A stretch of DNA of 64,000 bases from Chryseobacterium sp. 52 (GTDB lineage: Bacteria; Bacteroidota; Bacteroidia; Flavobacteriales; Weeksellaceae): positions 372,001-436,000 of the forward strand of contig NZ_PEEX01000001.1 of assembly GCF_002754245.1 (NCBI RefSeq), in the 5' to 3' direction. Position 1 is the stretch's first letter, and every line of letters starts with the position of its first letter. Of the stretch, positions 1 through 64,000 are shown in pieces. The position numbers and the translations under genes were made by a program. The notes beneath the pieces are model-generated. The model was not told the DNA's origin and did not search any database. It saw only the letters and a list, made by a program, of their open reading frames with translations.

Positions 1-69
1 ATTAAAATGGGAAATGACAATGGCTATTGCAGCAAGAAATCGGGTAAAGGTAATCTGACTTATCTTCAT
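1..69 (-). CDS. Acyltransferase 3 family membrane protein (N-terminus only, runs off the window)
   Basis: Reading the minus strand from an ATG at 69 gives an open frame of 23 codons to the window edge, starting MKISQITFTRFLAAIAIV. This matches the usual first helix of membrane O-acyltransferases of the acyltransferase 3 (OafA/YrhL-like) family, with a short basic start, an (L/F)xxxRFLAA motif and an SHF ending where family members have a conserved histidine. Members acetylate or acylate sugars of LPS, capsule or peptidoglycan. It is the outermost visible gene of the glycan locus and lies in the same direction as the methyltransferase at 222-992. Only the N-terminus is visible, so the family call rests on one helix. 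Confidence 0.6.
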   Translation of the reverse strand, partial: MKISQITFTRFLAAIAIVISHFN

Positions 70-221
70 TCATGAAAACTGTTCAACAGTCTTATATGGT
101 TTCAATTAGGTATAAAATATTCAAAGAATCTTAAATAGAATATTTCCCGTCCGGTCATCATCATAAACAGTACTTACAAGCACCGTTAACAATATGAAAC
201 AGAACACTACATTATTTAAAA

Positions 222-992
222 TCACTTGACAAAAACACCGATATACTTTCCTTCATATTCCACTACCGTTGTTTCTATGCTGTTTTTTTCACAGAAATCC
301 TGATAAGCAGAATTATCGCCAATATCGTCACTGATAAAAACTCCGCCTTTCTTCAAGTGCTTATACAACTCTTCATACGCCCACATTCTTCCGTTATAAC
401 TCTTATCTGAGTCATAATGAAGAACATCAAAAACGGAATTTTCAGTAAAAATTTTCGGCAGCGATTCTTTATCTGCAAAACGGAATAATTTCCAGTTGTT
501 TTTTAATTCTTCCGGAACGACATATCCTACATACTGATCACCATCCTGTGCCAGATACGGCATATCAGAACTGTAAAGCGTTCCGTTTCTTTTTGTCAGA
601 GACAGAAGTGAGGCCAGTGATGACCACCCATATGCTACACCTGTTTCCACGACATGCTGCGCATTGGCAAATTCACATGCATAGTAAATCAGCTCCAAAG
701 CTCCGGGACCTCCCATTTTTACAGGACATACCTTTTCACGCTGTTCTGCAGTTCGTAAAACCTCTGCATAATCAGTACGGAAAGCTTCCATTTCAAGCCC
801 AAACAGCTTTGAAATAGCTTCTCTCTGGGAAACAGCCTTTCCTGCAGCCCAGGAATTTGTTTTTTCTTTGCCTTTGAAAGCATTGCCTCTGTTGACTGTA
901 TTTTTAATAATTTTCCGGCCTAGTTCCGGATAAAGATCGGGTCTTTTCAGATACCCTATAAATGTTTTGAGAACCCTTGTTATTTCACTCAC
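222..992 (-). CDS. Class I SAM-dependent methyltransferase
   Basis: 256-residue protein with a Rossmann methyltransferase core: the SAM-binding glycine-rich loop is VVETGVAYGWSS (about residues 112-123), followed by an acidic strand end (YSSDMP), a YDSDKSY stretch and GGVFISDDIG, as in the Methyltransf_24 group of O-antigen and small-molecule O-methyltransferases. The start is GTG at 992; no ATG lies near the N-terminus. A TATTTTTG box at 1012-1019 on this strand sits 19 bases upstream and supports this start. It is divergent from the acetyltransferase at 1098. The neighbouring glycosyltransferases suggest it methylates a glycan or a glycan precursor; the substrate cannot be read from the sequence. 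Confidence 0.8.
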   Translation of the reverse strand: MSEITRVLKTFIGYLKRPDLYPELGRKIIKNTVNRGNAFKGKEKTNSWAAGKAVSQREAISKLFGLEMEAFRTDYAEVLRTAEQREKVCPVKMGGPGALELIYYACEFANAQHVVETGVAYGWSSLASLLSLTKRNGTLYSSDMPYLAQDGDQYVGYVVPEELKNNWKLFRFADKESLPKIFTENSVFDVLHYDSDKSYNGRMWAYEELYKHLKKGGVFISDDIGDNSAYQDFCEKNSIETTVVEYEGKYIGVFVK

Positions 993-1011
993 TGTGTTGT
1001 CTTTAATACCG

Positions 1012-1019
1012 CAAAAATA
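1012..1019 (-). promoter_or_regulatory. Bacteroidota -7 promoter box (TATTTTTG) for the methyltransferase
   Basis: On the minus strand the sequence reads TATTTTTG, a full match to TAnnTTTG, 19 bases before the GTG start at 992. No TTG is found at the expected -33 spacing. Confidence 0.5.
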
Positions 1020-1051
1020 AATATTTTTTTCTCATTTATCTAAAAACAGAT

Positions 1052-1059
1052 TATATTTG
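1052..1059 (+). promoter_or_regulatory. Bacteroidota -7 promoter box (TATATTTG) for the glycan operon
   Basis: TATATTTG matches TAnnTTTG exactly. Its last G is the first base of the GTG at 1059, the longest possible start of the next gene, so translation probably begins at the ATG at 1098, 38 bases downstream. It forms a back-to-back pair with the minus-strand box at 1012-1019. Confidence 0.5.
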
Positions 1060-1097
1060 TGAGACTCAAATGGAATGAAAAAAATAAAAGCCTCACT

Positions 1098-1640
1098 ATG
1101 TTCTACAATTTTTTCGAAAAAATCTACAGAAAGCAGCAGCTTTCTATCCTGAAGAAAAATCCTAAAGTATTTTTTGAAAATATCAGACTCGGTGTAGGCG
1201 GCCGCTTCGTCCTCGATAAGGATATAAAAAAAGTGAGCATCGGAAAGTCTGTGGAATTTAGAAACTACACGTGTATTCTGGTTACGAAAGAAGCAACCTT
1301 AGAAATAGGTGATCGTTTTTTTATGAACAATTTCTGCTCGATCAATTGCCTTGAACATATCTCAATTGGTGAAAACACGTTATTTGGTGAAAATGTCAGA
1401 CTTTATGATCATAACCACGCCTATGAGACTTCTCCGGTATTCAAAATCCATTCAGCACAATTTACAAAAGCTCCGATAAAAATAGGAAGCAACTGCTGGC
1501 TTGGCAGTAATGTGACCGTACTGAAAGGGGTAACGATTGGTGACAACTGTATCATCGGGGCCGGATGTACCATTTATAAAGATATTCCTGCCAACACACA
1601 GGTTGTCAATAAACAAAATTTAGTATTCAATTCTCTTTAA
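1098..1640 (+). CDS. Left-handed beta-helix acyltransferase (hexapeptide repeat, sugar O-acetyltransferase type)
   Basis: 180-residue protein with hexapeptide repeats. An early coil (LEIGDRFFMNNFCSI, ISIGENTLFGENV) leads to a loop containing YDHNHAYE, the conserved His-rich loop of maltose/nodulation-type acetyltransferases. The closing coils are IKIGSNCWLGSNVTVLKGVTIG and DNCIIGAGCTIYKDIP. Such enzymes transfer acetyl groups from acetyl-CoA to sugars. The ATG at 1098 is preferred over GTG 1059 because the latter overlaps the promoter box. It is the first gene of a plus-strand run with two glycosyltransferases, and the next ATG follows 6 bases after its stop. The acceptor sugar is unknown. 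Confidence 0.8.
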   Translation: MFYNFFEKIYRKQQLSILKKNPKVFFENIRLGVGGRFVLDKDIKKVSIGKSVEFRNYTCILVTKEATLEIGDRFFMNNFCSINCLEHISIGENTLFGENVRLYDHNHAYETSPVFKIHSAQFTKAPIKIGSNCWLGSNVTVLKGVTIGDNCIIGAGCTIYKDIPANTQVVNKQNLVFNSL

Positions 1641-1646
1641 ATTCAG

Positions 1647-2486
1647 ATGAAATTTTCAATACTTATCGCTCATTATAATAATGCAGTCCTCTTCAGAGAC
1701 TGTTACAGGTCATTACTTGCACAGACCTACCAAAATTGGGAAGCTGTCATTCTTGATGATGCCTCTTCTGAAGAAGAAAAAGAACAGATCAAAACCATTA
1801 TTGCAGAAGATGAGCGGTTTAAATTTTTCGAAAATGAAAAAAACTCCGGTGTCGGTGTTACCAAAAGTAAACTCATTGACTTAGCTTCCGGAGACATCTG
1901 TGGTTTTGTAGATCCGGACGATGCTATTCTGCCTGAAGCTCTTGAAAAAGCAGTCGATATATTTACGCGGAAAAAGAATGTAGTCCTGGCGTATTCACGG
2001 TTTATGAGCTGCGATAAAGATCTTAAACCTGTTGCTCCTTTTAAGTCTGCCATGCAGGTTCAGAATAAAGATCCGTATTTTTTTAATTACCCTATTCAGA
2101 TCGCCCATTTTGTAACATTCAGAAAGGATATTTATGAGCAGACTGAAAAAATGAATCAGAATTTAAAAATATCCGAGGATCAGGATCTGTACTTAAAAAT
2201 GTATGAAAAAGGGGATGTCTACTTCATTGATGAGACTAATTATCTTTACAGAACCCATACCGGTGGTATTTCCCAGAACGAAAATAAATCAAAATCCTAC
2301 GAGTATTTTGCCCAGGTTGTTTTCAATGCGATGAAGAGAAGAAACATCAAAAGCATCAACGGAATGAAAGTTCCCGAAAACTATACTGATCAACAGGAAA
2401 TTTTCAAACTTTTGGAATACCAGAATTCAATTCCATATAGGATAAAAAGAAAAATCTCCATTACTTTACAAAAACTTTTCAGGTAA
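1647..2486 (+). CDS. Glycosyltransferase family 2
   Basis: 279-residue GT-A fold glycosyltransferase. The N-terminal strand is FSILIAHYNN, then ILDDAS at residues 35-40 for the nucleotide, the metal-binding DPDD at residues 89-92 and the distal acidic EDQD near residue 178, all usual for inverting GT2 enzymes. There are no membrane segments, so it should work at the cytoplasmic face on an undecaprenyl-linked or nucleotide-sugar intermediate. Its stop overlaps the start of the next gene (TAATG), which indicates translational coupling. The sugar donor and acceptor cannot be deduced. Confidence 0.9.
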   Translation: MKFSILIAHYNNAVLFRDCYRSLLAQTYQNWEAVILDDASSEEEKEQIKTIIAEDERFKFFENEKNSGVGVTKSKLIDLASGDICGFVDPDDAILPEALEKAVDIFTRKKNVVLAYSRFMSCDKDLKPVAPFKSAMQVQNKDPYFFNYPIQIAHFVTFRKDIYEQTEKMNQNLKISEDQDLYLKMYEKGDVYFIDETNYLYRTHTGGISQNENKSKSYEYFAQVVFNAMKRRNIKSINGMKVPENYTDQQEIFKLLEYQNSIPYRIKRKISITLQKLFR

Positions 2487-3652
2487 TGTCAGCAGAAAAT
2501 CAGAAAATCAAAGTCCTTTTCAGGCACCGTTCCATGGAAATGGGTGGTGTAGAAAAAGTGATCCTCAGCATCCTCCATAATCTTGATCCTGAGAAATTTG
2601 ACATTACGGTTTGCCTGAATCTGAACCAGGGTGAACTGAGAAATGAATTCCCGGAACATGTCAACAAAATCTATTTTACTGACGGAAAGGAAGATTTCTC
2701 CAGAAATCCTTTGATCCACAGGCTGCAGCTAGTCCGCCGGAGACTGAAATTGTCCCGGGCCCTGAAAGATCATACCATCTCAGACCGTCTTTTAGGAAAT
2801 AAAAAGTTTGATATCGAGATTGCCCCTACGTATTCTGCCTTTTCATCGGTCATCAATTCCAGCAATACATCTTCCAAGAAAATAGGATGGTTTCACTCTG
2901 AAATTAACGTTCCAACGCTACAGCCTTTGGTTCCCGACATTCTTGAAAATTTTCCGCAATTTGACCATATGATCTATTGTTCACAGAAGATCAAGGATCT
3001 GATGCACAAATATTATCCGCAATTACAATATCCCGGTGAAAGTGTGGTGATTAATGCGATTCCTATTGACGAAATCAAAAAAAAGGCACAAGAAAAAATA
3101 GAACCTCTTCCTGAAGGCCCTGTTTTTGTTTCTGTGGGACGTCTTCATAACAGAAAAGGATATCACAAACTGATTGATGCCCACAAAAGGCTAATTGATG
3201 AAGGATTCCAACACAGCATTATCGTGGTGGGAAGCGGTGAAGAAATGAAAAACCTTACCGATCAGATCCGCATGAATAAAGTTCAGGATACTTTTATTTT
3301 AAGTGGGAACAGAATGAACCCTTATCCGTATGTCAAAAATGCAGATTTTTTCATTCTGCCTTCAGAATCTGAAGCATGGCCATTAGTCATTGCAGAAGCA
3401 TTAATACTTCAGAAACCCATTATTGCTACTGATACAGGAGATGTGGGAGTGATGATCAAAGACAGGGAAACCGGCTACCTCATCAATTATGAAACTGACG
3501 AGATGTATTCAGCTATGAAAACTTTTCTAACAGATCCTGAGCTTATTGCCCAAATTAAGAAAAACCTGGAAACCATAGAAGACCAGTTTGACAATCAGAA
3601 AATATTTGATACCGTAGAGGGGATTCTTGAGGATCTTCACCAAAAAAATTAA
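2486..3652 (+). CDS. Glycosyltransferase family 4 (GT-B)
   Basis: 388-residue retaining GT4 enzyme. The N-terminal domain has the MGGVEKVILSIL motif that contacts the acceptor and phosphate. The C-terminal domain opens with FVSVGRLHNRKG and contains the E-x7-E motif SESEAWPLVIAEAL that binds the nucleotide-sugar. Its ATG shares one base with the preceding stop. It resembles the GT4 at 6307-7458 over its length (GG(V/A)EKV, NPYPYVKNADFF versus NPYPYLKKADFY), so the two are probably paralogues adding successive residues. Its stop codon shares the TTAA at 3649-3652 with the convergent reductase gene. Confidence 0.9.
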   Translation: MSAENQKIKVLFRHRSMEMGGVEKVILSILHNLDPEKFDITVCLNLNQGELRNEFPEHVNKIYFTDGKEDFSRNPLIHRLQLVRRRLKLSRALKDHTISDRLLGNKKFDIEIAPTYSAFSSVINSSNTSSKKIGWFHSEINVPTLQPLVPDILENFPQFDHMIYCSQKIKDLMHKYYPQLQYPGESVVINAIPIDEIKKKAQEKIEPLPEGPVFVSVGRLHNRKGYHKLIDAHKRLIDEGFQHSIIVVGSGEEMKNLTDQIRMNKVQDTFILSGNRMNPYPYVKNADFFILPSESEAWPLVIAEALILQKPIIATDTGDVGVMIKDRETGYLINYETDEMYSAMKTFLTDPELIAQIKKNLETIEDQFDNQKIFDTVEGILEDLHQKN

Positions 3653-4407
3653 TGAGCGGAATATCCTCCGTCTACCACCAGATTTGATCCGGTTATCCAT
3701 TTTGAAGCATCTGAAAGCAAGAAAATACAAGCATTTGCTACGTCTTCCGGCTGTCCGATTCCCAGCGGATGCTTTTTAAGAACCTCTTCCGCTGCATCTT
3801 CACCAATATTTTCAAACATTTTTTCCAATATCGGGGTATTCACCATTGCAGGGCTCACACTATTGACCCTGATACCGCTTCTTGAAAGTTCCATGGCAAG
3901 AGAACGCGCTCCTGAAACTACGGCTCCTTTACTTGCTGAATAGGCAGCCTTCCCTATTTCGCCCACCATGCCTGCTACTGAGGAAATAAAGACAAAACTA
4001 GAATTTTCGTTTTTATATTTTTTAAGGGATAAAATCTTTGCTATTTCAAAACCGGAGATCACATTCACCGCAAAAATATCGGCATACAGCTGAGGAGTAT
4101 GCTTCTTCAGCGGAAGCGTTTTTTCTATTCCAGCACAATGGATGAATCCAGAGATCTTTCCTAAAACAGATACCTTTTCAGCAATTAGATCTTCAAGATT
4201 TTCAGCATGGGTTATATCTGCAATAATAGCTTGTGCTTTGGTATCCGGAGCTAACATAGATATTGTTTTCGCCAGCTCTTCTTCGTTTCTTGCGATAAGA
4301 ATAAGACTGGCTCCGCCCTTGCTGCATTCTACAGAACAGCTCCTCCCGATTCCGGAAGAAGCCCCTGTAATAAGAATTGTTTTATCTTTTAAAGAAAACT
4401 GATTCAT
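3649..4407 (-). CDS. Short-chain dehydrogenase/reductase, FabG-like
   Basis: 252-residue classical SDR: NAD(P)-binding TGASSGIG at residues 14-21, the HCAG motif, the active-site serine in FISSVAG and YSASK around residue 155. The C-terminal PEDVANACIFLLSDASKWITGSNLVVDGG is typical of 3-oxoacyl-ACP reductases. It is the last gene of a minus-strand operon after a ketosynthase III and an acyl carrier protein, and its ATG overlaps the carrier-protein stop by one base. Context suggests it reduces a beta-ketoacyl-ACP made by the ketosynthase, giving a 3-hydroxyacyl group. This is an inference: SDRs in glycan loci can also act on nucleotide sugars. Confidence 0.85.
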   Translation of the reverse strand: MNQFSLKDKTILITGASSGIGRSCSVECSKGGASLILIARNEEELAKTISMLAPDTKAQAIIADITHAENLEDLIAEKVSVLGKISGFIHCAGIEKTLPLKKHTPQLYADIFAVNVISGFEIAKILSLKKYKNENSSFVFISSVAGMVGEIGKAAYSASKGAVVSGARSLAMELSRSGIRVNSVSPAMVNTPILEKMFENIGEDAAEEVLKKHPLGIGQPEDVANACIFLLSDASKWITGSNLVVDGGYSAH

Positions 4408-4640
4408 TAATCCTCGAAGTTTTCTTTACCAATAGCATTCATCAAATCAGAAATAGTCTCTATATCTTTAAAGTGCTTTGTATCAATTTTTTTATCAAAA
4501 TGCTCATCAACAAATGCAATTACGGAAAGCAGACTGATAGAGTCATAGCTTTCAAGCTCCTTCAATTTCGTTTCAATGGTAAGCGTTTCATCTTCTTCTA
4601 ATTCTTCCTGTAGTTTTTCTAAAAAAACGGATGTCTTCAT
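4407..4640 (-). CDS. Acyl carrier protein
   Basis: 77-residue acidic, helical carrier protein. The phosphopantetheine site is the serine of YDSISLLSVIAFVDEHF, a DSI variant of the common DSL, near residue 34. The following helix and the TISDLMNAI segment fit the ACP fold. It lies 32 bases after the ketosynthase III gene and overlaps the SDR start (TAATG), so the three form one transcription unit. Its position in a glycan locus rather than a fatty-acid operon suggests a specialised carrier that hands an acyl group to one of the nearby acyltransferases. Confidence 0.88.
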   Translation of the reverse strand: MKTSVFLEKLQEELEEDETLTIETKLKELESYDSISLLSVIAFVDEHFDKKIDTKHFKDIETISDLMNAIGKENFED

Positions 4641-4672
4641 ATATTTTTTATTTTATGACTTTATATTACTGT

Positions 4673-5647
4673 TTATATATCTAATACGGTTGCTCCCCAT
4701 GAATATCCTACTCCAAACCCGGCCATCAACACACGGTCTCCTTCTTTCAATATCCCTTGATCCATCATATTTTTCAAGGCAATCGGAATGGTTGCAGACA
4801 CTGTATTTCCGGTATTCTCCATGTTAATATAGAACTTTTCTGCCGGTATTTTTGTTTTTTTTCTTAAATAATTCAGCATAAAGGAATTGGCCTGGTGAAA
4901 AACAAAATGATCAATATCATCCATCGTTAAACCATTGGTTTCCAAAGTTTCTTTTACCAGCCCTGGAATATTTTCAATGGTAAAATTGAAAATTTCGGGG
5001 CCGTTCATATAAAGATTTTCAGGCTCAAAATCATTTTCAGGATTAAGTTCAAAATCTGTTCTGAAAGCACCTTTCTTTACAATAAGATTCTCAGCTCCCT
5101 TTCCGTCTGTCCCCAGACAGAACTGATATTCTTTGGCATTTTCATCTTTTTCTACAATCACAGAAGCTGAAGCATCCCCGAATATACTTCGGTTGGCTTT
5201 ATCTTTTGGATTGATATGCTTGGTATATGTTTCCGATGTGATCAGTAAAATACTTTTTGCAATCCCGGACATGATTAATCCTTTAGCAAAAGCCAGTCCA
5301 TATACAAAACCGGAGCATCCCAGATTAAAATCTATTGCTCCAATATTTGTTCTTAACCCCAGTCTGTCCTGAAGAATACATGCGGTGGTAGGAAGAAAAT
5401 AATCAGGGCTTTGCGTGCAGAAGAGAATAAAATCTACTTTATTCCGGTCATAATTTTCGAAAACTTTTTCTGAAGACCTTACAGCAAGTTCCAGTACGGT
5501 CTCGCTGTCTGAAGAAATATGGCGCTGTCTGATGCCTACTTTCTCATGAATTCTATCGGAACTCCATTCTGGGAATTCTTTCTCAAGATCCTCATTTGTA
5601 AGAATCTGCTCGGGCAAATAATATTCTATTTTGGAAACTTTTATCAT
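4673..5647 (-). CDS. 3-oxoacyl-ACP synthase III (KAS III / FabH-like)
   Basis: 324-residue condensing enzyme with the full catalytic triad: cysteine 111 in NLGCSGFVYG, histidine in FVFHQAN and asparagine in NTGNTVSA. It also has the C-terminal GFGVGYSWGA strand. Length is normal for FabH. The start at 5647 (MIKVSKIEYYLPE) is chosen because a longer frame from 5668 would begin inside the TACTTTTG box at 5666-5673. KAS III enzymes join an acyl-CoA to malonyl-ACP, or act as acyl-transfer enzymes in secondary pathways. As head of a KAS III-ACP-SDR operon it likely makes a short hydroxyacyl or ketoacyl chain for sugar decoration; the housekeeping fabH is expected elsewhere in the genome. Confidence 0.88.
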   Translation of the reverse strand: MIKVSKIEYYLPEQILTNEDLEKEFPEWSSDRIHEKVGIRQRHISSDSETVLELAVRSSEKVFENYDRNKVDFILFCTQSPDYFLPTTACILQDRLGLRTNIGAIDFNLGCSGFVYGLAFAKGLIMSGIAKSILLITSETYTKHINPKDKANRSIFGDASASVIVEKDENAKEYQFCLGTDGKGAENLIVKKGAFRTDFELNPENDFEPENLYMNGPEIFNFTIENIPGLVKETLETNGLTMDDIDHFVFHQANSFMLNYLRKKTKIPAEKFYINMENTGNTVSATIPIALKNMMDQGILKEGDRVLMAGFGVGYSWGATVLDI

Positions 5648-5665
5648 ATAAATTCTTTTTCTTTG

Positions 5666-5673
5666 CAAAAGTA
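5666..5673 (-). promoter_or_regulatory. -7 promoter box (TACTTTTG) for the KAS III-ACP-SDR operon
   Basis: A full TAnnTTTG match on the minus strand, 18 bases before the ATG at 5647. The opposite strand carries a near match (TTTCTTTG, 5658-5665) pointing toward the gene at 5692, so this 45-base gap may hold two divergent promoters. Confidence 0.5.
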
Positions 5674-5691
5674 AAAAACAAATTTACAATA

Positions 5692-6261
5692 ATGATCTTC
5701 ATATTCAGAATCGTACTAAAAATACATTCCGTCTATCATGCTTTTCTCAATAAGGCGAACCTTGAGGCGGCAAAAACCCGCGGCATGAAGGTCGGGAAAA
5801 ATTTCAATATGCCGGACAAAATTTATTTTGGAACGGAACCTTACCTGATAGAAATCGGGGACGATGTGAATATTGCAGCCAGTGTAAGGTTTGTGAATCA
5901 CGGTGGTACCACTACTCTTCTAAGAAAGCTTCCGGGCTATGAAGATGCGAGGATTTTCGGCAGAATAAAAATTGGAAACAACACGACCATTGGAATCAAT
6001 TGTGTTATTACCCATGAGGTACAGATTGGAAACAACTGTATTTTGGGAGCTAATTCTGTTTTGTCCCAATCTATGCCTGACAATACAGTATTCATAGGAA
6101 ATCCTGCTCAGTTTCTCTGCACAATAGAGGATTACGGGGACATTGTTTTAAAAAGCAGCCCGGAATATCCGAGAGAACTGGAAAAAGAAAGAAAAAAACT
6201 GGATGAATATATTAAGGCCAACCTCCCTTATAAATTTAAAAAAGCCAGAAGAATCAAATAA
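5692..6261 (+). CDS. Left-handed beta-helix acyltransferase
   Basis: 189-residue hexapeptide-repeat protein. The repeats include YLIEIGDDVNIAASV, the histidine-bearing FVNHGG, IKIGNNTTIGINCVI and VQIGNNCILGANSVLSQSMP, followed by FIGNPAQFL, the usual closing motif of galactoside/serine-type O-acetyltransferases. The C-terminal tail is basic and charged. It is divergent from the KAS III operon and stands 45 bases before the second GT4. It is a candidate user of acetyl-CoA or of the acyl-ACP made next door; substrate unknown. Confidence 0.8.
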   Translation: MIFIFRIVLKIHSVYHAFLNKANLEAAKTRGMKVGKNFNMPDKIYFGTEPYLIEIGDDVNIAASVRFVNHGGTTTLLRKLPGYEDARIFGRIKIGNNTTIGINCVITHEVQIGNNCILGANSVLSQSMPDNTVFIGNPAQFLCTIEDYGDIVLKSSPEYPRELEKERKKLDEYIKANLPYKFKKARRIK

Positions 6262-6306
6262 ACACAGAGTCTGAAAAAATTTATTCGCGTTATTAATTAA
6301 CATTCT

Positions 6307-7458
6307 ATGTCCCAAAAGAAAAAAATACTGATCAGAATAGGCTCGCTCCGTCATGGAGGCGCAGAAAAAGTTCTTATCAATTTTCTCAAAAACCTTCCGG
6401 AAGACAAATACGAAATTGATTTATTGATCAATCTTTATACAGGAATGTACATCAAAGAGGTTCCGTCATGGGTAAATCTTCATTATCTGCTGAAGGGCGA
6501 AATGATTACAACCAACAGGCCTCACGAAATTCCGGTAAAAGCATTCAGAGTGCTTTATCAAAAAATGTTTCTCTGGTTTCCTCCTCTTCTTTATAAGTTT
6601 GTTTTAAAGAACAAAAAATATGATGTAGAAATAGGGGCTATTCATGGGATGTACAGGGAACTCTTATCCAGTCCGCAAAAGGATTCAAAAAAAATCATCT
6701 GGATTCAGAACGATATTTTCAACCTGAAAGAATATACTCCGGAGGTCATCCGACAGCTTTTCAAATTCGACAGAATACTGGTTATTTCCAATAAACTGAA
6801 AGAGGAGATGCAGAAGGTTGCTCAAAACGACAGAGAAAAACAGGCTGTTGTTAAAATTTTTAACCCGATCGATAAAGAAGATACATTAAAAAAGGCGAAC
6901 ACAGTCATTGACGATTATCCCTTTCCGGATGATATCCCTACTTTTATCACCATTGGAACGGTTTATCCGCAGAAAGGGTACGACAGGCTTCTGGATGTTC
7001 ATAAAAAACTGATCGATGAGGGATTGAAACACCAGATCATCATCATCGGGGATGGTTTTGAATTTGAAAAAACTCAAACGAAACTAAACGATTTAGGACT
7101 TCAGGAAACTGTAAAAATGCTGGGCTTCAGGAGCAATCCATACCCTTATTTGAAAAAGGCAGACTTTTATGTAATGTCTTCCAGGCATGAGGGCTTTCCT
7201 ACCATTATTGCAGAAGCATTGATTTTGAATAAACCGGTTGTATCGACAGATGTTTCAGGAATAAAAGATCTTCTTCAGCAAGGAAAATTAGGAATCATTA
7301 CTCCCAATTCAGAAGACGGAATCTACGAGGGAATGAAAAAATTTCTGACCGATCAGGAAACTGCAGGCCATTATGAAAAAGAAATTGCCAGCGCTGACCT
7401 GCCTTTTGTACTGGAGAAATCTGTGGCACAGCTTCAGGAAATCATTGACGAATTATAA
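6307..7458 (+). CDS. Glycosyltransferase family 4 (GT-B)
   Basis: 383-residue GT4: N-terminal LRHGGAEKVLINFL, interdomain FITIGTVYPQKG, and the E-x7-E nucleotide-sugar motif SSRHEGFPTIIAEAL. It is a likely paralogue of the enzyme at 2486-3652. It is followed after 11 bases by a CysE-like acetyltransferase, so both are probably co-transcribed. It should build one linkage of the same surface polysaccharide as the other glycosyltransferases; donor and linkage cannot be read from the sequence. Confidence 0.9.
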   Translation: MSQKKKILIRIGSLRHGGAEKVLINFLKNLPEDKYEIDLLINLYTGMYIKEVPSWVNLHYLLKGEMITTNRPHEIPVKAFRVLYQKMFLWFPPLLYKFVLKNKKYDVEIGAIHGMYRELLSSPQKDSKKIIWIQNDIFNLKEYTPEVIRQLFKFDRILVISNKLKEEMQKVAQNDREKQAVVKIFNPIDKEDTLKKANTVIDDYPFPDDIPTFITIGTVYPQKGYDRLLDVHKKLIDEGLKHQIIIIGDGFEFEKTQTKLNDLGLQETVKMLGFRSNPYPYLKKADFYVMSSRHEGFPTIIAEALILNKPVVSTDVSGIKDLLQQGKLGIITPNSEDGIYEGMKKFLTDQETAGHYEKEIASADLPFVLEKSVAQLQEIIDEL

Positions 7459-7469
7459 ATAGTGTAAAA

Positions 7470-8021
7470 ATGGGTTATACAGTCATACAAAAAGATTTTT
7501 ACAGGGAAAGCGGGAAATGGCTCTCTTCATTTGAGATCTGGAAAAAATGTATCAATCCGAACCTGCATTTTATTTATATTTTGAGAAAGACTCAGCAACA
7601 TCACAGGAAACCTGTTTTGGGGGTATTCTGGAAACTGGTTCTCAGGCATTATCAAATAAAATATGGCTATCAGATTTATCCGGAAACCGAAATTGGAGAA
7701 GGTTTTTATTTAGGACACTGGGGAAGCTTAGTCATCAATCCTAAGGCTAAAATCGGGAAAAACTGTAATATTGCACAAGGGGTCACTATTGGTCAGCAGA
7801 ACCGTGGCAAGCTTCAGGGTTTTCCTACCATCAGTGATGAAGTATGGATTGGAGCCAATGCTGTTATTGTAGGAGGGATTACTATTGGAAACAACGTATT
7901 GATTGCTCCTAATTCCTATGTTAATTTTGATGTCCCTGCTAATTCTCTGGTTGTGGGAAATCCGGGAATCATTTACCCAAGCGAAAGAGCGACAGAAGCT
8001 TACATCAACCATACGGTCTGA
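7470..8021 (+). CDS. Serine-acetyltransferase-like hexapeptide acyltransferase
   Basis: 183-residue protein with an N-terminal helical part (to about residue 70) and a C-terminal beta-helix. Coils include EIGEGFYLGHWGSLVINPKAKIG, CNIAQGVTIG, then TISDEVWIGANAVIVGG and ITIGNNVLIAPNSYV, ending VVGNPG. This layout is shared by serine O-acetyltransferase and by polysaccharide acetyltransferases of the same fold. The position at the end of a glycosyltransferase operon, 11 bases after the GT4, argues for sugar or glycan acetylation rather than cysteine synthesis. The active-site region reads GHW where CysE usually has H followed by a small residue. Confidence 0.75.
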   Translation: MGYTVIQKDFYRESGKWLSSFEIWKKCINPNLHFIYILRKTQQHHRKPVLGVFWKLVLRHYQIKYGYQIYPETEIGEGFYLGHWGSLVINPKAKIGKNCNIAQGVTIGQQNRGKLQGFPTISDEVWIGANAVIVGGITIGNNVLIAPNSYVNFDVPANSLVVGNPGIIYPSERATEAYINHTV

Positions 8022-8470
8022 AAAATCTTCTTATAGATTTATATCGATATCTGTTACTTTTTCTTAAAAAGTCAATTTCTCTATTGTGGGAAAAATTTTT
8101 TTTACCGATTTTTGTGTTATAGAATTCTCGAAAACGAAACTTTTAGTTAAAATTTTTAATGATTTCTTAAAAACACAATAACTTTAAAACACACCACATG
8201 AAAAAAATTACTCTTTTAGGGACGGCCTATTCTTTTTTGATATTCCCCTCTCCCTCACTTCTGAAAATTTCATCAATTCAGACACCTCATTTCAATTACT
8301 GATACAGCTTATTGTAAGAAACGGTAAATCACCTGTTTAGTATATTTTTTTCGCTATTCCTCAAGTTGGGATTGGAATATTAACCTGATACTAAAGTTTT
8401 CTGCTGTTTACTGACTTCTTGCACAGGTCTGTATCTACCTATCCTTAAAAACACTTTTAATTGTATACGT
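8022..8470. other. 449-base AT-rich gap with one short reading frame
   Basis: Between the glycan operon and the large T9SS gene I find no clear terminator and no exact TAnnTTTG box. The only reading frame of note is the 34-codon ORF at 8198-8302, which starts like a secretion signal. The rest looks like non-coding leader or decayed sequence. Confidence 0.5.
8198..8302 (+). pseudogene. Possible relic of a secreted-protein N-terminus (34 codons)
   Basis: An ATG-started frame gives MKKITLLGTAYSFLIF and then a proline/serine-rich stretch with no alanine-x-alanine cleavage site, ending at TGA 8300-8302. The first residues look like the signal peptides of flavobacterial T9SS substrates, including that of the large gene just downstream. 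It may be the broken start of a lost secreted protein or a chance frame. No coding frame continues it. Confidence 0.25.
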
Positions 8471-11400
8471 ATGAAAAAAAAATCGACACTCAAGATTTTT
8501 GCTGCAGTATTTTGTATTGCATCATCTCATGCTTTTTCGGGGACAATACCGATCCCGAAACTTAATGAGAACCTCAATAGGGTCGGATTTAAAACACCAA
8601 TACCACCCGGTGTTTATGATCTGGATCCGTTGATAACCATTTCACAAAATGTGAATGAAAAAGGACTGGTTTTAATGAGTGGCAAACTCTCCAAGCCTTT
8701 CACAGACAACAACATTCTCCTTTCTGTTAAGTATCAAAATACTCAGGGAGAATGGATTACCGGCTGGTGTAAGACGTTATATTCTTACAATCAGTATAAC
8801 GAAAATTTAAAGGCAACCTTTGAACTCCCTCCTTCTACAAGCACCGTTTACAATTTAAAGGTTGAGCTAAGCTCAGATTCAAGCACAGCCAACTTTAGCA
8901 GCGTAATTTGGGATAAGACTACAAGCCATTATAAACAGGGAGATTATGCTCCTGGTAATTGTGATCTGGATGAAAATGAATATACCATGCTCTTAACGCC
9001 TAAAAAAGCAGGTACACTTATTACAGACACTAATGGAAAAGCTACAGGAATCAAAGACAGAGTGACTTCAGCTTATTCATGGAATAAATTGAGTAATGTC
9101 TTAATGGATAATAAAAAAAACGATATCGTTTTTTCGCCAACCAATCCATCAGATATAATAACAGATTCCAATGGTAATAAATCGGTAAAGATGGTGAATA
9201 CAGGAGCAATCGGTAATACACTGGGATCTACGCCTGAGTTTATCTACAATGAAGCGGCCGGACACCCTATTCCTTACCTGTATAGCTATGATGATCCTGT
9301 ATATATGTTTGCCGGTAAATTTTCAGCAAATGGATTTTTCATGAAATTCAGTCAATGGCCCGGAGATTCTGACGGTCCGGGATATTATAATTTTAAAGAC
9401 CCCAATAAGGTAGAAAGCAGATATTTTAATCTGTATAACAGAACCTGGAAGAATTTATCTGAATTCATTCCTGATCAGCAGCCTGTAGTCATTGTATCCA
9501 GTCTGGCAACTGGATTAAGAGCCTATAAAAGTGATGGTACCTATATAAATCTGACCCCGAACAGTACCAGTAATTATGGAGACCCTTATTTCGGATATAC
9601 CAATGGTCAGGGAGTCCGTAGGGGCCCTGGTTCAGAAAACTTACTTATTTCTGATACATCCGAAATGACTCTTTACGGGGCCGGAGCTTTAAGAAATGAT
9701 GCCACCTCATCCTATCAGACAAAAAGATCGTTGCAGGATATAGAAAGAGAAGTTTCCAGGTTCATTAAGTACACAGGAGTTTTTGGAGATACAACAGCTT
9801 ATAAAAATGACGCATCAGAATGTTCTGTAAGCTGCTTTACTATTAATTCAGGAGCACAGCCTGATGTTGTAGCAGACTGGACCAAAGCCCCGAACAGTTA
9901 TATTTTCACGGGTAAAGATAAGAATGGAAATTCCGTAGATGGTTTATACATCCCTGTAAAAAAAGCTTACGAGATGTGGGCTAAAGGAGGTGATTTCATG
10001 AAAGATGACAATGGTAATTATACTAAGATTCCACAAGGCGTTGCCAAAGCTGGTTTGTATTGGGAAGATGAACCAGGCCTCATCAAGTCTGTTACTCTGG
10101 AAGGCACAGAAGAAAATGCCAGGATTAAAGTAATAATTAATAAAATAAAAGAAGGGAATGCCGCCATATCCTACAAAGTAAATGATAAGATCTACTGGAC
10201 ATGGCATGTATGGGCAACTGATGATCCCGGTATCAACGGCAGTACTTATCATCATGGTTTTGAAAAAGACAAAGAAGGAACTGTCGTTACAGACTGGAAA
10301 TGGATGGATAGAAACCTGGGGGCTACCAATGCAAGCTTCGTAGGAAATGACTGGCATAAATCAGCCGGATTACAGTATCAGTGGGGAAGAAAAGATCCGT
10401 TCCCATCGTTTGGTCTTAAGGATTTAAGCCTTTATCCTATCAATGGAGAGATCAATTTAGCGTATACTGACCCTGCTTTTCAATCTAAATTTATAAAAGT
10501 AAGAGGAAATAAATATTCTTCTCAAATCAATACAGGAACAGATACTCCAAACGGAAATATCAGATTTTCTATACAAAACCCGATTAACTTTATCGCAACG
10601 CCCGTGTATGTTGCTAAAAAAGGGGAAGCATTGCTCAATGACGGCGAAGACTTTTTAAAACAAAATAATAATGACAGCTGGACACAGGTAGGCATTACCA
10701 CTTGGTTTTCAAAAGAAAAATACAAAAAATTTATTCCTCCTTACCGCGAAAATATAACGGCATGGGATTTATGGGGCGATACACGTCAGGGAAATTATTC
10801 AGATATGGACGATCCTGCCGTTGGAGAAGCCAGTACAAGATATGCACTGAAGTCACCATATGACCCATGTCCTTGTAACTGGAGAGTTCCTTCAAGTTAT
10901 TTTTCAGGAGGAAGAAACTCCAGCACTCCAATGCCTGATGAAAACAGATACAGCCCTTGGGGAAAACACACCGGAAGTACAGCTAACCCTGAATTTAATG
11001 GGACTGCTTTAAATGCTGACTATCCGGGTATAAAAATTTATCCTCAGTTTGGATTTGATTTTTCAGGGGTGTCCGGAATGAATTTAGGGAAGTTTCCTAT
11101 CAACGGAAACTATGAAGCATACCCTAATGGAACAAGTCCTTTAAAATACGGAGCAGGATGGATAACTCCTGTTCTCAATTTCCAGGACCAGAGTGCAGAT
11201 GGCGGATTATTAACGACTACATTTATTACAGCTTCAGAAATGATCAATCAGGTAAGATATCCTTCCTTTGGTGCTGCAGGATTGGCATTGATTTCCGATC
11301 CATTAAGCGGTTCCAAACCAAGACCGGGATGGCACAGATTTTCCGGCAGCTCTTATAGTAGCAGTGGTGGTGTACGTTGTATATATGACCCAAACAATTC

Positions 11401-13435
11401 TTTTATGCCAAAAGCATTTGAGACGGAATTTGTTTCTTCATCTTCTGAAGCTTATTCTACTGAAACTTTAAAATCATGGAGCAAATTACCAAACAGCTAT
11501 GTAGAATATACGAACCCTACTCTGGTAACTCCTAATCCGAATGGAAACAAAGTAGATCCCAATAAGGATAATGACAGGATTATTGAAATTCCTTTAAGAA
11601 AAGCCTATGCAATGCACAAGCTGCATTTAAGTACAGATTTTTCTTTCCCAGCAGAAAGCACAAAATCATCTTCTGTGGTCTGGACAAACAATACCAGCCT
11701 GATCCAAAAAATGGAAATCGTAGATGGTTCTATAGATACCGCCATTTTAAAAGTTACATTAAATTCTAATGCTACAGGGAATGCCGTTGTTGCATTTCAT
11801 GTAGGAAGCGGGACCTGGACAGCTAACAAACACAATGACCCTGTCGTATGGAGCTGGCATATCTGGGCCCCGAGATCTGTGATTGAAACCTATACTTTCG
11901 ATCCGGAAAACGCTTCTAACGGAGGAGTTATTACAACCAACGATCAATTTGTAGATCCAATGACCAGTGCGGGTGTTCCTATGAAAACTACCTTTATGGA
12001 CAGAGATTTAGGAGCTAAACTGCCTTTTATCAATGAACATATTTATGGCTACAATACATCTGCATATACAGGCCCATTAGGTTCTTATAACAACAATAAT
12101 CCGGCAGCAGTTGCAAGATTAGATCAAATGCATGACAGTGGAGGACTTCATTTCCAGTGGGGAAGAAAAGATCCATTACCCGTATTTTATAACCCCGGAA
12201 TGTTTTATAATCATTTCGTTGCTAATAAAAGGCCATTCAATGACTACTTTGTGTACAGACAGAACAATCCTGCCAATGCAACAACAGGAGCTATTCCGTA
12301 TGCCAACAATATGCTGGAACCGGAATATTTAACCAGTTATACCCAGCCTTATACCACCTATTCTGCAACAGCCAATGTTTCTGCATCTGATTCAAAAGCA
12401 GATAAATTGAAGAAAGTGGTAAAATATTCAGTTACCAATCCACTGATCTATTTGTATCAGTCTGATGCAACAAAGCTAGATTGGGTTTCAGATGAAAACG
12501 GGAATATGCCGGAAAGATGGGGACATGCTACTGAAAAATCTGCTTATGACCCTTGCCCTGCAGGCTGGAGGATTGTAGATATGGAGAGTGTTTCTACAGG
12601 AGTCATCCTTGGAAACCTTATTTCAAAAGGAAATACCCCTTGGTTCTACAATGCAAAATTCACGAATTCTTACGGACTCGATCCTGGAAAGGACAATACG
12701 TATGTAAACAATGAGTCTTATGATATTAACAAAATGAATTATGTAGGCAGCTTTGTTTATGGAAATGCCTCAGGTATGGGCTCATTCAGATATGGATTTA
12801 TTTTAAATAAACCGGAATACAATATCGGAACATTCCCCAATAACGGGATAAGAGGATTCAATGGAGGTAATACTTTAGATGCATCCAAATTGGGAGGTAA
12901 TCCTGATACATTTATGAAGTCCGGGATCTGGACCGCTGCCAATCAAGGTGGAGCAGGTTCTTCTTTAGGAATGCTTTTTAATGCTGTAATTACCCAAACT
13001 GTTGGTGCTAATGATAAACTGTATTATTTAACACCTACTTTCGGTTTCCGTCCGCAGGCAGCAATGTCTTGCCGTTGTGCAGAAATTAAATATGATGCTA
13101 ACGGAAATGAAATTGGAAGATATGAACCGTTTGCCATTCCTGTTCCTAAGAACGCTTTAGCCAAAGCAAAAGGAGTTCTTGCAAAATCAGTGATCGTAGA
13201 AAAAGTGGCTCAGAACAAACTTGAGTTCTTCCCTAATCCTGTGAAAAACATGCTGTATATCAAAGGAAACGACAGGGCCAAAGATTATTATTATCAGATC
13301 TATAATATGTCTGGCCAGATTATACAGTCAGGAAAGTTTGAGAATGAGCGTACTGACCTTTCTTCTTTAATCTCCGGAGCATATCTGGTAAGAATTAATA
13401 ATTCTGAAACCGTAGTGAAGATTATTAAAGAGTAA
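8471..13435 (+). CDS. Very large secreted protein, two related modules, T9SS type A sorting domain
   Basis: 1654 residues. A signal peptide (MKKKSTLKIFAAVFCIASSHAFSG) leads into an Ig-like N-terminal region. Two related units follow, about 560 residues apart. Each contains, in order, a W-x-KxPNSY segment, IP(V/L)(K/R)KAY, a W(H)xWA(T/P) segment, DR(N/D)LGA, QWGRKDP and YDPCPxxWR. The DRxLGA...QWGRKDP...CPxxWR order is typical of the Fibrobacter-succinogenes-major-paralogue-like domains seen in Bacteroidota surface and fimbrial proteins. The last 75 residues (FFPNPVKNMLYI, YNMSGQIIQSG, LSSLISGAYLVRI, KIIKE) form a T9SS type A sorting domain. It is expected to be secreted or anchored at the cell surface. 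No enzyme motif is recognised. Confidence 0.85.
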   Translation: MKKKSTLKIFAAVFCIASSHAFSGTIPIPKLNENLNRVGFKTPIPPGVYDLDPLITISQNVNEKGLVLMSGKLSKPFTDNNILLSVKYQNTQGEWITGWCKTLYSYNQYNENLKATFELPPSTSTVYNLKVELSSDSSTANFSSVIWDKTTSHYKQGDYAPGNCDLDENEYTMLLTPKKAGTLITDTNGKATGIKDRVTSAYSWNKLSNVLMDNKKNDIVFSPTNPSDIITDSNGNKSVKMVNTGAIGNTLGSTPEFIYNEAAGHPIPYLYSYDDPVYMFAGKFSANGFFMKFSQWPGDSDGPGYYNFKDPNKVESRYFNLYNRTWKNLSEFIPDQQPVVIVSSLATGLRAYKSDGTYINLTPNSTSNYGDPYFGYTNGQGVRRGPGSENLLISDTSEMTLYGAGALRNDATSSYQTKRSLQDIEREVSRFIKYTGVFGDTTAYKNDASECSVSCFTINSGAQPDVVADWTKAPNSYIFTGKDKNGNSVDGLYIPVKKAYEMWAKGGDFMKDDNGNYTKIPQGVAKAGLYWEDEPGLIKSVTLEGTEENARIKVIINKIKEGNAAISYKVNDKIYWTWHVWATDDPGINGSTYHHGFEKDKEGTVVTDWKWMDRNLGATNASFVGNDWHKSAGLQYQWGRKDPFPSFGLKDLSLYPINGEINLAYTDPAFQSKFIKVRGNKYSSQINTGTDTPNGNIRFSIQNPINFIATPVYVAKKGEALLNDGEDFLKQNNNDSWTQVGITTWFSKEKYKKFIPPYRENITAWDLWGDTRQGNYSDMDDPAVGEASTRYALKSPYDPCPCNWRVPSSYFSGGRNSSTPMPDENRYSPWGKHTGSTANPEFNGTALNADYPGIKIYPQFGFDFSGVSGMNLGKFPINGNYEAYPNGTSPLKYGAGWITPVLNFQDQSADGGLLTTTFITASEMINQVRYPSFGAAGLALISDPLSGSKPRPGWHRFSGSSYSSSGGVRCIYDPNNSFMPKAFETEFVSSSSEAYSTETLKSWSKLPNSYVEYTNPTLVTPNPNGNKVDPNKDNDRIIEIPLRKAYAMHKLHLSTDFSFPAESTKSSSVVWTNNTSLIQKMEIVDGSIDTAILKVTLNSNATGNAVVAFHVGSGTWTANKHNDPVVWSWHIWAPRSVIETYTFDPENASNGGVITTNDQFVDPMTSAGVPMKTTFMDRDLGAKLPFINEHIYGYNTSAYTGPLGSYNNNNPAAVARLDQMHDSGGLHFQWGRKDPLPVFYNPGMFYNHFVANKRPFNDYFVYRQNNPANATTGAIPYANNMLEPEYLTSYTQPYTTYSATANVSASDSKADKLKKVVKYSVTNPLIYLYQSDATKLDWVSDENGNMPERWGHATEKSAYDPCPAGWRIVDMESVSTGVILGNLISKGNTPWFYNAKFTNSYGLDPGKDNTYVNNESYDINKMNYVGSFVYGNASGMGSFRYGFILNKPEYNIGTFPNNGIRGFNGGNTLDASKLGGNPDTFMKSGIWTAANQGGAGSSLGMLFNAVITQTVGANDKLYYLTPTFGFRPQAAMSCRCAEIKYDANGNEIGRYEPFAIPVPKNALAKAKGVLAKSVIVEKVAQNKLEFFPNPVKNMLYIKGNDRAKDYYYQIYNMSGQIIQSGKFENERTDLSSLISGAYLVRINNSETVVKIIKE

Positions 13436-13458
13436 AATTTAAACTATATTAAATTTGG

Positions 13459-13486
13459 ACCGTCTCAGCAATGAGGCGGTTTTTTT
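13459..13486 (+). terminator. Rho-independent terminator of the large T9SS gene
   Basis: Stem accgtctca / tgaggcggt (9 pairs, one G-U) with loop gcaa, followed by seven T, 24 bases after the stop. Confidence 0.85.
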
Positions 13487-13666
13487 GCAGAATTAAGAAT
13501 ATTTTAATCTTCAATTTTAATTTTATCATTTATAGTTTGTAATTTTATAATGCATTTTGAGTTTGAATTATAAACATTTAGACCAAATTCATCCGGAAAC
13601 CGCATGTATCATTCATTTTAAACATGATTTTAAGCATATTTCAATATTAAATATTGTTAAAAATGA

Positions 13667-13695
13667 TTGGCTTTTCGGCAAAAATTATATTTTTG
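13667..13695 (+). promoter_or_regulatory. Promoter TTG-N18-TATTTTTG for the carbonic anhydrase/SulP cluster
   Basis: TTG at 13667-13669 and TATTTTTG at 13688-13695 are 18 bases apart, matching the flavobacterial consensus TTG-N17-23-TAnnTTTG; this is the only promoter in the window with both elements. It predicts a leader of about 75-80 bases before the ATG at 13777. The rest of the 341-base gap (13436-13776) is very AT-rich and shows only this promoter and the terminator at 13459-13486. Confidence 0.6.
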
Positions 13696-13776
13696 CATGA
13701 TTATTGATTTAATCTATTGAATTTGAAAATAATTTAAACGAAATAAATAATTATAAACCTTTTAGTATTTAAAATT

Positions 13777-14445
13777 ATGTCACAATCGTACGAAGTTATT
13801 TTTGAAAACAACAGAAAATGGGTAGAATCTAAAATTTCAGAAGATCCGGAATTCTTCCATGAGCTTGCAAAAACTCAAAATCCTGACTATTTGTACATCG
13901 GATGTTCAGACAGCAGGGCTACAGCGGAAGAGATCATGGGTGCGAAACCGGGAGAAGTTTTTGTTCACAGAAACATTGCTAATGTTGTCAATACTTTAGA
14001 TATGAGTTCAACAGCTGTTATTCAATATGCTGTAGAACATCTTAAAGTAAAGCACATTATCGTTTGTGGACATTACAACTGCGGTGGCGTAAAAGCAGCG
14101 ATGACCCCTCAAGATCTAGGATTGTTGAATCCATGGTTAAGAAACATCCGCGATGTTTACAGATTGCATCAGGCTGAATTAGATTCTATTGAAGATCAAG
14201 GAAAACGTTATGACAGACTTGTCGAACTTAATGTTCAGGAGCAGTGCATCAACGTGATCAAAATGGCCTGCGTACAGGAAAGATATATCATTGATGAGCA
14301 TCCTATTGTACACGGCTGGGTATTTGACCTAAGAACAGGTAAAATCATTGATTTGGAGATCGATTTTGAGAAAATCTTGAAAGACATCCAAAAAATCTAT
14401 AACCTTACCAGTTCGGATTGGGTAATGAGCAGAAAAACGACATAG
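13777..14445 (+). CDS. Beta-carbonic anhydrase
   Basis: 222-residue beta-class enzyme that interconverts CO2 and bicarbonate in the cytoplasm. Zinc ligands and catalytic pair are complete: Cys43, Asp45 and Arg47 in GCSDSR, then His99 and Cys102 in GHYNCGG. The conserved HRNIAN motif is also present. It lacks a signal peptide. It is the first of four genes (this enzyme, a small exported protein, SulP, a second carbonic anhydrase) and has a good promoter at 13667-13695. It shares only limited identity with the second enzyme at 16549, so the two belong to different beta subgroups. Confidence 0.95.
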   Translation: MSQSYEVIFENNRKWVESKISEDPEFFHELAKTQNPDYLYIGCSDSRATAEEIMGAKPGEVFVHRNIANVVNTLDMSSTAVIQYAVEHLKVKHIIVCGHYNCGGVKAAMTPQDLGLLNPWLRNIRDVYRLHQAELDSIEDQGKRYDRLVELNVQEQCINVIKMACVQERYIIDEHPIVHGWVFDLRTGKIIDLEIDFEKILKDIQKIYNLTSSDWVMSRKTT

Positions 14446-14467
14446 TTTTTCTAAAATTGAATGTAAG

Positions 14468-14767
14468 ATGAAATTCTGGAGTATTATTGTACTGACCTTC
14501 TTCCTCAACTTCACAGCACTGCCTGGCATTGCTGCGATAGCTGGCTGGGATCTGGCAAGGACCAATGTCATCCTGAATGAAGAAGAACCACATTCTCACC
14601 CTTCATCTTTTATTGTATACGAAAAGACACTTCCGAAAACGTTAGACGTATTCGATTATGTGAAGTTTTCAGAACCTGATCTTCAGGGCGTGTCTTTTGA
14701 GCTGATAGATGATTCCTTTCATCTGTCTCCCTTACTCACCATATTTTCTCCGCCTCCGGAAGCTTAA
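14468..14767 (+). CDS. Small exported protein of unknown function between carbonic anhydrase and SulP
   Basis: 99 residues, starting 22 bases after the carbonic anhydrase stop. An N-terminal hydrophobic segment (residues 3-25) is probably a signal peptide or membrane anchor. The mature part is acidic, with an EEEPHSHP stretch containing histidines, YEKTLPKTLDVFDY, and a SPLLTIFSPPPEA end. I do not recognise a domain. Conserved-looking charged motifs, correct spacing and cotranscription suggest it is a real gene. A role in the periplasm or membrane alongside the SulP transporter is only an inference. Confidence 0.6.
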   Translation: MKFWSIIVLTFFLNFTALPGIAAIAGWDLARTNVILNEEEPHSHPSSFIVYEKTLPKTLDVFDYVKFSEPDLQGVSFELIDDSFHLSPLLTIFSPPPEA

Positions 14768-14909
14768 TTTTAAGTATAGTTAGATTTTTTTAATAGTATT
14801 CATATCAAAAACTGATATCGGATACGTGTGCTTTAAAATTAAATTTCCAATCTTTTATAATTGATTATCTAAAGGCAGATCAATCGGTTATAGTATTTTT
14901 CAAAACATT

Positions 14910-16502
14910 ATGAAAAAAACATCATTCATAGGAGGAATCAAGGAGAATTTCCCTTCAGGACTCGTTGTATTCTTAGTAGCACTCCCATTATGTCTGGGAA
15001 TCGCTTTAGCGTCAGGAGCACCACCATTGTCAGGTGTTATCTCCGGTATAGTAGGAGGATTAGTCGTAGGATTTCTTAGTAATTCAAATATATCAGTATC
15101 AGGTCCGGCAGCCGGGCTTACAGCTATTGTTTTAACAGCGATCACAGATCTGGGAGCTTTTGAACTTTTCCTTTGCGCAGGAATCATTGCAGGACTTATC
15201 CAGTTAATTTTAGGATTTATCCGAGCAGGAAGTATATCCAATTATTTTCCGAATAATGTCATTGAGGGGATGCTTGCTGCCATCGGTATCATTATTATTT
15301 TAAAACAAATTCCTCATGCCATGGGATTCGATAAGGATTACGAAGGGCATGAATCTATATTTGACAATGGTCTTAATTTTGGCTATTTCACAGAACTATT
15401 CGGAGCTATACATGCCGGAGCTATTGTGGTAACACTATTTTCTGTAGGTATTCTTATTGCCTGGGACAAAATTCCGGCTTTAAAAAGAATGAAAATGCTT
15501 CCAGGAGCATTGGTAGCCGTAGCGGCAGGAATACTTCTTAATGAGCTATTCAAACTGTCCGGAAGCTCTCTGGCGATTGGTACACAGCACCTGGTTTCAC
15601 TACCCGTTCCTAAGTCTTTGGATGATTTCAAAAATCTTGTTACGATGCCTGATTTTGGAGGATTCACCAATCCTAAGGTATGGATAGTAGGGGCAACCAT
15701 TGCCATTGTAGCTTCTATTGAAACGCTGCTTTGTATTGAAGCTTCGGACAGATTAGATACACAGAGAAGAATTACAGACACCAATCTTGAGCTTAAAGCA
15801 CAGGGAATAGGAAATCTGATCAGCTCGTTTATCGGAGGACTGCCAATGACATCTGTAGTGGTAAGAAGTTCTGCCAATGCTAATGCCGGAGCTACTTCGA
15901 AAGTTTCTGCGATGATTCACGGTGTCCTTTTATTGGTATGTGTACTTACCATTCCGTTTATACTCAACCTAATCCCGCTTGCCACACTGGCTGCAGTATT
16001 GATTCTGGTAGGATATAAACTGGCAAAACCGGCTACATTCAAGCATTTCTGGCATCTGGGCAAATTCCAGTTCATTCCGTTTGTCGCTACCGTAGTGGCT
16101 GTAGTGGCTACCGACCTTCTGAAAGGAGTAGGTATCGGTCTGGCTATTTCCGTATTCTATATCCTTCAGGGAAATATGAAACGTGCTTATTATCTGAGCA
16201 GAGAAAAACTGGATGATGCAGACGGGATCAACATTAAGCTTGCTGAGGAAGTTTCTTTCTTAAATAAGGCAGCTATTAAAAAGACATTGAAAAACATCAA
16301 GTCCAATTCTACCGTGACCATCGATGCAAGAGGAACTTCATATATTGCCACAGACGTACTGGAAATGATCCAGGATTTTGCCAATATCAGGGCAAAAGAA
16401 GAAGATATTAACGTGGAACTATTAGGCTTCAAAACTTCATACAAAGATTATGAAACAGATGAAGATTCCCACATCCTGATCACACACAGAAGAGCTATGT
16501 AA
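14910..16502 (+). CDS. SulP family inorganic anion transporter (probable bicarbonate transporter)
   Basis: 530-residue membrane protein. The N-terminal FPSGLVVFLVALPLCLGIALASGAP matches the SulP signature region, and many hydrophobic helices follow to about residue 420. The cytoplasmic C-terminus (about 445-525) is STAS-like, with VTIDARGTSYIATDVLEMI. SulP proteins carry sulfate, bicarbonate or dicarboxylates, usually with Na+ or H+. Flanking by two beta-carbonic anhydrases makes bicarbonate the best guess, as in BicA-type transport, but substrate residues cannot be assigned from sequence alone. The 142-base gap before it holds no clear promoter, so it may be read through from 13777. Confidence 0.9.
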   Translation: MKKTSFIGGIKENFPSGLVVFLVALPLCLGIALASGAPPLSGVISGIVGGLVVGFLSNSNISVSGPAAGLTAIVLTAITDLGAFELFLCAGIIAGLIQLILGFIRAGSISNYFPNNVIEGMLAAIGIIIILKQIPHAMGFDKDYEGHESIFDNGLNFGYFTELFGAIHAGAIVVTLFSVGILIAWDKIPALKRMKMLPGALVAVAAGILLNELFKLSGSSLAIGTQHLVSLPVPKSLDDFKNLVTMPDFGGFTNPKVWIVGATIAIVASIETLLCIEASDRLDTQRRITDTNLELKAQGIGNLISSFIGGLPMTSVVVRSSANANAGATSKVSAMIHGVLLLVCVLTIPFILNLIPLATLAAVLILVGYKLAKPATFKHFWHLGKFQFIPFVATVVAVVATDLLKGVGIGLAISVFYILQGNMKRAYYLSREKLDDADGINIKLAEEVSFLNKAAIKKTLKNIKSNSTVTIDARGTSYIATDVLEMIQDFANIRAKEEDINVELLGFKTSYKDYETDEDSHILITHRRAM

Positions 16503-16548
16503 GCTCAAAGCAATAATTTTTTAATTTTAAAAAGAATAAATCAATCAT

Positions 16549-17184
16549 ATGAAAGCACATACATACGAAACTCAATCTACAATTACTCCTGAAAAAGCAT
16601 TAGATTTTTTAAAAGACGGAAATCAAAGATTTGTAAATAATCTAAAAGCAAACAGAGATCTTTTAGGTCAGGTAAACGCAACACGTGAAGGTCAGTGGCC
16701 TTTTGCCGTAATTTTAAGCTGTATAGACAGCCGTACTTCTGCAGAACTTATCTTTGATCAGGGATTAGGAGACGTTTTCAGTGTTAGGATTGCCGGTAAT
16801 TTTGTCAATCAGGATATTTTAGGTTCCATGGAATTTGGTTGTAACGTTGCAGGTTCCAAGCTTGTTGTTGTTTTAGGACACACTAAGTGCGGTGCATTAA
16901 AAGGAGGTTTGGATGCAGCACAAATCCAAGAAATGGGGATGGATAACCTCAACCACCTGATCAATCATTTCGACCCAATCATCAATGAAATTATTGAAGA
17001 AGGCGAAGAGCGTTCATCAAAAAACGGCGCGCTTTTAGAGAGACTGAATCAGCAAAACGTAAAAAGCGCAATCGAAGATATCCGTACACAAAGTTCAACG
17101 CTTAAAAAGCTTGAAGATGAAGGTAAGATTAAAATAGTTGGAGCGAACTATGACGTTGAAACCGGAGTTGTAACTTGGTTGTAA
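16549..17184 (+). CDS. Beta-carbonic anhydrase (second copy, different subgroup)
   Basis: 211-residue beta-carbonic anhydrase. Cys58, Asp60 and Arg62 lie in LSCIDSR; His111 and Cys114 in LGHTKCGA. The N-terminal ALDFLKDGNQRFVNN helix is typical of the bacterial clade with this motif. It has no signal peptide and starts 46 bases after the SulP stop, so it is probably in the same transcript. Together with the enzyme at 13777 it would couple transported bicarbonate to cytoplasmic CO2 and carboxylation reactions. Confidence 0.95.
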   Translation: MKAHTYETQSTITPEKALDFLKDGNQRFVNNLKANRDLLGQVNATREGQWPFAVILSCIDSRTSAELIFDQGLGDVFSVRIAGNFVNQDILGSMEFGCNVAGSKLVVVLGHTKCGALKGGLDAAQIQEMGMDNLNHLINHFDPIINEIIEEGEERSSKNGALLERLNQQNVKSAIEDIRTQSSTLKKLEDEGKIKIVGANYDVETGVVTWL

Positions 17185-17270
17185 GAGATAAAAGTTTGCA
17201 CATTTTTATTACACATACATAAAAAATCAAGTTATAATTAGATTGGAGATTGATTTTTAAAGCATACAAC

Positions 17271-17297
17271 AAAGACCACCGATAATCGGTGGTCTTT
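17271..17297. terminator. Hairpin terminator between convergent carbonic anhydrase and pth genes
   Basis: Perfect 12-pair stem aaagaccaccga / tcggtggtcttt with loop taa. Flanking A and T runs make it usable from both strands, which fits the convergent arrangement. Confidence 0.8.
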
Positions 17298-17322
17298 ATG
17301 TTTTAATACGATCATATTTTAC

Positions 17323-17886
17323 CTACTTTCCGTTAAATGCAGACATCGTATTATTGATACCGGCAAAAACAAACGAAAGGCTGGCTTTGGTAAATTTTTC
17401 AATTCTTTCGGCCAATTTCTCTGTTTCCTCTTCGTTCCAGGTTCCCAGTACATAATCTGCCTGGCGCCCTTCTGAAAAATCGGCAGAGATCCCAAATCGG
17501 AGTCTTGCATAATTCTGAGTTTTCAGCATTTCATGGATGCTTTTCAGTCCGTTGTGACCTGCATCAGAACCTTTCATTTTCATTCTCAAAGTCCCGAATG
17601 GAAGCACAAGATCATCTGTCACAATCAATACATTCTCCAATGGAATATTTTCTTTCTGCATCCAAAATTTCACTGCATTTCCGGAAAGGTTCATATAGGT
17701 ATCCGGCTTCAGAACGAGCACTTTTCTTCCTTTATATTTCCCTTCTGCCATCCAGCCGAAATTGGTTGTCTTGAATGAAGCTTCCAGCGTATCAGCTATT
17801 TTTTCAGCTACTTTAAATCCTATATTGTGTCGTGTATTTTCATATTCGGGGCCTTTATTTCCAAGACCTACTATTAAATATTTCAT
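17323..17886 (-). CDS. pth: Peptidyl-tRNA hydrolase
   Basis: 187-residue cytoplasmic enzyme that frees tRNA from stalled peptidyl-tRNA. Family residues are in place: Asn10 in VGLGNKGPEYENTRHN, catalytic His20, the YMNLSG motif, VTDDLVLPFG with the key aspartate near 92, and KGSDAGHNGLKSI. Length is normal. A TAATTTTG box at 17901-17908 lies 14 bases before the ATG. It is monocistronic and convergent with the carbonic anhydrase cluster. Confidence 0.96.
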   Translation of the reverse strand: MKYLIVGLGNKGPEYENTRHNIGFKVAEKIADTLEASFKTTNFGWMAEGKYKGRKVLVLKPDTYMNLSGNAVKFWMQKENIPLENVLIVTDDLVLPFGTLRMKMKGSDAGHNGLKSIHEMLKTQNYARLRFGISADFSEGRQADYVLGTWNEEETEKLAERIEKFTKASLSFVFAGINNTMSAFNGK

Positions 17887-17900
17887 TGAGAAATTTTTTG

Positions 17901-17908
17901 CAAAATTA
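17901..17908 (-). promoter_or_regulatory. -7 promoter box (TAATTTTG) for pth
   Basis: Exact TAnnTTTG match on the minus strand, 14 bases upstream of the pth ATG. Confidence 0.45.
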
Positions 17909-17920
17909 AGGGATAAAAAA

Positions 17921-17951
17921 TAAAAAAGCCCAATCTTATAAAGATCGGGCT
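17921..17951 (-). terminator. Terminator of the lipoprotein gene at 17972
   Basis: On the minus strand the stem agcccgatctt / aagattgggct (one mismatch, loop tat) is followed by a T-rich run, 21 bases after the stop of the lipoprotein gene. Confidence 0.75.
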
Positions 17952-17971
17952 ATATATTTTAAAGTTTCTTT

Positions 17972-18904
17972 TTAGAAAGGCTTATAAATGTAGTTCACAC
18001 CATATCCTTTCGTCATATATGTCTGCGGATCATAATTGTAATTCGTAGTTCTCGTAATCGGAGAAGGAATTGGAGGTAAAAGATCTGTTACAGATAATTT
18101 CTTAGGATTGTTAGGAGATAAAATATGACTTTCTCTGTCGTTAATTTCAGTGGATAAAAGTCTTGAAATTTTATAGGCTCCCGGAAGCAATGTAAACGGA
18201 CTGATTTCCGTATCATAATTCCAGAAATCATAGGCAAATCTGGTAGTAGGTCTTCCAAATACAGTTCCAGACATTGGCCCATAGTTTCTCACTACTTTAG
18301 ATACGTTATCGCCTAAGTACATATATGCTGTTTTAGAATAACTGATATAGGCAAATGGTGTTCCGGAAACATCCGGACCGTTTCTCATGATAATAGTATC
18401 CAGTTTAGCGGTAGAAGCACTATATTTTAATGTATAAAGTGACTTTGTTTTTCTTAAAAGGGTCTGAGGCCCAAGATTAGTAGCAGGCGGCACAGGCGGA
18501 GGTCTTCTGAAAACAGAACGGTTCTCCGAGATTGTTTCTAACCTGTCGTTTGGTCCATACGTAAATAACTGACTGTAAGAAACACTGTCTTTATCCAGTT
18601 TTCCGTTTCCATCCAGATCCAAAAATCCGTTGAAAGAAACCTGGCTTACCTTGTTACCACTGTATGCGATATCTGTGATTGAAGCACTGTCTGTGATTAC
18701 TTTCGTTACCAAAAGTCCACTGTAGTGATATTCTGCTAATGTATCTTTGTCTGTAATTTCTCTGTATAATGCTCTTGGCCCGTTTAAGCCTCCTGTATCG
18801 TTCAGGTCCAATAATGGATCCCCATCTTCGTCTAACATGTCCTTGCAGGAGTGTATTGAAGAAAAACCTGCTATTAATAAAATAAAGTAGAAAAGTTGTT
18901 TCAT
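17972..18904 (-). CDS. Lipoprotein of unknown function
   Basis: 310 residues with a lipoprotein signal ending SSIHSC (Cys20), followed by the acidic KDMLDEDGDP, which resembles the acidic signals that direct flavobacterial lipoproteins to the outer surface. The mature protein is rich in beta-type stretches and contains LDLDGNGKLDKDS, which looks like a calcium-binding DxDxNG loop. The C-terminal half resembles the lipoprotein at 19003 (Y-x4-ISPF-x-LP, SPNNP, and a YxYK(P/T)(F/L) end), so the two are diverged tandem paralogues. No enzyme motif is seen. A TATATTTG box lies 25 bases upstream. Confidence 0.8.
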   Translation of the reverse strand: MKQLFYFILLIAGFSSIHSCKDMLDEDGDPLLDLNDTGGLNGPRALYREITDKDTLAEYHYSGLLVTKVITDSASITDIAYSGNKVSQVSFNGFLDLDGNGKLDKDSVSYSQLFTYGPNDRLETISENRSVFRRPPPVPPATNLGPQTLLRKTKSLYTLKYSASTAKLDTIIMRNGPDVSGTPFAYISYSKTAYMYLGDNVSKVVRNYGPMSGTVFGRPTTRFAYDFWNYDTEISPFTLLPGAYKISRLLSTEINDRESHILSPNNPKKLSVTDLLPPIPSPITRTTNYNYDPQTYMTKGYGVNYIYKPF

Positions 18905-18929
18905 TTCCAGGTAATTGTTTATTTTTTGA

Positions 18930-18937
18930 CAAATATA
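18930..18937 (-). promoter_or_regulatory. -7 promoter box (TATATTTG) for the lipoprotein at 17972
   Basis: Exact TAnnTTTG match on the minus strand, 25 bases before the ATG at 18904. Confidence 0.45.
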
Positions 18938-19002
18938 ACTTTTTTTTATACAAAAGTTATGTTTTTATTTATATTCCAATAAAACTGATAATCAAATGAG
19001 TT

Positions 19003-19878
19003 TTATAACGTTTTGTAAACATATTTAAGTGCCTGATCCTTATCTGAAAGAGGATAATTATAAGCGTCATACAGATATGTCATAGGCGTATTCACTCCCG
19101 GTGCAGGCGCTGGCGGCATTACAAATACCGATGTAGGGTTGTTCGGAGAAATTCTATAAAAAGTCTCAGGACGAATCAGACTCCAGGCTGTAAAAAATGT
19201 TTTAGGAAGTGTAGAGAACGGACTAATCTTGGAATCATAGTTCTGGTAACTGTAAACCGTCACCTTCGCTGTAGCCATATTAGGATCTCCTGTTCCTGTA
19301 AGCACTCCTTTGGCACATTCTGCCTTAAAGATATTGTCTCCCATATAGGTAAACTTACTTTCAACAAACATACTGTAAGCTGTATTTCCTGCCACTTTCC
19401 TTTTTTCAAGGATTTTCGCAAGCTTTTTTCCTGAAGCATCATAAGTAAATGTATAATCACTTACAAATGAATCTATAGAGGCAGCTGCTGTAGCGGTACA
19501 TGTTGCCGTATAGACATTCCCTTTACTGTCTTCGCTTACGCTAAAATCATAAGCCATACTTCCCGTCAAGCTTCCAAGAAATTTTATTTTGCCTATTTTA
19601 TTATTAATATAAGTTACAGTACCTGTGTAATAATTATTGGTACTGCCATCTCTAAGCATTCCTTTCTGAAAAGCAGTTCCATTAAGTGTATATTCTTCCT
19701 GAACGGCACCGTTTAAAGTGATTTTTTCCAAAACTCTGGCCGGAGGAGGGGTTGTATTCCCATTGTTTCCGCCATTATTGGCACTAGGTTCAAATTGATC
19801 TGTAGAAGAGTTGTCACATGAAACCAACAGTCCGAAAAATACTCCGGCAATGATTTTAAAAAGATAGTTTTTTCCCAT
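19003..19878 (-). CDS. Lipoprotein of unknown function, paralogue of its neighbour
   Basis: 291 residues. Lipoprotein signal ends LLVSC (Cys21), then a low-complexity linker rich in Asn, Gly, Thr and Pro (residues 33-49) before a folded part. Shared features with the gene at 17972 are the YDSKISPFSTLP stretch, SPNNP and the terminal KYVYKTL. The repeated pattern of short (Y/F)xYxxx(N/D)x(I/V) strands recalls RHS/YD-like or DUF4595-type beta repeats, but this is not certain. It has its own TATATTTG box 23 bases upstream, so the two paralogues are separately promoted. Confidence 0.8.
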   Translation of the reverse strand: MGKNYLFKIIAGVFFGLLVSCDNSSTDQFEPSANNGGNNGNTTPPPARVLEKITLNGAVQEEYTLNGTAFQKGMLRDGSTNNYYTGTVTYINNKIGKIKFLGSLTGSMAYDFSVSEDSKGNVYTATCTATAAASIDSFVSDYTFTYDASGKKLAKILEKRKVAGNTAYSMFVESKFTYMGDNIFKAECAKGVLTGTGDPNMATAKVTVYSYQNYDSKISPFSTLPKTFFTAWSLIRPETFYRISPNNPTSVFVMPPAPAPGVNTPMTYLYDAYNYPLSDKDQALKYVYKTL

Positions 19879-19901
19879 GAAAAAATATTTTAGTGAGTTT
19901 A

Positions 19902-19909
19902 CAAATATA
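19902..19909 (-). promoter_or_regulatory. -7 promoter box (TATATTTG) for the lipoprotein at 19003
   Basis: Exact match on the minus strand, 23 bases before the ATG at 19878. The two lipoprotein paralogues carry the same box at nearly the same distance. Confidence 0.45.
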
Positions 19910-19973
19910 ATCCATTTTTTTGATGAAAACAGTCACTTCTCCAACAAATCCACAACAATCAACATCTTTTCAC

Positions 19974-20005
19974 AAAAAAAACCTAAAAACACAGTGCTTT
20001 TAGGT
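19974..20005 (-). terminator. Terminator of the three-gene secreted-protein operon
   Basis: On the minus strand, acctaaaa pairs with ttttaggt around a 9-base loop, followed by a run of seven T, 25 bases after the stop of the gene at 20030. Confidence 0.7.
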
Positions 20006-20029
20006 CCTTATTTATGATATATCCCGAAA

Positions 20030-20773
20030 TTAATAAGGTTGAAGTACAGATGTTGTTAAAACAGACTGTGACATTTCACTATTCAGATAATCTGTATTTA
20101 CTGCTTTTCCCATTCCCAAAGTTCCTGAATTCAAATTTCTTTTGGTACATGCTACTTTTACCATGTAATTATTCTTTGGTGTAAGATTGGTAAGGGTTGC
20201 ATTGAGATTAAAAATCTTGTAGCTTCCTTCAGAACCTATTAAAACATCAGTTCTAACTGCTCTAAGTTTATTATCCACAAAGATTCCACATGCAAAACCG
20301 GAAGAAGAATTCGCATTCCCTGTTTTCTGAGCCGTAGTCTGAAAAGTAAAAACTACTTTATTAATGCCATTGGTAATGGAAAAAGTGTCGTTGGTTCCTG
20401 CCAGAACCGTCCATGCATTAGTAATATCCATCCCTTCCGAATAAGGAGTTACAACTCCGTTTGGAGAAGTAAATGTAGCACCCGTCTGATCCTCAACGGT
20501 ATTTAATGAAAATACAGACATACTTCCCTGTCCATCTGCAATCTTTATACTTTTCCAGTCATTCACATTCAATTCCGAATTGTTATGAAGAATAGTTCCC
20601 GCTGATCCGGCTGATCCTTTTAATAAATTCGTTCCTCCTGTCCTGATTTCTTTTCTAACGTTGACATCCCCGTTGACATCCAGCATATTAACCGGGCTTG
20701 GAGTATTGATACCCACCTGTGCATTGGCAAACGCTGCCAGCAGCAAAGATTTTATGATAATAATTTTTCTCAT
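20030..20773 (-). CDS. Secreted protein with N-terminal QVGI head motif (third of three tandem paralogues)
   Basis: 247 residues. Signal peptide to about residue 18 (AAFANA), then QVGINTPSPVNMLDVNGDV, the motif that begins many Bacteroidota secreted, fibre-like proteins, followed by a (V/L)R(K/N) strand. The C-terminal 150 residues are a beta-rich domain with an ACGIFVDNKLRAVR segment shared by all three paralogues. No sorting domain or enzyme motif is visible. It starts 7 bases after the preceding paralogue, so it is the last gene of a three-gene operon. Function unknown; a cell-surface or tail-fibre-like structural role is possible. Confidence 0.8.
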   Translation of the reverse strand: MRKIIIIKSLLLAAFANAQVGINTPSPVNMLDVNGDVNVRKEIRTGGTNLLKGSAGSAGTILHNNSELNVNDWKSIKIADGQGSMSVFSLNTVEDQTGATFTSPNGVVTPYSEGMDITNAWTVLAGTNDTFSITNGINKVVFTFQTTAQKTGNANSSSGFACGIFVDNKLRAVRTDVLIGSEGSYKIFNLNATLTNLTPKNNYMVKVACTKRNLNSGTLGMGKAVNTDYLNSEMSQSVLTTSVLQPY

Positions 20774-20780
20774 ACCTGGA

Positions 20781-21599
20781 TTAGTTTATAATAATAGGGT
20801 TAAATACCTGAGGAATCTCATACACATCAACTTTCAGGGAAGACTGAGCAATAAAACTGTTGATATTAGTCTCTGCATTGATTCCGATAGCCAATACAAC
20901 ATCATTTGCTGTTCTGTATGACCCCAGTCTCGAGCAGGCAACACTTACAGTATGCTGTCCCTTGGAAAGATTGGCTACTACCCCAATCTGATTATGTGTA
21001 ATGAAAGTACTGGTTGCGCTACTTGCTTTTAAGTTTCTTTGTCTAAGATTAACCAGCTTGTCATCTACAAAAATACCACATGCATAATCTATAGATATAT
21101 CCGGTGTTCCGTTTACAGGGAGATTAGCCTGCACTACGGTTTCAAACTGGAAATACGTCTTACTCTCTGTACTGAATACACTGATAGGCTCTGACAAACC
21201 TGCAATTTTCTTAAAACCAGGAAGACTGGAAATATCTGCTCCTTTAGTAAAAGCTGTATTCTTGGAAACAATATTGGACTGTTCGTTATTGGTAAATTTC
21301 ACTCCGGTTCTGTCTGAAAAAGAGTTATTAAATATCAAATAAAATTTATTCGGCTCATATTCAGGGATTCGCAGTGTCTTCCAGATGGGAGGATAATTTT
21401 CCCCCTGAGAAACAAGAATCTGGTCATTATTCCCTTGAGAAAGACTATTATCTACGGCATTAAGCACAACGATTTTATTTCTTAAATTGACATCACCATT
21501 AACGTCCAGTCTCGCTTTGGGTGAGCCTGTATTGATTCCCACCTGAGCAGAAAGAGACAGCCCTGCTATAAAAAACAGGATTGATATAATATTTTTCAT
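20781..21599 (-). CDS. Secreted protein with QVGI head motif (second of three tandem paralogues)
   Basis: 272 residues from ATG 21599; a TTG one codon further upstream is a less likely start. Signal peptide to LSLSA, then QVGINTGSPKARLDVNGDVNLR and an LVSQGENYPPIWKTL segment. The C-terminal domain holds YACGIFVDDKLVNLR and VACSRLGSYR, matching its neighbours (ACGIFVDNKLRAVR; TCGVFRNGKLVAVR). Three bases separate it from the upstream gene, so translation is probably coupled. No known domain beyond the head motif. Confidence 0.8.
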   Translation of the reverse strand: MKNIISILFFIAGLSLSAQVGINTGSPKARLDVNGDVNLRNKIVVLNAVDNSLSQGNNDQILVSQGENYPPIWKTLRIPEYEPNKFYLIFNNSFSDRTGVKFTNNEQSNIVSKNTAFTKGADISSLPGFKKIAGLSEPISVFSTESKTYFQFETVVQANLPVNGTPDISIDYACGIFVDDKLVNLRQRNLKASSATSTFITHNQIGVVANLSKGQHTVSVACSRLGSYRTANDVVLAIGINAETNINSFIAQSSLKVDVYEIPQVFNPIIIN

Positions 21600-21602
21600 C
21601 AA

Positions 21603-22424
21603 TTAATTGCTTTTATAAGTTACATATTCAATCACATCGATCTTCAGAATAGACTCAAGGGTAAAGGCATTGGAAACCGTATTGGTATTGGACACATTCC
21701 TTCCCATTACAAACTTTGAGTTCAGATTTGATGTATTAATTTTTCTGCATGCCACCTCAAGTTTCTGTGCACCCACCGGAACATTCTGCTCTGTATAATT
21801 AAGCGTGAATATATAATCCTGAATACCTGATTTCTCTGCATTATTGTTGGACACCACTTTATCAGGGCGTACCGCTACCAATTTCCCATTTCGGAAAACC
21901 CCACAGGTAAATGTGACAGACTGAGAAACCTCAGCATCCGGAGCCTTCATTTCAATACCGGTCTGAAACTGGTAAGTAAGTCTGTTTTTCCCATTTTTAA
22001 TGACAAAATTGTTTTGAAGACCGTCAATTTTAGACCACTTTCCTTTTGATGTATCCGTAATATCATCTCCAACATTGTTCTTATAAACATTGTCTGCCGC
22101 TATCCCGTCAGAAAGTGCTGTAATACCTGTCTGATCCGATGACAAGTACGAATTGATCAATTTGTACTGCCCTTCTTCCATAAAGGAAACATTCAATGAT
22201 TTCCAGGCAGCAGGCAAACCTTCTCCCTGTGAAACCAAAACCTGGCCGTTCAGCCCGGCATTTCCTGCCTGGTCAGATGTACCGCCTACTCTAAGTTCTT
22301 TTCTTAAGGTGGTCTTCCCGTTGATATCAAGAGTAGATTTGGGAGCAGTTGTCCCGATTCCCACCTGCGCGTTAACACAAAGCGATAAAAGCCCGGTTGC
22401 GCAACAATAGATAATTCTTTTCAT
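21603..22424 (-). CDS. Secreted protein with QVGI head motif (first of three tandem paralogues)
   Basis: 273 residues. Signal peptide to LCVNA, then QVGIGTTAPKSTLDINGKTTLR, and LVSQGEGLPAAWKSL as in the second paralogue. The C-terminal domain contains TCGVFRNGKLVAVR and VACRKIN. It leads the operon and has a TACCTTTG box 11 bases upstream of the ATG. Tandem arrangement and conserved order of motifs indicate two rounds of duplication followed by strong divergence. Confidence 0.8.
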   Translation of the reverse strand: MKRIIYCCATGLLSLCVNAQVGIGTTAPKSTLDINGKTTLRKELRVGGTSDQAGNAGLNGQVLVSQGEGLPAAWKSLNVSFMEEGQYKLINSYLSSDQTGITALSDGIAADNVYKNNVGDDITDTSKGKWSKIDGLQNNFVIKNGKNRLTYQFQTGIEMKAPDAEVSQSVTFTCGVFRNGKLVAVRPDKVVSNNNAEKSGIQDYIFTLNYTEQNVPVGAQKLEVACRKINTSNLNSKFVMGRNVSNTNTVSNAFTLESILKIDVIEYVTYKSN

Positions 22425-22435
22425 AATAAGGGTTG

Positions 22436-22443
22436 CAAAGGTA
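22436..22443 (-). promoter_or_regulatory. -7 promoter box (TACCTTTG) for the three-gene secreted-protein operon
   Basis: Exact TAnnTTTG match on the minus strand, 11 bases before the ATG at 22424. Confidence 0.45.
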
Positions 22444-22513
22444 TGGATTTTAATCAGGAAAAACCATTTACAACCATATAAACACGTAGAAATAAAGCAA
22501 TTACGTTATAGAA

Positions 22514-22630
22514 TTAATTGTACAAAAAAGTAGAATTATTACTACAAACGAACTCTTTTTTTTCAGTTCTTTGACGCATACTTCGCACAAACCCAATACC
22601 AGACGCAGATACGGCAATATTTTTTCTCAT
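22514..22630 (-). CDS. Possible small basic peptide (38 residues)
   Basis: In the 352-base gap between the secreted-protein operon and mfd, a minus-strand ATG frame encodes MRKNIAVSASGIGFVRSMRQ and a further 18 residues. The first 22 residues are basic with a glycine-rich core; the tail is less regular. There is no exact -7 box. It may be a true small gene or a chance frame; similar short peptides in related genomes would decide. Confidence 0.25.
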   Translation of the reverse strand: MRKNIAVSASGIGFVRSMRQRTEKKEFVCSNNSTFLYN

Positions 22631-22701
22631 TGTATGGTGATTTTCAAGGAGTTTAAATTTTGCTTCAGAACCCTTTAACAGGGCTTAATAGTGATAATTA
22701 T

Positions 22702-22741
22702 CATAAAAAAAAAGATCTAAAAAGTAAACTTTCAGATCTTT
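22702..22741 (-). terminator. Terminator of mfd
   Basis: On the minus strand, aaagatct pairs with agatcttt, with an inner aaag/cttt pairing and a run of nine T after it, 36 bases past the mfd stop. Confidence 0.65.
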
Positions 22742-22776
22742 CCTAATATTGATTTAAAAAAGTAGGGGATATATCT

Positions 22777-25700
22777 TTATGGATGCCCAATAATGGTTTT
22801 CAGTAAAACATTCACCTCATCTACATTTTTCACTTTTTCTTTTCTCATCATAAGCTGATTTCCTTCTTTTCCTATTTTTTCTTTAAGCTGAGCCTCAGCC
22901 GGATTTTGAGTCAGATAATTAATGATACGTCTGAAACCATCCGTCTGATAGAACTTATCTTGCGGATTGCCCGGAAAATACCCTAAAAACAAACCGTTTT
23001 TCATCACGATCTTTTCAAATCCTATTTCTGCGGCAAGCCATTTCAATGCAACACTTTTTAATAAATTAATTGCTTCTTTTGGTAAAGCCCCGAAACGGTC
23101 GATCAGATCAAATTCAAACTGATGAAGATCTTTTTCATTGTCTATTTCTGCAATTCTCTGGTACAACAACAGTCTTTCCTCTGTATTAGAGATATAGAAA
23201 TCCGGAAGCATCAGTTCCAGATCTGTATCAATATTCACCTCTTTTACAGACTTGAACAGTTTTTGTCTGTCTTCTTCATTATCGAATAAGTTTTCAAAAT
23301 CTGCATCATCTTTCAATTCTTCCAAAGCTTCCTGCATCAGTTTCTGATAGGTTTCAAAGCCCATTTCATTGATGAATCCACTCTGCTCTGCCCCAAGAAG
23401 GTCTCCGGCCCCACGGATCTCAAGATCCTTCATCGCAATCTGGAAACCACTTCCAAGATCTGAGAATTGCTCAATAGCCTCAAGACGTTTTCTCGCATCA
23501 GAGGTCATCATATCATAAGGAGGGGTAATCAGGAAACAGAAAGCCTTTCTATTACTTCGTCCTACTCTTCCTCTCATCTGGTGCAGATCTGCCATTCCGA
23601 ATTTATGAGCATCATTAATGAATATGGTATTGGCATTAGGAACATCTACTCCACTTTCAATAATGGTGGTGGAAACAAGCACATCGTATTTCCCTTCCAT
23701 GAAATCAAGTACATTCTTTTCCAGCTGCTTCCCTTCCATCTGCCCATGCCCTGTAATCACTCTTGCATCCGGCACGAGTCTCTGGATAAGACCTGCAATA
23801 TCTTTAAGATTTTCAATTCTGTTATTGATAAAATATACCTGACCGTCTCTTTGAAGTTCGTAAGAAACAGCATCTCTGAGAATTTCTTCATTAAAACCGA
23901 CCAACTGAGTATCAACAGGCTGCCTGTTTGGCGGTGGCGTCTTAATAACTGAAAGGTCTCTCGCCGCCATCAGCGAAAACTGAAGTGTCCTCGGAATCGG
24001 GGTAGCAGTCAGAGTCAGGGTATCTACATTATTTTTCAGCGTTTTCAGTTTATCTTTCACCGAAACTCCGAATTTATGTTCTTCATCAATAATCAGTAAT
24101 CCGAGATCTTTAAATTTCACAGAACTGCTTACCAACTGATGGGTTCCTATAATAATATCAACTTTCCCGTTTTTAAGACCATCCAAAGCTTCACTTTTCT
24201 GTTTAGCCGTTCTGAATCTGTTTACATAAGAAACATTCACCGGAAAGTCTTTCAGTCTTTCTTTAAAACTTCTGAAATGCTGAAATGCCAGAATTGTAGT
24301 AGGAACCAGCACTGCAACCTGTTTTCCGTCTGTTGCCGCTTTAAATGCAGCACGGATTGCAACTTCCGTTTTACCGAAACCTACGTCTCCGCAGACCAGC
24401 CTGTCCATCACCGTGTCCGCTTCCATATCTTTTTTTACATCAATGGTTGCTTTTTCCTGATCCGGAGTGTCTTCATAAATAAAACTGGCTTCCAGCTCAT
24501 TCTGCAGATAGGAATCCGGAGTAAATGAAAACCCTTTTGCCGTTTTTCTTTCGGCATACAGTCTGATAAGGTCGAAAGCAATCTGTTTTACTTTCGCTTT
24601 TGTTTTCTGTTTCAAAGATTTCCAGGCCGGAGAACCCAGTTTGCTCAGTACAACTTCCTTTCCGTCCGGACCGTTAAATTTCGAAATTTTATGCAGCGAG
24701 TGAATACTTACATATAATAAGTCCCCGTTTTTATAGGTCAGTTTAAAACATTCCTGAATTTTCCCGTCATTATTTACTTTGACAAGCCCCATGAATTTCC
24801 CTATTCCATGGTCAATATGAGCAATATAGTCGCCTATTTTAAGAGACATCAGATCTTTTAAAGTAAGCTGTTCGGATTTGGCAAAGGTATTTTTTGCTTT
24901 ATACCTCTGATAACGGTCAAAAATCTGGTGATCCGTATATACTAAAAGCTTGTGTCCGTTATCTACAAACCCTTCGTGCAGTTCAGACCTGAAACTTTTA
25001 AAAGGCAGTTCATGTTCCAGCTCTTCAAATATAGATTCCAGTCTTTCTCGCTGTTTTTCTGTGGAAAAGGAAATCCAGGTATCAAAACCTGCATTCTGTT
25101 TTTCTTCCAGATCTTCGATCAGCAGTTCAAAATTTTTATGGAAAGAAGGCTGCGGAACCTGTTCTGCTTTTACTTCAGTAATATCTTTAAGCCCTTCAAT
25201 AGAAGTTCCGGCAAAATCAATTGTTTTAAATTTTTTATAATCAAACAGAAAATCCTGATCTGAGATAAAAAGATCCTGCGGTGTTCTGTGGGCAATATCC
25301 TTATTTAAAGTGTCATACTTTTCCAGAGCTTTTTCATAAAAAGTTCTCATCTTCTGCATCCCGACAGCCCCATTCCTGGAAATAACAAAACTTTCTGTGG
25401 ACAGGAGCTGCAAAAGCGAAACTCTGCTTCCCGTCACCGAAAAGTTCATATTGGAAACCAATTGAAGGTCTTTTACTTTATCAATAGAAAGCTGTGTTTC
25501 TATATCAAAAGTCTTAATGCTTTCCACCTCATTTCCAAAGAATGTAAGACGGTATGGCTTTTCGTAGGAATATGAAAATACGTCAACAATTCCCCCTCTT
25601 ACAGAAAATTCACCAGGCTCAGAAACAAAATCGGCCTGCTGAAAGTTGTAATGATTCAGCAATTCATCGACAAAATCAAAATCCAGCTGATCCCCTACTT

Positions 25701-26145
25701 TTATATGATGCGAAATCGCTTTAAAGTCTTCTTTCTTTAAAACCTTTTCAGATAAAGCCCCTGCATAAGCTACAATAACCTTAGGAGACTTCCCTGAATT
25801 GATTTTATTCAAGACCTCTGTTCGAAGCACAAGATTGGCATTCTGCGTTTTTTCTACCTGATAGGGTTCAAGATGGGTTGCCGGAAAATACAGAACTTTA
25901 TCTTTCCCCAGCAGATCTTCCATTTCAGTATTGGCATACAAAGCATCTTCTTTGTCATCTACCAGATAAAGAATGGTTTTCTTCCTCGTTAAAAAAAGCT
26001 CAGCCACAAAAATGGAAACCGATGAGCCGGCACTTCCTTTCACAGAAATATGCTGACTGTTTTCTAACTGAGTGAAAATCTCTCTTCCGAATTCCTTCTG
26101 AAGCAAATCGGGAAGAAATTTTTCGTGAATAGGTTTTAGCTGCAT
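22777..26145 (-). CDS. mfd: Transcription-repair coupling factor
   Basis: 1122 residues from ATG 26145 (MQLKPIHEKFLPDLL). Mfd removes RNA polymerase stalled at DNA lesions and recruits UvrA. Visible parts: UvrB-like N-terminal modules; the RNA-polymerase-interacting CarD-like segment KIGDYIAHIDHGIGKF (about residue 430); Walker A GDVGFGKTE (about 589); DEEHKFGV; TLTATPIPRTLQ; HGQM; MRGRVGRS; and the C-terminal TRCF domain with PDFYI. The longer frame from 26208 adds 21 hydrophobic residues and begins inside a TATCTTTG box (26208-26215), so the shorter start is preferred. Monocistronic. Confidence 0.96.
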   Translation of the reverse strand: MQLKPIHEKFLPDLLQKEFGREIFTQLENSQHISVKGSAGSSVSIFVAELFLTRKKTILYLVDDKEDALYANTEMEDLLGKDKVLYFPATHLEPYQVEKTQNANLVLRTEVLNKINSGKSPKVIVAYAGALSEKVLKKEDFKAISHHIKVGDQLDFDFVDELLNHYNFQQADFVSEPGEFSVRGGIVDVFSYSYEKPYRLTFFGNEVESIKTFDIETQLSIDKVKDLQLVSNMNFSVTGSRVSLLQLLSTESFVISRNGAVGMQKMRTFYEKALEKYDTLNKDIAHRTPQDLFISDQDFLFDYKKFKTIDFAGTSIEGLKDITEVKAEQVPQPSFHKNFELLIEDLEEKQNAGFDTWISFSTEKQRERLESIFEELEHELPFKSFRSELHEGFVDNGHKLLVYTDHQIFDRYQRYKAKNTFAKSEQLTLKDLMSLKIGDYIAHIDHGIGKFMGLVKVNNDGKIQECFKLTYKNGDLLYVSIHSLHKISKFNGPDGKEVVLSKLGSPAWKSLKQKTKAKVKQIAFDLIRLYAERKTAKGFSFTPDSYLQNELEASFIYEDTPDQEKATIDVKKDMEADTVMDRLVCGDVGFGKTEVAIRAAFKAATDGKQVAVLVPTTILAFQHFRSFKERLKDFPVNVSYVNRFRTAKQKSEALDGLKNGKVDIIIGTHQLVSSSVKFKDLGLLIIDEEHKFGVSVKDKLKTLKNNVDTLTLTATPIPRTLQFSLMAARDLSVIKTPPPNRQPVDTQLVGFNEEILRDAVSYELQRDGQVYFINNRIENLKDIAGLIQRLVPDARVITGHGQMEGKQLEKNVLDFMEGKYDVLVSTTIIESGVDVPNANTIFINDAHKFGMADLHQMRGRVGRSNRKAFCFLITPPYDMMTSDARKRLEAIEQFSDLGSGFQIAMKDLEIRGAGDLLGAEQSGFINEMGFETYQKLMQEALEELKDDADFENLFDNEEDRQKLFKSVKEVNIDTDLELMLPDFYISNTEERLLLYQRIAEIDNEKDLHQFEFDLIDRFGALPKEAINLLKSVALKWLAAEIGFEKIVMKNGLFLGYFPGNPQDKFYQTDGFRRIINYLTQNPAEAQLKEKIGKEGNQLMMRKEKVKNVDEVNVLLKTIIGHP

Positions 26146-26207
26146 AAATAGTAATGGTATAAACGACAAAAGCGATTTCGGGAGTGTTCCGAAACCGTTT
26201 AGCATCA

Positions 26208-26215
26208 CAAAGATA
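26208..26215 (-). promoter_or_regulatory. -7 promoter box (TATCTTTG) for mfd
   Basis: Exact match on the minus strand, 62 bases before ATG 26145. The longest frame's GTG at 26208 overlaps the box, which supports the downstream start. Confidence 0.45.
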
Positions 26216-26398
26216 AGGATATTTTTTTCTTTCGGCAGAAATTAAAGATTATACAAAAAACTAAACAAATACCACAAAAATGAATAAATCTTAATTTTTT
26301 ACCAATTTATTTAATTAAAAGTTAAAAAAATACAGGAATTCTTGCATGGCATAGTGTTTGAAAATTTCACCCCATCAAACTTTTAAAGAAATAGTATT

Positions 26399-26791
26399 AT
26401 GAAAAAAGCAATCAGAATCTTAGGAATTTTTATGCTGGTGTTTGTAGCCACATTATCTTTCGCATCATGCAGCCGTGATGACGATCCGGTAAACAATGAC
26501 TTCTTCGCAGGAACATACAAAGGAAGTATTTCCTATAATGATGGTTCTACCAACAACAACACAGATAACGGAAGCGTATTTGTAACGAAGATTGCCAGTG
26601 GCACAAAATACAACTTCGCATTCTCGAACGGCATTCCGGATCTAAACGGAGTAGAATTTCAGCAACAGGGCGACCATACCCTTGTAATGGTAGGATCCAA
26701 TGCAACCTCTTACATCAGGATAGATAATAACGAACTGAAAATTTTCTATGCGAAAGATGGTAAAACATGGACCGCCAACTGTACACGATAA
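26399..26791 (+). CDS. Small lipoprotein of unknown function
   Basis: 130 residues. The lipoprotein signal ends LSFASC (Cys24) and is followed at once by SRDDDP, an acidic stretch like the surface-export signals of flavobacterial lipoproteins. The mature 105 residues are beta-rich: FFAGTYKGSISYNDGS, FVTKIASGTKYNFAFSNGIPDLNG, FYAKDGKTWTANC. It may be a lipocalin-like or DUF4488-type small barrel, but I do not recognise the family. Single gene with its own terminator. Confidence 0.75.
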   Translation: MKKAIRILGIFMLVFVATLSFASCSRDDDPVNNDFFAGTYKGSISYNDGSTNNNTDNGSVFVTKIASGTKYNFAFSNGIPDLNGVEFQQQGDHTLVMVGSNATSYIRIDNNELKIFYAKDGKTWTANCTR

Positions 26792-26814
26792 ATCAACATT
26801 CATATTTACAATTG

Positions 26815-26847
26815 AGCCTGTTTTCGTCATGAAAGCAGGCTTATTTT
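26815..26847 (+). terminator. Terminator of the small lipoprotein gene
   Basis: Stem agcctgttttc / gaaagcaggct (one G-U pair) with loop gtcat, followed by a T-rich run, 23 bases after the stop. Confidence 0.7.
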
Positions 26848-26972
26848 ATTTCCGGAACAGCTGTTTTAAGTTTTTTTTAAGCAGTAATAAACTTTAGTTA
26901 AGGTTCTAAATCTCAGTTTTCCAGCCCGTTTTTTGTATATCTTTACTCAAGAAAAATAAACAATACACCCTC

Positions 26973-27218
26973 ATGAAAAAATTATTAACAGCAATGTCTC
27001 TAGCACTAGGACTAGGATTTGCAACCGCACAACAGACTGCTCCAGCAACAACTGCAGCTCCTCATCCAACAACAAAAACGGTAAAAGCTCCGGCTGCTAA
27101 AACAGCTCAACCAGCTGCTAAAATGAAAAAGGACGGAACACCTGACAAAAGGTACAAAGACAACAAGAACCTTAAAAAAGACGGCACTCCGGACAAGAGA
27201 TACAAAGCAAACAAGTAA
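26973..27218 (+). CDS. Small exported cationic protein with two KKDGTPDKRYK repeats
   Basis: 81 residues: signal peptide to about residue 19 (FATAQ), an Ala/Pro/Thr/Lys-rich linker (20-49), then two copies of (M/L)KKDGTPDKRYK separated by DNKN. The mature protein is strongly basic. The DGTPD(K/M)R(Y/F) element is found in short exported proteins of Bacteroidota, but I know of no assigned function. Candidates are a cell-wall, DNA or polyanion-binding surface peptide. A strong terminator follows. Confidence 0.75.
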   Translation: MKKLLTAMSLALGLGFATAQQTAPATTAAPHPTTKTVKAPAAKTAQPAAKMKKDGTPDKRYKDNKNLKKDGTPDKRYKANK

Positions 27219-27260
27219 ACTTTAACATATAGTTGTTATTTTCATAATCAAATTTCGAAG

Positions 27261-27291
27261 AACCGGTGAAACTCATTCACCGGTTTTTTTT
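27261..27291 (+). terminator. Terminator after the KKDGTPDKRYK-repeat gene
   Basis: Perfect 10-pair stem aaccggtgaa / ttcaccggtt with loop actca, followed by a run of T. Confidence 0.88.
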
Positions 27292-27336
27292 GTATCATAT
27301 CTGAATCAAAATGATTCCATATTCTATACTTATTTA

Positions 27337-27344
27337 TAAATTTG
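27337..27344 (+). promoter_or_regulatory. -7 promoter box (TAAATTTG) ending four bases before the GH3-like start codon
   Basis: Exact TAnnTTTG match at 27337-27344; the ATG begins at 27349 after ggcc. A start of transcription at the usual distance from this box would fall on or next to the A of ATG, giving an mRNA without a leader. Confidence 0.5.
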
Positions 27345-27348
27345 GGCC

Positions 27349-28848
27349 ATGTTAAATTTCTTCAAGAAAAACGCGGCACTTGTCTGGGCAAAGAAACATG
27401 TTCAGAAAACTGTGGAATTCAAAAAAAACTCAGAGAAAAATCAGGAAGCTCTTTTGCTGTCTCTTATAAAGACGGCTCAGAAAACTCTTTTTGGAAGGGA
27501 ACATGATTTTGAGAACATCCATTCTATCAAAGAATTCCAGGAAAAAGTATCTGTTGCGGACTATGAAGATTTAAAACCTTATATCGAAAGGGTAAAAAAA
27601 GGACAGGCTAATATCCTGTGGACAGACACTCCGGAGTATTTTGCAAAAACTTCAGGAACCACCTCCGGCTCAAAATACATTCCTATATCAAAAGAAGGAA
27701 TGCCGTTTCAGATTGCGGGTGCACAGAGTGCATTGTTTCATTATATCGCACAGAATGGCAATGCCGATTTTGTCAATGGAAAAATGATCTTTCTTCAGGG
27801 AAGTCCCGAGATGGAAGAGGTTTTCGGAATAAAAACAGGAAGACTGTCCGGGATTGTTGCCCATCATATTCCCCGTTACCTCCAGAAAAACCGCCTCCCA
27901 AGCTGGAATACCAATATTATGGAGGATTGGGAAGCTAAGGTAGATAAGATTATCGAGGAAACCGAACATGAAAACATGACGCTGATCTCAGGAATTCCGC
28001 CATGGCTTATCATGTATTTTGAAAAGCTTACTGAAAAGCATGGTAAAAAAATCAAACAGCTTTTCCCTAATCTCCAGCTCCTTGTCACAGGAGGGGTCAA
28101 CTATGAACCTTACCGGGATAAAATGGAGGATCTGCTGGGAGGAAAAGTTGACATTATACAGACATTTCCTGCATCCGAAGGCTTTTTTGCTTTTCAGGAT
28201 GATTATACTAAAGAAGGACTACTTCTTTTAACCAATCATGGAATTTTCTATGAATTTATTCCTTTGGAGGAATATGGCAAACCCGGAGCACGAAGATTAA
28301 CTTTAAAAGACGTAGAACTTAATAAAGATTATGCGTTGATTCTTACTACAAATTCCGGTTTGTGGGCCTATTCCATTGGGGATGTTGTACGCTTTATTGA
28401 TAAGAATCCCTATAGAATTCTGGTGAGTGGAAGGACAAAACATTTCACTTCGGCTTTTGGAGAGCATGTTATCGCCTTTGAAGTAGAGGAAGCTATTAAG
28501 GCTGCGTTAGAAAAACACCCTGCCCAGATTATAGAATTCCATCTTGCTCCACAGGTTAATCCTAGCGAAGGACTTCCGTATCATGAATGGCTGATAGAGT
28601 TTGAAAAGAAACCTGAAGACATGGAGTTATTCAGAAACGAGCTGGACCATCAACTTCAGAACAGGAATACATACTATAAAGATCTTATTACGGGAAATAT
28701 TCTTCAGCCCCTTCATATTACAGCACTGAAAAAGAATGCTTTCCATGAATATGCAAAATCCCAGGGTAAATTAGGCGGACAGAATAAAACACCAAGACTC
28801 GCCAATGACAGAAAAATTGCAGATCTATTAGAAATTTACAAACTTTAA
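27349..28848 (+). CDS. GH3 auxin-responsive-promoter-family protein (acyl-adenylating enzyme)
   Basis: 499 residues, full length for the bacterial GH3 family. The three nucleotide-binding motifs of the ANL-like GH3 fold are present: SGTTSGSKYIP (about residue 102), FPASEGFFAFQ and YSIGDVVRF. In plants GH3 enzymes join amino acids to acyl acids via an adenylate; the bacterial substrate is unknown. The start is supported by a TAAATTTG box only 4 bases upstream, which suggests a leaderless message. Neighbours are small envelope proteins and give no pathway. Confidence 0.92.
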   Translation: MLNFFKKNAALVWAKKHVQKTVEFKKNSEKNQEALLLSLIKTAQKTLFGREHDFENIHSIKEFQEKVSVADYEDLKPYIERVKKGQANILWTDTPEYFAKTSGTTSGSKYIPISKEGMPFQIAGAQSALFHYIAQNGNADFVNGKMIFLQGSPEMEEVFGIKTGRLSGIVAHHIPRYLQKNRLPSWNTNIMEDWEAKVDKIIEETEHENMTLISGIPPWLIMYFEKLTEKHGKKIKQLFPNLQLLVTGGVNYEPYRDKMEDLLGGKVDIIQTFPASEGFFAFQDDYTKEGLLLLTNHGIFYEFIPLEEYGKPGARRLTLKDVELNKDYALILTTNSGLWAYSIGDVVRFIDKNPYRILVSGRTKHFTSAFGEHVIAFEVEEAIKAALEKHPAQIIEFHLAPQVNPSEGLPYHEWLIEFEKKPEDMELFRNELDHQLQNRNTYYKDLITGNILQPLHITALKKNAFHEYAKSQGKLGGQNKTPRLANDRKIADLLEIYKL

Positions 28849-28891
28849 AGATATTTTTTCAATTCCAAAAACATATATTCGAAAAAAATTA

Positions 28892-28899
28892 TAAATTTG
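28892..28899 (+). promoter_or_regulatory. -7 promoter box (TAAATTTG) for the lipoprotein at 28918
   Basis: Exact match, 18 bases before the ATG. Confidence 0.45.
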
Positions 28900-28917
28900 A
28901 AAAAATAAAAAATAATA

Positions 28918-29280
28918 ATGAAAGCATCTGTACTTTTAAAATCATCTTTACTAACATCTTTATTTGTGATTTCATCCTGCGCTACCACAAAGTACAGCGA
29001 GGACGTTTCAAAAAATAATTATTCTAATCTTCAAGCTGGAAAAATTTATGTTGTTACCATGAAAGATGGTTCTCCAAAACAGAAAATGCTATTCCGAAAT
29101 ATTGACGGTGACAATCTTATAGGGACTGCCGGCAAAAAAGACAGCACAGAGGTAATCATTCCAAAGTCTAATGTTGCCGCGGTAAAAGACAGATCCAAAG
29201 CCAGAGTAACAGCAGGTGCTACCGTAATTGGAGCAGCAGGTGTTGCAGCTATCGTGATCAGTTCTCTGAGAGCAGACTAA
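28918..29280 (+). CDS. Small lipoprotein with C-terminal glycine/alanine-rich segment
   Basis: 120 residues. Lipobox VISSC (Cys21). The middle, KIYVVTMKDGSPKQKMLFRNIDGDNLIGT, looks like a short SH3-like or LSm-like beta unit with a variable loop, ending IIPKSNVAAVKDR. The C-terminus (about 100-116) is a hydrophobic Gly/Ala helix that could insert in a membrane. I do not recognise a named family. It ends 58 bases before a terminator that overlaps the next promoter. Confidence 0.75.
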   Translation: MKASVLLKSSLLTSLFVISSCATTKYSEDVSKNNYSNLQAGKIYVVTMKDGSPKQKMLFRNIDGDNLIGTAGKKDSTEVIIPKSNVAAVKDRSKARVTAGATVIGAAGVAAIVISSLRAD

Positions 29281-29338
29281 ATAGATTTTATCTTTCAGAA
29301 CCTATTTGATTTATCATTTAAAAAACGCTATACAAAAC

Positions 29339-29368
29339 AGCCTTAAATAAATATTTAGGGCTATTTTT
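29339..29368 (+). terminator. Terminator of the lipoprotein at 28918, overlapping the next promoter
   Basis: Stem agccttaaat / atttagggct (one G-U pair) with loop aaat, then attttt. The T run is part of the TATTTTTG box at 29362-29369. Confidence 0.6.
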
Positions 29369-29369
29369 G
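29362..29369 (+). promoter_or_regulatory. Possible -7 box (TATTTTTG) for the MFS gene, inside a terminator T run
   Basis: Matches TAnnTTTG but lies only 3 bases before the ATG at 29373 and overlaps the terminator T run, so it may be a chance match. If real, the message would be leaderless. Confidence 0.3.
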
Positions 29370-29372
29370 TGC

Positions 29373-30608
29373 ATGATTTCCTTTACTCCGTTAAAAACAT
29401 TGCAAAATGTTGAATTCAGGAATCTTCTTACCGGAAGATTTTTTATTGTTTTAGCCTTCAGAATGCTTGCTACTTTATTAGGATGGTGGGTATATCAGTT
29501 AACAAAAGATCCTTTTTCAATAGGCCTGATCGGGCTTTCGGAAGTTATCCCTGCGGTAAGCTGCGCTCTTTATGCAGGACATGTGATTGACATGAATGAA
29601 AAAAAGCGTCTCCTGTTAATCTGCAATTACGCGTATATTTTCCTGATTGGCCTGCTGCTGATTCCGGCATTCTTCAATGTGGAGATGCATTTTAACGGGC
29701 ATGAGATCACGTATTTTATATACGGTGTGATATTTTTCACAGGAATTGCAAGAGCTTTCATCGGACCTATTGTCCCTTCAATGATTCCTAAAATTGTAAA
29801 GAAAGAAAATCTACCGAATGCCGTGACACTGAATCAGGCTACATTTCTGATCTCTTCTGTATGCGGACATGCTGCCGGAGGACTTTTAATCGGCTATTTT
29901 GGGGTAAAATACACATTGATTGTCATTATTTCATTAATATTCATTGCCTCTTTATTCTTCTGGCAACTGAAGCAGCAGCATTCTGAATACAAAAAGGAGG
30001 ATGTAAATGTTGTTGAAAGTATGCGCGAGGGTATCTCATATATCTTCAGGACGAAAGAAATATTAGGAGCCTTATGCCTTGATATGTTTGCGGTTCTTTT
30101 TGGAGGAGCTGTTGCGATGATTCCTGTATTTGCCACAGACATTTTGGATGCCGGAGCCGAAGGTTTCGGACTTCTGAATGCGGCTTCCGATATAGGTTCT
30201 ATGTGTGTCATCACTCTTCTCGCGCTTGTTCCGCTAAGAAAGAATCAGGGAAAGATCCTTCTGGTTGTTGTTGCCGGATTTGGCCTTTGTATCATAGGGT
30301 TTGGCCTTTCTAAAATGTACTGGCTCTCGTTTATATTCCTTGTGATGAGCGGAATGCTTGATGGTATTTCGGTTGTCATCAGAGGAACTATTGTACAGCT
30401 GAAAACTCCTGATCACATCAGAGGACGTGTCCTGAGTGTGAACTCTATATTCATTATGTCGAGTAATGAAATGGGGCAATTTGAGAGTGGATTAATGGCA
30501 AAATTACTAGGCGTAGTGCGTTCTGTAGTATTTGGAGGAAGTATGACTGTACTGGTTGCTATTCTTGTAGCAAGTACAAATCCCAAGCTGAGAAAAATGA
30601 ATTATTAA
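29373..30608 (+). CDS. MFS transporter, DHA3/EntS-like
   Basis: 411 residues with about 12 membrane helices. N-terminal LKTLQNVEFRNLLTGRF, then AGHVIDMNEKKRLL between helices 2 and 3 (the motif-A region), and TPDHIRGRVLSVNSIF in the second half are typical of MFS proteins of the EntS/DHA3 exporter type that extrude siderophores or drugs. The start at ATG 29373 is preferred over the upstream TTG at 29367. No siderophore genes are adjacent, so the substrate is open. Confidence 0.88.
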   Translation: MISFTPLKTLQNVEFRNLLTGRFFIVLAFRMLATLLGWWVYQLTKDPFSIGLIGLSEVIPAVSCALYAGHVIDMNEKKRLLLICNYAYIFLIGLLLIPAFFNVEMHFNGHEITYFIYGVIFFTGIARAFIGPIVPSMIPKIVKKENLPNAVTLNQATFLISSVCGHAAGGLLIGYFGVKYTLIVIISLIFIASLFFWQLKQQHSEYKKEDVNVVESMREGISYIFRTKEILGALCLDMFAVLFGGAVAMIPVFATDILDAGAEGFGLLNAASDIGSMCVITLLALVPLRKNQGKILLVVVAGFGLCIIGFGLSKMYWLSFIFLVMSGMLDGISVVIRGTIVQLKTPDHIRGRVLSVNSIFIMSSNEMGQFESGLMAKLLGVVRSVVFGGSMTVLVAILVASTNPKLRKMNY

Positions 30609-30671
30609 ACAGCAATATGCTGATTCTATTAAATATATCACAAAAACTTTAATTTAACTTTAATAATTTTT

Positions 30672-30679
30672 TATATTTG
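30672..30679 (+). promoter_or_regulatory. -7 promoter box (TATATTTG) for the secreted protein at 30700
   Basis: Exact match, 20 bases before the ATG. It may also drive the T9SS-B gene at 31344, which follows after 32 bases. Confidence 0.5.
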
Positions 30680-30699
30680 CTTTATAAAAATTCCCCTTT

Positions 30700-31311
30700 A
30701 TGAATAAACTTCTATTAATTTTTGGCTTTCTTCTGGCAGGCTCCTGGGCAAACGCTCAAAGCTTCACAGACAAAGCTCTACAACAAACTGTTTTACAGCT
30801 TAATAACGCAAAAACAGTGAACGACTACGATAGTGTTTTCAATAAATTTTCAGATGCAAAGACTTCTGAAAGATGGCAGTCGTTTTACTATACCGCTGTC
30901 GCTTTGTATCTTAAAACCGAACTTCAGCTCAAGAAAGCATCAGGCCAAAACCTCAATGAATCGAATGCTGTAGCCCGAAAACTGGCTATTGGAGCATTGA
31001 CATCCCAACGTGACAATGCTGAGATCAACACATTGATAGGTCTGCTTTATTTTCAGAAGACACAACTCAATGGTTCTCAGGACATACAACAAGATTGGGA
31101 CGCGATCAATCAGACAATTGCAAAAGCTGAAAAAAGCGCGCCAAACAATCCAAGACTGGCCATCCTAAAAGCAAGAATAAAAGAAAAATCCGGAGATAAA
31201 GTGAATGCTGACATGCTATCTCAAAAAGCACTAAGCGGATTTGAAAATCAGAATTCTTCAGATAGTACTTCTCCAGCATGGGGCAGACAGTTACTTCAAC
31301 CCACTAAATAA
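30700..31311 (+). CDS. Secreted helical (TPR-like) protein
   Basis: 203 residues. Signal peptide to WANA, then an almost entirely helical protein: QQTVLQLNNAKTVNDYDSVF, WQSFYYTAVALYLKTELQL, INTLIGLLYFQKTQL, NPRLAILKARIKEKSGDK and ADMLSQKALSGFE. The last helices look like tetratricopeptide units. It probably works in the periplasm as a protein-binding scaffold. It is 32 bases upstream of the first T9SS-B adhesin-like gene and could be co-transcribed with it. Confidence 0.8.
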   Translation: MNKLLLIFGFLLAGSWANAQSFTDKALQQTVLQLNNAKTVNDYDSVFNKFSDAKTSERWQSFYYTAVALYLKTELQLKKASGQNLNESNAVARKLAIGALTSQRDNAEINTLIGLLYFQKTQLNGSQDIQQDWDAINQTIAKAEKSAPNNPRLAILKARIKEKSGDKVNADMLSQKALSGFENQNSSDSTSPAWGRQLLQPTK

Positions 31312-31343
31312 TCTGAAGATTTAAAAAATTAAAACTGATCAAA

Positions 31344-33455
31344 ATGAAAAAATATCTACTGATTTTTCTATTTTTCATAACTCAAATGGTTTTTGCGCAG
31401 CAAGATTGCGTCACAGCCATCCCAATATGTAGTGATGCTGCTATTTCCCTGACCCCTAACGGATGGGGAAGTGTTCATGAAGGGGAAGTGGGTTGCCTTA
31501 CGCCAAGCCCACCCTCAACCACACAAGGAGAAAGTAACTCTATTTGGCTTACTTTCAGTATTGAGACTGCAGGAACCTTAACTTTTGTAGTTACCCCTAC
31601 AGGTCCCGGAGCCACGAATATTGATTATGACTTTGCTCTTTACGGACCCAACCATAACTGTGCTAATTTAACAGCAACCCCTTTGAGATGTTCATATGCA
31701 GGTCTTGCTAATTTTGGAGCAATCAACCCGACAGGTCTTAACATGACCTCTACAGATACTACTGAAGGTGGTGGTGGAGATGGGTATGTAAAATATATTG
31801 ATGTACTTCCAGGACAGATATATCATTTACTTTTAAATAACTACTCCCCTACTATTGCACCGTTTACACTAACTTTCGGAGGTACAGCTACTTTACTTAC
31901 GCCGTTTGATAATAACTCATCACACACGTATCAGCCTAATCCGTTTTTACAGCCTGGCCCGAATTCAAATGGTGAAATTCCGGTATGTAGTGCTATTGTA
32001 AATTATGATTTTTCAACATTTTCAGCACACATCTTAAATTCGAATCCTAATTTCATAGTAAAATATTACAGAAGTGCCACTGATGCTTTAGATGATTTAA
32101 ACCCTATTACTGCGCCTATCAATATCAATGTAGCCAATACCTATACTTATGCTATCAGCTATGTTGATCCGGGCAGCACGACAAGTTTCTTAAATCAGTG
32201 TAGAGAATTCGGAACCATAAAATTCCTGGATAAAAGTTTCGCATTAGCACCTGCAACGCTCACTTCTTGTAGCAACAATGGCTCAGGAACAGCATTGTAT
32301 GATCTGACAACTGCGAATGTAAACGCAACACCGAATCTTACATTAAAATATTACCCTTCATTAGCAGCTGTTAATGCAGGAATCAGTGAGATTACCAATC
32401 CTTACGTTTATTATTCTGCTGCAGGATCTGCGTATGTAAAAGCAACCAATGAATTTGGATGTACAGCAATAGCAGAAATTACCCTGAAATTCCATCCGCT
32501 GGTAACCGTAACTGATGCTGCTTTAAGATCATGCTTCCTGGAAACGAACCATTCACTGGGAACATTCAATCTTAGCAATGCTCCGGTAGCTGTTGGTTCA
32601 GTACCTAAAAAATATTATCCTTCTCTGGCAGATGCTGAGAACGGAACCAATGAAATATTAAATTTCTTAACGTACACGGCTCCAACAGGGGTAGTTTATA
32701 TAAAAGTATTTAATGCACAGGGATGTTATTCGATTGCCAAAGTAACACTAACCGTACTTTCACCTGTTTACTCTAATGTTTTACAGGACAAGATCATCTG
32801 TATTGAGGATAAAACAACATTGGATGCCGGCCCTGGATTCAACGGTTATGAATGGAGCACGGGAGCAACTACACAGGTCATCAACAATGTAGCTGTAGGA
32901 ACCTACTGGGTAAAATTGAAAACAGGTGACTGTATCAGTATGCAAACTGTAAAAGTATATGCTTCTGAGCAACCTGTTGTTTCAAGCATTGATATTTCAA
33001 ACACCACCATCACGGTGAATGTAATTTCCGGAACTCCGGGTTATAAATACTCTATGGACAATACCAACTGGCAGGATTCTAATGTATTTACCAATATTTC
33101 AAGAGGAGACCACAAAGTATACGTAAAAGATTCTTACGACTGTGAACCTATTGAAATTAATGTTGTTGTCCCTAATCTTATCAATGTTATTACTCCAAAC
33201 GGAGACGGTGTAAACGATGTGATAGATTATTCGGCTTTATCAGGAAAACAAAGCCTTGTATTGAGTATCTTTGACAGATATGGAACCAAAATCCACCAGG
33301 CTGATAAGTCTAACGGATTCAAGTGGGATGGAACAGTTGCCGGTAAAAAGATTCCTACAGGAACATACTGGTACTCTGTAACATGGAATGAAAATGATAA
33401 AAAGAATACACCATTCAAGTTTTCAGGATGGGTAATGGTAAAAAACAGAGAATAA
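31344..33455 (+). CDS. T9SS type B secreted adhesin-like protein (paralogue 1)
   Basis: 703 residues. Signal peptide to VFAQ. The N-terminal beta domain begins QDCVTAIPICSDAAISL and is shared with the next gene. Two repeats of about 85 residues follow, each with a cysteine, F/Y-(D/N)L, (K/L)KYYPSLA and GC-x4-AKVTLTV. Then come a TTLDAGPGFNGYEWSTGATT PKD/SprB-like module and a further Ig-like unit. The final about 90 residues (LINVITPNGDGVNDVIDY, IFDRYGTKI, WDGT, PTGTYWYSV) are a type B gliding-motility-associated T9SS sorting domain. A SprB-like or surface matrix protein is likely. Its C-terminal two thirds closely match paralogue 4 (40771), not paralogue 2. Confidence 0.88.
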   Translation: MKKYLLIFLFFITQMVFAQQDCVTAIPICSDAAISLTPNGWGSVHEGEVGCLTPSPPSTTQGESNSIWLTFSIETAGTLTFVVTPTGPGATNIDYDFALYGPNHNCANLTATPLRCSYAGLANFGAINPTGLNMTSTDTTEGGGGDGYVKYIDVLPGQIYHLLLNNYSPTIAPFTLTFGGTATLLTPFDNNSSHTYQPNPFLQPGPNSNGEIPVCSAIVNYDFSTFSAHILNSNPNFIVKYYRSATDALDDLNPITAPININVANTYTYAISYVDPGSTTSFLNQCREFGTIKFLDKSFALAPATLTSCSNNGSGTALYDLTTANVNATPNLTLKYYPSLAAVNAGISEITNPYVYYSAAGSAYVKATNEFGCTAIAEITLKFHPLVTVTDAALRSCFLETNHSLGTFNLSNAPVAVGSVPKKYYPSLADAENGTNEILNFLTYTAPTGVVYIKVFNAQGCYSIAKVTLTVLSPVYSNVLQDKIICIEDKTTLDAGPGFNGYEWSTGATTQVINNVAVGTYWVKLKTGDCISMQTVKVYASEQPVVSSIDISNTTITVNVISGTPGYKYSMDNTNWQDSNVFTNISRGDHKVYVKDSYDCEPIEINVVVPNLINVITPNGDGVNDVIDYSALSGKQSLVLSIFDRYGTKIHQADKSNGFKWDGTVAGKKIPTGTYWYSVTWNENDKKNTPFKFSGWVMVKNRE

Positions 33456-33472
33456 TCAATTATTAAAAATAG

Positions 33473-33499
33473 AAAACCGCTCTACGGGGCGGTTTTTTT
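33473..33499 (+). terminator. Terminator of T9SS-B paralogue 1
   Basis: Stem aaaaccgc / gcggtttt with an 8-base loop, followed by a T run, 17 bases after the stop. Confidence 0.8.
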
Positions 33500-33560
33500 C
33501 AACATAAATGCTGATAACTTTATTTTTCTCAAATCTTGTTTCACGAAAATCATTTTAAAC

Positions 33561-35687
33561 ATGAAAAAAACAATACTTTTTTTAATTTTATTAATATCGC
33601 AGGTATTCTACTCGCAGTCTGACTGCGTTTCAGCAATACCAATATGTGGAAACTCTGAACTTTCATATACTCCATCAGGCCCGGGACTTATTGATGAGGG
33701 CATCGGACCCAATTCATGTCTTAACGACACTGAGAATGAACACTTTTCTGTATGGTACACCTTCACAATTGCTACCTCCGGAACTTTAGTATTTACAATC
33801 GATCCAAACGTTAATGGCGATGACTATGATTTTGCAGTCTATGGCCCTACCAGCAATGGATGTACTTCTTTAAGCACCAACAACGTTTTTGTAACGCCAA
33901 TCAGATGTAATTATAACGGAAGTACTGCAACAGGAAATACAGGACTATCTTTAACCCTGCCTCCGCCACCTCCGCCAAACACAAACGGAAACGCTGGAAA
34001 TGCAGCAGAATGGAGCCCATACATGGACGTACTGGCTGGTGAAACATATTATCTTATTATAGATAACTTCAGAAGTTCTCCGGACGGATTTAAAATGATC
34101 TGGGGTGGTACCGCTACATTAAGTTCAGCGTTTAACGATCCTGTTCTGGCTCCTAATCCTTTTATACCACCCGGCATTCCTACCGCTACGCCTACAGATC
34201 CTACTGAAATTATGGTATGCGGGCTTCCGTCACAATTTAACTTTGCGACACTTACTGCCGGTATTATCAATGGAAACAGTGCTAACTTTAAAGTAACTTA
34301 TCATGATAATGTTAACGATGTGGTTACGGGAGATGATCCTTTAACAATTGCTACGGTAAATGCAGCCACTACCTATTACTATAGAATCCGATACCTGGAT
34401 CCTGACAACCCGGACAATGCCGTCAACAAATGTTTCATAAGCGGGAAGTTTAAATTCAAAGATGCAAGCATTACAGCAAGAAATGCTATAGTTCTTGCCT
34501 GCAACAACAATGGGGAAGGCACTGGAAAGTTTGATCTTACAACAGCAGATGTATTTACAGGTCCTGTTACTAAAAAATACTATCCTACTCTTGCAGACCT
34601 GAATGCTGACACTAACGAGATTACCAATCCAAACAGCTACATTTCGGTACAGAAAACAGTATACGCAAAAGTAATTTCTGCGTTTGGATGTACAGCTATA
34701 GCAAACATCACCCTAACATTCCATCCTGTAGTTACATTAAGAGATGCACTGATAGAAGAATGTTATATTGAAAACGATATTATGCAGTCTAAATTTGACC
34801 TGACACTGGCCAATGTAGGCGCCATCGCAGGACAGACAAAAAAATTCTATAAAACACTAGACGACGCAAAAGCAGAAACCAATCCAATAGCTACTCCTGG
34901 TGCTTATCTTACTGTGAGCACTGAAGTTTATGTAAGAGTGACCAACGCTAATCAGTGTTATGCTATTTCCAAGATCACATTGAGAGTTCTTCCTCCGGTA
35001 AAATCTGCTGTATTGAAGGATAAAACAATCTGTGCTGAAGCTAAAACAACATTGGATGCAGGACCTGGATTTGATGGATACGAATGGAGCACAGGTGCTA
35101 CTACACAGTCTATCAGCAACGCCGGAATAGGTGTTTATTGGGTGAAATTAAAAACAGGAAAATGTTTTACACTTCAGACAGTAACCATTTTTGCATCTAC
35201 GCAGCCGGTAATTTCAAGTGTAGAGATCAGCAATAATTCTATCACCGTGAATGCTTCAGGCGGAACTCCTCCTTATATGTATTCAATAGACGGAGTTACC
35301 TGGCAGGCATCTAACACATTCAGCGGACTTCCTAGAGGAGAAAATAAAATATTCTTAAAGGATTCTTACAACTGTAACCCTATCCAGATTACAGTAACTG
35401 TACCGAATCTTATTAATGCGATCACTCCGAACGGTGATAAGATAAACGACGAGATTGACTACTCTGCTCTGGCTTATAAGAAAAATCTAATATTTATCGT
35501 ATACGACAGATATGGGAACAAGCTTTATGAAGCTAACAAAATGAGAGACTTTAAATGGGACGGTACAGCTTCCGGGAAGAAAATTCCAACAGGAACTTAC
35601 TGGTACACGATCTCATGGAATGAAAATGATAAAAACAGTACCGAAACGAAATATTCAGGTTGGATACTGGTAAAAAATAAAGAATAG
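33561..35687 (+). CDS. T9SS type B secreted adhesin-like protein (paralogue 2)
   Basis: 708 residues with the same architecture as paralogue 1: signal peptide to VFYSQ; an N-terminal domain starting DCVSAIPICGNSELSY with a proline run (LPPPPPPNTNG, about residues 134-144); two repeats with FDLTTADV and FDLTLANV; the TTLDAGPGFDGYEWSTGATT module; and the type B sorting domain (LINAITPNGDKINDEIDY, VYDRYGNKLYE, PTGTYWYTI). The N-terminal half pairs with paralogue 1, while the C-terminal half (SAVLKDK, ALAYKKNLIFIVYDRYGNK) pairs with paralogue 3. Confidence 0.88.
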   Translation: MKKTILFLILLISQVFYSQSDCVSAIPICGNSELSYTPSGPGLIDEGIGPNSCLNDTENEHFSVWYTFTIATSGTLVFTIDPNVNGDDYDFAVYGPTSNGCTSLSTNNVFVTPIRCNYNGSTATGNTGLSLTLPPPPPPNTNGNAGNAAEWSPYMDVLAGETYYLIIDNFRSSPDGFKMIWGGTATLSSAFNDPVLAPNPFIPPGIPTATPTDPTEIMVCGLPSQFNFATLTAGIINGNSANFKVTYHDNVNDVVTGDDPLTIATVNAATTYYYRIRYLDPDNPDNAVNKCFISGKFKFKDASITARNAIVLACNNNGEGTGKFDLTTADVFTGPVTKKYYPTLADLNADTNEITNPNSYISVQKTVYAKVISAFGCTAIANITLTFHPVVTLRDALIEECYIENDIMQSKFDLTLANVGAIAGQTKKFYKTLDDAKAETNPIATPGAYLTVSTEVYVRVTNANQCYAISKITLRVLPPVKSAVLKDKTICAEAKTTLDAGPGFDGYEWSTGATTQSISNAGIGVYWVKLKTGKCFTLQTVTIFASTQPVISSVEISNNSITVNASGGTPPYMYSIDGVTWQASNTFSGLPRGENKIFLKDSYNCNPIQITVTVPNLINAITPNGDKINDEIDYSALAYKKNLIFIVYDRYGNKLYEANKMRDFKWDGTASGKKIPTGTYWYTISWNENDKNSTETKYSGWILVKNKE

Positions 35688-35707
35688 ATTTATTCTTATA
35701 TCACAAG

Positions 35708-35739
35708 AAAAGACTGTCGTAAACGACAGTCTTTTTTTT
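35708..35739 (+). terminator. Terminator of T9SS-B paralogue 2
   Basis: Stem aaagactgtcgt / acgacagtcttt, nearly perfect with a very short loop, followed by a long T run. Confidence 0.88.
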
Positions 35740-35957
35740 ATCTTTTTTCACGAAATCCAATCAGTCTTCTTTAATCATGGTGAATAATTGAAAAAATATT
35801 TATCTTTTTCATCCGAGTGAATATTACTTATTGAAAATTTTCTATTTTTGATCCCCGTTTTTTACTAACATTCTCATACCTCCTGTCCATTGCATGCTAC
35901 ACAGGATTGCTGATAACTTGTTAGTTACTATTTTTTAATTATTTTTTTTAAATAAAC

Positions 35958-35965
35958 TATCTTTG
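35958..35965 (+). promoter_or_regulatory. -7 promoter box (TATCTTTG) ending four bases before the dnaB start codon
   Basis: Exact TAnnTTTG match; ATG at 35970 follows after catt. Transcription from this box should begin at or beside the start codon. The 230 bases between the upstream terminator and this box contain no gene. Confidence 0.5.
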
Positions 35966-35969
35966 CATT

Positions 35970-37559
35970 ATGGCGCAGAAAGAAACATTATCATCCCTTA
36001 CACACGGAAACTTTGCAAGAGAACTGTCTATTGCGGATGGAAAAATGCCTCCCAATGCTGTAGATTTTGAAAGACTGGTTATCGGAACTTTTTTAATTGA
36101 TAAAAAGGGACTTGACCACTCTATTGACCTTCTTACTCCGGAAGTATTTTATGACCCCAGACATCAGGTTATTTTTTCCACAATCTTAAAGCTTTATGAA
36201 GCCAATCATCCTGTGGATCTTATGACGATTATTCAGGAGTTAAAAAAGGAAGATAAATTAAGCCAGGCGGGTGGCGACCATTATATCATTGATCTTACGA
36301 TGGGTGTAAGTTCATCTGCCCATATTGAATACCACGTACGTGTTATCCTTGAAAAATATATTTTAAGAAGTCTGATCAATGTTTCCGCCAATGTGATTGA
36401 TTCTTCATATAAAGAATCTACCGATGTATTTGAACTTTTGGACAAGGCCGAGCAATCCTTCTTTGAAATCACCAACGGAACGATTAAAAAAGGATTCGAC
36501 ACGGCTAATTCATTGGTAAAACAGGCTATTGAAACCATTAAATCTTTGAAAGATAAAGAGGGACTTTCGGGAGTTCCTTCAGGATTTAGAGATATTGACA
36601 AAGAAACCGGAGGCTGGCAGAATTCCGACCTCATCATTATTGCTGCCCGTCCGGCGATGGGTAAAACAGCGTTTCTTCTGTCCATGGCAAGAAATATTGC
36701 CGTAGATCACAAGATCCCAATGGTGCTTTTCTCTCTCGAGATGGCATCTGTACAGTTGATCACCAGGATGATTGCTTCTGAAACGAAAATCTCTTCCGAA
36801 AAACTGAGAAAGGGAACTTTGGATGATGAAGAATGGCAGAGACTTTTCTCCAATGTATCAGAACTGGAAAATGCTCCGTTATTTATTGACGAAACCCCGT
36901 CACTTTCTATATTCGACTTCCGGGCAAAATGCCGAAGACTGGTTATGCAGCATGGTGTAAGGCTTATCATGGTCGATTATCTCCAGCTGATGACCGCAGG
37001 AAGCGGAGGAAAAGGAGTTGGAAACCGTGAACAGGAAATCTCCATGATCTCCCGTTCATTAAAAGCTATTGCTAAGGAACTTAACGTCCCGGTTATCGCA
37101 CTTTCACAGCTGTCAAGAAGTGTGGAAGCCCGCCCCGGAAAAAGGCCTCAGCTTTCTGACCTTAGAGAATCCGGAGCAATTGAGCAGGATGCGGATATTG
37201 TATCGTTTATCTTCAGACCGGAATATTATAAAATCGCCGTGTGGGATAATGATGAAGAAGGCCAGGAAAGTCCAACAGAAAACCAGGCAGAGCTCATCAT
37301 CGCAAAACACAGGAATGGAGCGACGGCAGATGTAAGATTATCATTCTTAAAACATTTTGCAAGATTTGGTGATATTGAAGCTGCCTTAGATGGTGGTTTA
37401 GGCGGTTATCCTTCTAATTTCGGATCCAACGAACCTAGTGGTTTTGACAAAATAAAGACAACGATTCAGCCGGGTGCAGCATTTGACCTTCCGGACAGTT
37501 CAAAATTATCAGGATCTTCAATGAATGACTTTGATGACGATGATGATTTCCCGTTTTAA
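35970..37559 (+). CDS. dnaB: Replicative DNA helicase
   Basis: 529-residue DnaB, the hexameric helicase that unwinds the replication fork. The N-terminal primase-interacting domain begins PPNAVDFERLVIGTFLID. A RecA-like C-terminal domain follows, with Walker A ARPAMGKTAF (about residues 226-235), the SLEM motif, Walker B IMVDYLQLM (about 336), ALSQLSRSVE and an ESGAIEQDAD segment. The acidic tail is DDDDDFPF. There is no intein. ATG 35970 is 4 bases after a TATCTTTG box; a second Met at residue 26 (MPPNAV) would also leave the full conserved domain. rnhA follows after 73 bases. Confidence 0.96.
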   Translation: MAQKETLSSLTHGNFARELSIADGKMPPNAVDFERLVIGTFLIDKKGLDHSIDLLTPEVFYDPRHQVIFSTILKLYEANHPVDLMTIIQELKKEDKLSQAGGDHYIIDLTMGVSSSAHIEYHVRVILEKYILRSLINVSANVIDSSYKESTDVFELLDKAEQSFFEITNGTIKKGFDTANSLVKQAIETIKSLKDKEGLSGVPSGFRDIDKETGGWQNSDLIIIAARPAMGKTAFLLSMARNIAVDHKIPMVLFSLEMASVQLITRMIASETKISSEKLRKGTLDDEEWQRLFSNVSELENAPLFIDETPSLSIFDFRAKCRRLVMQHGVRLIMVDYLQLMTAGSGGKGVGNREQEISMISRSLKAIAKELNVPVIALSQLSRSVEARPGKRPQLSDLRESGAIEQDADIVSFIFRPEYYKIAVWDNDEEGQESPTENQAELIIAKHRNGATADVRLSFLKHFARFGDIEAALDGGLGGYPSNFGSNEPSGFDKIKTTIQPGAAFDLPDSSKLSGSSMNDFDDDDDFPF

Positions 37560-37632
37560 AATTTAGGTCACAACCATCTTTTGTGGCTGATATCTTTAGT
37601 AGGTTTTAAACAATTCAATTTTATAAACAAGT

Positions 37633-38109
37633 TTGAGAATAGAAATATATACTGACGGCGCATGCAGCGGAAATCCGGGAAAAGGAGGCTATGGAATTCT
37701 CATGCGTGTTCCTGAAAAGAACTATCAGAAAACATTTTCCAAAGGATTCAGAAAAACAACCAATAACAGGATGGAACTTCTGGCCGTTATTTCTGCTATG
37801 GAAAAACTAAAATCTTCGGAGAATGATATCCATATTTATACAGACAGCAAATACGTAGCAGATTCGGTGAATCAAAACTGGATTGCCGGATGGATCAAGA
37901 GAGGATGGAAAAATGTAAAAAATCCTGATCTCTGGAAAAGATTCATTGAGATGTACAATAAACACACTCCAAAATTGCACTGGGTAAAAGGCCATGCAGG
38001 ACACTTTGAAAATGAACTCTGTGACAAGCTTGCCGTTGCTGCAGCCAATTCATCTGACCTAGAGATTGATACTTATTTCGAAGGCCTGGAAAGCAACTCT
38101 CTTTTTTAA
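37633..38109 (+). CDS. rnhA: Ribonuclease HI (TTG start)
   Basis: 158-residue RNase HI, which cleaves the RNA strand of RNA-DNA hybrids. Catalytic residues: Asp8 in YTDGACSGNPG, Glu48 in NRMEL, Asp71 in YTDSKY, and the last Asp in ENELCDKLA, with the HWVKGHAG loop. The basic handle region WIAGWIKRGWKN is present. The start is TTG at 37633: a stop (TAA, 37624-37626) lies three codons upstream and there is no ATG or GTG before the first conserved strand. It is probably read with dnaB. Confidence 0.94.
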   Translation: MRIEIYTDGACSGNPGKGGYGILMRVPEKNYQKTFSKGFRKTTNNRMELLAVISAMEKLKSSENDIHIYTDSKYVADSVNQNWIAGWIKRGWKNVKNPDLWKRFIEMYNKHTPKLHWVKGHAGHFENELCDKLAVAAANSSDLEIDTYFEGLESNSLF

Positions 38110-38230
38110 TGAGTCTAAATTCATATTCACAACATTCAATATTCACCTATTTATTATGTTATTCGTTGAAAAATCATTATCGTTTTCAGGAAAATTAACA
38201 TTAAATACATATTAATTAATTGGGATTTAA

Positions 38231-38238
38231 TATATTTA
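38231..38238 (+). promoter_or_regulatory. Variant -7 box (TATATTTA) upstream of the lectin-type T9SS-B paralogue 3
   Basis: TATATTTAC, one change from TAnnTTTG, 30 bases before the ATG at 38269. The same sequence stands 29 bases before paralogue 4, which supports a shared function. Confidence 0.35.
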
Positions 38239-38268
38239 CACCATCTAATGTAAAGTAATCCCAATTCA

Positions 38269-40521
38269 ATGAATAAATTTTTACTGTCTTATATATCTTT
38301 CTTTCTGCTTTTTTTGTCAGGAGGATTGTTTTCCCAGACGTATCAGCTCACCGGAAATCCGGTGAATACCACTGGATGGACAATGGTTAACCCTACACAA
38401 GTAAACGGCGATTTTGTTCAGCTAACTCCGGATACCAACAATCAATCCGGATCAATCAGACTGAATGACCCCATCAACTTAAAATACTGCGATAAGTGGA
38501 GAGTGGAATTTGATTTCAGAATGGATTCCAACCAAACATCCAATGGAGACGGAATTGCATTTTGGTATCTTGCAAATCCACCTGTAGCCAGTGTATTAGG
38601 CTCCGGTCTTGGAGTTTCTCAAAATGCGGTAGGCTTTATTGTAGGATTCGATACTTACAACAATACAACCACAGCCACGATGAGTAAAGTGCATGTTGCT
38701 TACGGACAGGTCGCCAATACATCTGACACCAACAATGTAGAGTTTTTCAATACTGCAGGCAGCTCTTTTCACTCACCGGACCTGAATACAACCCAACCTT
38801 TTCAGGGAACTACTTTTAAGCATGTTGAAGTAACAGCCCAGGTAGACCCGGCTATTCCTACCAACTGGATTGTAAAAATTACAATTGACGGAACTGTCAT
38901 CTGTAATCAGTCTTTCGCTCCTGCAGGTACAGCAGCAGCAATGACTGTGGGATATTTCGGTTTTTCAGCTTCTACAGGGGGTGCAAGATCAAGACATTCT
39001 ATTAAAAATGTAAAAATCTATACAGATAAAGTCCCTATTTTACAAACTACGGCCACACAGTCTTTCTGTCCAAATCCGACTACAGGATTCGGAACTGTTA
39101 ATTTAACCACTTTCAATTCTCAATTTGTAAATACCCCTTCTAACTATACGTTCACCTACCTTCAGGGTTCAACACCTATAGCGACTCCTACGAATTTTCA
39201 ATTCAACGCAAATACCACAGTCACTGTAGTTGTAAAGGATAATGCAGGGATATTATGTGACAATCCGGATGGAAAAATACTGCTCGTCCTTGCGCCTCTT
39301 ACACTTACAGATAAGCCTCTAACAGCATGTAACAACAATAAATCCGGAACAGGATTATTCAACCTCAACGCAGCAGATGTAGCGGGCGGACTTAGTGTCG
39401 TTAAAAAATACTACAAAACACTGAATGACCTGAACACCAACACCAACGAAATCACCAATCCGGGCACCTATACTTCTGCAGCCGGAACCGTATACGTAAA
39501 AGTAACGACACCACTGGGCTGTACCGGTACAGCAAAAATCACATTAGCATTTTACCCTGAAACCCCCGTAAGAGAAGTTACATTAAGATCATGCTTTCTG
39601 CAAAACAATATTACCAGCGCAGTATTTGATCTTACTACAGCCAATGTAACAACACTGACAAGCGGTTTCACAAAAAAATATTACACAAGTGTAGCCAATG
39701 CTTTGAGCGGAACCAACGAGATCGTAAATCCATCTCAGTATCTGTCTGTAAGTACAGCAGTATATATAAAAGTAACAGATGCCAATGCATGTTTCGCTGT
39801 GGCAAAAGTAAATCTTATTGTACTTCCACCAGTGACATCTGCTGTTTTAAAAGACAAAATAGTATGTATTGACGGAAAAACCAATCTGGATGCAGGCCCA
39901 GGATTTGATGGTTACGAATGGATCACGGGCGCAACAACTCCTTCTATCCAAAATGTTGGCGTAGGTCTTTATTGGGTTAAATTAAAAACCGGAGACTGTA
40001 TCACAACACAGATTGTAAAAGTTATTGCTTCTGCCAACCCTGTTGTTACAAGCATCGATATCAATAATACAACAGTGACCGTGAGTGTTTCAGGAGGTAC
40101 TCCACCGTATAAATATTCTTTAAATGGTATAGACTGGCAGGATTCAAATACATTTACAGGACTTCACAGAGGCGAAGCAAAAGTTTTCGTTAAAGATTTT
40201 TATAACTGTACCCCTGTTGAAGTACAAATCACTGTTCCAAACCTCATCAATGCAATCACACCGAACGGCGACAACATCAATGATGTTATTGATTATTCTG
40301 CACTGGCCTACAAAAAGAATCTCATATTCATCGTATATGACAGATATGGCAATAAACTCTATGAAGCAGACAAAATGAGAAACTTCACATGGGACGGAAC
40401 TGCTTTCGGCAAAAAGATTCTTACAGGAACTTACTGGTACTCCATCTCATGGAATGAAAACGATAAAAATAATACACCTACAAAATACTCAGGTTGGGTA
40501 TTGGTAAAAAACAGAGAATAA
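38269..40521 (+). CDS. T9SS type B protein with L-type lectin-like domain (paralogue 3)
   Basis: 750 residues. Signal peptide to LFSQ. An N-terminal L-type (legume-like) lectin domain spans about residues 24-250: YQLTGNPVNTTGW, WRVEFDFRMDS, GDGIAFWYLANP, VGFDTYNN, KHVEVTAQVD and GYFGFSASTGG. Two C-x3-N repeats, the NLDAGPGFDGYEW module and the type B sorting domain (LINAITPNGDNINDVIDY, VYDRYGNKLYE) follow. A glycan-binding surface adhesin is likely. The N-terminal half pairs with paralogue 4; the C-terminal half pairs with paralogue 2. Confidence 0.88.
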   Translation: MNKFLLSYISFFLLFLSGGLFSQTYQLTGNPVNTTGWTMVNPTQVNGDFVQLTPDTNNQSGSIRLNDPINLKYCDKWRVEFDFRMDSNQTSNGDGIAFWYLANPPVASVLGSGLGVSQNAVGFIVGFDTYNNTTTATMSKVHVAYGQVANTSDTNNVEFFNTAGSSFHSPDLNTTQPFQGTTFKHVEVTAQVDPAIPTNWIVKITIDGTVICNQSFAPAGTAAAMTVGYFGFSASTGGARSRHSIKNVKIYTDKVPILQTTATQSFCPNPTTGFGTVNLTTFNSQFVNTPSNYTFTYLQGSTPIATPTNFQFNANTTVTVVVKDNAGILCDNPDGKILLVLAPLTLTDKPLTACNNNKSGTGLFNLNAADVAGGLSVVKKYYKTLNDLNTNTNEITNPGTYTSAAGTVYVKVTTPLGCTGTAKITLAFYPETPVREVTLRSCFLQNNITSAVFDLTTANVTTLTSGFTKKYYTSVANALSGTNEIVNPSQYLSVSTAVYIKVTDANACFAVAKVNLIVLPPVTSAVLKDKIVCIDGKTNLDAGPGFDGYEWITGATTPSIQNVGVGLYWVKLKTGDCITTQIVKVIASANPVVTSIDINNTTVTVSVSGGTPPYKYSLNGIDWQDSNTFTGLHRGEAKVFVKDFYNCTPVEVQITVPNLINAITPNGDNINDVIDYSALAYKKNLIFIVYDRYGNKLYEADKMRNFTWDGTAFGKKILTGTYWYSISWNENDKNNTPTKYSGWVLVKNRE

Positions 40522-40535
40522 AAGCCTTTTTATAT

Positions 40536-40566
40536 AAAAATCACTCCAGATAAGGAGTGATTTTTT
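40536..40566 (+). terminator. Terminator of T9SS-B paralogue 3
   Basis: Perfect 12-pair stem aaaaatcactcc / ggagtgattttt with loop agataa. It ends 4 bases before the first ATG of the longest frame of the next gene, which argues for the later start at 40771. Confidence 0.88.
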
Positions 40567-40733
40567 AATATGTTGTGCCATACAAAACAAACTCTTCTGT
40601 TTTTCATTTCAATAAAGAAAACAGAAAGCATATTTTTAATTAATTATCATATATCCGTTGAATTAATTATAAAATTGACGATTTATATTAATCAATTGAC
40701 AATTATTCATTATATAAAGAAGAAGAAAACAAA

Positions 40734-40741
40734 TATATTTA
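40734..40741 (+). promoter_or_regulatory. Variant -7 box (TATATTTA) upstream of the lectin-type T9SS-B paralogue 4
   Basis: Same TATATTTAC as upstream of paralogue 3, 29 bases before ATG 40771. Confidence 0.35.
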
Positions 40742-40770
40742 CAAGAATAACCTCAAACCAATCGCTTCAC

Positions 40771-43029
40771 ATGAAAAGAAAACTACTCATTTATTTTTTA
40801 GCCATTTTTCTTAGCTTTTCAGGACAGTTATTTTCGCAGACCTATCAGCTTGCAGGAAACCCTGTCAACACTACAGGCTGGGACCTTGTTTCAAATGCAG
40901 CTGTTGATAACGACTTCGTTCGTCTTACCACAGACAATACCAGTTTATACGGAGCCATAAAACTGGCTACCCCCATCACATTAAGTTATTGTGACAAATG
41001 GAAGGTAGAATTTGACTTTAGAATTGACGGAAACGGAACAACACAGTTCGGAAGAGGAGATGGATTTACTTTCTGGTATCTTGTCAACCCTCCAACAGGA
41101 TTTGTATCCGGTGGCGGACTTGGAATTCCGGGAAATGCATCAGGACTTATGGTTGGATTCGACATCTTCAACAATTCCACAGAAGGACAGATGAGTAAAA
41201 TACATTTACTGTATGGAACCAATGACACTGCCGGAAATAATATCGAGTATAATAATACCGCAGGCAGCACATTCCACTCTCCAGACCTTATTGCCACTCA
41301 ACCGTTCGTAGGTCCGGTCTACAAACATGTAGAAGTAAACGGAGAAACCGACCTTACCAACCCGACCAAATGGATCATAAAAATAAAGCTTGACGGCATT
41401 CTGATTGTTGACCAGTCATTTGCCCCATCAGGAGGAGCCATCGGAATGTCACAGGGATATTTCGGATTTTCAGCTGCGACAGGAGGTGCATCTGCAAGAC
41501 ACTCTATCAAGAATGTAAAAGTTTTTGTAGATAAAGTGCCTATCCTCAACGCTACCGTTACTCCATTTGTATGTACCAATCCAGTAACAGGCACAGGATC
41601 TGTAGATCTTACGTCTTTCAATTCGCAGTTTGTTAATAATCCTGCGAACTATGTATTTACTTATTATGTTTTAGGAAGTTCAACACCTATTACTAACCCG
41701 GCTAACTTCCCATATTCAGGGAATACGACCATCAAAGTCGTCATTAAAGACCCTAGTTCTACCCTCTGCGACAACGGAGACGGAGTTATACAGCTTAACC
41801 CTACACCATTTGCCGCAACAGATGCTTCTCTTACGGGGTGTAACAACAATAATGCAGGTACTGCAATCTTTGACCTTACTACCGCCGCATTAACAACGGT
41901 ACCAGGTTGTACTATGGAGTTCTACAATACCATGTTTGACCTGAACGCAGGAATCAACCAGATTCCTAACCCTACCGCTTATGCATCAGGAGCCGCTATA
42001 CTATTTGCAAAAGTTACCACACCTCAGGGATGTGTAAGTACGGCCAAGGTTACCCTGAGCCTTAATCCCGTGGTGGTAGTTACGGATGCTTCTTTAAGAT
42101 CTTGTTTCCTTGATACTAATCCTTCACTGGGAACATTCAACCTTAATAATGCTCCGGTAACCGTTGGAACAGCACCGAAAAAATATTACCCTTCTCTGGC
42201 AGATGCTGAAAGCGGGACAAATGAAATTTTAAATTTCTTAACCTATACTGCTCCATCCGGAGTAATTTATATCAAGGTTTTCAATGCACAGGGATGTTAT
42301 TCAATCGCAAAAGTTACGTTAACCGTTATATCTCCTGTTTTATCCAGCGTACTGAAAGATAAAATCATCTGTATTGAAGATAAAACTACACTGGATGCAG
42401 GACCTGGATTCAATGCCTATCAATGGAGTACTGGCGCAACCACACAAACCATCACAAATGTAGGCGTAGGAACCTACTGGGTAAAATTAAAAACCGGAGA
42501 TTGTATCTCGATGCAGACCGTAAAGGTATACGCTTCAGAGCAACCTGTAGTGACCAGCATAGACATTTCAGGAAGTACGGTTACTGTTTTCGTGAATGGA
42601 GGAACTCCTCCGTACCAATACTCAATGGATAATATACATTGGCAGGATTCCAATATATTTACCAATGTAGCCAGAGGTGAGACTAAGATATATGTAAAGG
42701 ACAATTATGATTGTGACCCTATCGAGATCAATATCACAGTTCCTAACCTTATCAATGTGATCACTCCAAACGGAGACGGTGTGAATGATGTCATTAATTA
42801 TTCTGCCCTTGCCAATAAAAGAAATCTTGAAATAGGAATTTTCGACAGATACGGATACAAAATGTTCCAGGCGGATAAATCCAACGGATACATTTGGGAC
42901 GGTACGACCAACGGAAGTAAAAAAGTTCCTACAGGAAACTACTGGTATTCTATCACATGGAATGAAAGCAACAGCAAGAATACACCAATCAAATTCTCAG
43001 GTTGGATTATGGTAAAAAACAGAGAATAA
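40771..43029 (+). CDS. T9SS type B protein with L-type lectin-like domain (paralogue 4)
   Basis: 752 residues from ATG 40771; the frame stays open 67 codons further back, but that part is AT-rich, lies just after a terminator and precedes a clear signal peptide (MKRKLLIYFLAIFLSFSG, ending LFSQ). An L-type lectin domain (YQLAGNPVNTTGW, WKVEFDFRIDG, GDGFTFWYLVNP, VGFDIFNN) is followed by two repeats, the TTLDAGPGFNAYQWSTGATT module and a type B sorting domain (LINVITPNGDGVNDVINY, IFDRYGYKM, WDGTTNG). It is close to paralogue 3 at the N-terminus and close to paralogue 1 from the second repeat onward. Confidence 0.88.
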   Translation: MKRKLLIYFLAIFLSFSGQLFSQTYQLAGNPVNTTGWDLVSNAAVDNDFVRLTTDNTSLYGAIKLATPITLSYCDKWKVEFDFRIDGNGTTQFGRGDGFTFWYLVNPPTGFVSGGGLGIPGNASGLMVGFDIFNNSTEGQMSKIHLLYGTNDTAGNNIEYNNTAGSTFHSPDLIATQPFVGPVYKHVEVNGETDLTNPTKWIIKIKLDGILIVDQSFAPSGGAIGMSQGYFGFSAATGGASARHSIKNVKVFVDKVPILNATVTPFVCTNPVTGTGSVDLTSFNSQFVNNPANYVFTYYVLGSSTPITNPANFPYSGNTTIKVVIKDPSSTLCDNGDGVIQLNPTPFAATDASLTGCNNNNAGTAIFDLTTAALTTVPGCTMEFYNTMFDLNAGINQIPNPTAYASGAAILFAKVTTPQGCVSTAKVTLSLNPVVVVTDASLRSCFLDTNPSLGTFNLNNAPVTVGTAPKKYYPSLADAESGTNEILNFLTYTAPSGVIYIKVFNAQGCYSIAKVTLTVISPVLSSVLKDKIICIEDKTTLDAGPGFNAYQWSTGATTQTITNVGVGTYWVKLKTGDCISMQTVKVYASEQPVVTSIDISGSTVTVFVNGGTPPYQYSMDNIHWQDSNIFTNVARGETKIYVKDNYDCDPIEINITVPNLINVITPNGDGVNDVINYSALANKRNLEIGIFDRYGYKMFQADKSNGYIWDGTTNGSKKVPTGNYWYSITWNESNSKNTPIKFSGWIMVKNRE

Positions 43030-43058
43030 ATTTAAATTGATTATTTTTAAATACCCTG

Positions 43059-43090
43059 AGGTCACTCCAAATTTGGAGTGACCTTTTTTT
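43059..43090 (+). terminator. Terminator of T9SS-B paralogue 4
   Basis: Perfect palindromic stem aggtcactccaaa / tttggagtgacct followed by a T run. Confidence 0.88.
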
Positions 43091-43146
43091 GTTTTTTCTA
43101 AAAGGAGATATTTCATTTTAAGGACACTTTATTCGTATTCAATTCT

Positions 43147-43154
43147 TAAATTTG
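43147..43154 (+). promoter_or_regulatory. -7 promoter box (TAAATTTG) ending four bases before the nitroreductase start codon
   Basis: Exact TAnnTTTG match; ATG at 43159 follows after tcct. Same spacing as dnaB, the GH3-like gene and xrtF. Confidence 0.5.
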
Positions 43155-43158
43155 TCCT

Positions 43159-43785
43159 ATGAATTATTTGGAAGCTTTAAGCAGAAGATATTCTGTGAAA
43201 AAATTTAATCATGAGATCATTCCTCAAGATACCCTGCACAATATTCTTGAGTCAGGGAAACTGTCTGCCAGTTCGCTGGGACTTCAGCCCTACAAGATAT
43301 TGGTGGTTGAAAGTGAGGAAATGAAGCAGAAATTAATTCCCGCCTTCTATAATCCTTCGCAAATCTCCACCTGCTCTCACCTTATTATTATCATTTCGAA
43401 GAAAACTATTGAGGAGAACTATATTCATGGATATTTTAATCATATTTCTGAAGTAAGAGAAACGCCTCTTGAGCAACTTGACTTATTCAAAAAAAGCATC
43501 AACCAGCATATTACTCAAAAAACACAGGATGAAATTTTCAACTGGGCTGAAAAACAGTCGTATATAGTATTGGCCAATCTGATGTATGCCGCTGCTATTG
43601 AAAATATAGATTCATGCCCGATGGAAGGATTTCGCCAGGACCTGATAGAAGAGATTCTCAACATCAATCCGGCAACAGAAAAAGTAACCGTAACCCTCGC
43701 TTTAGGCTACCGTTCTGAGGAAGATCATTTCCAGCACATGAAAAAAGTAAGAAAACCAAACGAAAAATTGTTTAAATTTATTTAA
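43159..43785 (+). CDS. NAD(P)H-dependent nitroreductase-family oxidoreductase
   Basis: 208-residue FMN-dependent nitroreductase fold. The N-terminal LSRRYSVKKF motif (FMN phosphate contact), SASSLGLQPYKILVV, and the C-terminal region with CPMEGF and VTLALGYRSEEDH match the NfsB/YdgI-like group, whose normal substrates range from quinones to nitro compounds. It precedes nadB by 30 bases and may be co-transcribed, placing an NAD(P)H-using enzyme at the head of an NAD biosynthesis operon. The start 4 bases after a TAAATTTG box suggests a leaderless message. Confidence 0.9.
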   Translation: MNYLEALSRRYSVKKFNHEIIPQDTLHNILESGKLSASSLGLQPYKILVVESEEMKQKLIPAFYNPSQISTCSHLIIIISKKTIEENYIHGYFNHISEVRETPLEQLDLFKKSINQHITQKTQDEIFNWAEKQSYIVLANLMYAAAIENIDSCPMEGFRQDLIEEILNINPATEKVTVTLALGYRSEEDHFQHMKKVRKPNEKLFKFI

Positions 43786-43815
43786 TATTTAAACGATCGT
43801 ACCTAAAGTAAGCAT

Positions 43816-45387
43816 ATGATAAAAGCGGATGTATTAGTAATCGGTTCCGGCATCTCGGGACTTTCCTATGCCATTAAAGTTTCTGAACAGTTCCCTGATG
43901 CCAAGATCATCATTGTCACAAAATCTGACGAAGACGAAAGCAACACCAAATATGCACAAGGCGGACTCGCGGTGGTCACCGATTTTAAAAACGATAATTT
44001 CGAGAAACACATCGACGATACCATGCGTGCCGGAGACGGCGAAAACAAACGTGACGTTGTAGAAATGGTTGTAAGGGAAGCTCCTGCAAGATTCAATGAG
44101 ATTGTAGAATGGGGCGCCAATTTCGACATGAAGAACGGCGAATTTGCTTTAGGCAGAGAAGGCGGCCATACTGAGAACAGAATTGTCCACCATAAAGACA
44201 TTACAGGATTCGAGATTGAAAGAGCCTTACTGGAAACAGCGAAAAACAGTCCGAATATTGAAATTCTCGACCATCACTATGTTATTGATATCATCACCCA
44301 GCACCATGTACCTGGAAAAGAAGTCAACGAAGGCGAAATCAACTGTTATGGTGCCTATATTCTTGATGAAAAATCAAAAATAATTAAAAAAATCACTTCA
44401 AAAATAACATTAGCTGCAACAGGAGGAGCAGGGCACGTTTATAAAAACACGACCAATCCTACCATTGCTACCGGAGACGGAATCGCTTTTGTAGCCCGTG
44501 CAAAAGGAAAGGTTTCCAATATGCAATATTATCAGTTCCATCCAACAGCATTATACAGTAAGATTAACGGAATGCTTTTCCTTATTTCTGAAGCAGTACG
44601 TGGAGACGGAGCCAAATTAAGAACCAAAAAAGGCGAAAAATTCATGCACAAATATGATGAGCGTGAAGAATTAGCCTCAAGAGATATTGTTGCCAGAGCC
44701 ATAGACAACGAAATGAAAATTTCCGGAGACGAATACGCCGGACTTGACTGCCGTGATATGGACCATGAGAGGTTCCTGGAACACTTCCCCAATATTTATA
44801 AGAAATGCAGAGAAGAAGGCATTGATCCTTTCACTCAGTTAATTCCTGTAGTACCGGCATGTCATTATCTCATGGGTGGTATTGAAGTAGACAGAGACGG
44901 ACAGTCTTCCATCAGAAATCTGTTTGCGGTAGGAGAATGTACCAACTCGGGACTGCATGGCGCCAACAGACTCGCTTCCAACTCTTTACTTGAAGGCCTG
45001 GTTTTCGGACATAATGCGGCCATAAAAACGATTGCTCTTCTCAAGGAAAATAATTTCAATTTTGATGATCTGAAAGCTGTTCCGGAATGGAATGAAGAAG
45101 GAATGAAGATCATGGATGAAATGGTTATTGTGAGCTACCTCAGAAAACAGCTTCAGGAAATGATGAGTGATCTGGTAGGAATTGTAAGGAGCAATAAACG
45201 TTTGAATATGGCCCTGCAAAAACATCAGGAGATTGCAGCAGCTGTTGATGAAATTTACCACTACTCTATTTTGTCACCCCAATTATCAGAACTGAGAAAT
45301 TTAACAACCGTTGCTCACCTTATCATTACCCAGTCCATGGAAATGACGGAAAACAAAGGAGCATTTTACAATAAAGACCTCGCATAA
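43816..45387 (+). CDS. nadB: L-aspartate oxidase
   Basis: 523-residue flavoenzyme that oxidises L-aspartate to iminoaspartate, the first step of de novo NAD synthesis. FAD-binding GSGISGLSYA (residues 9-18), the SNTKYAQGGLAVV stretch, the active-site EGGHTENRIVH and QFHPTALY segments, the CGGIEVD-equivalent (LMGGIEVDRDGQ), GECTNSGLHGANRLASNSLLE and a C-terminal helical domain are all present. nadC follows after 12 bases; nadA is not in the window. Confidence 0.95.
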   Translation: MIKADVLVIGSGISGLSYAIKVSEQFPDAKIIIVTKSDEDESNTKYAQGGLAVVTDFKNDNFEKHIDDTMRAGDGENKRDVVEMVVREAPARFNEIVEWGANFDMKNGEFALGREGGHTENRIVHHKDITGFEIERALLETAKNSPNIEILDHHYVIDIITQHHVPGKEVNEGEINCYGAYILDEKSKIIKKITSKITLAATGGAGHVYKNTTNPTIATGDGIAFVARAKGKVSNMQYYQFHPTALYSKINGMLFLISEAVRGDGAKLRTKKGEKFMHKYDEREELASRDIVARAIDNEMKISGDEYAGLDCRDMDHERFLEHFPNIYKKCREEGIDPFTQLIPVVPACHYLMGGIEVDRDGQSSIRNLFAVGECTNSGLHGANRLASNSLLEGLVFGHNAAIKTIALLKENNFNFDDLKAVPEWNEEGMKIMDEMVIVSYLRKQLQEMMSDLVGIVRSNKRLNMALQKHQEIAAAVDEIYHYSILSPQLSELRNLTTVAHLIITQSMEMTENKGAFYNKDLA

Positions 45388-45399
45388 AAGCATCCAATA

Positions 45400-46260
45400 A
45401 TGAAAAGACCAAGCTACGCTACAGATAAAGTTTTAAAACAATTCATCAAAAACGCCCTGGAAGAAGACATTCAGGATGGCGACCACTCTACCCTTTCCAC
45501 CATTCCTAAAGATTTGGAACAGAGTGCTAAGCTTCTGGTAAAACAGGACTGTATTTTAGCCGGCGTCGAACTGGCTGAAATTATCTTCAAGACTTTTGAC
45601 AAAGATTTAAAAGTGGAAGTTTTCATTAAAGACGGAAGTATCGCAAAAGTTGGAGATATCGCCCTGATTGTAACCGGAAGCGCCAGATCAATTCTTTCTA
45701 CAGAAAGGCTTATCCTGAACTGCATGCAGAGAATGAGCGGAATAGCTACTCTTACCCACGACTGGGATTCCAGATTGGTAGGCACCAAAACAAAGCTTTT
45801 AGATACCCGAAAAACAACCCCGAATTTCAGAGTATGCGAAAAATGGGCTGTTGCCATAGGTGGCGGAACCAATCACAGATACGGACTGTATGATATGATC
45901 ATGCTGAAAGACAACCATATCGACTATAACGGAAGTATTACCAATGCTGTAAAAATGGCAAAAGACTACGTTAAAAAAAATAAGAAAAAATTAAAAATAG
46001 AAGTTGAAACAAGAAACCTGGAAGAAGTAAAAGAAGCCATCAAGGCAAAAGCAGACAGAATCATGCTGGACAATATGAATGTAGCTATGATGAAGCAGGC
46101 AGTGGAACTTATCAATGGTTCTTGTGAATCTGAAGCTTCAGGTGGAATTACCCGTGATATGTTAAAAGAAATTGCCTCAACCGGAGTCACCTATATCTCT
46201 GCAGGAGCCCTTACCCACTCGGCTGAAAATATCGATTTGAGTCTCAAAGCCGTGAAATAG
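45400..46260 (+). CDS. nadC: Nicotinate-nucleotide diphosphorylase (carboxylating)
   Basis: 286-residue quinolinate phosphoribosyltransferase, which makes nicotinate mononucleotide from quinolinate and PRPP. Motifs: EDIQDGDHST near the N-terminus, LNCMQRMSGIATLT, DTRKTTPNFRVCEKWAVAIGGG (split here by its DTRKT and GGG ends), HRYGLYDMIMLKDNHI, VEVETRNLEE-equivalent (IEVETRN), IMLDNM and EASGGITRDM. Immediately downstream of nadB in the same direction, so one operon. Confidence 0.95.
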   Translation: MKRPSYATDKVLKQFIKNALEEDIQDGDHSTLSTIPKDLEQSAKLLVKQDCILAGVELAEIIFKTFDKDLKVEVFIKDGSIAKVGDIALIVTGSARSILSTERLILNCMQRMSGIATLTHDWDSRLVGTKTKLLDTRKTTPNFRVCEKWAVAIGGGTNHRYGLYDMIMLKDNHIDYNGSITNAVKMAKDYVKKNKKKLKIEVETRNLEEVKEAIKAKADRIMLDNMNVAMMKQAVELINGSCESEASGGITRDMLKEIASTGVTYISAGALTHSAENIDLSLKAVK

Positions 46261-46469
46261 CGTTATATTTTTAATAAAAACAACCCCTATTTGTTAAAAA
46301 CTCAATAATATGATTTTCTTCATGTTAAAATCCGATTTTTATTTATAACACTGACTATCAATACTTTAAATCTTATTAAGATTGAGTAAAAATTAACATA
46401 CAGTTAATATTAGTTAAATTTTATTTCGCGAATTTTGCAGAAAATTAAATCTAACTATTACTAACGATT

Positions 46470-49049
46470 ATGAAATTAATCAACAAATCGATGCTATCCG
46501 TAGTGATTACATTATCTACAGCCAGCGTCTATTATGCTCAACAGGTTCAGGACACAGTGAAAACTAAATCCAATGACATTGAACAAGTTGTATTAACTGG
46601 TGTTGCCGATATCGCCAAAGATAGAAAAACACCGGTAGCAGTATCAACAATTAAAGAAGCACAGATTGTTGAAAGATTAGGAAATCAGGAATTCCCTGAA
46701 ATCTTAAACACAACTCCGTCTGTTTATGCTACTAAAGGCGGTGGAGGTTTTGGAGACTCTAAATTAAATATTAGAGGATTCAGCCAAAATAACATTGCTG
46801 TAATGGTCAATGGTATGCCTGTAAATGATATGGAAGGAGGATCTGTTTACTGGTCAAACTGGGCTGGACTATCTGACGTTACTTCTGCTATGCAGGTTCA
46901 GAGAGGTCTTGGTTCATCAAAACTAGCTATCGCTTCTGTTGGAGGAACAGTAAATATTATCACCAGAGCTGCTGACAAAAAGCAAGGAGGTGTAGTTTCT
47001 TTAGGTGTAGGAAATGATGATTATCTAAAAACTCTTTTCGCCTATAATACTGGAAAATCTGATAAAGGATGGTCTTCTTCATTCTTGATGAGTAGAACGG
47101 CTGGTTCTATGTATGCAGACGGAACTAAATTTGAAGGCTACAATTATTATTTTGCAGTAGGATATAAAAAACCTGGAGGTAATCATGAATTTCAGTTTAC
47201 CATTACCGGGGCTCCACAATGGCACAATCAAAGATCATTTGCAATTTCAATTGCTAACTATATTGGATTCAATCCTGATCAGGATGGTACACCAAACAGA
47301 AGATATAACTCTGACTGGGGATACCTTAAAGGTGAAGAGTACTCTGCAAGAGTGAACTATTACCACAAGCCGGTAATGTCATTGAACTGGGATTGGACGA
47401 TGAGCGAAAGTTCAAAACTTAATACCGTTTTGTATGGCTCTTTTGGTAGAGGTGGAGGAACAAACACCACAGGTACTGCTAATGGAAAAAGTTTATCAAC
47501 TTTTAGAGATGCAACTACCGGTTTATATAATTTTGATAACGTTTTTGCAGCTAACCAAGCATCAACACCGGACAAAGGTGTGTTGATCAGAAATGCCTCA
47601 ATTAACTCACATAACTGGTTTGGGGTAATCTCTAGCTTCAATCATAAGATCAATGATAATATGAAGTTTTCTGCAGGTATTGATGCAAGATACTACTATG
47701 GTTACCACTATCAGGTAGTTACCGACCTATTAGGAGGTAGCGGATATCTTGATAAAGCCAATAAAAACATCCCACCTAACTTAGTAACTGCTGTATCTAA
47801 ACCAGAATCTTCTTGGAATCCGTTTGGAGGAAAAATTGATGATTTAAATAATAGAATCGGTTATAGTAATGATGGTGAAGTACTTTGGTATGGAGCTTTC
47901 GGACAATTTGAATATACAAATGATAAAATTTCAGCGTTCCTTCAAGGTTCCGTTTCTAACCAAGGCTTCCAAAGAATTGATAACTTTATTATAGATGGAG
48001 TATCTACTTCTAAAAGAGGTGAGATCATGAATACCAAAACTGGATTCAAGAATTTATTTGGATATAATGTAAAAGCAGGTATTAACTATAATATCGATGA
48101 AAAGCACAACATTTTCGGAAACATCGGGTATTACGAAAAACAACCATTCTTCAATGCAGTCTATAGAAGTAATGAAAACGTTGTTTCTCCGGATCTTACC
48201 AATGAAAAAATATTTGGTGCAGAACTAGGATATGGATTCAGAACAGCGCAATTCAATGCAAATGTTAACTTGTACAGAACAACTTGGGATGACAGATACC
48301 TTAGAAGATCAAGTTTAAGAGACGCAACTACAAACAAAACTTTCTATGCTGAAATCACAGGTCTGAATGAAGTACACATGGGAGTGGAAGTAGATGCAAA
48401 CTATACCTTAAATAAATTCTTCTCAGCCTTCGGGATGTTCTCTTATGGAGATTGGTACTACAGAGGAAATGCTACGGCAACTCTTTTTGAAGACACGACT
48501 AATTTACCATTCAACTTCCCTGGAACAACAAGCAATGAAACTCAATTGTATCTAGATAAAGCTAAAGTTGGAGAAGCAGCTCAAATGACTGCAGCATTAG
48601 GATTTACTATAAAACCAGTTAAAAACTTAAGCTTTGATACTACATGGAGAAGCACAAGTAATCTTTATGCAAGCTTAGACGCTTATAACTTCAGTGTGAA
48701 ATCTACTGCAGAAAGAGGAACTTTAAAACTTCCGAATTACAACTTATTTGACCTTGGTATTTCTTATAGAATCAACCTAAATAATAAGCAACAGTACTTT
48801 ACAATTAGAGGAAATGTTTATAACTTATTTGATACAACGTATATTGCAGAGTCTAATACAAGTACTCAAATTAAACAATTATCTGATTTTGCAACAAGTA
48901 CTGCAGGAGGTGTAACAACAACTGCACAGCAAAAGTATGATGCGTATATGAGCAATCCTAAAAATTTCTATAAAGGATTGGATACATCTAACCAGGTATT
49001 CTTCGGATTCGGAAGAACATGGGCAGCAACATTATCATTCAACTTCTAA
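46470..49049 (+). CDS. TonB-dependent outer-membrane receptor
   Basis: 859 residues. Signal peptide to VYYAQQ, a short N-terminal linker (DIEQVVLTGVAD), a plug domain (VSTIKEAQIVERLG, ILNTTPSVYATKGGGGFGDSKLNIRG, VMVNGMPVNDMEGG, QVQRGLGSSKLAIASVGGTVNI) and a 22-strand barrel ending in an aromatic residue (ATLSFNF). It lacks the carboxypeptidase-like domain seen in the receptor at 58624 and has no SusD-like partner. The substrate is unknown; siderophores, metals or a vitamin are possible. A near-consensus GAATTTTG box lies 32 bases upstream. Confidence 0.92.
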   Translation: MKLINKSMLSVVITLSTASVYYAQQVQDTVKTKSNDIEQVVLTGVADIAKDRKTPVAVSTIKEAQIVERLGNQEFPEILNTTPSVYATKGGGGFGDSKLNIRGFSQNNIAVMVNGMPVNDMEGGSVYWSNWAGLSDVTSAMQVQRGLGSSKLAIASVGGTVNIITRAADKKQGGVVSLGVGNDDYLKTLFAYNTGKSDKGWSSSFLMSRTAGSMYADGTKFEGYNYYFAVGYKKPGGNHEFQFTITGAPQWHNQRSFAISIANYIGFNPDQDGTPNRRYNSDWGYLKGEEYSARVNYYHKPVMSLNWDWTMSESSKLNTVLYGSFGRGGGTNTTGTANGKSLSTFRDATTGLYNFDNVFAANQASTPDKGVLIRNASINSHNWFGVISSFNHKINDNMKFSAGIDARYYYGYHYQVVTDLLGGSGYLDKANKNIPPNLVTAVSKPESSWNPFGGKIDDLNNRIGYSNDGEVLWYGAFGQFEYTNDKISAFLQGSVSNQGFQRIDNFIIDGVSTSKRGEIMNTKTGFKNLFGYNVKAGINYNIDEKHNIFGNIGYYEKQPFFNAVYRSNENVVSPDLTNEKIFGAELGYGFRTAQFNANVNLYRTTWDDRYLRRSSLRDATTNKTFYAEITGLNEVHMGVEVDANYTLNKFFSAFGMFSYGDWYYRGNATATLFEDTTNLPFNFPGTTSNETQLYLDKAKVGEAAQMTAALGFTIKPVKNLSFDTTWRSTSNLYASLDAYNFSVKSTAERGTLKLPNYNLFDLGISYRINLNNKQQYFTIRGNVYNLFDTTYIAESNTSTQIKQLSDFATSTAGGVTTTAQQKYDAYMSNPKNFYKGLDTSNQVFFGFGRTWAATLSFNF

Positions 49050-49080
49050 TAATATCATAATATTAGATTTTATAAATATG

Positions 49081-49106
49081 AATCCCGGCTTTGAGCCGGG
49101 ATTTTT
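49081..49106 (+). terminator. Terminator of the TonB receptor gene
   Basis: Perfect 10-pair stem aatcccggct / agccgggatt with loop ttg, then T-rich sequence. Confidence 0.85.
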
Positions 49107-49108
49107 GT

Positions 49109-49116
49109 TATCTTTG
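49109..49116 (+). promoter_or_regulatory. -7 promoter box (TATCTTTG) for the small membrane protein at 49144
   Basis: Exact match directly after the terminator, 27 bases before ATG 49144. Confidence 0.45.
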
Positions 49117-49143
49117 TGCTTAGAAAAATAGAAAAAATTGAAT

Positions 49144-49581
49144 ATGGATTTTTACAAGATTTTGCTTAATGCACACAAAGGATTCGGGTATGTTGAACTT
49201 CTTTTGGCCTCATTATTTATTATTGCACTTTTAGCTACAATGTTTGGTTTCAGTGGCAAAGTGAACAAATTTTTAAAGAAGATCACTCTTTTTACGATGA
49301 TTTTCTTTCATGTCCAGTTTTTATTAGGAGTATGTTTATTATTTACATCTCCTGGTTTTAAAGCGGCATTGGCTGCCGGGACACTAATGAAGGATGCTTA
49401 CAGCAGACAGACTTTTGTAGAACACCCTTTTTCTATGTTAATTGCAGCGGTATTGATGACGATCATCAATAAGAAAGTGAAGTCTAATGATACTATTTCT
49501 CTGGGAATTGTAATTATGGGCCTTATTGCTGTAGGTTTATTTGCATTCGCGTTCCCTTGGACGAGAGTCTTTGGGGCTTAA
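49144..49581 (+). CDS. Four-helix membrane protein, cytochrome-b-like annotation group
   Basis: 145 residues from ATG 49144; a TTG two codons upstream is less likely. Four hydrophobic helices (about residues 14-34, 46-66, 92-108, 117-137). Conserved-looking histidines lie in NAHKGFGY, FFHVQFLLG and VEHPFSML, near helix ends where they could bind haem. Proteins of this shape in Bacteroidota are often named cytochrome B, without biochemical proof that I know of. It is a single gene between a receptor and asd. Confidence 0.75.
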   Translation: MDFYKILLNAHKGFGYVELLLASLFIIALLATMFGFSGKVNKFLKKITLFTMIFFHVQFLLGVCLLFTSPGFKAALAAGTLMKDAYSRQTFVEHPFSMLIAAVLMTIINKKVKSNDTISLGIVIMGLIAVGLFAFAFPWTRVFGA

Positions 49582-49656
49582 AACATAAAATAGCAAATTA
49601 TCAATAATGTGTTGATCATTTTGTAATAGTTTAACCTTAAATTTTTAATTAAATCA

Positions 49657-50649
49657 ATGAAAGTAGCTGTAGTCGGTTCAACAGGAATGGTTGGACAAGT
49701 TATGCTTAAAGTTTTGGAGGAGAGAAACTTCCCTGTCACAGAATTAATTCCGGTAGCATCCGAAAGATCTGTAGGTAAGAAGGTGAAGTATAAACAGGAA
49801 GAATTTACGATTGTAAGCATGAAAGACGCTATAGCTGCCAAACCGGATATTGCTATTTTTTCTGCCGGAGGAGATACTTCTCTTGAATTTGCCCCTCTGT
49901 TTGCAGAAGCTGGCACTACAGTGATCGACAATTCTTCTGCATGGAGAATGGACCCTACCAAAAAACTCGTTGTTCCTGAAATTAATGCAGATGTTTTAAC
50001 GAAAGAAGATAAGATCATTGCCAATCCGAACTGCTCTACTATTCAGCTCGTAATGGTTCTGGGCCCATTGAATAAAAAATATGACCTGAAAAGAGTGGTC
50101 GTTTCTACGTACCAGTCTGTAACAGGAACAGGTAAAGCTGCCGTAGATCAGCTTAATGCTGAAATAGGCGGAGATGACAGCGTTGCAAAAGTGTATCCTT
50201 ATCAGATCTTCAAAAATGCACTTCCTCATTGTGATGCTTTCAGTGATGATGATTATACTAAAGAAGAGATCAAGCTCATGAAAGAACCTAAGAAAATTTT
50301 AGGTGACGACACATTCAACCTTACCGCTACTGCTGTGAGAGTTCCTGTTCAGGGAGGACACTCAGAAAGTGTAAATATTGAATTTGAAAATGAATTTGAC
50401 CTTGATGAAGTAAGAAAGATCTTATCTGAAACACCAGGTGTAGTGGTAATGGACAATGTAAAAAACAACGAATACCCAATGCCGCTCTACTCTGAAGGTA
50501 AAGACGACGTTTTCGTCGGCAGGATAAGACGGGATCTCTCGCAGCCCAAAACGCTGAATCTCTGGATCGTAGCAGACAATCTGCGAAAAGGAGCCGCAAC
50601 GAACGCTGTACAGATTGCAGAATACTTAGCAGCCAATAACTTAGTTTAA
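49657..50649 (+). CDS. asd: Aspartate-semialdehyde dehydrogenase
   Basis: 330-residue enzyme of the lysine/threonine/methionine and diaminopimelate pathways. NADP-binding GSTGMVGQ (residues 7-14), the SAGGDTS loop, DNSSAWRMD, active-site Cys126 in NPNCSTIQ, the TYQSVTGTG segment and VRVPVQGGHSES are all present. Normal length. A terminator follows at 50665. Confidence 0.96.
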   Translation: MKVAVVGSTGMVGQVMLKVLEERNFPVTELIPVASERSVGKKVKYKQEEFTIVSMKDAIAAKPDIAIFSAGGDTSLEFAPLFAEAGTTVIDNSSAWRMDPTKKLVVPEINADVLTKEDKIIANPNCSTIQLVMVLGPLNKKYDLKRVVVSTYQSVTGTGKAAVDQLNAEIGGDDSVAKVYPYQIFKNALPHCDAFSDDDYTKEEIKLMKEPKKILGDDTFNLTATAVRVPVQGGHSESVNIEFENEFDLDEVRKILSETPGVVVMDNVKNNEYPMPLYSEGKDDVFVGRIRRDLSQPKTLNLWIVADNLRKGAATNAVQIAEYLAANNLV

Positions 50650-50664
50650 ACTAACAAAATAAAA

Positions 50665-50694
50665 AAGAGTCTCAGAATTGAGATTCTTTTTTTT
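50665..50694 (+). terminator. Terminator of asd
   Basis: Stem aagagtctca / tgagattctt (one G-U) with loop gaat, then a T run of eight. Confidence 0.82.
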
Positions 50695-50702
50695 ATCAAA
50701 CT

Positions 50703-51704
50703 ATGGAAAATAAAAAAACCATCAGCAACAAAGATAAAATAGGATTCCAGAAGCTCATTGCCGTTTTCGGAGTCATTTTATTCATAGGAAAGATCATCGC
50801 ATGGAAGCTCACTAATTCCGATGCCGTATTTTCTGATGCTATGGAAAGTGTGGTCAATGTCATCAGTGCATTCATGGGACTTTATTCCCTTCATCTTGCT
50901 GCAAAACCGAAGGACGAAGACCACCCTTACGGCCACGGAAAAGTAGAATTTGTAACATCCGGCATTGAAGGCGCTTTGATAGCCATTGCGGGCATTATGA
51001 TCATCTATGAAGGTATTAACAGCCTCGTTGTAGGAAAAACCTTGGCCAAACTTGATCTGGGAATATGGATCATCGCAGCAACGGCTATTGTCAATTATCT
51101 TCTGGGATATATTTCCATTAAAAAAGGTAAGGCAGAAAATTCCCTGGTACTCGTTTCCTCCGGAAAACATCTGCAATCTGATACCATAACCACATTAGGG
51201 GTTGTGGCCAGTTTAATCATAGTCTACTTTACAAAGATCTATTGGCTGGATTCCGTTGTAGCCCTTGTTTTTGGATTTTACATCATCTATGTCGGATACA
51301 AGATTGTTAGAAAATCCTTAAGCGGTATTATGGATGAACAGGATCCTGACCTTCTGAACCAGATCATCAGAGTACTTGAGGAAAACAGAAGAATAGAATG
51401 GATAGATGTCCACAATATGAAGATTCAGCAATTCGGAGCCAATCTGCATATCGACGCTCATATTACTCTCCCATGGTATTACAGCCTTCGGGAAGCTCAT
51501 AATGAAATGGAAAAAATGATTATCCTTCTGGCTAAAAACACAAAAAGAAGCGTAGAATTTAACTTTCACATGGATGACTGTAAAACGGTATCATGCTCTG
51601 TATGTCAGATCAAAGACTGCCCGGTCCGCGAAAAAGATTTTGTAAAAAGAGTACAATGGACTCCGGAAAATGTAACCAGTGTAGACAAACATTCTGCAGA
51701 TTAA
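50703..51704 (+). CDS. Cation diffusion facilitator metal transporter with a cysteine-rich tail
   Basis: 333 residues. About six membrane helices in the first 200 residues, with the metal-site motifs SDAMESVVN (helix 2) and DEDHPYGHGKVEF, and ATAIVNY/SDTITT (helix 5). The cytoplasmic C-terminal domain has HIDAHITLPW. CDF proteins export Zn2+, Fe2+, Co2+ or Mn2+ using proton exchange. The tail carries four cysteines spaced C-x4-C-x2-C-x4-C (from DDCKT to KDC) plus FHMDD, which could bind zinc or an Fe-S cluster. Its stop shares a TTAA with the convergent gene at 51701. Confidence 0.92.
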   Translation: MENKKTISNKDKIGFQKLIAVFGVILFIGKIIAWKLTNSDAVFSDAMESVVNVISAFMGLYSLHLAAKPKDEDHPYGHGKVEFVTSGIEGALIAIAGIMIIYEGINSLVVGKTLAKLDLGIWIIAATAIVNYLLGYISIKKGKAENSLVLVSSGKHLQSDTITTLGVVASLIIVYFTKIYWLDSVVALVFGFYIIYVGYKIVRKSLSGIMDEQDPDLLNQIIRVLEENRRIEWIDVHNMKIQQFGANLHIDAHITLPWYYSLREAHNEMEKMIILLAKNTKRSVEFNFHMDDCKTVSCSVCQIKDCPVREKDFVKRVQWTPENVTSVDKHSAD

Positions 51705-52141
51705 CCCATCCGTTTCTCTCCTAACTGTTTTCTGTAATAAAACATAGGAACAATCAGAAGCAAGGTCAATGGCTGGATCACAAATCTTCTCATGTAAAAG
51801 GAAAAAAGATAGCCAATGTCAAATCCGTCATAGATACAGAAAAGATAGATCGGAAAAGTAATGGCAAAGATAATAGTAATCAGCAATGCACCCTGTATAG
51901 TCCATTGTCTGTTTTTAAAAAGACACTGAATAATCAGACAGGAAAAGATAAGATTAAGGACAAACCTTACCAAATGACCTGCTACTAGTTTTCCCCATTC
52001 AAACTGAGGAAACCTGATATTTTTATTGGCCTCATGAAAATACTCAAGAAACGGGTCATAGAAAATTTTATCTTCAAGCATTCGTATACTTATAAGACCG
52101 CAGATTCCTGCTATTACAAGAAACCAGTTAAGAATTTTCAT
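51701..52141 (-). CDS. Exosortase F system-associated membrane protein
   Basis: 146 residues with four hydrophobic helices (about 5-22, 58-74, 82-100, 118-136), an N-terminal IRMLEDKIFYDPFLEYFH segment and a VRFVLN turn. This short protein directly overlaps the 3' end of the exosortase gene (52128-52141 shared), the arrangement described for the XrtF partner in flavobacteria. Its role is unknown; it may help substrate handling in the inner membrane. The call relies mainly on position, length and topology. Confidence 0.75.
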   Translation of the reverse strand: MKILNWFLVIAGICGLISIRMLEDKIFYDPFLEYFHEANKNIRFPQFEWGKLVAGHLVRFVLNLIFSCLIIQCLFKNRQWTIQGALLITIIFAITFPIYLFCIYDGFDIGYLFSFYMRRFVIQPLTLLLIVPMFYYRKQLGEKRMG

Positions 52142-52658
52142 GTTTTAAAGCAAAGAATTTGATCCATACCAGCCAAAGAACCACCACCGTTCCGTAAATA
52201 ACAGCAGGGAAAATAAAATCATGAAACATTTTTCCGTATTCAGGGTGATCTGTAATGACAACATTGAAACCAACAATTCGGAGAAGATTCATGATGTACA
52301 GCAAAACAAGTCCTGCTAAAGCAAAAACAAATGTTTTGGAACCTTTATAAAATGCAAAAACAAATGCTATAAACAGGATCATCACAGAAACAGCATTACA
52401 CCCTTCCACCATTCTTGTCGCATAATTTTTCTTTACATAAAACCATACCTGCTCATTTTTCACATCGTCATAAAGTAAAGTTGGAAACGCCAACATTTTC
52501 TGTATTGATGCAACCTGACCGGCAATCATCCTGGAAAATGGATCTAATCCTCCTTCTTTACCGTTATTCAGATAAAACTGGTACGCAAAAAGCAGCACCA
52601 GATAGATGACAATGAACCTCAGCAAAATGTTTAAAACTGGTTTAAAATCCTTTAGCAT
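52128..52658 (-). CDS. xrtF: Exosortase family protein XrtF
   Basis: 176-residue integral membrane protease/transpeptidase-like protein. The three exosortase catalytic positions are visible: Cys87 in VEGCNAVSV, Arg127 in MNLLRIVGFN and His146 in MFHDFIFP. It has about five helices and is short compared with full PEP-CTERM exosortases, as expected for the F type. Exosortases cut C-terminal sorting tails and attach the protein to a lipid or glycan. No obvious substrate gene is adjacent. ATG 52658 is 4 bases after a TATCTTTG box. Confidence 0.88.
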   Translation of the reverse strand: MLKDFKPVLNILLRFIVIYLVLLFAYQFYLNNGKEGGLDPFSRMIAGQVASIQKMLAFPTLLYDDVKNEQVWFYVKKNYATRMVEGCNAVSVMILFIAFVFAFYKGSKTFVFALAGLVLLYIMNLLRIVGFNVVITDHPEYGKMFHDFIFPAVIYGTVVVLWLVWIKFFALKHENS

Positions 52659-52662
52659 ATTA

Positions 52663-52670
52663 CAAAGATA
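52663..52670 (-). promoter_or_regulatory. -7 promoter box (TATCTTTG) ending four bases before the xrtF start codon
   Basis: Exact match on the minus strand; ATG 52658 follows after taat. It is the fourth gene in the window with this four-base spacing. Confidence 0.5.
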
Positions 52671-52700
52671 AAAATTAGACTGAAACTTAAGCTAATTTAA

Positions 52701-52775
52701 GACGTCAGATTTCAGATACCAGATATCAGACGCAAGATGCGGGTTATTGAGATACAGGTTCCGGGATACGAGATT
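52701..52775. repeat. Imperfect short tandem repeats between xrtF and amgK
   Basis: Short units of the form (t/a)cagat(t/a)(t/c)cagata recur (gtcagatttcagataccagatat), then degenerate into gatacaggttccgggatacgag. No reading frame or hairpin with a T run explains it. Such low-complexity intergenic repeats are seen in Chryseobacterium-type genomes and may be dispersed. Confidence 0.5.
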
Positions 52776-52851
52776 TTAGTTACGACCACTCTCAAACGCC
52801 AACGCCCTCATACTCTCCTATTCCAAAAATCTCAAACTCCCATTAAATTAG

Positions 52852-52859
52852 TATATTTG
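52852..52859 (+). promoter_or_regulatory. -7 promoter box (TATATTTG) for amgK
   Basis: Exact match, 10 bases before ATG 52870. Confidence 0.5.
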
Positions 52860-52869
52860 TTTCCATATT

Positions 52870-53889
52870 ATGACTTCCGAAAACGCAAAACTATTTTTTG
52901 AAAAGTATCTGGGTGAACCATCTTCCGACTTCATGACGTTGGCCCAAAGCGGTTCTGCAAGGGTAAATTTCCTGGCAGAAGCCGGCACCAGAAAATACAT
53001 TGTGACGAGCAATGAAAATATCCCGGAAAACGAAAGTTTCCTTTATTATTCTGAAATTTTTTCTGAACTGAACCTTAATACACCTTCAATCTTTGCGGTG
53101 TCGGATGACAGAAAGATGTATATACAGGAATTTCTCGGAGAGCAGACTCTTTCTGAAATCATAACAAAAGAAGGACTTTCCTCTCGTGTCATAAGATTGG
53201 TAAAACAGACGCTGGAACAACTTTTCCAGCTTCAGGTCAGCACTCAGGGTAAAATTGATTTTTCAAAAACTTTTGAATATGAAAATTATGATGAACTTCC
53301 AGTGATTCATGATCTTTATTACTTTAAAAACTTTGTAGCTGATGTTATAGAACTTGAATACCGTAAATCTGCTCTGCTCAAAGAATTTAAACAGATTGCA
53401 TCACTTATTGAAAGCCTTGCTCCCAAGGGAATCATGATCCGTGATTTTCAGGCCAGAAATATGATGGTCAATGAAGAAGATAAAGTTTCATTTATCGACT
53501 ATCAGTCTGCTATGAAAGGGCCATTGATGTACGACGTCATTTCTTTTCTTTTCCAGGCTAAAGCTGATTTCCCGGAAGACTTCAAAAATAATATGCTGGA
53601 GTATTATATCGTACAATTTGAAAATGAAGAAATTCAAAATCGACTAAAAGCTTCGGTAAAACCAATTCAGATGATGAGATTCCTTCAGGTACTTGGAGCT
53701 TATGGCTTTAGAGGACTGATTCAGAGGAAACAACATTTTATAGCGAGCCTGGAAAAGGGGATTCAAAACATTACCCAATTTGCGGCATCGTGGGAACAAA
53801 TGAATGACTATCCGGAACTTAAAAAAGTAATAGAGCAGCTGAATACAGAAGAATCAAAATTAAAAATTAATACGATTTTGAACCATTAG
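52870..53889 (+). CDS. amgK: Probable N-acetylmuramate/N-acetylglucosamine anomeric kinase (APH fold)
   Basis: 339-residue phosphotransferase of the aminoglycoside-kinase fold. The catalytic loop reads IRDFQARNMMV (Asp and Asn of the HxDxxxxN type) and the metal loop reads FIDYQSAMKGPLMYDVISF, which matches the IDFQDAxxGPxxYDxxS signature of AmgK. AmgK phosphorylates MurNAc at C1 in a peptidoglycan-recycling route that skips GlcNAc-6-P. The uridylyltransferase partner (MurU-like) lies two genes downstream, which strongly supports this role over antibiotic resistance. Confidence 0.82.
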   Translation: MTSENAKLFFEKYLGEPSSDFMTLAQSGSARVNFLAEAGTRKYIVTSNENIPENESFLYYSEIFSELNLNTPSIFAVSDDRKMYIQEFLGEQTLSEIITKEGLSSRVIRLVKQTLEQLFQLQVSTQGKIDFSKTFEYENYDELPVIHDLYYFKNFVADVIELEYRKSALLKEFKQIASLIESLAPKGIMIRDFQARNMMVNEEDKVSFIDYQSAMKGPLMYDVISFLFQAKADFPEDFKNNMLEYYIVQFENEEIQNRLKASVKPIQMMRFLQVLGAYGFRGLIQRKQHFIASLEKGIQNITQFAASWEQMNDYPELKKVIEQLNTEESKLKINTILNH

Positions 53890-53906
53890 TAACCTCATAT
53901 TAACAA

Positions 53907-53932
53907 TGTCAGCCTGAGCGGAGTCGAAGGCT
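53907..53932. repeat. Dispersed flavobacterial repeat with the core gagcggagtcgaag
   Basis: The 26-base element between amgK and the RapZ-like gene contains tgagcggagtcgaag, with 5-base inverted ends agcct / aggct. This core (or its complement cttcgactccgctca) is a very common interspersed intergenic repeat in Flavobacteriia; only one copy is visible in this window. Confidence 0.6.
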
Positions 53933-53986
53933 TTACTACCTATAAAAACATAAAAACCTTAAATGGTTCAAATAAAATAAACAAGA

Positions 53987-54403
53987 ATGCTACACATCGA
54001 CATACACAGTTTTTCGTACAAAAAAGGAGGAATTCCAAAGGATGATTCAGGAAACGGCGGAGGTTTTACTTTCGACTGCAGAGGAATTTTAAATCCCGGA
54101 AGAATTGAAGAATACAAAATCCAGACAGGAAATGACATCGGCGTTCAGGAATATCTTGAAACCAAAACAGAAATGCCTAAGTTCCTGGAACTGGTAAAAT
54201 CTATTATCTCAATCAATATTGATAACTATCTGGAAAGAGGTTTTGAAGATCTGCAGGTCAGTTTCGGATGTACGGGCGGCCAGCACAGATCTGTATATTC
54301 TGCAATTAAGATTGCTGAATTTATTAAAGAAAAATATCCTGAAGGCATAGAAATAAGCCTTCACCACGACGAACAGCACCAGTTGAACATCAGTAATGGG
54401 TAA
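53987..54403 (+). CDS. Stand-alone RapZ C-terminal-domain protein
   Basis: 138 residues matching only the C-terminal half of RapZ: IDIHSFSYKKGGIP, FTFDCRGILNPGR (RapZ FDVRFLPNP region), an ETKTEMPKFLELV helix and VSFGCTGGQHRSVYSAIKIAE, the GCTGGQHRSV phosphate/sugar-binding loop. The N-terminal Walker kinase-like domain of RapZ is absent. In E. coli RapZ senses glucosamine-6-phosphate to control GlmS. Here the gene lies between amgK and murU, so it may sense or bind an amino-sugar intermediate of MurNAc recycling. Function in Bacteroidota unproven. Confidence 0.85.
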   Translation: MLHIDIHSFSYKKGGIPKDDSGNGGGFTFDCRGILNPGRIEEYKIQTGNDIGVQEYLETKTEMPKFLELVKSIISINIDNYLERGFEDLQVSFGCTGGQHRSVYSAIKIAEFIKEKYPEGIEISLHHDEQHQLNISNG

Positions 54404-54475
54404 TAAGCAATAGGTAAAACTCACTCTATTAGCAAATTATTAAAATTACTCATCACGCATTATCTACAATACCAT

Positions 54476-55189
54476 ATGAAAGCTTTAATTTTCGCTGCCG
54501 GAAAGGGCACAAGGCTAAAACCTTTTACGGATCACCATCCAAAAGCGCTGGCCAAAGTAAACGGCATACCGCTTTTAGAAAGAAATATCAATTATCTTAA
54601 AAGTTTCGGAATAAAGGATTTTGTGATCAACATCCATCATTTTGGAAATCAGATTGTTGAATTTTTAAATAAAAACAGTAATTTCGGATGCAACATTGAA
54701 ATCTCAGATGAGGCCAATGAACTGCTGGAAACCGGTGGCGGCTTGATTTTTGCTAGAAGATTCCTCGATCACGGGGAAGATTTTCTGATCATGAACGCTG
54801 ATATTTTAACAGAGATCAATATCAATGCTCTCGTTGAATACCACAAAAAGATAAAAGATTTTGCTACTTTAGCGGTTTCCGACAGAGACAGTTCGAGAAA
54901 ATTACTTTTCAACGACGATATGGTTTTAAGAGGCTGGCTGAATGTACAGTCTGGTGAACAGAGACTGGCAGAATTTAACAAAGGCTTTAAGGCACTTGCT
55001 TTCAGTGGCGTTCATTGTATCAACCCTGTTATTTTTGAAAAAATAAAGAGAAGCGGCAAGTTTTCTGTTATGGAAGAGTATCTGGACCTGATGCAGACTG
55101 AACATATCCACGGATTTGTGCATGACAGTATCCTGATCGATGTCGGAAGACCGGAATCTGTAATAGAAGCCGAAAAACATTTTAAATAA
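54476..55189 (+). CDS. murU: Probable N-acetylmuramate-1-phosphate uridylyltransferase
   Basis: 237-residue nucleotidyltransferase. The signature FAAGKGTRLKPFTDHHPKAL (residues 6-25) binds the nucleotide; LETGGGLIFAR, metal-binding LIMNADIL and the C-terminal WxDVGRPE-type IDVGRPESV are as in MurU, RmlA and related enzymes. The short length (no extra C-terminal domain) and LETGGG motif favour MurU. It would convert MurNAc-1-P to UDP-MurNAc, feeding peptidoglycan synthesis directly. It is 72 bases after the RapZ-like gene and 9 bases before the LOG-family gene. Confidence 0.82.
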   Translation: MKALIFAAGKGTRLKPFTDHHPKALAKVNGIPLLERNINYLKSFGIKDFVINIHHFGNQIVEFLNKNSNFGCNIEISDEANELLETGGGLIFARRFLDHGEDFLIMNADILTEININALVEYHKKIKDFATLAVSDRDSSRKLLFNDDMVLRGWLNVQSGEQRLAEFNKGFKALAFSGVHCINPVIFEKIKRSGKFSVMEEYLDLMQTEHIHGFVHDSILIDVGRPESVIEAEKHFK

Positions 55190-55198
55190 TTTTTTGCA

Positions 55199-55951
55199 AT
55201 GGAAATGGATGGAATCAGAGATGAAAGTTTAGTAAATCCTGCACTTGATATTAACGAAACAAAACTTCATAACAGCCTCAGACAAAAAACCTGGGACGAA
55301 ACCATAACCAAAGACAGCTGGATGGTTTTCAAGGTGATGGCTGAATTTGTGGATGGCTATGAAAAACTGGCCAAAATAGGACCGTGTGTTTCTATATTCG
55401 GTTCTGCAAGGTTAAAACCTGAAAGCAAATATTACGAAATGGCCGTAGAGATCGCTGAAAAGATCACCAAACTGGGCTTCGGAATTATTACAGGAGGTGG
55501 CCCCGGTATTATGGAGGCTGGAAATAAAGGCGCTTTTAATGCGCAGGGAAGATCTATAGGGCTTAATATTGATCTACCGTTTGAGCAGCATTTTAACCCG
55601 TATATTAATAAATCTTATTCTATGAACTTCGATTACTTTTTTGTTAGAAAAGTAATGTTTGTAAAATATTCTCAAGGTTTTGTGGTAATGCCGGGAGGTT
55701 TCGGTACCTTGGACGAGCTTACGGAAGCAATGACGCTGATCCAGACCAATAAAATAGGGAAATTCCCGATCGTTCTTGTAGGAAGTGAATTCTGGAGCGG
55801 ATTATTGGAATGGTTCAAGGCAACACTGTTAAAAGAAGGGATGATTGCTGAAGATGATCTGGACTTATACAGGGTGGTAGACACGGCTGATGAAGCGGTG
55901 GCCCACATCAAGGCATTTTATGACAAGTATTCTGTGAATGTAAATTTTTAA
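55199..55951 (+). CDS. LOG family protein (TIGR00730-type phosphoribohydrolase)
   Basis: 250-residue Rossmann protein. SIFGSARLKPESKYY, ITGGGPGIMEAGNKGA, and the catalytic PGGFGTLDELTEAMTLIQ motif are complete. LOG proteins cleave ribose-5-phosphate from nucleoside monophosphates (cytokinin-type or housekeeping nucleotide salvage). It starts 9 bases after murU, probably in the same transcript, though a functional link to wall recycling is not evident. Confidence 0.92.
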   Translation: MEMDGIRDESLVNPALDINETKLHNSLRQKTWDETITKDSWMVFKVMAEFVDGYEKLAKIGPCVSIFGSARLKPESKYYEMAVEIAEKITKLGFGIITGGGPGIMEAGNKGAFNAQGRSIGLNIDLPFEQHFNPYINKSYSMNFDYFFVRKVMFVKYSQGFVVMPGGFGTLDELTEAMTLIQTNKIGKFPIVLVGSEFWSGLLEWFKATLLKEGMIAEDDLDLYRVVDTADEAVAHIKAFYDKYSVNVNF

Positions 55952-56009
55952 TTGGCATATTATTTGTGACCTATAATTAGCAAGTATGATTGTAAATCTA
56001 TTAAATAAG

Positions 56010-56480
56010 ATGAAAAAACTTTTATATATATCAGGAATTTTAACATTTTTTGTGTTAATGAGTTTTATGTATGTAGACTTTTTCTCTTCAATGACTAAAG
56101 TTGATTATATAGATGGAAGCAAAACATTGAAGTTTACCACAAAAATGAATACCAACCATATTTCTGACGCTATTAAAATCAATCCTAATACAGCAGGGTT
56201 TGAAGCAGAGGTAAAAAAATATGTGAACAATAATTTTGATGTGTACATCAATGGCTCTCCGAAAACTATAACATTCACCGGAAGTCAGGTAAGCGGAGAA
56301 ACGGTATGGGTATATTTTGAAACCGGCGGCGTGTCGGACATCAGTACCATGAAGATTAAAAATACCATTCTTTTAAGTGCTTTTCCTAAGCAATTCAACA
56401 TTGTGAGTGTTGCTTATAAAGGAAGCCAGAAAGTAATGAACTTCCAGAGAGGAAAAGAAGTGAATGAGGTTTCTTTCTAA
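56010..56480 (+). CDS. DUF6702-like exported protein
   Basis: 156 residues from ATG 56010, chosen over 55986 because the signal sequence MKKLLYISGILTFFVLMS begins there. The mature part is a beta-sandwich-like domain: VDYIDGSKTLKFTTKMNTNHISDAI, a middle helix (TAGFEAEVKKYVNNNF), VYINGSPKTITFTGSQVSGETVWVYFE, and a C-terminal basic stretch. This resembles the DUF6702 proteins found near peptidases in flavobacteria; function unknown. Confidence 0.7.
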   Translation: MKKLLYISGILTFFVLMSFMYVDFFSSMTKVDYIDGSKTLKFTTKMNTNHISDAIKINPNTAGFEAEVKKYVNNNFDVYINGSPKTITFTGSQVSGETVWVYFETGGVSDISTMKIKNTILLSAFPKQFNIVSVAYKGSQKVMNFQRGKEVNEVSF

Positions 56481-56508
56481 AACGGAATAATTTTAAAACG
56501 ATAAACAT

Positions 56509-56542
56509 TACCCCAAAGTAAACACTTTTGGGGTATTTTTTT
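56509..56542 (+). terminator. Terminator of the DUF6702-like gene
   Basis: Stem taccccaaagt / acttttggggta (one bulged T) with loop aaac, followed by a T run. Confidence 0.75.
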
Positions 56543-56656
56543 ATAGTTTAAGGAGGATAAAAATTCTTTTGTATTCATTGGTTATCATTAGTATTGTTTA
56601 GCATTCTGAAATCCCTACTCTTTCCGGAAGCTCTAATCCTTGCTCTTTAGGTTATT

Positions 56657-57115
56657 CTAACGCTCTTCATAAGCTCTCTTCAGATCATATTCTATATCGC
56701 CCTTATCATATTGAAAAGGAATATTAATCAAAGACCAGGTTTCATCATACATGACATGTTTTGAATAGATGTGATGCCGTATCAGAGAATCTGTGATATC
56801 ATATTTTTCAAGTATAATAGCTCCGTTTCCGATATTTAAAGAATCAAAAGCGACCAGATATTTTCTTCCTTTTGTAAATTCACCATTTGCTTTCGACTCT
56901 ATGATATGGCCACCGTCATACATGAATTTAAAATCATTTCCTTTTCGTCCTCTTTCTGTATAATAAGCCGAGGTAACAATTCCCACTGCATATTTGGTGT
57001 TTTTAAGCATATCCTGATCAGGATGTCCTATTCGCGGTGTAAAGAAAAACATATATATACAATAAGAGACCAGTCCTGCCGCAATCGCTCCTAATACTAT
57101 TTTACCTTCCTGCAT
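56657..57115 (-). CDS. Hypothetical membrane-anchored protein
   Basis: 152 residues. One N-terminal helix (about residues 7-26, KIVLGAIAAGLVSYCIYMFFF), then a soluble domain: NTKYAVGIVTSAYYTERGRKGNDFKFMYDGG, KGRKYLVAFDSLNIGNGAIIL and a charged end (YDLKRAYEER). The soluble part probably faces the periplasm. No family recognised, and no homologous gene in the window. A TAACTTTG box lies 16 bases upstream. Single gene. Confidence 0.75.
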   Translation of the reverse strand: MQEGKIVLGAIAAGLVSYCIYMFFFTPRIGHPDQDMLKNTKYAVGIVTSAYYTERGRKGNDFKFMYDGGHIIESKANGEFTKGRKYLVAFDSLNIGNGAIILEKYDITDSLIRHHIYSKHVMYDETWSLINIPFQYDKGDIEYDLKRAYEER

Positions 57116-57131
57116 GGTTTTATGTTTAAAA

Positions 57132-57139
57132 CAAAGTTA
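57132..57139 (-). promoter_or_regulatory. -7 promoter box (TAACTTTG) for the hypothetical gene at 56657
   Basis: Exact TAnnTTTG match on the minus strand, 16 bases before the ATG at 57115. Confidence 0.45.
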
Positions 57140-57153
57140 AAATAATTATTACA

Positions 57154-57183
57154 TAAAAAAGACCGTCTCCTAAAAGACGGCCT
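57154..57183 (-). terminator. Terminator of the receptor-DUF5689 operon
   Basis: On the minus strand, ggccgtct pairs with agacggtc (one G-U) around loop tttagg, followed by six T, 24 bases after the lipoprotein stop. Confidence 0.8.
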
Positions 57184-57206
57184 GTATTTAAAATATCAGA
57201 TTTTGA

Positions 57207-58604
57207 TTATTGAACCTGAATATTATCTAACTGAATCGTAGTAGTAACACCTGTAGATGCTCCTGTATATTCAAATAAGATAAATCCGTTACCTGTTACT
57301 CCGGCAGGTAGGGTATAAGTTCCCGCAGGAGCTAATGTACCATAATTAACCGTCGGGGCCTGTGGAATTGTAAATGCAGATGTAATATCTGTTTTAGTTG
57401 CCGTTGTAATATCTCCAAGCGGCGTATAGTTTGTGGTATAGTATACTTTTAAAGCATTACCATTCCAGAATCCAACGTTAACATCAAATTTCACTGTATT
57501 TGCAGCTGTAAAATCAACAGGTACTGCAAAATAAGTTAAATAGTTTCCAGAACCGGAATTAGCTCCCAACTGGATATATTTATTGTTGCTGAAAGTTTTT
57601 AACTGCCAGTATCTGTTTCCTAATACTGCATCATTTACATATTTAGGATATATTTCCAGGTTAGTAGGTGTCAGTGAATAGCTTTCAAAGTTTTCAAGGA
57701 ATGAACCTGAATAAGCAATATCTGTTCCTCCTTTAGGTGGAGTTGAATCTACTCTTGTTCCAGTGAAGTTAATGTCAGATAAGCTTCTGATCAGCATCTG
57801 CCAAGTGGTATTGTATCTGCTTACCACGAAAGTAACAGTTCCGCTTCCTTTTGGTATAAGCTCTCCTCCACTCTTGAAGAATCCAGAGTTTCTGATTACT
57901 GCAGCACCTCCTAATTTATCTTCAATATTTCTGTCTGTATCCAAACCTTGGTTTCCGGCATCATAATCAAGATATTTTTTCTGAACCGGGAAGATTTCAC
58001 CAATACTGAACTGTACATCAGACACAGTCACTAAAGTATTGATCAAATTAGCCTGTTTTGCGTCATTTAATGAATTAAGCTTTGTAGGGACAAGAGTCTG
58101 GATATCCAAACCGTTTCCACCACATACACCTGAAACATATCTTCCTACAAGTGCCTGAGGAATTCTACCGATCGCAAAGTTTGGATCTTCTGAACCAAGC
58201 TTAATTGATCCTCTGTCAAGTCCTAAACGTAATCCTTTAGCATTAATTCTGATGTGTGCACCTACCGGGAAATCAGCAAAGTTACTTGCTTTATCCACTT
58301 CGATCTGAAGACCTACTGTAGGATTAACTGTTTTATCCTGAAAAGAGATTGTTTTGTAGAAATTTCCCTGAGCATCAGAAGAAACGATATAACCGTCGAA
58401 GATCTGATCTGTTGTGATTAATTTATATCCTGTAGCAGGAGCCTGAGCTGCAAAATCTGCCATTGAAATGGTAGTCGCCTCGAATTTATTTGAACAAACG
58501 ATCGGGGGATTTTCCCAATCATCATTCTTTACACAAGAAGACACTGCGGACAGTACACCTACTGCTACGAATGTCGTTTTGAAAAAGTTAGTGAAATTAT
58601 TCAT
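57207..58604 (-). CDS. DUF5689 lipoprotein, partner of the upstream TonB receptor
   Basis: 465 residues from ATG 58604; the longer frame to 58721 would overlap the receptor gene and lacks a signal. Lipobox AVSSC (Cys24) is followed by VKNDDWE, an acidic surface-export-type signal. A DUF5689 domain (about 45-270: FDGYIVSSDAQGNFYKTISFQD, GLRLGLDRGSIKLG, NTLVTVSDVQFS) is followed by a choice-of-anchor-J-like beta domain (about 290-465: FLENFESYSLTP, RYWQLKTFSNNKYIQLG, FDVNVGFWNGNALKVYYTT). It begins 19 bases after the receptor gene and likely forms a SusCD-like pair with it, despite lacking a SusD fold. Confidence 0.85.
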   Translation of the reverse strand: MNNFTNFFKTTFVAVGVLSAVSSCVKNDDWENPPIVCSNKFEATTISMADFAAQAPATGYKLITTDQIFDGYIVSSDAQGNFYKTISFQDKTVNPTVGLQIEVDKASNFADFPVGAHIRINAKGLRLGLDRGSIKLGSEDPNFAIGRIPQALVGRYVSGVCGGNGLDIQTLVPTKLNSLNDAKQANLINTLVTVSDVQFSIGEIFPVQKKYLDYDAGNQGLDTDRNIEDKLGGAAVIRNSGFFKSGGELIPKGSGTVTFVVSRYNTTWQMLIRSLSDINFTGTRVDSTPPKGGTDIAYSGSFLENFESYSLTPTNLEIYPKYVNDAVLGNRYWQLKTFSNNKYIQLGANSGSGNYLTYFAVPVDFTAANTVKFDVNVGFWNGNALKVYYTTNYTPLGDITTATKTDITSAFTIPQAPTVNYGTLAPAGTYTLPAGVTGNGFILFEYTGASTGVTTTIQLDNIQVQ

Positions 58605-58623
58605 TGTTATTTTTTTATTTTTA

Positions 58624-61500
58624 TTAAAATCTGAATTGTAGGTTAACAAAATACGAACGTCCCTGAGTATACCAATATTTCGGTCCGAAAGAAGGTGTAG
58701 GACTATAGTAGTCTGAAGCAAAATCGTTAGCTTTTGTTTCTCTTGTCTGTTCGAAACCTCCTGTAATGAATCTTTTGTTATTTAAGATATTATTCACAGA
58801 AGCCGTCAATAAGATGTAATACTTTCCAATCATGAATGATTTCCCTGCATTGGCATTTAAGAAAAATGCAGAAGGAAGTTGTACAGGCTTTAACATATCA
58901 CGTACATCACCTTCTGTAAGACCCAGGTAAGGAGTACTTGAATATGGGTTCTGAATAAAGTTATTCGTTCTTAAAGCCGGAGCCGGATCCAGATAATTGT
59001 TATCAAAATAGTTCCAGTTTGCTCCTACCCACCAGTATTTAGGGTTGTTATACCTGAAGCCTAAAGAGAATGCACGCTGAGGAGTACCTCCCTGCTTATA
59101 ATCTTTTAAATAAGCCTTTCCGAAAGAAGTCACACTACTTCCTGAAGCATCAGAAACCAGATATACTTCCGGATTATTTCTGTAAGTATACTCACCTAAA
59201 CTGGCAAGCCCCTGTAAAGATAACGTAGGAAGAACTTTCAGGTCAACCCCTAGTTCAACTCCCATATTTCTTTTCTCCACATTTGACATTACCTGAGTAA
59301 CAAATGCACTCTGTACCTGAGAAACAGATCCGTCAGGATTTGTGCTGCTCAACTGAATTCCGTCTGCGAAGAACCTCTGTACATTAGTTTCATTCTGTGT
59401 ATCAACAAGATACCCAGACGCTCTTACCTTAAGAAATGGAGTGTTCATCACATAACTTAAGTCATTCGCTGTGTATACAGTACTTCTGATATTAGGGTTA
59501 ACAAGGGCATTAATTCTAGGATTGATAAACAAATCTTCCAGGAATGGTGCCTGATTGTACATAGCTCCGTTATATACTAGGAAGTTACGCCCGTTGATAC
59601 GGTAAACTACCTGTCCTTTCAGACCGAAGTTCCAGAAATTGTAATCTTTACTTTTCCCGTAAGAGTTTTCATATAAATAATGCTGGAAAAGACCTTCTCT
59701 GTTTGAAGTAGAATATCCTGCCATAGCAGAAACAAATACATCAAAATTACCTGTAGAGAATTTCAATCCCGGATTTACTTTAGCCTCCTGTCTTCTCAGA
59801 ATATAGTTGTAAGTCATTCTGTCTCCCACTCTCAACTGAACGTTAGGATCCAAAGTATTATAGAATCCTGTAGAACCCGGTTTAGCCGATTCTTTAAATG
59901 GATCTACACCAATAGCATAATCACCCCCTAAAAGATCTTTCATTTCACGGTACAGCTCAGATTTATAATTCTGATAAGAAACGTTCATGATAAACTTCGT
60001 ACGGTCATTAAAATTATATGTATAATGGGTACCCGCATTAAAGATCTTATCATCACTTACATCATCTACCATATATATTTTAGAACGCTTTCCTGATATT
60101 CCGTATAGACGAGTCATTTCAGCCTGGTCTGCAGCATCAGTCTTCTGGTTGTTGGCATAGATCTGCCCCCAGTTGATCTGAGTAACATTAGGATCTCCGT
60201 TTTGCCAGTTTGACAAGCTTGTATTATAAGCATCAATCAGAGTTCCATACTGTAGTGGATCAGGTTGAGTATTGTTGGTTGCGTTATAAATAATACTGTT
60301 AATATAATAACTTGGTAAGTTTCTATAATAAGCAGGAGATGGATTGGTTACTCCATTCCAGTCTAAACGCGAACCTTTATCTTTTCCAAACTGGTAAGAC
60401 GCCGTAGTCCAAAGGTTTGATTTTTTATTGATTTTCCAGAAATCCTGAATTTGGAAAAGTGGCTGAAATCCTCTTCGGACTCTTTCGCTTCTCTTTTCTC
60501 CATCCTGCCATCCCCAGTACGAGTTGTAATGTACCCCTCTGTAGTCATAGACTTCCTGAGTACTTGGACTGGCTGTAGATCTTCTGTATGGTGCTCCAAT
60601 TACGTTAAAAGTCACGGTGTGACTGTCACTGAACTTCTTTTCTACTCCAAGATAAGCTCCGTAAGCATCGTAGAAAGTTCCTTCCTGAATTCCTTCTTCA
60701 GCCCATCTTCTTGCTCCCATTGCTGTAAACGCCCATCCTTTCTTACTCATTCCTGAGGTATAACGTAGAGATGTTCTGTTTCTGTAGTTTCTGTTTGTAA
60801 GGGATTGTGTAAACTGGAATCCTTTTCTATACTCACTCGCTTTTGTATTCTTGTAAACAACAGAGCTGTTTCCACCAAAAGCATATTCAGACGGAGAATG
60901 GTTAGATGCGATTTCCGGATATCTGGTAATCTCATTTAATCCACCCCAGTTACTGAAGTCTACATTACCATTATCAGATTTCACCATAGAAACACCGTTC
61001 AGCATGGATTCTCCTGTTCTTCCATCGATACCTCTTGGGCGGAACCAGTAAAATCCTAAATCAAACGCAGCAATTCTACTGAATACATCCATTGATGACT
61101 GAAGCAATCCTACCGTGGAAGCCTGTCCACTGCTGTTGCTGTCATCATCGTCATTGTCTATAATCGCTAAACCTTGATCTGCGCTCGTAAGATTGGAATA
61201 GAGAGTAATGATCCCTAAATCCTTCTTTTTCTCATCTGCTACGTCAAACTCCATCATTTTGGTTTCGAAGTTTGGTTTCGTAATCATAATTTGATAATGG
61301 CCCGGCTGCAGATCTACAAACTGGAAGTATCCAATTTTGTCAGCCGTTACATCATTTTCACTCCCTTTAAGATCTACTTCTGCCCTTTCAACAGGCTTTC
61401 CTTCAGCATCCTTAAGATACGCAAACACAGTGGTCTGCGCAAAATAGAATGAAGCAGGAAGTAAAGTAAACAAAGAGACTAATGATAGTTTTTTAATCAT
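58624..61500 (-). CDS. TonB-dependent receptor with carboxypeptidase-regulatory-like N-terminal domain
   Basis: 958 residues. Signal peptide to FYFAQ, then a carboxypeptidase-like beta-sandwich (about 25-100: VFAYLKDAEGKPVERAEVDL, GYFQFVDLQPGHYQIMI), a plug (about 115-230) including FYWFRPRGIDGRTGESMLNG, and a large barrel ending YFVNLQFRF. This is the SusC-like receptor layout. The DUF5689 lipoprotein gene follows after 19 bases, and a secreted EEP-fold hydrolase is divergent on the other side, so import of phosphodiester or nucleotide breakdown products is a reasonable guess. Confidence 0.92.
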   Translation of the reverse strand: MIKKLSLVSLFTLLPASFYFAQTTVFAYLKDAEGKPVERAEVDLKGSENDVTADKIGYFQFVDLQPGHYQIMITKPNFETKMMEFDVADEKKKDLGIITLYSNLTSADQGLAIIDNDDDDSNSSGQASTVGLLQSSMDVFSRIAAFDLGFYWFRPRGIDGRTGESMLNGVSMVKSDNGNVDFSNWGGLNEITRYPEIASNHSPSEYAFGGNSSVVYKNTKASEYRKGFQFTQSLTNRNYRNRTSLRYTSGMSKKGWAFTAMGARRWAEEGIQEGTFYDAYGAYLGVEKKFSDSHTVTFNVIGAPYRRSTASPSTQEVYDYRGVHYNSYWGWQDGEKRSERVRRGFQPLFQIQDFWKINKKSNLWTTASYQFGKDKGSRLDWNGVTNPSPAYYRNLPSYYINSIIYNATNNTQPDPLQYGTLIDAYNTSLSNWQNGDPNVTQINWGQIYANNQKTDAADQAEMTRLYGISGKRSKIYMVDDVSDDKIFNAGTHYTYNFNDRTKFIMNVSYQNYKSELYREMKDLLGGDYAIGVDPFKESAKPGSTGFYNTLDPNVQLRVGDRMTYNYILRRQEAKVNPGLKFSTGNFDVFVSAMAGYSTSNREGLFQHYLYENSYGKSKDYNFWNFGLKGQVVYRINGRNFLVYNGAMYNQAPFLEDLFINPRINALVNPNIRSTVYTANDLSYVMNTPFLKVRASGYLVDTQNETNVQRFFADGIQLSSTNPDGSVSQVQSAFVTQVMSNVEKRNMGVELGVDLKVLPTLSLQGLASLGEYTYRNNPEVYLVSDASGSSVTSFGKAYLKDYKQGGTPQRAFSLGFRYNNPKYWWVGANWNYFDNNYLDPAPALRTNNFIQNPYSSTPYLGLTEGDVRDMLKPVQLPSAFFLNANAGKSFMIGKYYILLTASVNNILNNKRFITGGFEQTRETKANDFASDYYSPTPSFGPKYWYTQGRSYFVNLQFRF

Positions 61501-61563
61501 GAGTATATTTATTTTTTTTAATACTTTTCTTATTAGTTTTCAACAGTTTAAAAGTTGGGGGCA

Positions 61564-61571
61564 CAAATTTA
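61564..61571 (-). promoter_or_regulatory. -7 promoter box (TAAATTTG) for the receptor-DUF5689 operon
   Basis: Exact match on the minus strand, 63 bases before the receptor ATG at 61500. The divergent nuclease gene carries the same octamer at 61710-61717. Confidence 0.45.
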
Positions 61572-61709
61572 GTCAAAATTTAGAATTTACAACTTTTTTA
61601 ACATTATTTTTTCTTAACATTGCAGCCTTTTATGATTCATTATGTAAAAGAATTATATTTAACTGTTTTAAATTTACAAATATTTAAAATGGATTGAATT
61701 AAAAAAAAG

Positions 61710-61717
61710 TAAATTTG
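61710..61717 (+). promoter_or_regulatory. -7 promoter box (TAAATTTG) for the secreted nuclease gene
   Basis: Exact match, 29 bases before ATG 61747, in the 246-base divergent gap. Apart from the two boxes that gap is AT-rich with no gene. Confidence 0.45.
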
Positions 61718-61746
61718 TCGTTTAAATAATATTAATACTCTAGAGG

Positions 61747-62934
61747 ATGAAGAGATTTATAAGTTTTATAGCCGTCATTTTTTCAATTATGGCTTTTGCA
61801 CAACAGGGGAAACTGAGAAAGGTAGCTGCTGTTGGTTTTTTGAATGTGGAAAACCTATGGGACACCATACGTTCTGCAGATTATATTGATGGGACTAAAG
61901 ACATCCATAATCCGGCTTTTCACAGAAGCATTCCAATTGACTCTATTCAGTTTTTAGAAGCAGAAAAGCATGACGGACCCTGGAGTGATGGTGCCTTAAA
62001 AGGTAAAAAAGCCGTAAGATACCAAAGTGGCTCTGAAGAGTTCACGCCAAAAAGCGGTAAAAATTATAGCACCAAAATTTATAATGCGAAACTAGCCAAC
62101 GAAGCAAAGGTAATTGCTGAGATGGGTGCACAATATACAAAAACAGCTCCTGCTGTAGTAGGGCTTATTGAAGTAGAAAACAGACAGGTGATTGAAGATC
62201 TTGTTAAACAGCCTGCTCTTGCCAAATACGATTATGGAATTGTACATTATAATTCTTATGATTACAGGGGGATTGATGTAGCTCTGATCTACCAGAAAAG
62301 AAGATTCACAGTAACCAATTCTTTAAAGAAAGAATTGAAAGTTTTCGGTGATGACGGTAAAAGAGAATATACCAGAGATATTTTGGTCGTAACAGGTTTT
62401 CTTGACAATGAGAAAGTAGCATTCTTTATGAACCACTGGCCTTCAAGAAGAGGAGGTGAAGCCGTTTCATTACCAAAAAGGAATGCTGCCGCGGCATTAC
62501 TAAAACAACAGATGGACAGCATAAGAACAGCAGATCCTACGACAAAACTTTTCGCAATGGGTGACTTTAATGATGATCCTGTAAGTGCAAGTTTAAAGAA
62601 TCATTTAAAAGCAGTTGCAAGCCCTAAAGATTTAACAGAAACAACTCCTTACCTTAATTTAATGTATCCATTATATAAGAAAGGAATTGCTTCATTAGCA
62701 TATCAGGATGCGCCGAACCTGTTTGACCAGATTATTGTTTCTAAAAACTTAATGTCTGATCAGGTAACAAAAGAATATTCAGTGTATAAAGCAGAGATCT
62801 TTGCTCCCCCATATTTAGTAAATAAAGAAGGGAATTACAAAGGTTATCCTTTCAGGTCCTGGAACGGGGATCAGTTTACAGGAGGATACAGTGACCACTT
62901 CCCGGCATTTGTGATCCTGCAAAAAGAACCATAA
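61747..62934 (+). CDS. Secreted endonuclease/exonuclease/phosphatase-family protein
   Basis: 395 residues. Signal peptide to AFAQQ, then an EEP fold (DNase I-like). Visible catalytic elements: GFLNVENLWD (Asn metal site), VGLIEVENRQVIEDL (Glu), YDYRGIDVALIY, FMNHWPSRRGG (catalytic His), MGDFNDDP (Asp/Asn) and the final SDHFPAFV (Asp-His pair). The set is complete, so an active metal-dependent phosphodiesterase is expected. Substrates could be DNA, RNA or lipid phosphates. It is divergent from a TonB receptor and DUF5689 lipoprotein. Confidence 0.9.
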   Translation: MKRFISFIAVIFSIMAFAQQGKLRKVAAVGFLNVENLWDTIRSADYIDGTKDIHNPAFHRSIPIDSIQFLEAEKHDGPWSDGALKGKKAVRYQSGSEEFTPKSGKNYSTKIYNAKLANEAKVIAEMGAQYTKTAPAVVGLIEVENRQVIEDLVKQPALAKYDYGIVHYNSYDYRGIDVALIYQKRRFTVTNSLKKELKVFGDDGKREYTRDILVVTGFLDNEKVAFFMNHWPSRRGGEAVSLPKRNAAAALLKQQMDSIRTADPTTKLFAMGDFNDDPVSASLKNHLKAVASPKDLTETTPYLNLMYPLYKKGIASLAYQDAPNLFDQIIVSKNLMSDQVTKEYSVYKAEIFAPPYLVNKEGNYKGYPFRSWNGDQFTGGYSDHFPAFVILQKEP

Positions 62935-62939
62935 AATAT

Positions 62940-62967
62940 AAAGCACTCTAGATTGAGTGCTTTTTTT
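62940..62967 (+). terminator. Terminator of the secreted nuclease gene
   Basis: Stem aaagcactc / gagtgcttt with loop tagatt, followed by a T run. Confidence 0.85.
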
Positions 62968-62983
62968 ATGTACCTTTATAAGT

Positions 62984-63406
62984 ATGAAAAATTTAGTTTT
63001 GATCGTCTTTTTAGTATGTATTCCTTTTAGCTGCTTTTCACAAAACACTCCTAAAAGCGATAAGGATGACTCTGAAATTAAGCCATCAAAAAACGATGAC
63101 GGAGAATGGGACATTACAGTGATCGATACACAGTTCGATTACTTTTTAAATGCAATAGCCCAGCCGATAAGCCAATATTCGGAATCTTATCTGAAAACAA
63201 AGAATACTTTTCTGGTGACTGAATGGAATTCATATTATAACTCAGGAAAATACAGGAATATCATAGAGTCAGGGATAGATTACAGCCCGAGGGAAAACTA
63301 TGGGATTAAATTTGAGTACAAGCTGTATCAGGTTTTCGCGTATGTCAACTGGAAATATGGGTTGAAAATGAATGGGCTTTCCGGAAGTGATGCGACAAGG
63401 AGATAA
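62984..63406 (+). CDS. DUF6146-like exported protein
   Basis: 140 residues from ATG 62984 (MKNLVLIVFLVCIPFSCFSQ), preferred over upstream starts because the signal peptide begins there and a terminator sits just before. The mature part has an acidic linker (KSDKDDSEIKPSKNDDGEWDITV), then DTQFDYFLNAIAQPISQYSESYLKTKN, LVTEWNSYYNSGKY and INYGIKFEYKLYQVFAYVNWKYG-type sequence. It resembles the short DUF6146 family of flavobacteria; function unknown. FSCFSQ could alternatively be read as a lipobox at Cys17. Confidence 0.7.
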   Translation: MKNLVLIVFLVCIPFSCFSQNTPKSDKDDSEIKPSKNDDGEWDITVIDTQFDYFLNAIAQPISQYSESYLKTKNTFLVTEWNSYYNSGKYRNIIESGIDYSPRENYGIKFEYKLYQVFAYVNWKYGLKMNGLSGSDATRR

Positions 63407-63463
63407 GATACACCAGTATATTTTAAGACTAAAAATAGTTTAATACAATCTTCATTACAATAA

Positions 63464-63493
63464 AAAAGGTTCAGAATTTCTTCTGAACCTTTT
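63464..63493. terminator. Bidirectional terminator between the DUF6146-like gene and sodA
   Basis: Perfect 13-pair stem aaaaggttcagaa / ttctgaacctttt with loop tttc, between convergent genes. Confidence 0.85.
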
Positions 63494-63513
63494 ACTTTTA
63501 TAATAGCTGAAAA

Positions 63514-64000
63514 TTATTTGTTAAATAATTCCTCTACTTTATCCCAGTTTACTACACTAAAGAATGCAGAAACATAATCAGGTCTTCTGTTTTGGTAGTT
63601 CAAATAATAAGCGTGCTCCCAAACATCCAATCCTAAAACCGGAGTTCCTTTAACGTCTGCAACAGGCATTAATGGGTTATCCTGGTTTGGAGTAGAAGAA
63701 ACAGAAACAGAACCGTCAGCATTTTTAACTAACCAGGCCCATCCGGAACCGAATCTTGTTTTAGCTGCATCAGAAAAATCAGTTTTGAATTTTTCAAGAC
63801 CACCATAGTTTTCGATCGCTGCTTTTACGTTTCCTACAGGCTCATTGCTTCCTCCCGGAGTTAAAATATCCCAGAATAAAGAGTGGTTGAAGTGTCCTCC
63901 ACCATTATTTCTTACCGCTGGCTTGTCAGTCCCTGTCTGGCAGATCTCTTCAATAGTTTTCCCTGCTAATTCAGTCCCTTCGATTGCTTTATTTAAATTG
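63514..64000 (-). CDS. sodA: Superoxide dismutase, Mn/Fe family (C-terminal part; N-terminus outside the window)
   Basis: The minus strand is open from the right edge to TAA at 63514-63516, giving about 161 residues. Motifs: [14 protein letters not shown] (second metal His), [19 protein letters not shown], and the [16 protein letters not shown] metal Asp and His pair. The glutamine in NQDNP is the residue usually found in manganese enzymes (iron enzymes tend to supply it elsewhere), so a Mn type is more likely. The first metal-binding histidine lies beyond the window. It detoxifies superoxide in the cytoplasm. Confidence 0.95.

What the first reader, a model, noticed from the sequence alone, without database searches (positions are those of the whole stretch)
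31344..43029. Four T9SS-B paralogues form a crosswise mosaic
The genes at 31344, 33561, 38269 and 40771 are paralogues, but their halves pair differently. N-terminal domains and the first repeat group 31344 with 33561 (QDC..AIPIC head, FGCTAIA in repeat 1) and 38269 with 40771 (L-type lectin head, VTTPxGC in repeat 1). From the second repeat to the C-terminus, 31344 groups with 40771 (near-identical stretches such as NEILNFLTYTAP and SMQTVKVYASEQPVV) and 33561 with 38269 (ALAYKKNLIFIVYDRYGNK). The switch falls near the end of repeat 1 (about 32490-32535 and 42060-42105). This is the pattern expected from recombination or gene conversion that swaps adhesin heads on a shared secretion tail. dnaB and rnhA lie between the copies.
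Basis: seen in the sequence. Interest (0 to 1): 0.7.

Follow-up and report, generated by a model that had tools for sequence, protein, structure and literature searches.

The report
Surface-protein genes swapping heads, sharing tails
Four related surface-protein genes around an essential replication gene in a Chryseobacterium bacterium are patchworks: their export tails fall into two old classes that cut across their binding heads, one tail repeat is still copied between two of the genes, and the head of one gene appears to have come from another species.

Summary
The crosswise mosaic is real. The genome is a Chryseobacterium. Four type B type-IX-secreted proteins flank dnaB-rnhA. Heads pair g1+g2 (PPC-like sandwich) and g3+g4 (L-type lectin); tails pair g1+g4 and g2+g3 (100/100; g1+g2 rejected, pAU 0.0005). 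Comparison with 98 species of the genus separates three layers. (1) The tail classes are shared across sampled species, so this is not a recent swap. (2) Repeat 2 of g1 and g4 is still converted: copies within a genome are more alike than between genomes (p 5e-5, also in 10 later species; silent sites p 0.0036), unlike the other five pairs. (3) g1 carries a foreign 5' block: orf203, head and repeat 1 (30708 to 32430-32495) match another clade, the rest its sisters; it is the only one of 22 clade members with this head. At this slot two head families change at least 9 times over 95 species. Import is favoured; collapse of a local tandem array is not excluded. New variant of known adhesin allelic exchange and gene conversion; a shared shuttle as the cause of tail homogenisation is inference.

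The parts
30700..31311 (+). orf203: 203-aa protein with an apparent signal peptide (by eye) upstream of g1. No Pfam match; weak sub-cut-off match to a TPR family.
   Evidence: directly upstream of 36 of 36 family-B heads and 21 of 59 family-A heads. My label 'tpr' in notes and scripts is a guess.
31344..33455 (+). g1 (slot u1): T9SS type B surface protein; head family B, two repeats, Ig-like domain, SprB-like repeat, CHU_C sorting domain; class-1 tail
30708..32495 (+). Block of foreign origin: orf203 + g1 head + repeat 1. Left end near 30700-30708; right end between 32430 and 32495.
   Evidence: left end; right end between aa 363 and 384; relationship; sisters lack it
31404..32249 (+). g1 head; model residues 17-186 align to a bacterial collagen-binding domain
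32250..32504 (+). g1 repeat 1 (aa 303-387)
   Evidence: alignment, strands; borders set by eye
32505..32765 (+). g1 repeat 2 (aa 388-474): gene-conversion tract shared with g4
32766..33170 (+). g1 Ig-like domain and SprB-like repeat
   Evidence: the Ig part shows an amino-acid but no silent-site excess with g4
33171..33452 (+). g1 type B sorting domain
   Evidence: TIGR04131 71.1 bits, cut-off 35; PF13585 60.5 bits
33561..35687 (+). g2 (slot u2): T9SS type B protein, head related to that of g1, class-2 tail
35970..37559 (+). dnaB, replicative helicase, between the pairs
   Evidence: TIGR00665 533.9 bits
37633..38109 (+). rnhA, ribonuclease HI
   Evidence: NF001236 179.9 bits
38269..40521 (+). 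g3 (slot d1): T9SS type B protein with L-type lectin head, class-2 tail
   Evidence: PF03388 55.4 bits, cut-off 24
40771..43029 (+). g4 (slot d2): T9SS type B protein with L-type lectin head, class-1 tail
   Evidence: PF03388 58.5 bits; PDB sequence match to the VIP36 lectin domain, E 5e-7
42076..42336 (+). g4 repeat 2: conversion partner of g1 repeat 2
   Evidence: (register)

Best explanation
The four genes combine two old tail classes with two head kinds, held at fixed positions around dnaB-rnhA in the sampled Chryseobacterium species. Three processes made the present pattern. (a) Before the sampled species diverged, one tail class came to sit on g1 and g4 and another on g2 and g3 (the classes are shown; how they arose is not known). 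(b) Since then g1 and g4 have repeatedly exchanged sequence by gene conversion inside repeat 2 in the window's clade, across about 9.6 kb and over dnaB (shown statistically; homologous recombination is the inferred agent). (c) In the window's lineage, orf203 plus the head and repeat 1 of g1 were replaced by DNA from another Chryseobacterium clade, recombining in the leader before orf203 and near the end of repeat 1 (the two-sided mosaic is shown; import is inferred). The likely outcome is that binding heads are exchanged while tails stay compatible with the type IX export machinery. Because this genome has 16 type B tails but only two clear PorP/SprF shuttles, most tails probably share one shuttle, which would favour homogeneous tails (inference).
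For: Tail classes: g1+g4 | g2+g3 100/100; g1+g2 as a clade pAU 0.0005; g2+g3 99/93 with seven other own-genome tails included. Conversion: within-genome against between-genome g1-g4 repeat 2 0.798 vs 0.759 nt, p 5e-5 in 19 species; 0.799 vs 0.754, p 5e-5 in the 10 of them not used at first; fourfold sites 0.522 vs 0.479, p 0.0036, and amino-acid identity between the two copies in one genome 0.850 above g1 orthologue identity 0.809; window-group g1 and g4 each rejected as clades in repeat 2 (pAU 0.011, 0.0095). Specific: the other five pairs show no repeat-2 excess (10 tests, lowest p 0.094). Import: 65 of 74 diagnostic sites fit one switch at aa 363-384, p 1e-4; 138 of 154 fit aa 363-369 with 20 sisters and 9 reference species, and 182 of 232 fit aa 371-381 with 3 sisters and 4 reference species, both p 5e-4; W is the only B-head in a 22-row clade with support 100/100; B heads of the other clade are not one group without W, pAU 0.013, orf203 pAU 0.030. 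Shuttles.
Against: Repeat-1 pairing is weakly supported. Donor direction of the repeat-2 conversion is unresolved (pAU 0.26 and 0.15). One search made 40 tests: the silent-site p of 0.0036 was for the segment named beforehand but would not survive correction for 40, and one pair not thought to convert (g1-g2, CTD) has a silent-site p of 0.0084. The Ig-domain excess in g1-g4 is amino-acid only (silent sites p 0.45). In grp4 (7 species) no g1-g4 excess is seen in any segment. In the window group g2-g3 show nothing that survives correction. W's head is 84-87% identical to its nearest relatives, so no recent donor is identified. One species outside the clade carries both head families in tandem, so local array collapse is possible. 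The sets tested were named after the species tree was seen.
Confidence: 0.72

Rival explanations
1. Local array collapse: the ancestor held tandem genes with A and B heads at slot u1, and unequal crossing-over or deletion left one head in each lineage. No transfer between species is needed.
For: G112 (L145/L175) has MFS, an A-head gene, orf203, a B-head gene, g2, dnaB in a row; G128 (L148) has two orf203-like genes; L164 has an additional A-head gene with a class-1 tail and L166 two g2-like genes; L167 looks like L164. Collapse between repeats would explain variable right ends and why orf203 goes with B.
Against: The window is the only B-head among 22 clade members, and none of the other 21 shows two heads at u1 in the stretch fetched, so the array would have to persist and collapse separately in many sister lineages. 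The B-head tree puts W with 11 heads of the other clade (98/92), and that clade's heads alone are rejected as one group (pAU 0.013), which vertical inheritance does not predict without further paralogy.
Confidence: 0.2
2. Convergence or shared constraint: g1 and g4 tails resemble each other because both fit the same partner, with no DNA exchange.
For: The Ig-domain excess in g1-g4 is seen in amino acids only. Type B tails are recognised by PorP/SprF shuttles (PMC12618676, section 7 and passages read).
Against: Repeat 2 shows the within-genome excess at fourfold degenerate sites too (p 0.0036, one of 40 tests). The tract is bounded: repeat 1 shows no amino-acid excess (p 0.99) in the same genomes.
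Confidence: 0.1
3. Duplication history alone: the pairing reflects the order of ancient duplications and domain fusions, with no later recombination.
For: Slots are fixed and tail classes are shared across the sampled species.
Against: Different segments of the same genes have different trees, and repeat-2 copies intermix by genome. g1 is a two-sided mosaic.
Confidence: 0.03

Closest known systems
Porphyromonas gingivalis domain rearrangement and allelic exchange of surface proteins (PMC5266723; abstract and passages read)
   Same: Bacteroidota; some of the proteins carry a conserved type IX C-terminal domain; variants are mosaic and do not follow strain phylogeny; exchange plus gene conversion proposed.
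   Different: There, strains of one species, with gingipain/adhesin modules and other surface proteins. Here, species of one genus, type B tails, heads of a PPC-like and a lectin kind, and two named exchange partners on either side of dnaB.
Helicobacter pylori babA/babB paralogue gene conversion (PMC4552749 and PMC3960876; search listings only, otherwise recalled)
   Same: Paralogous outer-membrane adhesins with conserved ends and variable binding part; conversion between loci (recalled).
   Different: In Bab the variable binding part is exchanged between loci (recalled). Here the converted tract lies in the tail and the head is replaced, probably from outside.
Long-lasting concerted evolution in prokaryotes (PMC6053082; abstract and passages seen by term search)
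   Same: Recurrent conversion keeps paralogues in one genome alike over many species.
   Different: The reported 26 genes are mostly members of important pathways or complexes. Here it is confined to one repeat of a surface protein. The words Bacteroidetes, secretion and adhesin do not occur in that main text.
Orphan type B CTD substrates sharing one shuttle in Flavobacterium johnsoniae (PMC12618676; abstract, section 7 and passages read)
   Same: Type B tails without an adjacent PorP/SprF gene.
   Different: There 3 of 12 are orphans, with the shuttle found by experiment. Here none of the three shuttle-family matches lies near g1-g4, by sequence search only.

Membership tests
T9SS type B substrate | C-terminal type B sorting domain (TIGR04131 / PF13585) | tested here: met
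   4 of 4 over the cut-off of 35 bits: 71.1, 61.0, 57.4, 65.8
T9SS type B substrate | Exported by the type IX system | not testable with these tools
   Sequence only
Type B substrate with cognate adjacent PorP/SprF shuttle | PF11751 gene next to the substrate gene | tested here: not met
   Three matches in the genome, at 1260476, 2513166 and 921907 (the last 26.6 bits, with a stop inside); none near 403344-415029
L-type lectin (g3, g4 heads) | PF03388 above gathering score | tested here: met
   55.4 and 58.5 bits, cut-off 24; PF18483 60.3 and 39.8 is below its cut-off 78.3
SprB repeat protein | PF13573 above gathering score 28 | tested here: not met
   22.4 (g2), 24.3 (g3) and 14.6 (g4) bits; g1 not listed
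PPC / collagen-binding-like head (g1) | Same beta-sandwich fold | tested here: inconclusive
Concerted evolution by gene conversion | Paralogues within a genome more alike than orthologues between species | tested here: met
   Repeat 2 in amino acids only: 0.850 vs 0.809. Not met there at fourfold sites (0.522 vs 0.536), nor in repeat 1, Ig, SprB or CTD
bab-type adhesin variation | Switching within a population or host, phase variation | not tested
   One genome per species is held

The most novel reading that the evidence does not exclude
The block around dnaB is a genus-wide exchange locus with division of labour. Slot u1 is an entry point where an orf203-head-repeat cassette is replaced between species, while the partner across dnaB (g4) acts as a resident template that keeps re-homogenising the adjoining repeat, so that incoming heads always meet a familiar tail. 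An essential gene between the two partners makes deletion by crossing-over lethal and so preserves the pair. orf203 would be a partner specific to the incoming head.
Probability: 0.2. Interest if true: 0.7.

Novelty: new variant of a known kind. Interest (0 to 1): 0.5.

Why it matters
It gives a natural series of dozens of species in which heads, repeats and secretion tails of one protein family recombine at mapped points. That shows which parts are free to change and which are held together, and yields testable predictions about head partners (orf203) and shared shuttles. It also shows that paralogue similarity seen in one genome can mix an ancient tail class, current conversion and import, which a single-genome reading cannot separate.

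Tried and rejected
Right end of the swapped block at the head/repeat-1 border: BLAST end points suggested u1 aa 299-314 in several pairs. Rejected after a site-by-site test: ends vary, aa 363-381 in W, 378-381 in L148, 468-475 in L034 and L132, 493-497 in L143, 535-548 in L033 and L135, none in L141 (p 1.0). Local alignments had run through the diverged repeat 1. The border reading in my notes is superseded; so are the clade sizes of 23-24 given there (22 is the set tested).

Genus taken as Flavobacterium at first (note); corrected by record titles.

Amino-acid breakpoint test on the four genes: not significant. Donor direction of the repeat-2 conversion: unresolved. Conversion of g2-g3 in the window group: nothing that survives correction (repeat 1 p 0.036). 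grp3 (11 species) does show it in the SprB segment, p 0.0001, with repeat 2a p 0.0045, and grp3 g2-g4 repeat 2a has p 0.0012. One search made 126 tests on 36 of 41 genomes in four groups that I named after seeing the trees; only values of about 4e-4 or less survive a Bonferroni correction, and the grp2 Ig value (0.0004) is on that line. Competence genes comEC and dprA are present, but also in 10 and 11 of 14 control genomes including E. coli, so they say little. No dnaB was found beside the g3-like gene in the two other-genus stretches fetched (L173, L174); other genera were not surveyed for the layout.

Dropped rows: of 100 fetched neighbourhoods plus W (101), 99 had dnaB and rnhA and 95 a classifiable u1 head; L173 and L174 were left out as other genera; L054, L164, L166 and L167 had no classifiable u1 in the stretch fetched. 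L165 was dropped from the B-head tree as a broken frame (35 of 36). One protein under 500 aa (of 154) was dropped from the main alignment. The trees use 16 of 41 genomes and those use 10; d3 genes were left out of both. Families A and B are single-linkage clusters at 58% identity, a threshold I chose. The species trees use dnaB and rnhA, which are linked to the locus; the bootstrap had not settled.

Literature: no paper on this locus or on recombination of type B tails in Chryseobacterium was seen in the listings (open-licence PMC only; the longer listings were cut, e.g. 15 of 101 shown, 15 of 49, 12 of 19).
Full report

CHECK OF THE OBSERVATION. The g1-g4 similarity jumps at g1 32517 / g4 42088. 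The four-gene site test puts one switch at 32469-32478 (p 0.0086) for nucleotides; the amino-acid test does not support one (p 0.77). Repeat 1 groups g1+g2 against g3+g4 over 60 sequences with 95/92 support, without rejecting g1+g4 (pAU 0.10); the tail groups g1+g4 against g2+g3 with 100/100 and rejects g1+g2 (pAU 0.0005).

LAYER 1, OLD TAIL CLASSES. I fetched 40 then 58 neighbourhoods of the genus around rnhA, of 173 held genomes of the genus including the window's own. The layout (one or two genes, dnaB, rnhA, two or three genes) recurs, with one upstream gene missing in some clades and third genes in others. Tails cluster as u1+d2 and u2+d1 across species. With seven other type B tails of the same genome and two from other genera added, g2+g3 stay together (99/93), while three other own-genome proteins join the g1+g4 class (99/97); g1+g4 alone is then not a clade in the best tree but is not rejected (pAU 0.27). 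So class 1 is a tail used at several places of the genome and class 2 a narrower one. The crosswise pairing predates the sampled species; how it first arose is not resolved.

LAYER 2, CURRENT CONVERSION IN REPEAT 2. In the window's clade, g1 and g4 of one genome are more alike in repeat 2 than g1 and g4 of different genomes. First set of 9 species: 0.805 vs 0.758 in the first part of the repeat, p about 1e-4. Ten further species, fetched later: 0.799 vs 0.754, p 5e-5; all 19: 0.798 vs 0.759, p 5e-5. None of the other five pairs shows a repeat-2 excess in those two sets (10 tests, lowest p 0.094). Repeat 1 of g1-g4 shows 0.596 vs 0.588, p 0.017 in the ten, and no excess in all 19 (p 0.17). Silent sites agree (0.522 vs 0.479, p 0.0036, in a call of 40 tests). 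In the repeat-2 tree neither g1 nor g4 of the group is a clade (pAU 0.011, 0.0095). In other clades the g1-g4 excess sits in the Ig domain (grp2, p 0.0004) or along the tail (grp3, 11 species), and is absent in grp4 (7 species).

LAYER 3, A FOREIGN 5' BLOCK IN g1. The 21 other members of the window's clade, and L172, which lies outside both large clades, show no orf203 and carry a different u1 head. Homology of the window to its sisters stops 100 bp after the MFS stop codon, at the start of orf203 (8 sisters, 5, some in both). It resumes near the end of repeat 1: of 74 diagnostic sites 65 fit a single switch between aa 363 and 384, p 1e-4; with 20 sisters and 9 reference species, 138 of 154 fit a switch at aa 363-369, and with 3 and 4, 182 of 232 fit aa 371-381. 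Downstream, g1 matches its sisters (tail identity 0.89-0.95 against head 0.38-0.40 in the 8 pairs of W with sisters listed). The window's head lies with 11 heads of another clade (98/92); that clade's heads without W are rejected as one group (pAU 0.013; orf203 pAU 0.030).

HEAD TURNOVER AT THIS SLOT. Over 95 species, u1 heads fall in two families, A (59) and B (36), which are still alignable to each other at about 40-50% identity. They need 13 changes on one tree and 15 on another, of which supported branches force at least 9. 36 of 36 B heads have orf203 directly upstream; 21 of 59 A heads do, and in the group examined orf203 beside A heads is a different version (C-terminal half 0.43 identity between, 0.78-0.85 within). 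Heads differ by slot: among pairs with flanking identity over 0.92, the head is 15 or more points below the tail in 380 of 542 for u1, 149 of 332 for u2, 7 of 542 for d1 and 0 of 509 for d2. Lectin heads are thus conserved while u1 heads turn over. Right ends of the swaps vary along the gene, as expected if any shared stretch can serve for recombination. A species with A and B genes in tandem shows that local rearrangement also happens; for the window I favour import because no clade member examined shows two heads at u1.

WHY TAILS MIGHT BE KEPT ALIKE. The genome has 16 type B sorting domains but two clear PorP/SprF proteins and one weak match. In F. johnsoniae three orphan type B substrates share one shuttle (PMC12618676, section 7 read). 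Inference: most of these tails share a shuttle, so homogenised tails are tolerated or favoured, while heads diversify. This was not tested here. That dnaB between g1 and g4 blocks deletion by crossing-over is likewise inference.

NOVELTY. Allelic exchange and domain rearrangement of surface proteins, type IX ones included, is described within P. gingivalis (PMC5266723, abstract and passages), and conversion of adhesin paralogues is known from H. pylori (listings and recall). What I did not find in the listings searched is the genus-wide series, the partner-specific conversion confined to a tail repeat, and the orf203-head block exchanged at a fixed slot. I rate it a new variant of a known kind.

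Noticed in passing
G000:C1:5195824-5208614, 1956879-1962870, 1476206-1478353, 2167096-2175766: Ten of the twelve other type B proteins of the genome lie in these four places; one (1476206-1478353, 715 aa) is a full-length fifth paralogue, 57% identical to g1, and two others share class-1 tails at 62-67%.
   Followed up: partly
G000:C1 genome-wide: 16 type B sorting domains against only two clear PorP/SprF shuttle proteins and one weak match.
   Followed up: partly
L044, L050, L057, L058, L059, L063, L064, L151, L153, L158, L169, L170: An extra or replacing downstream gene of 663-690 aa with a g3-like lectin head on a class-1 tail; its length suggests that one repeat is missing, a natural head-tail chimera. 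The missing repeat was not checked directly.
   Followed up: no
L145/L175, L148, L164, L166, L167: Tandem expansions around slot u1, including A and B heads side by side (L145) and two orf203-like genes (L148).
   Followed up: partly
L122, L124, L132, L165: Some of these genes are split into two or more frames; sequencing error or real inactivation not distinguished.
   Followed up: no
window 8471-13435: 1654-aa protein with a Por_Secre_tail secretion domain (PF18962), not one of the type B proteins.
   Followed up: no
window 27349-28848: GH3-like protein matching lyso-ornithine lipid synthetase OlsH below its cut-off (388 of 620 bits).
   Followed up: no
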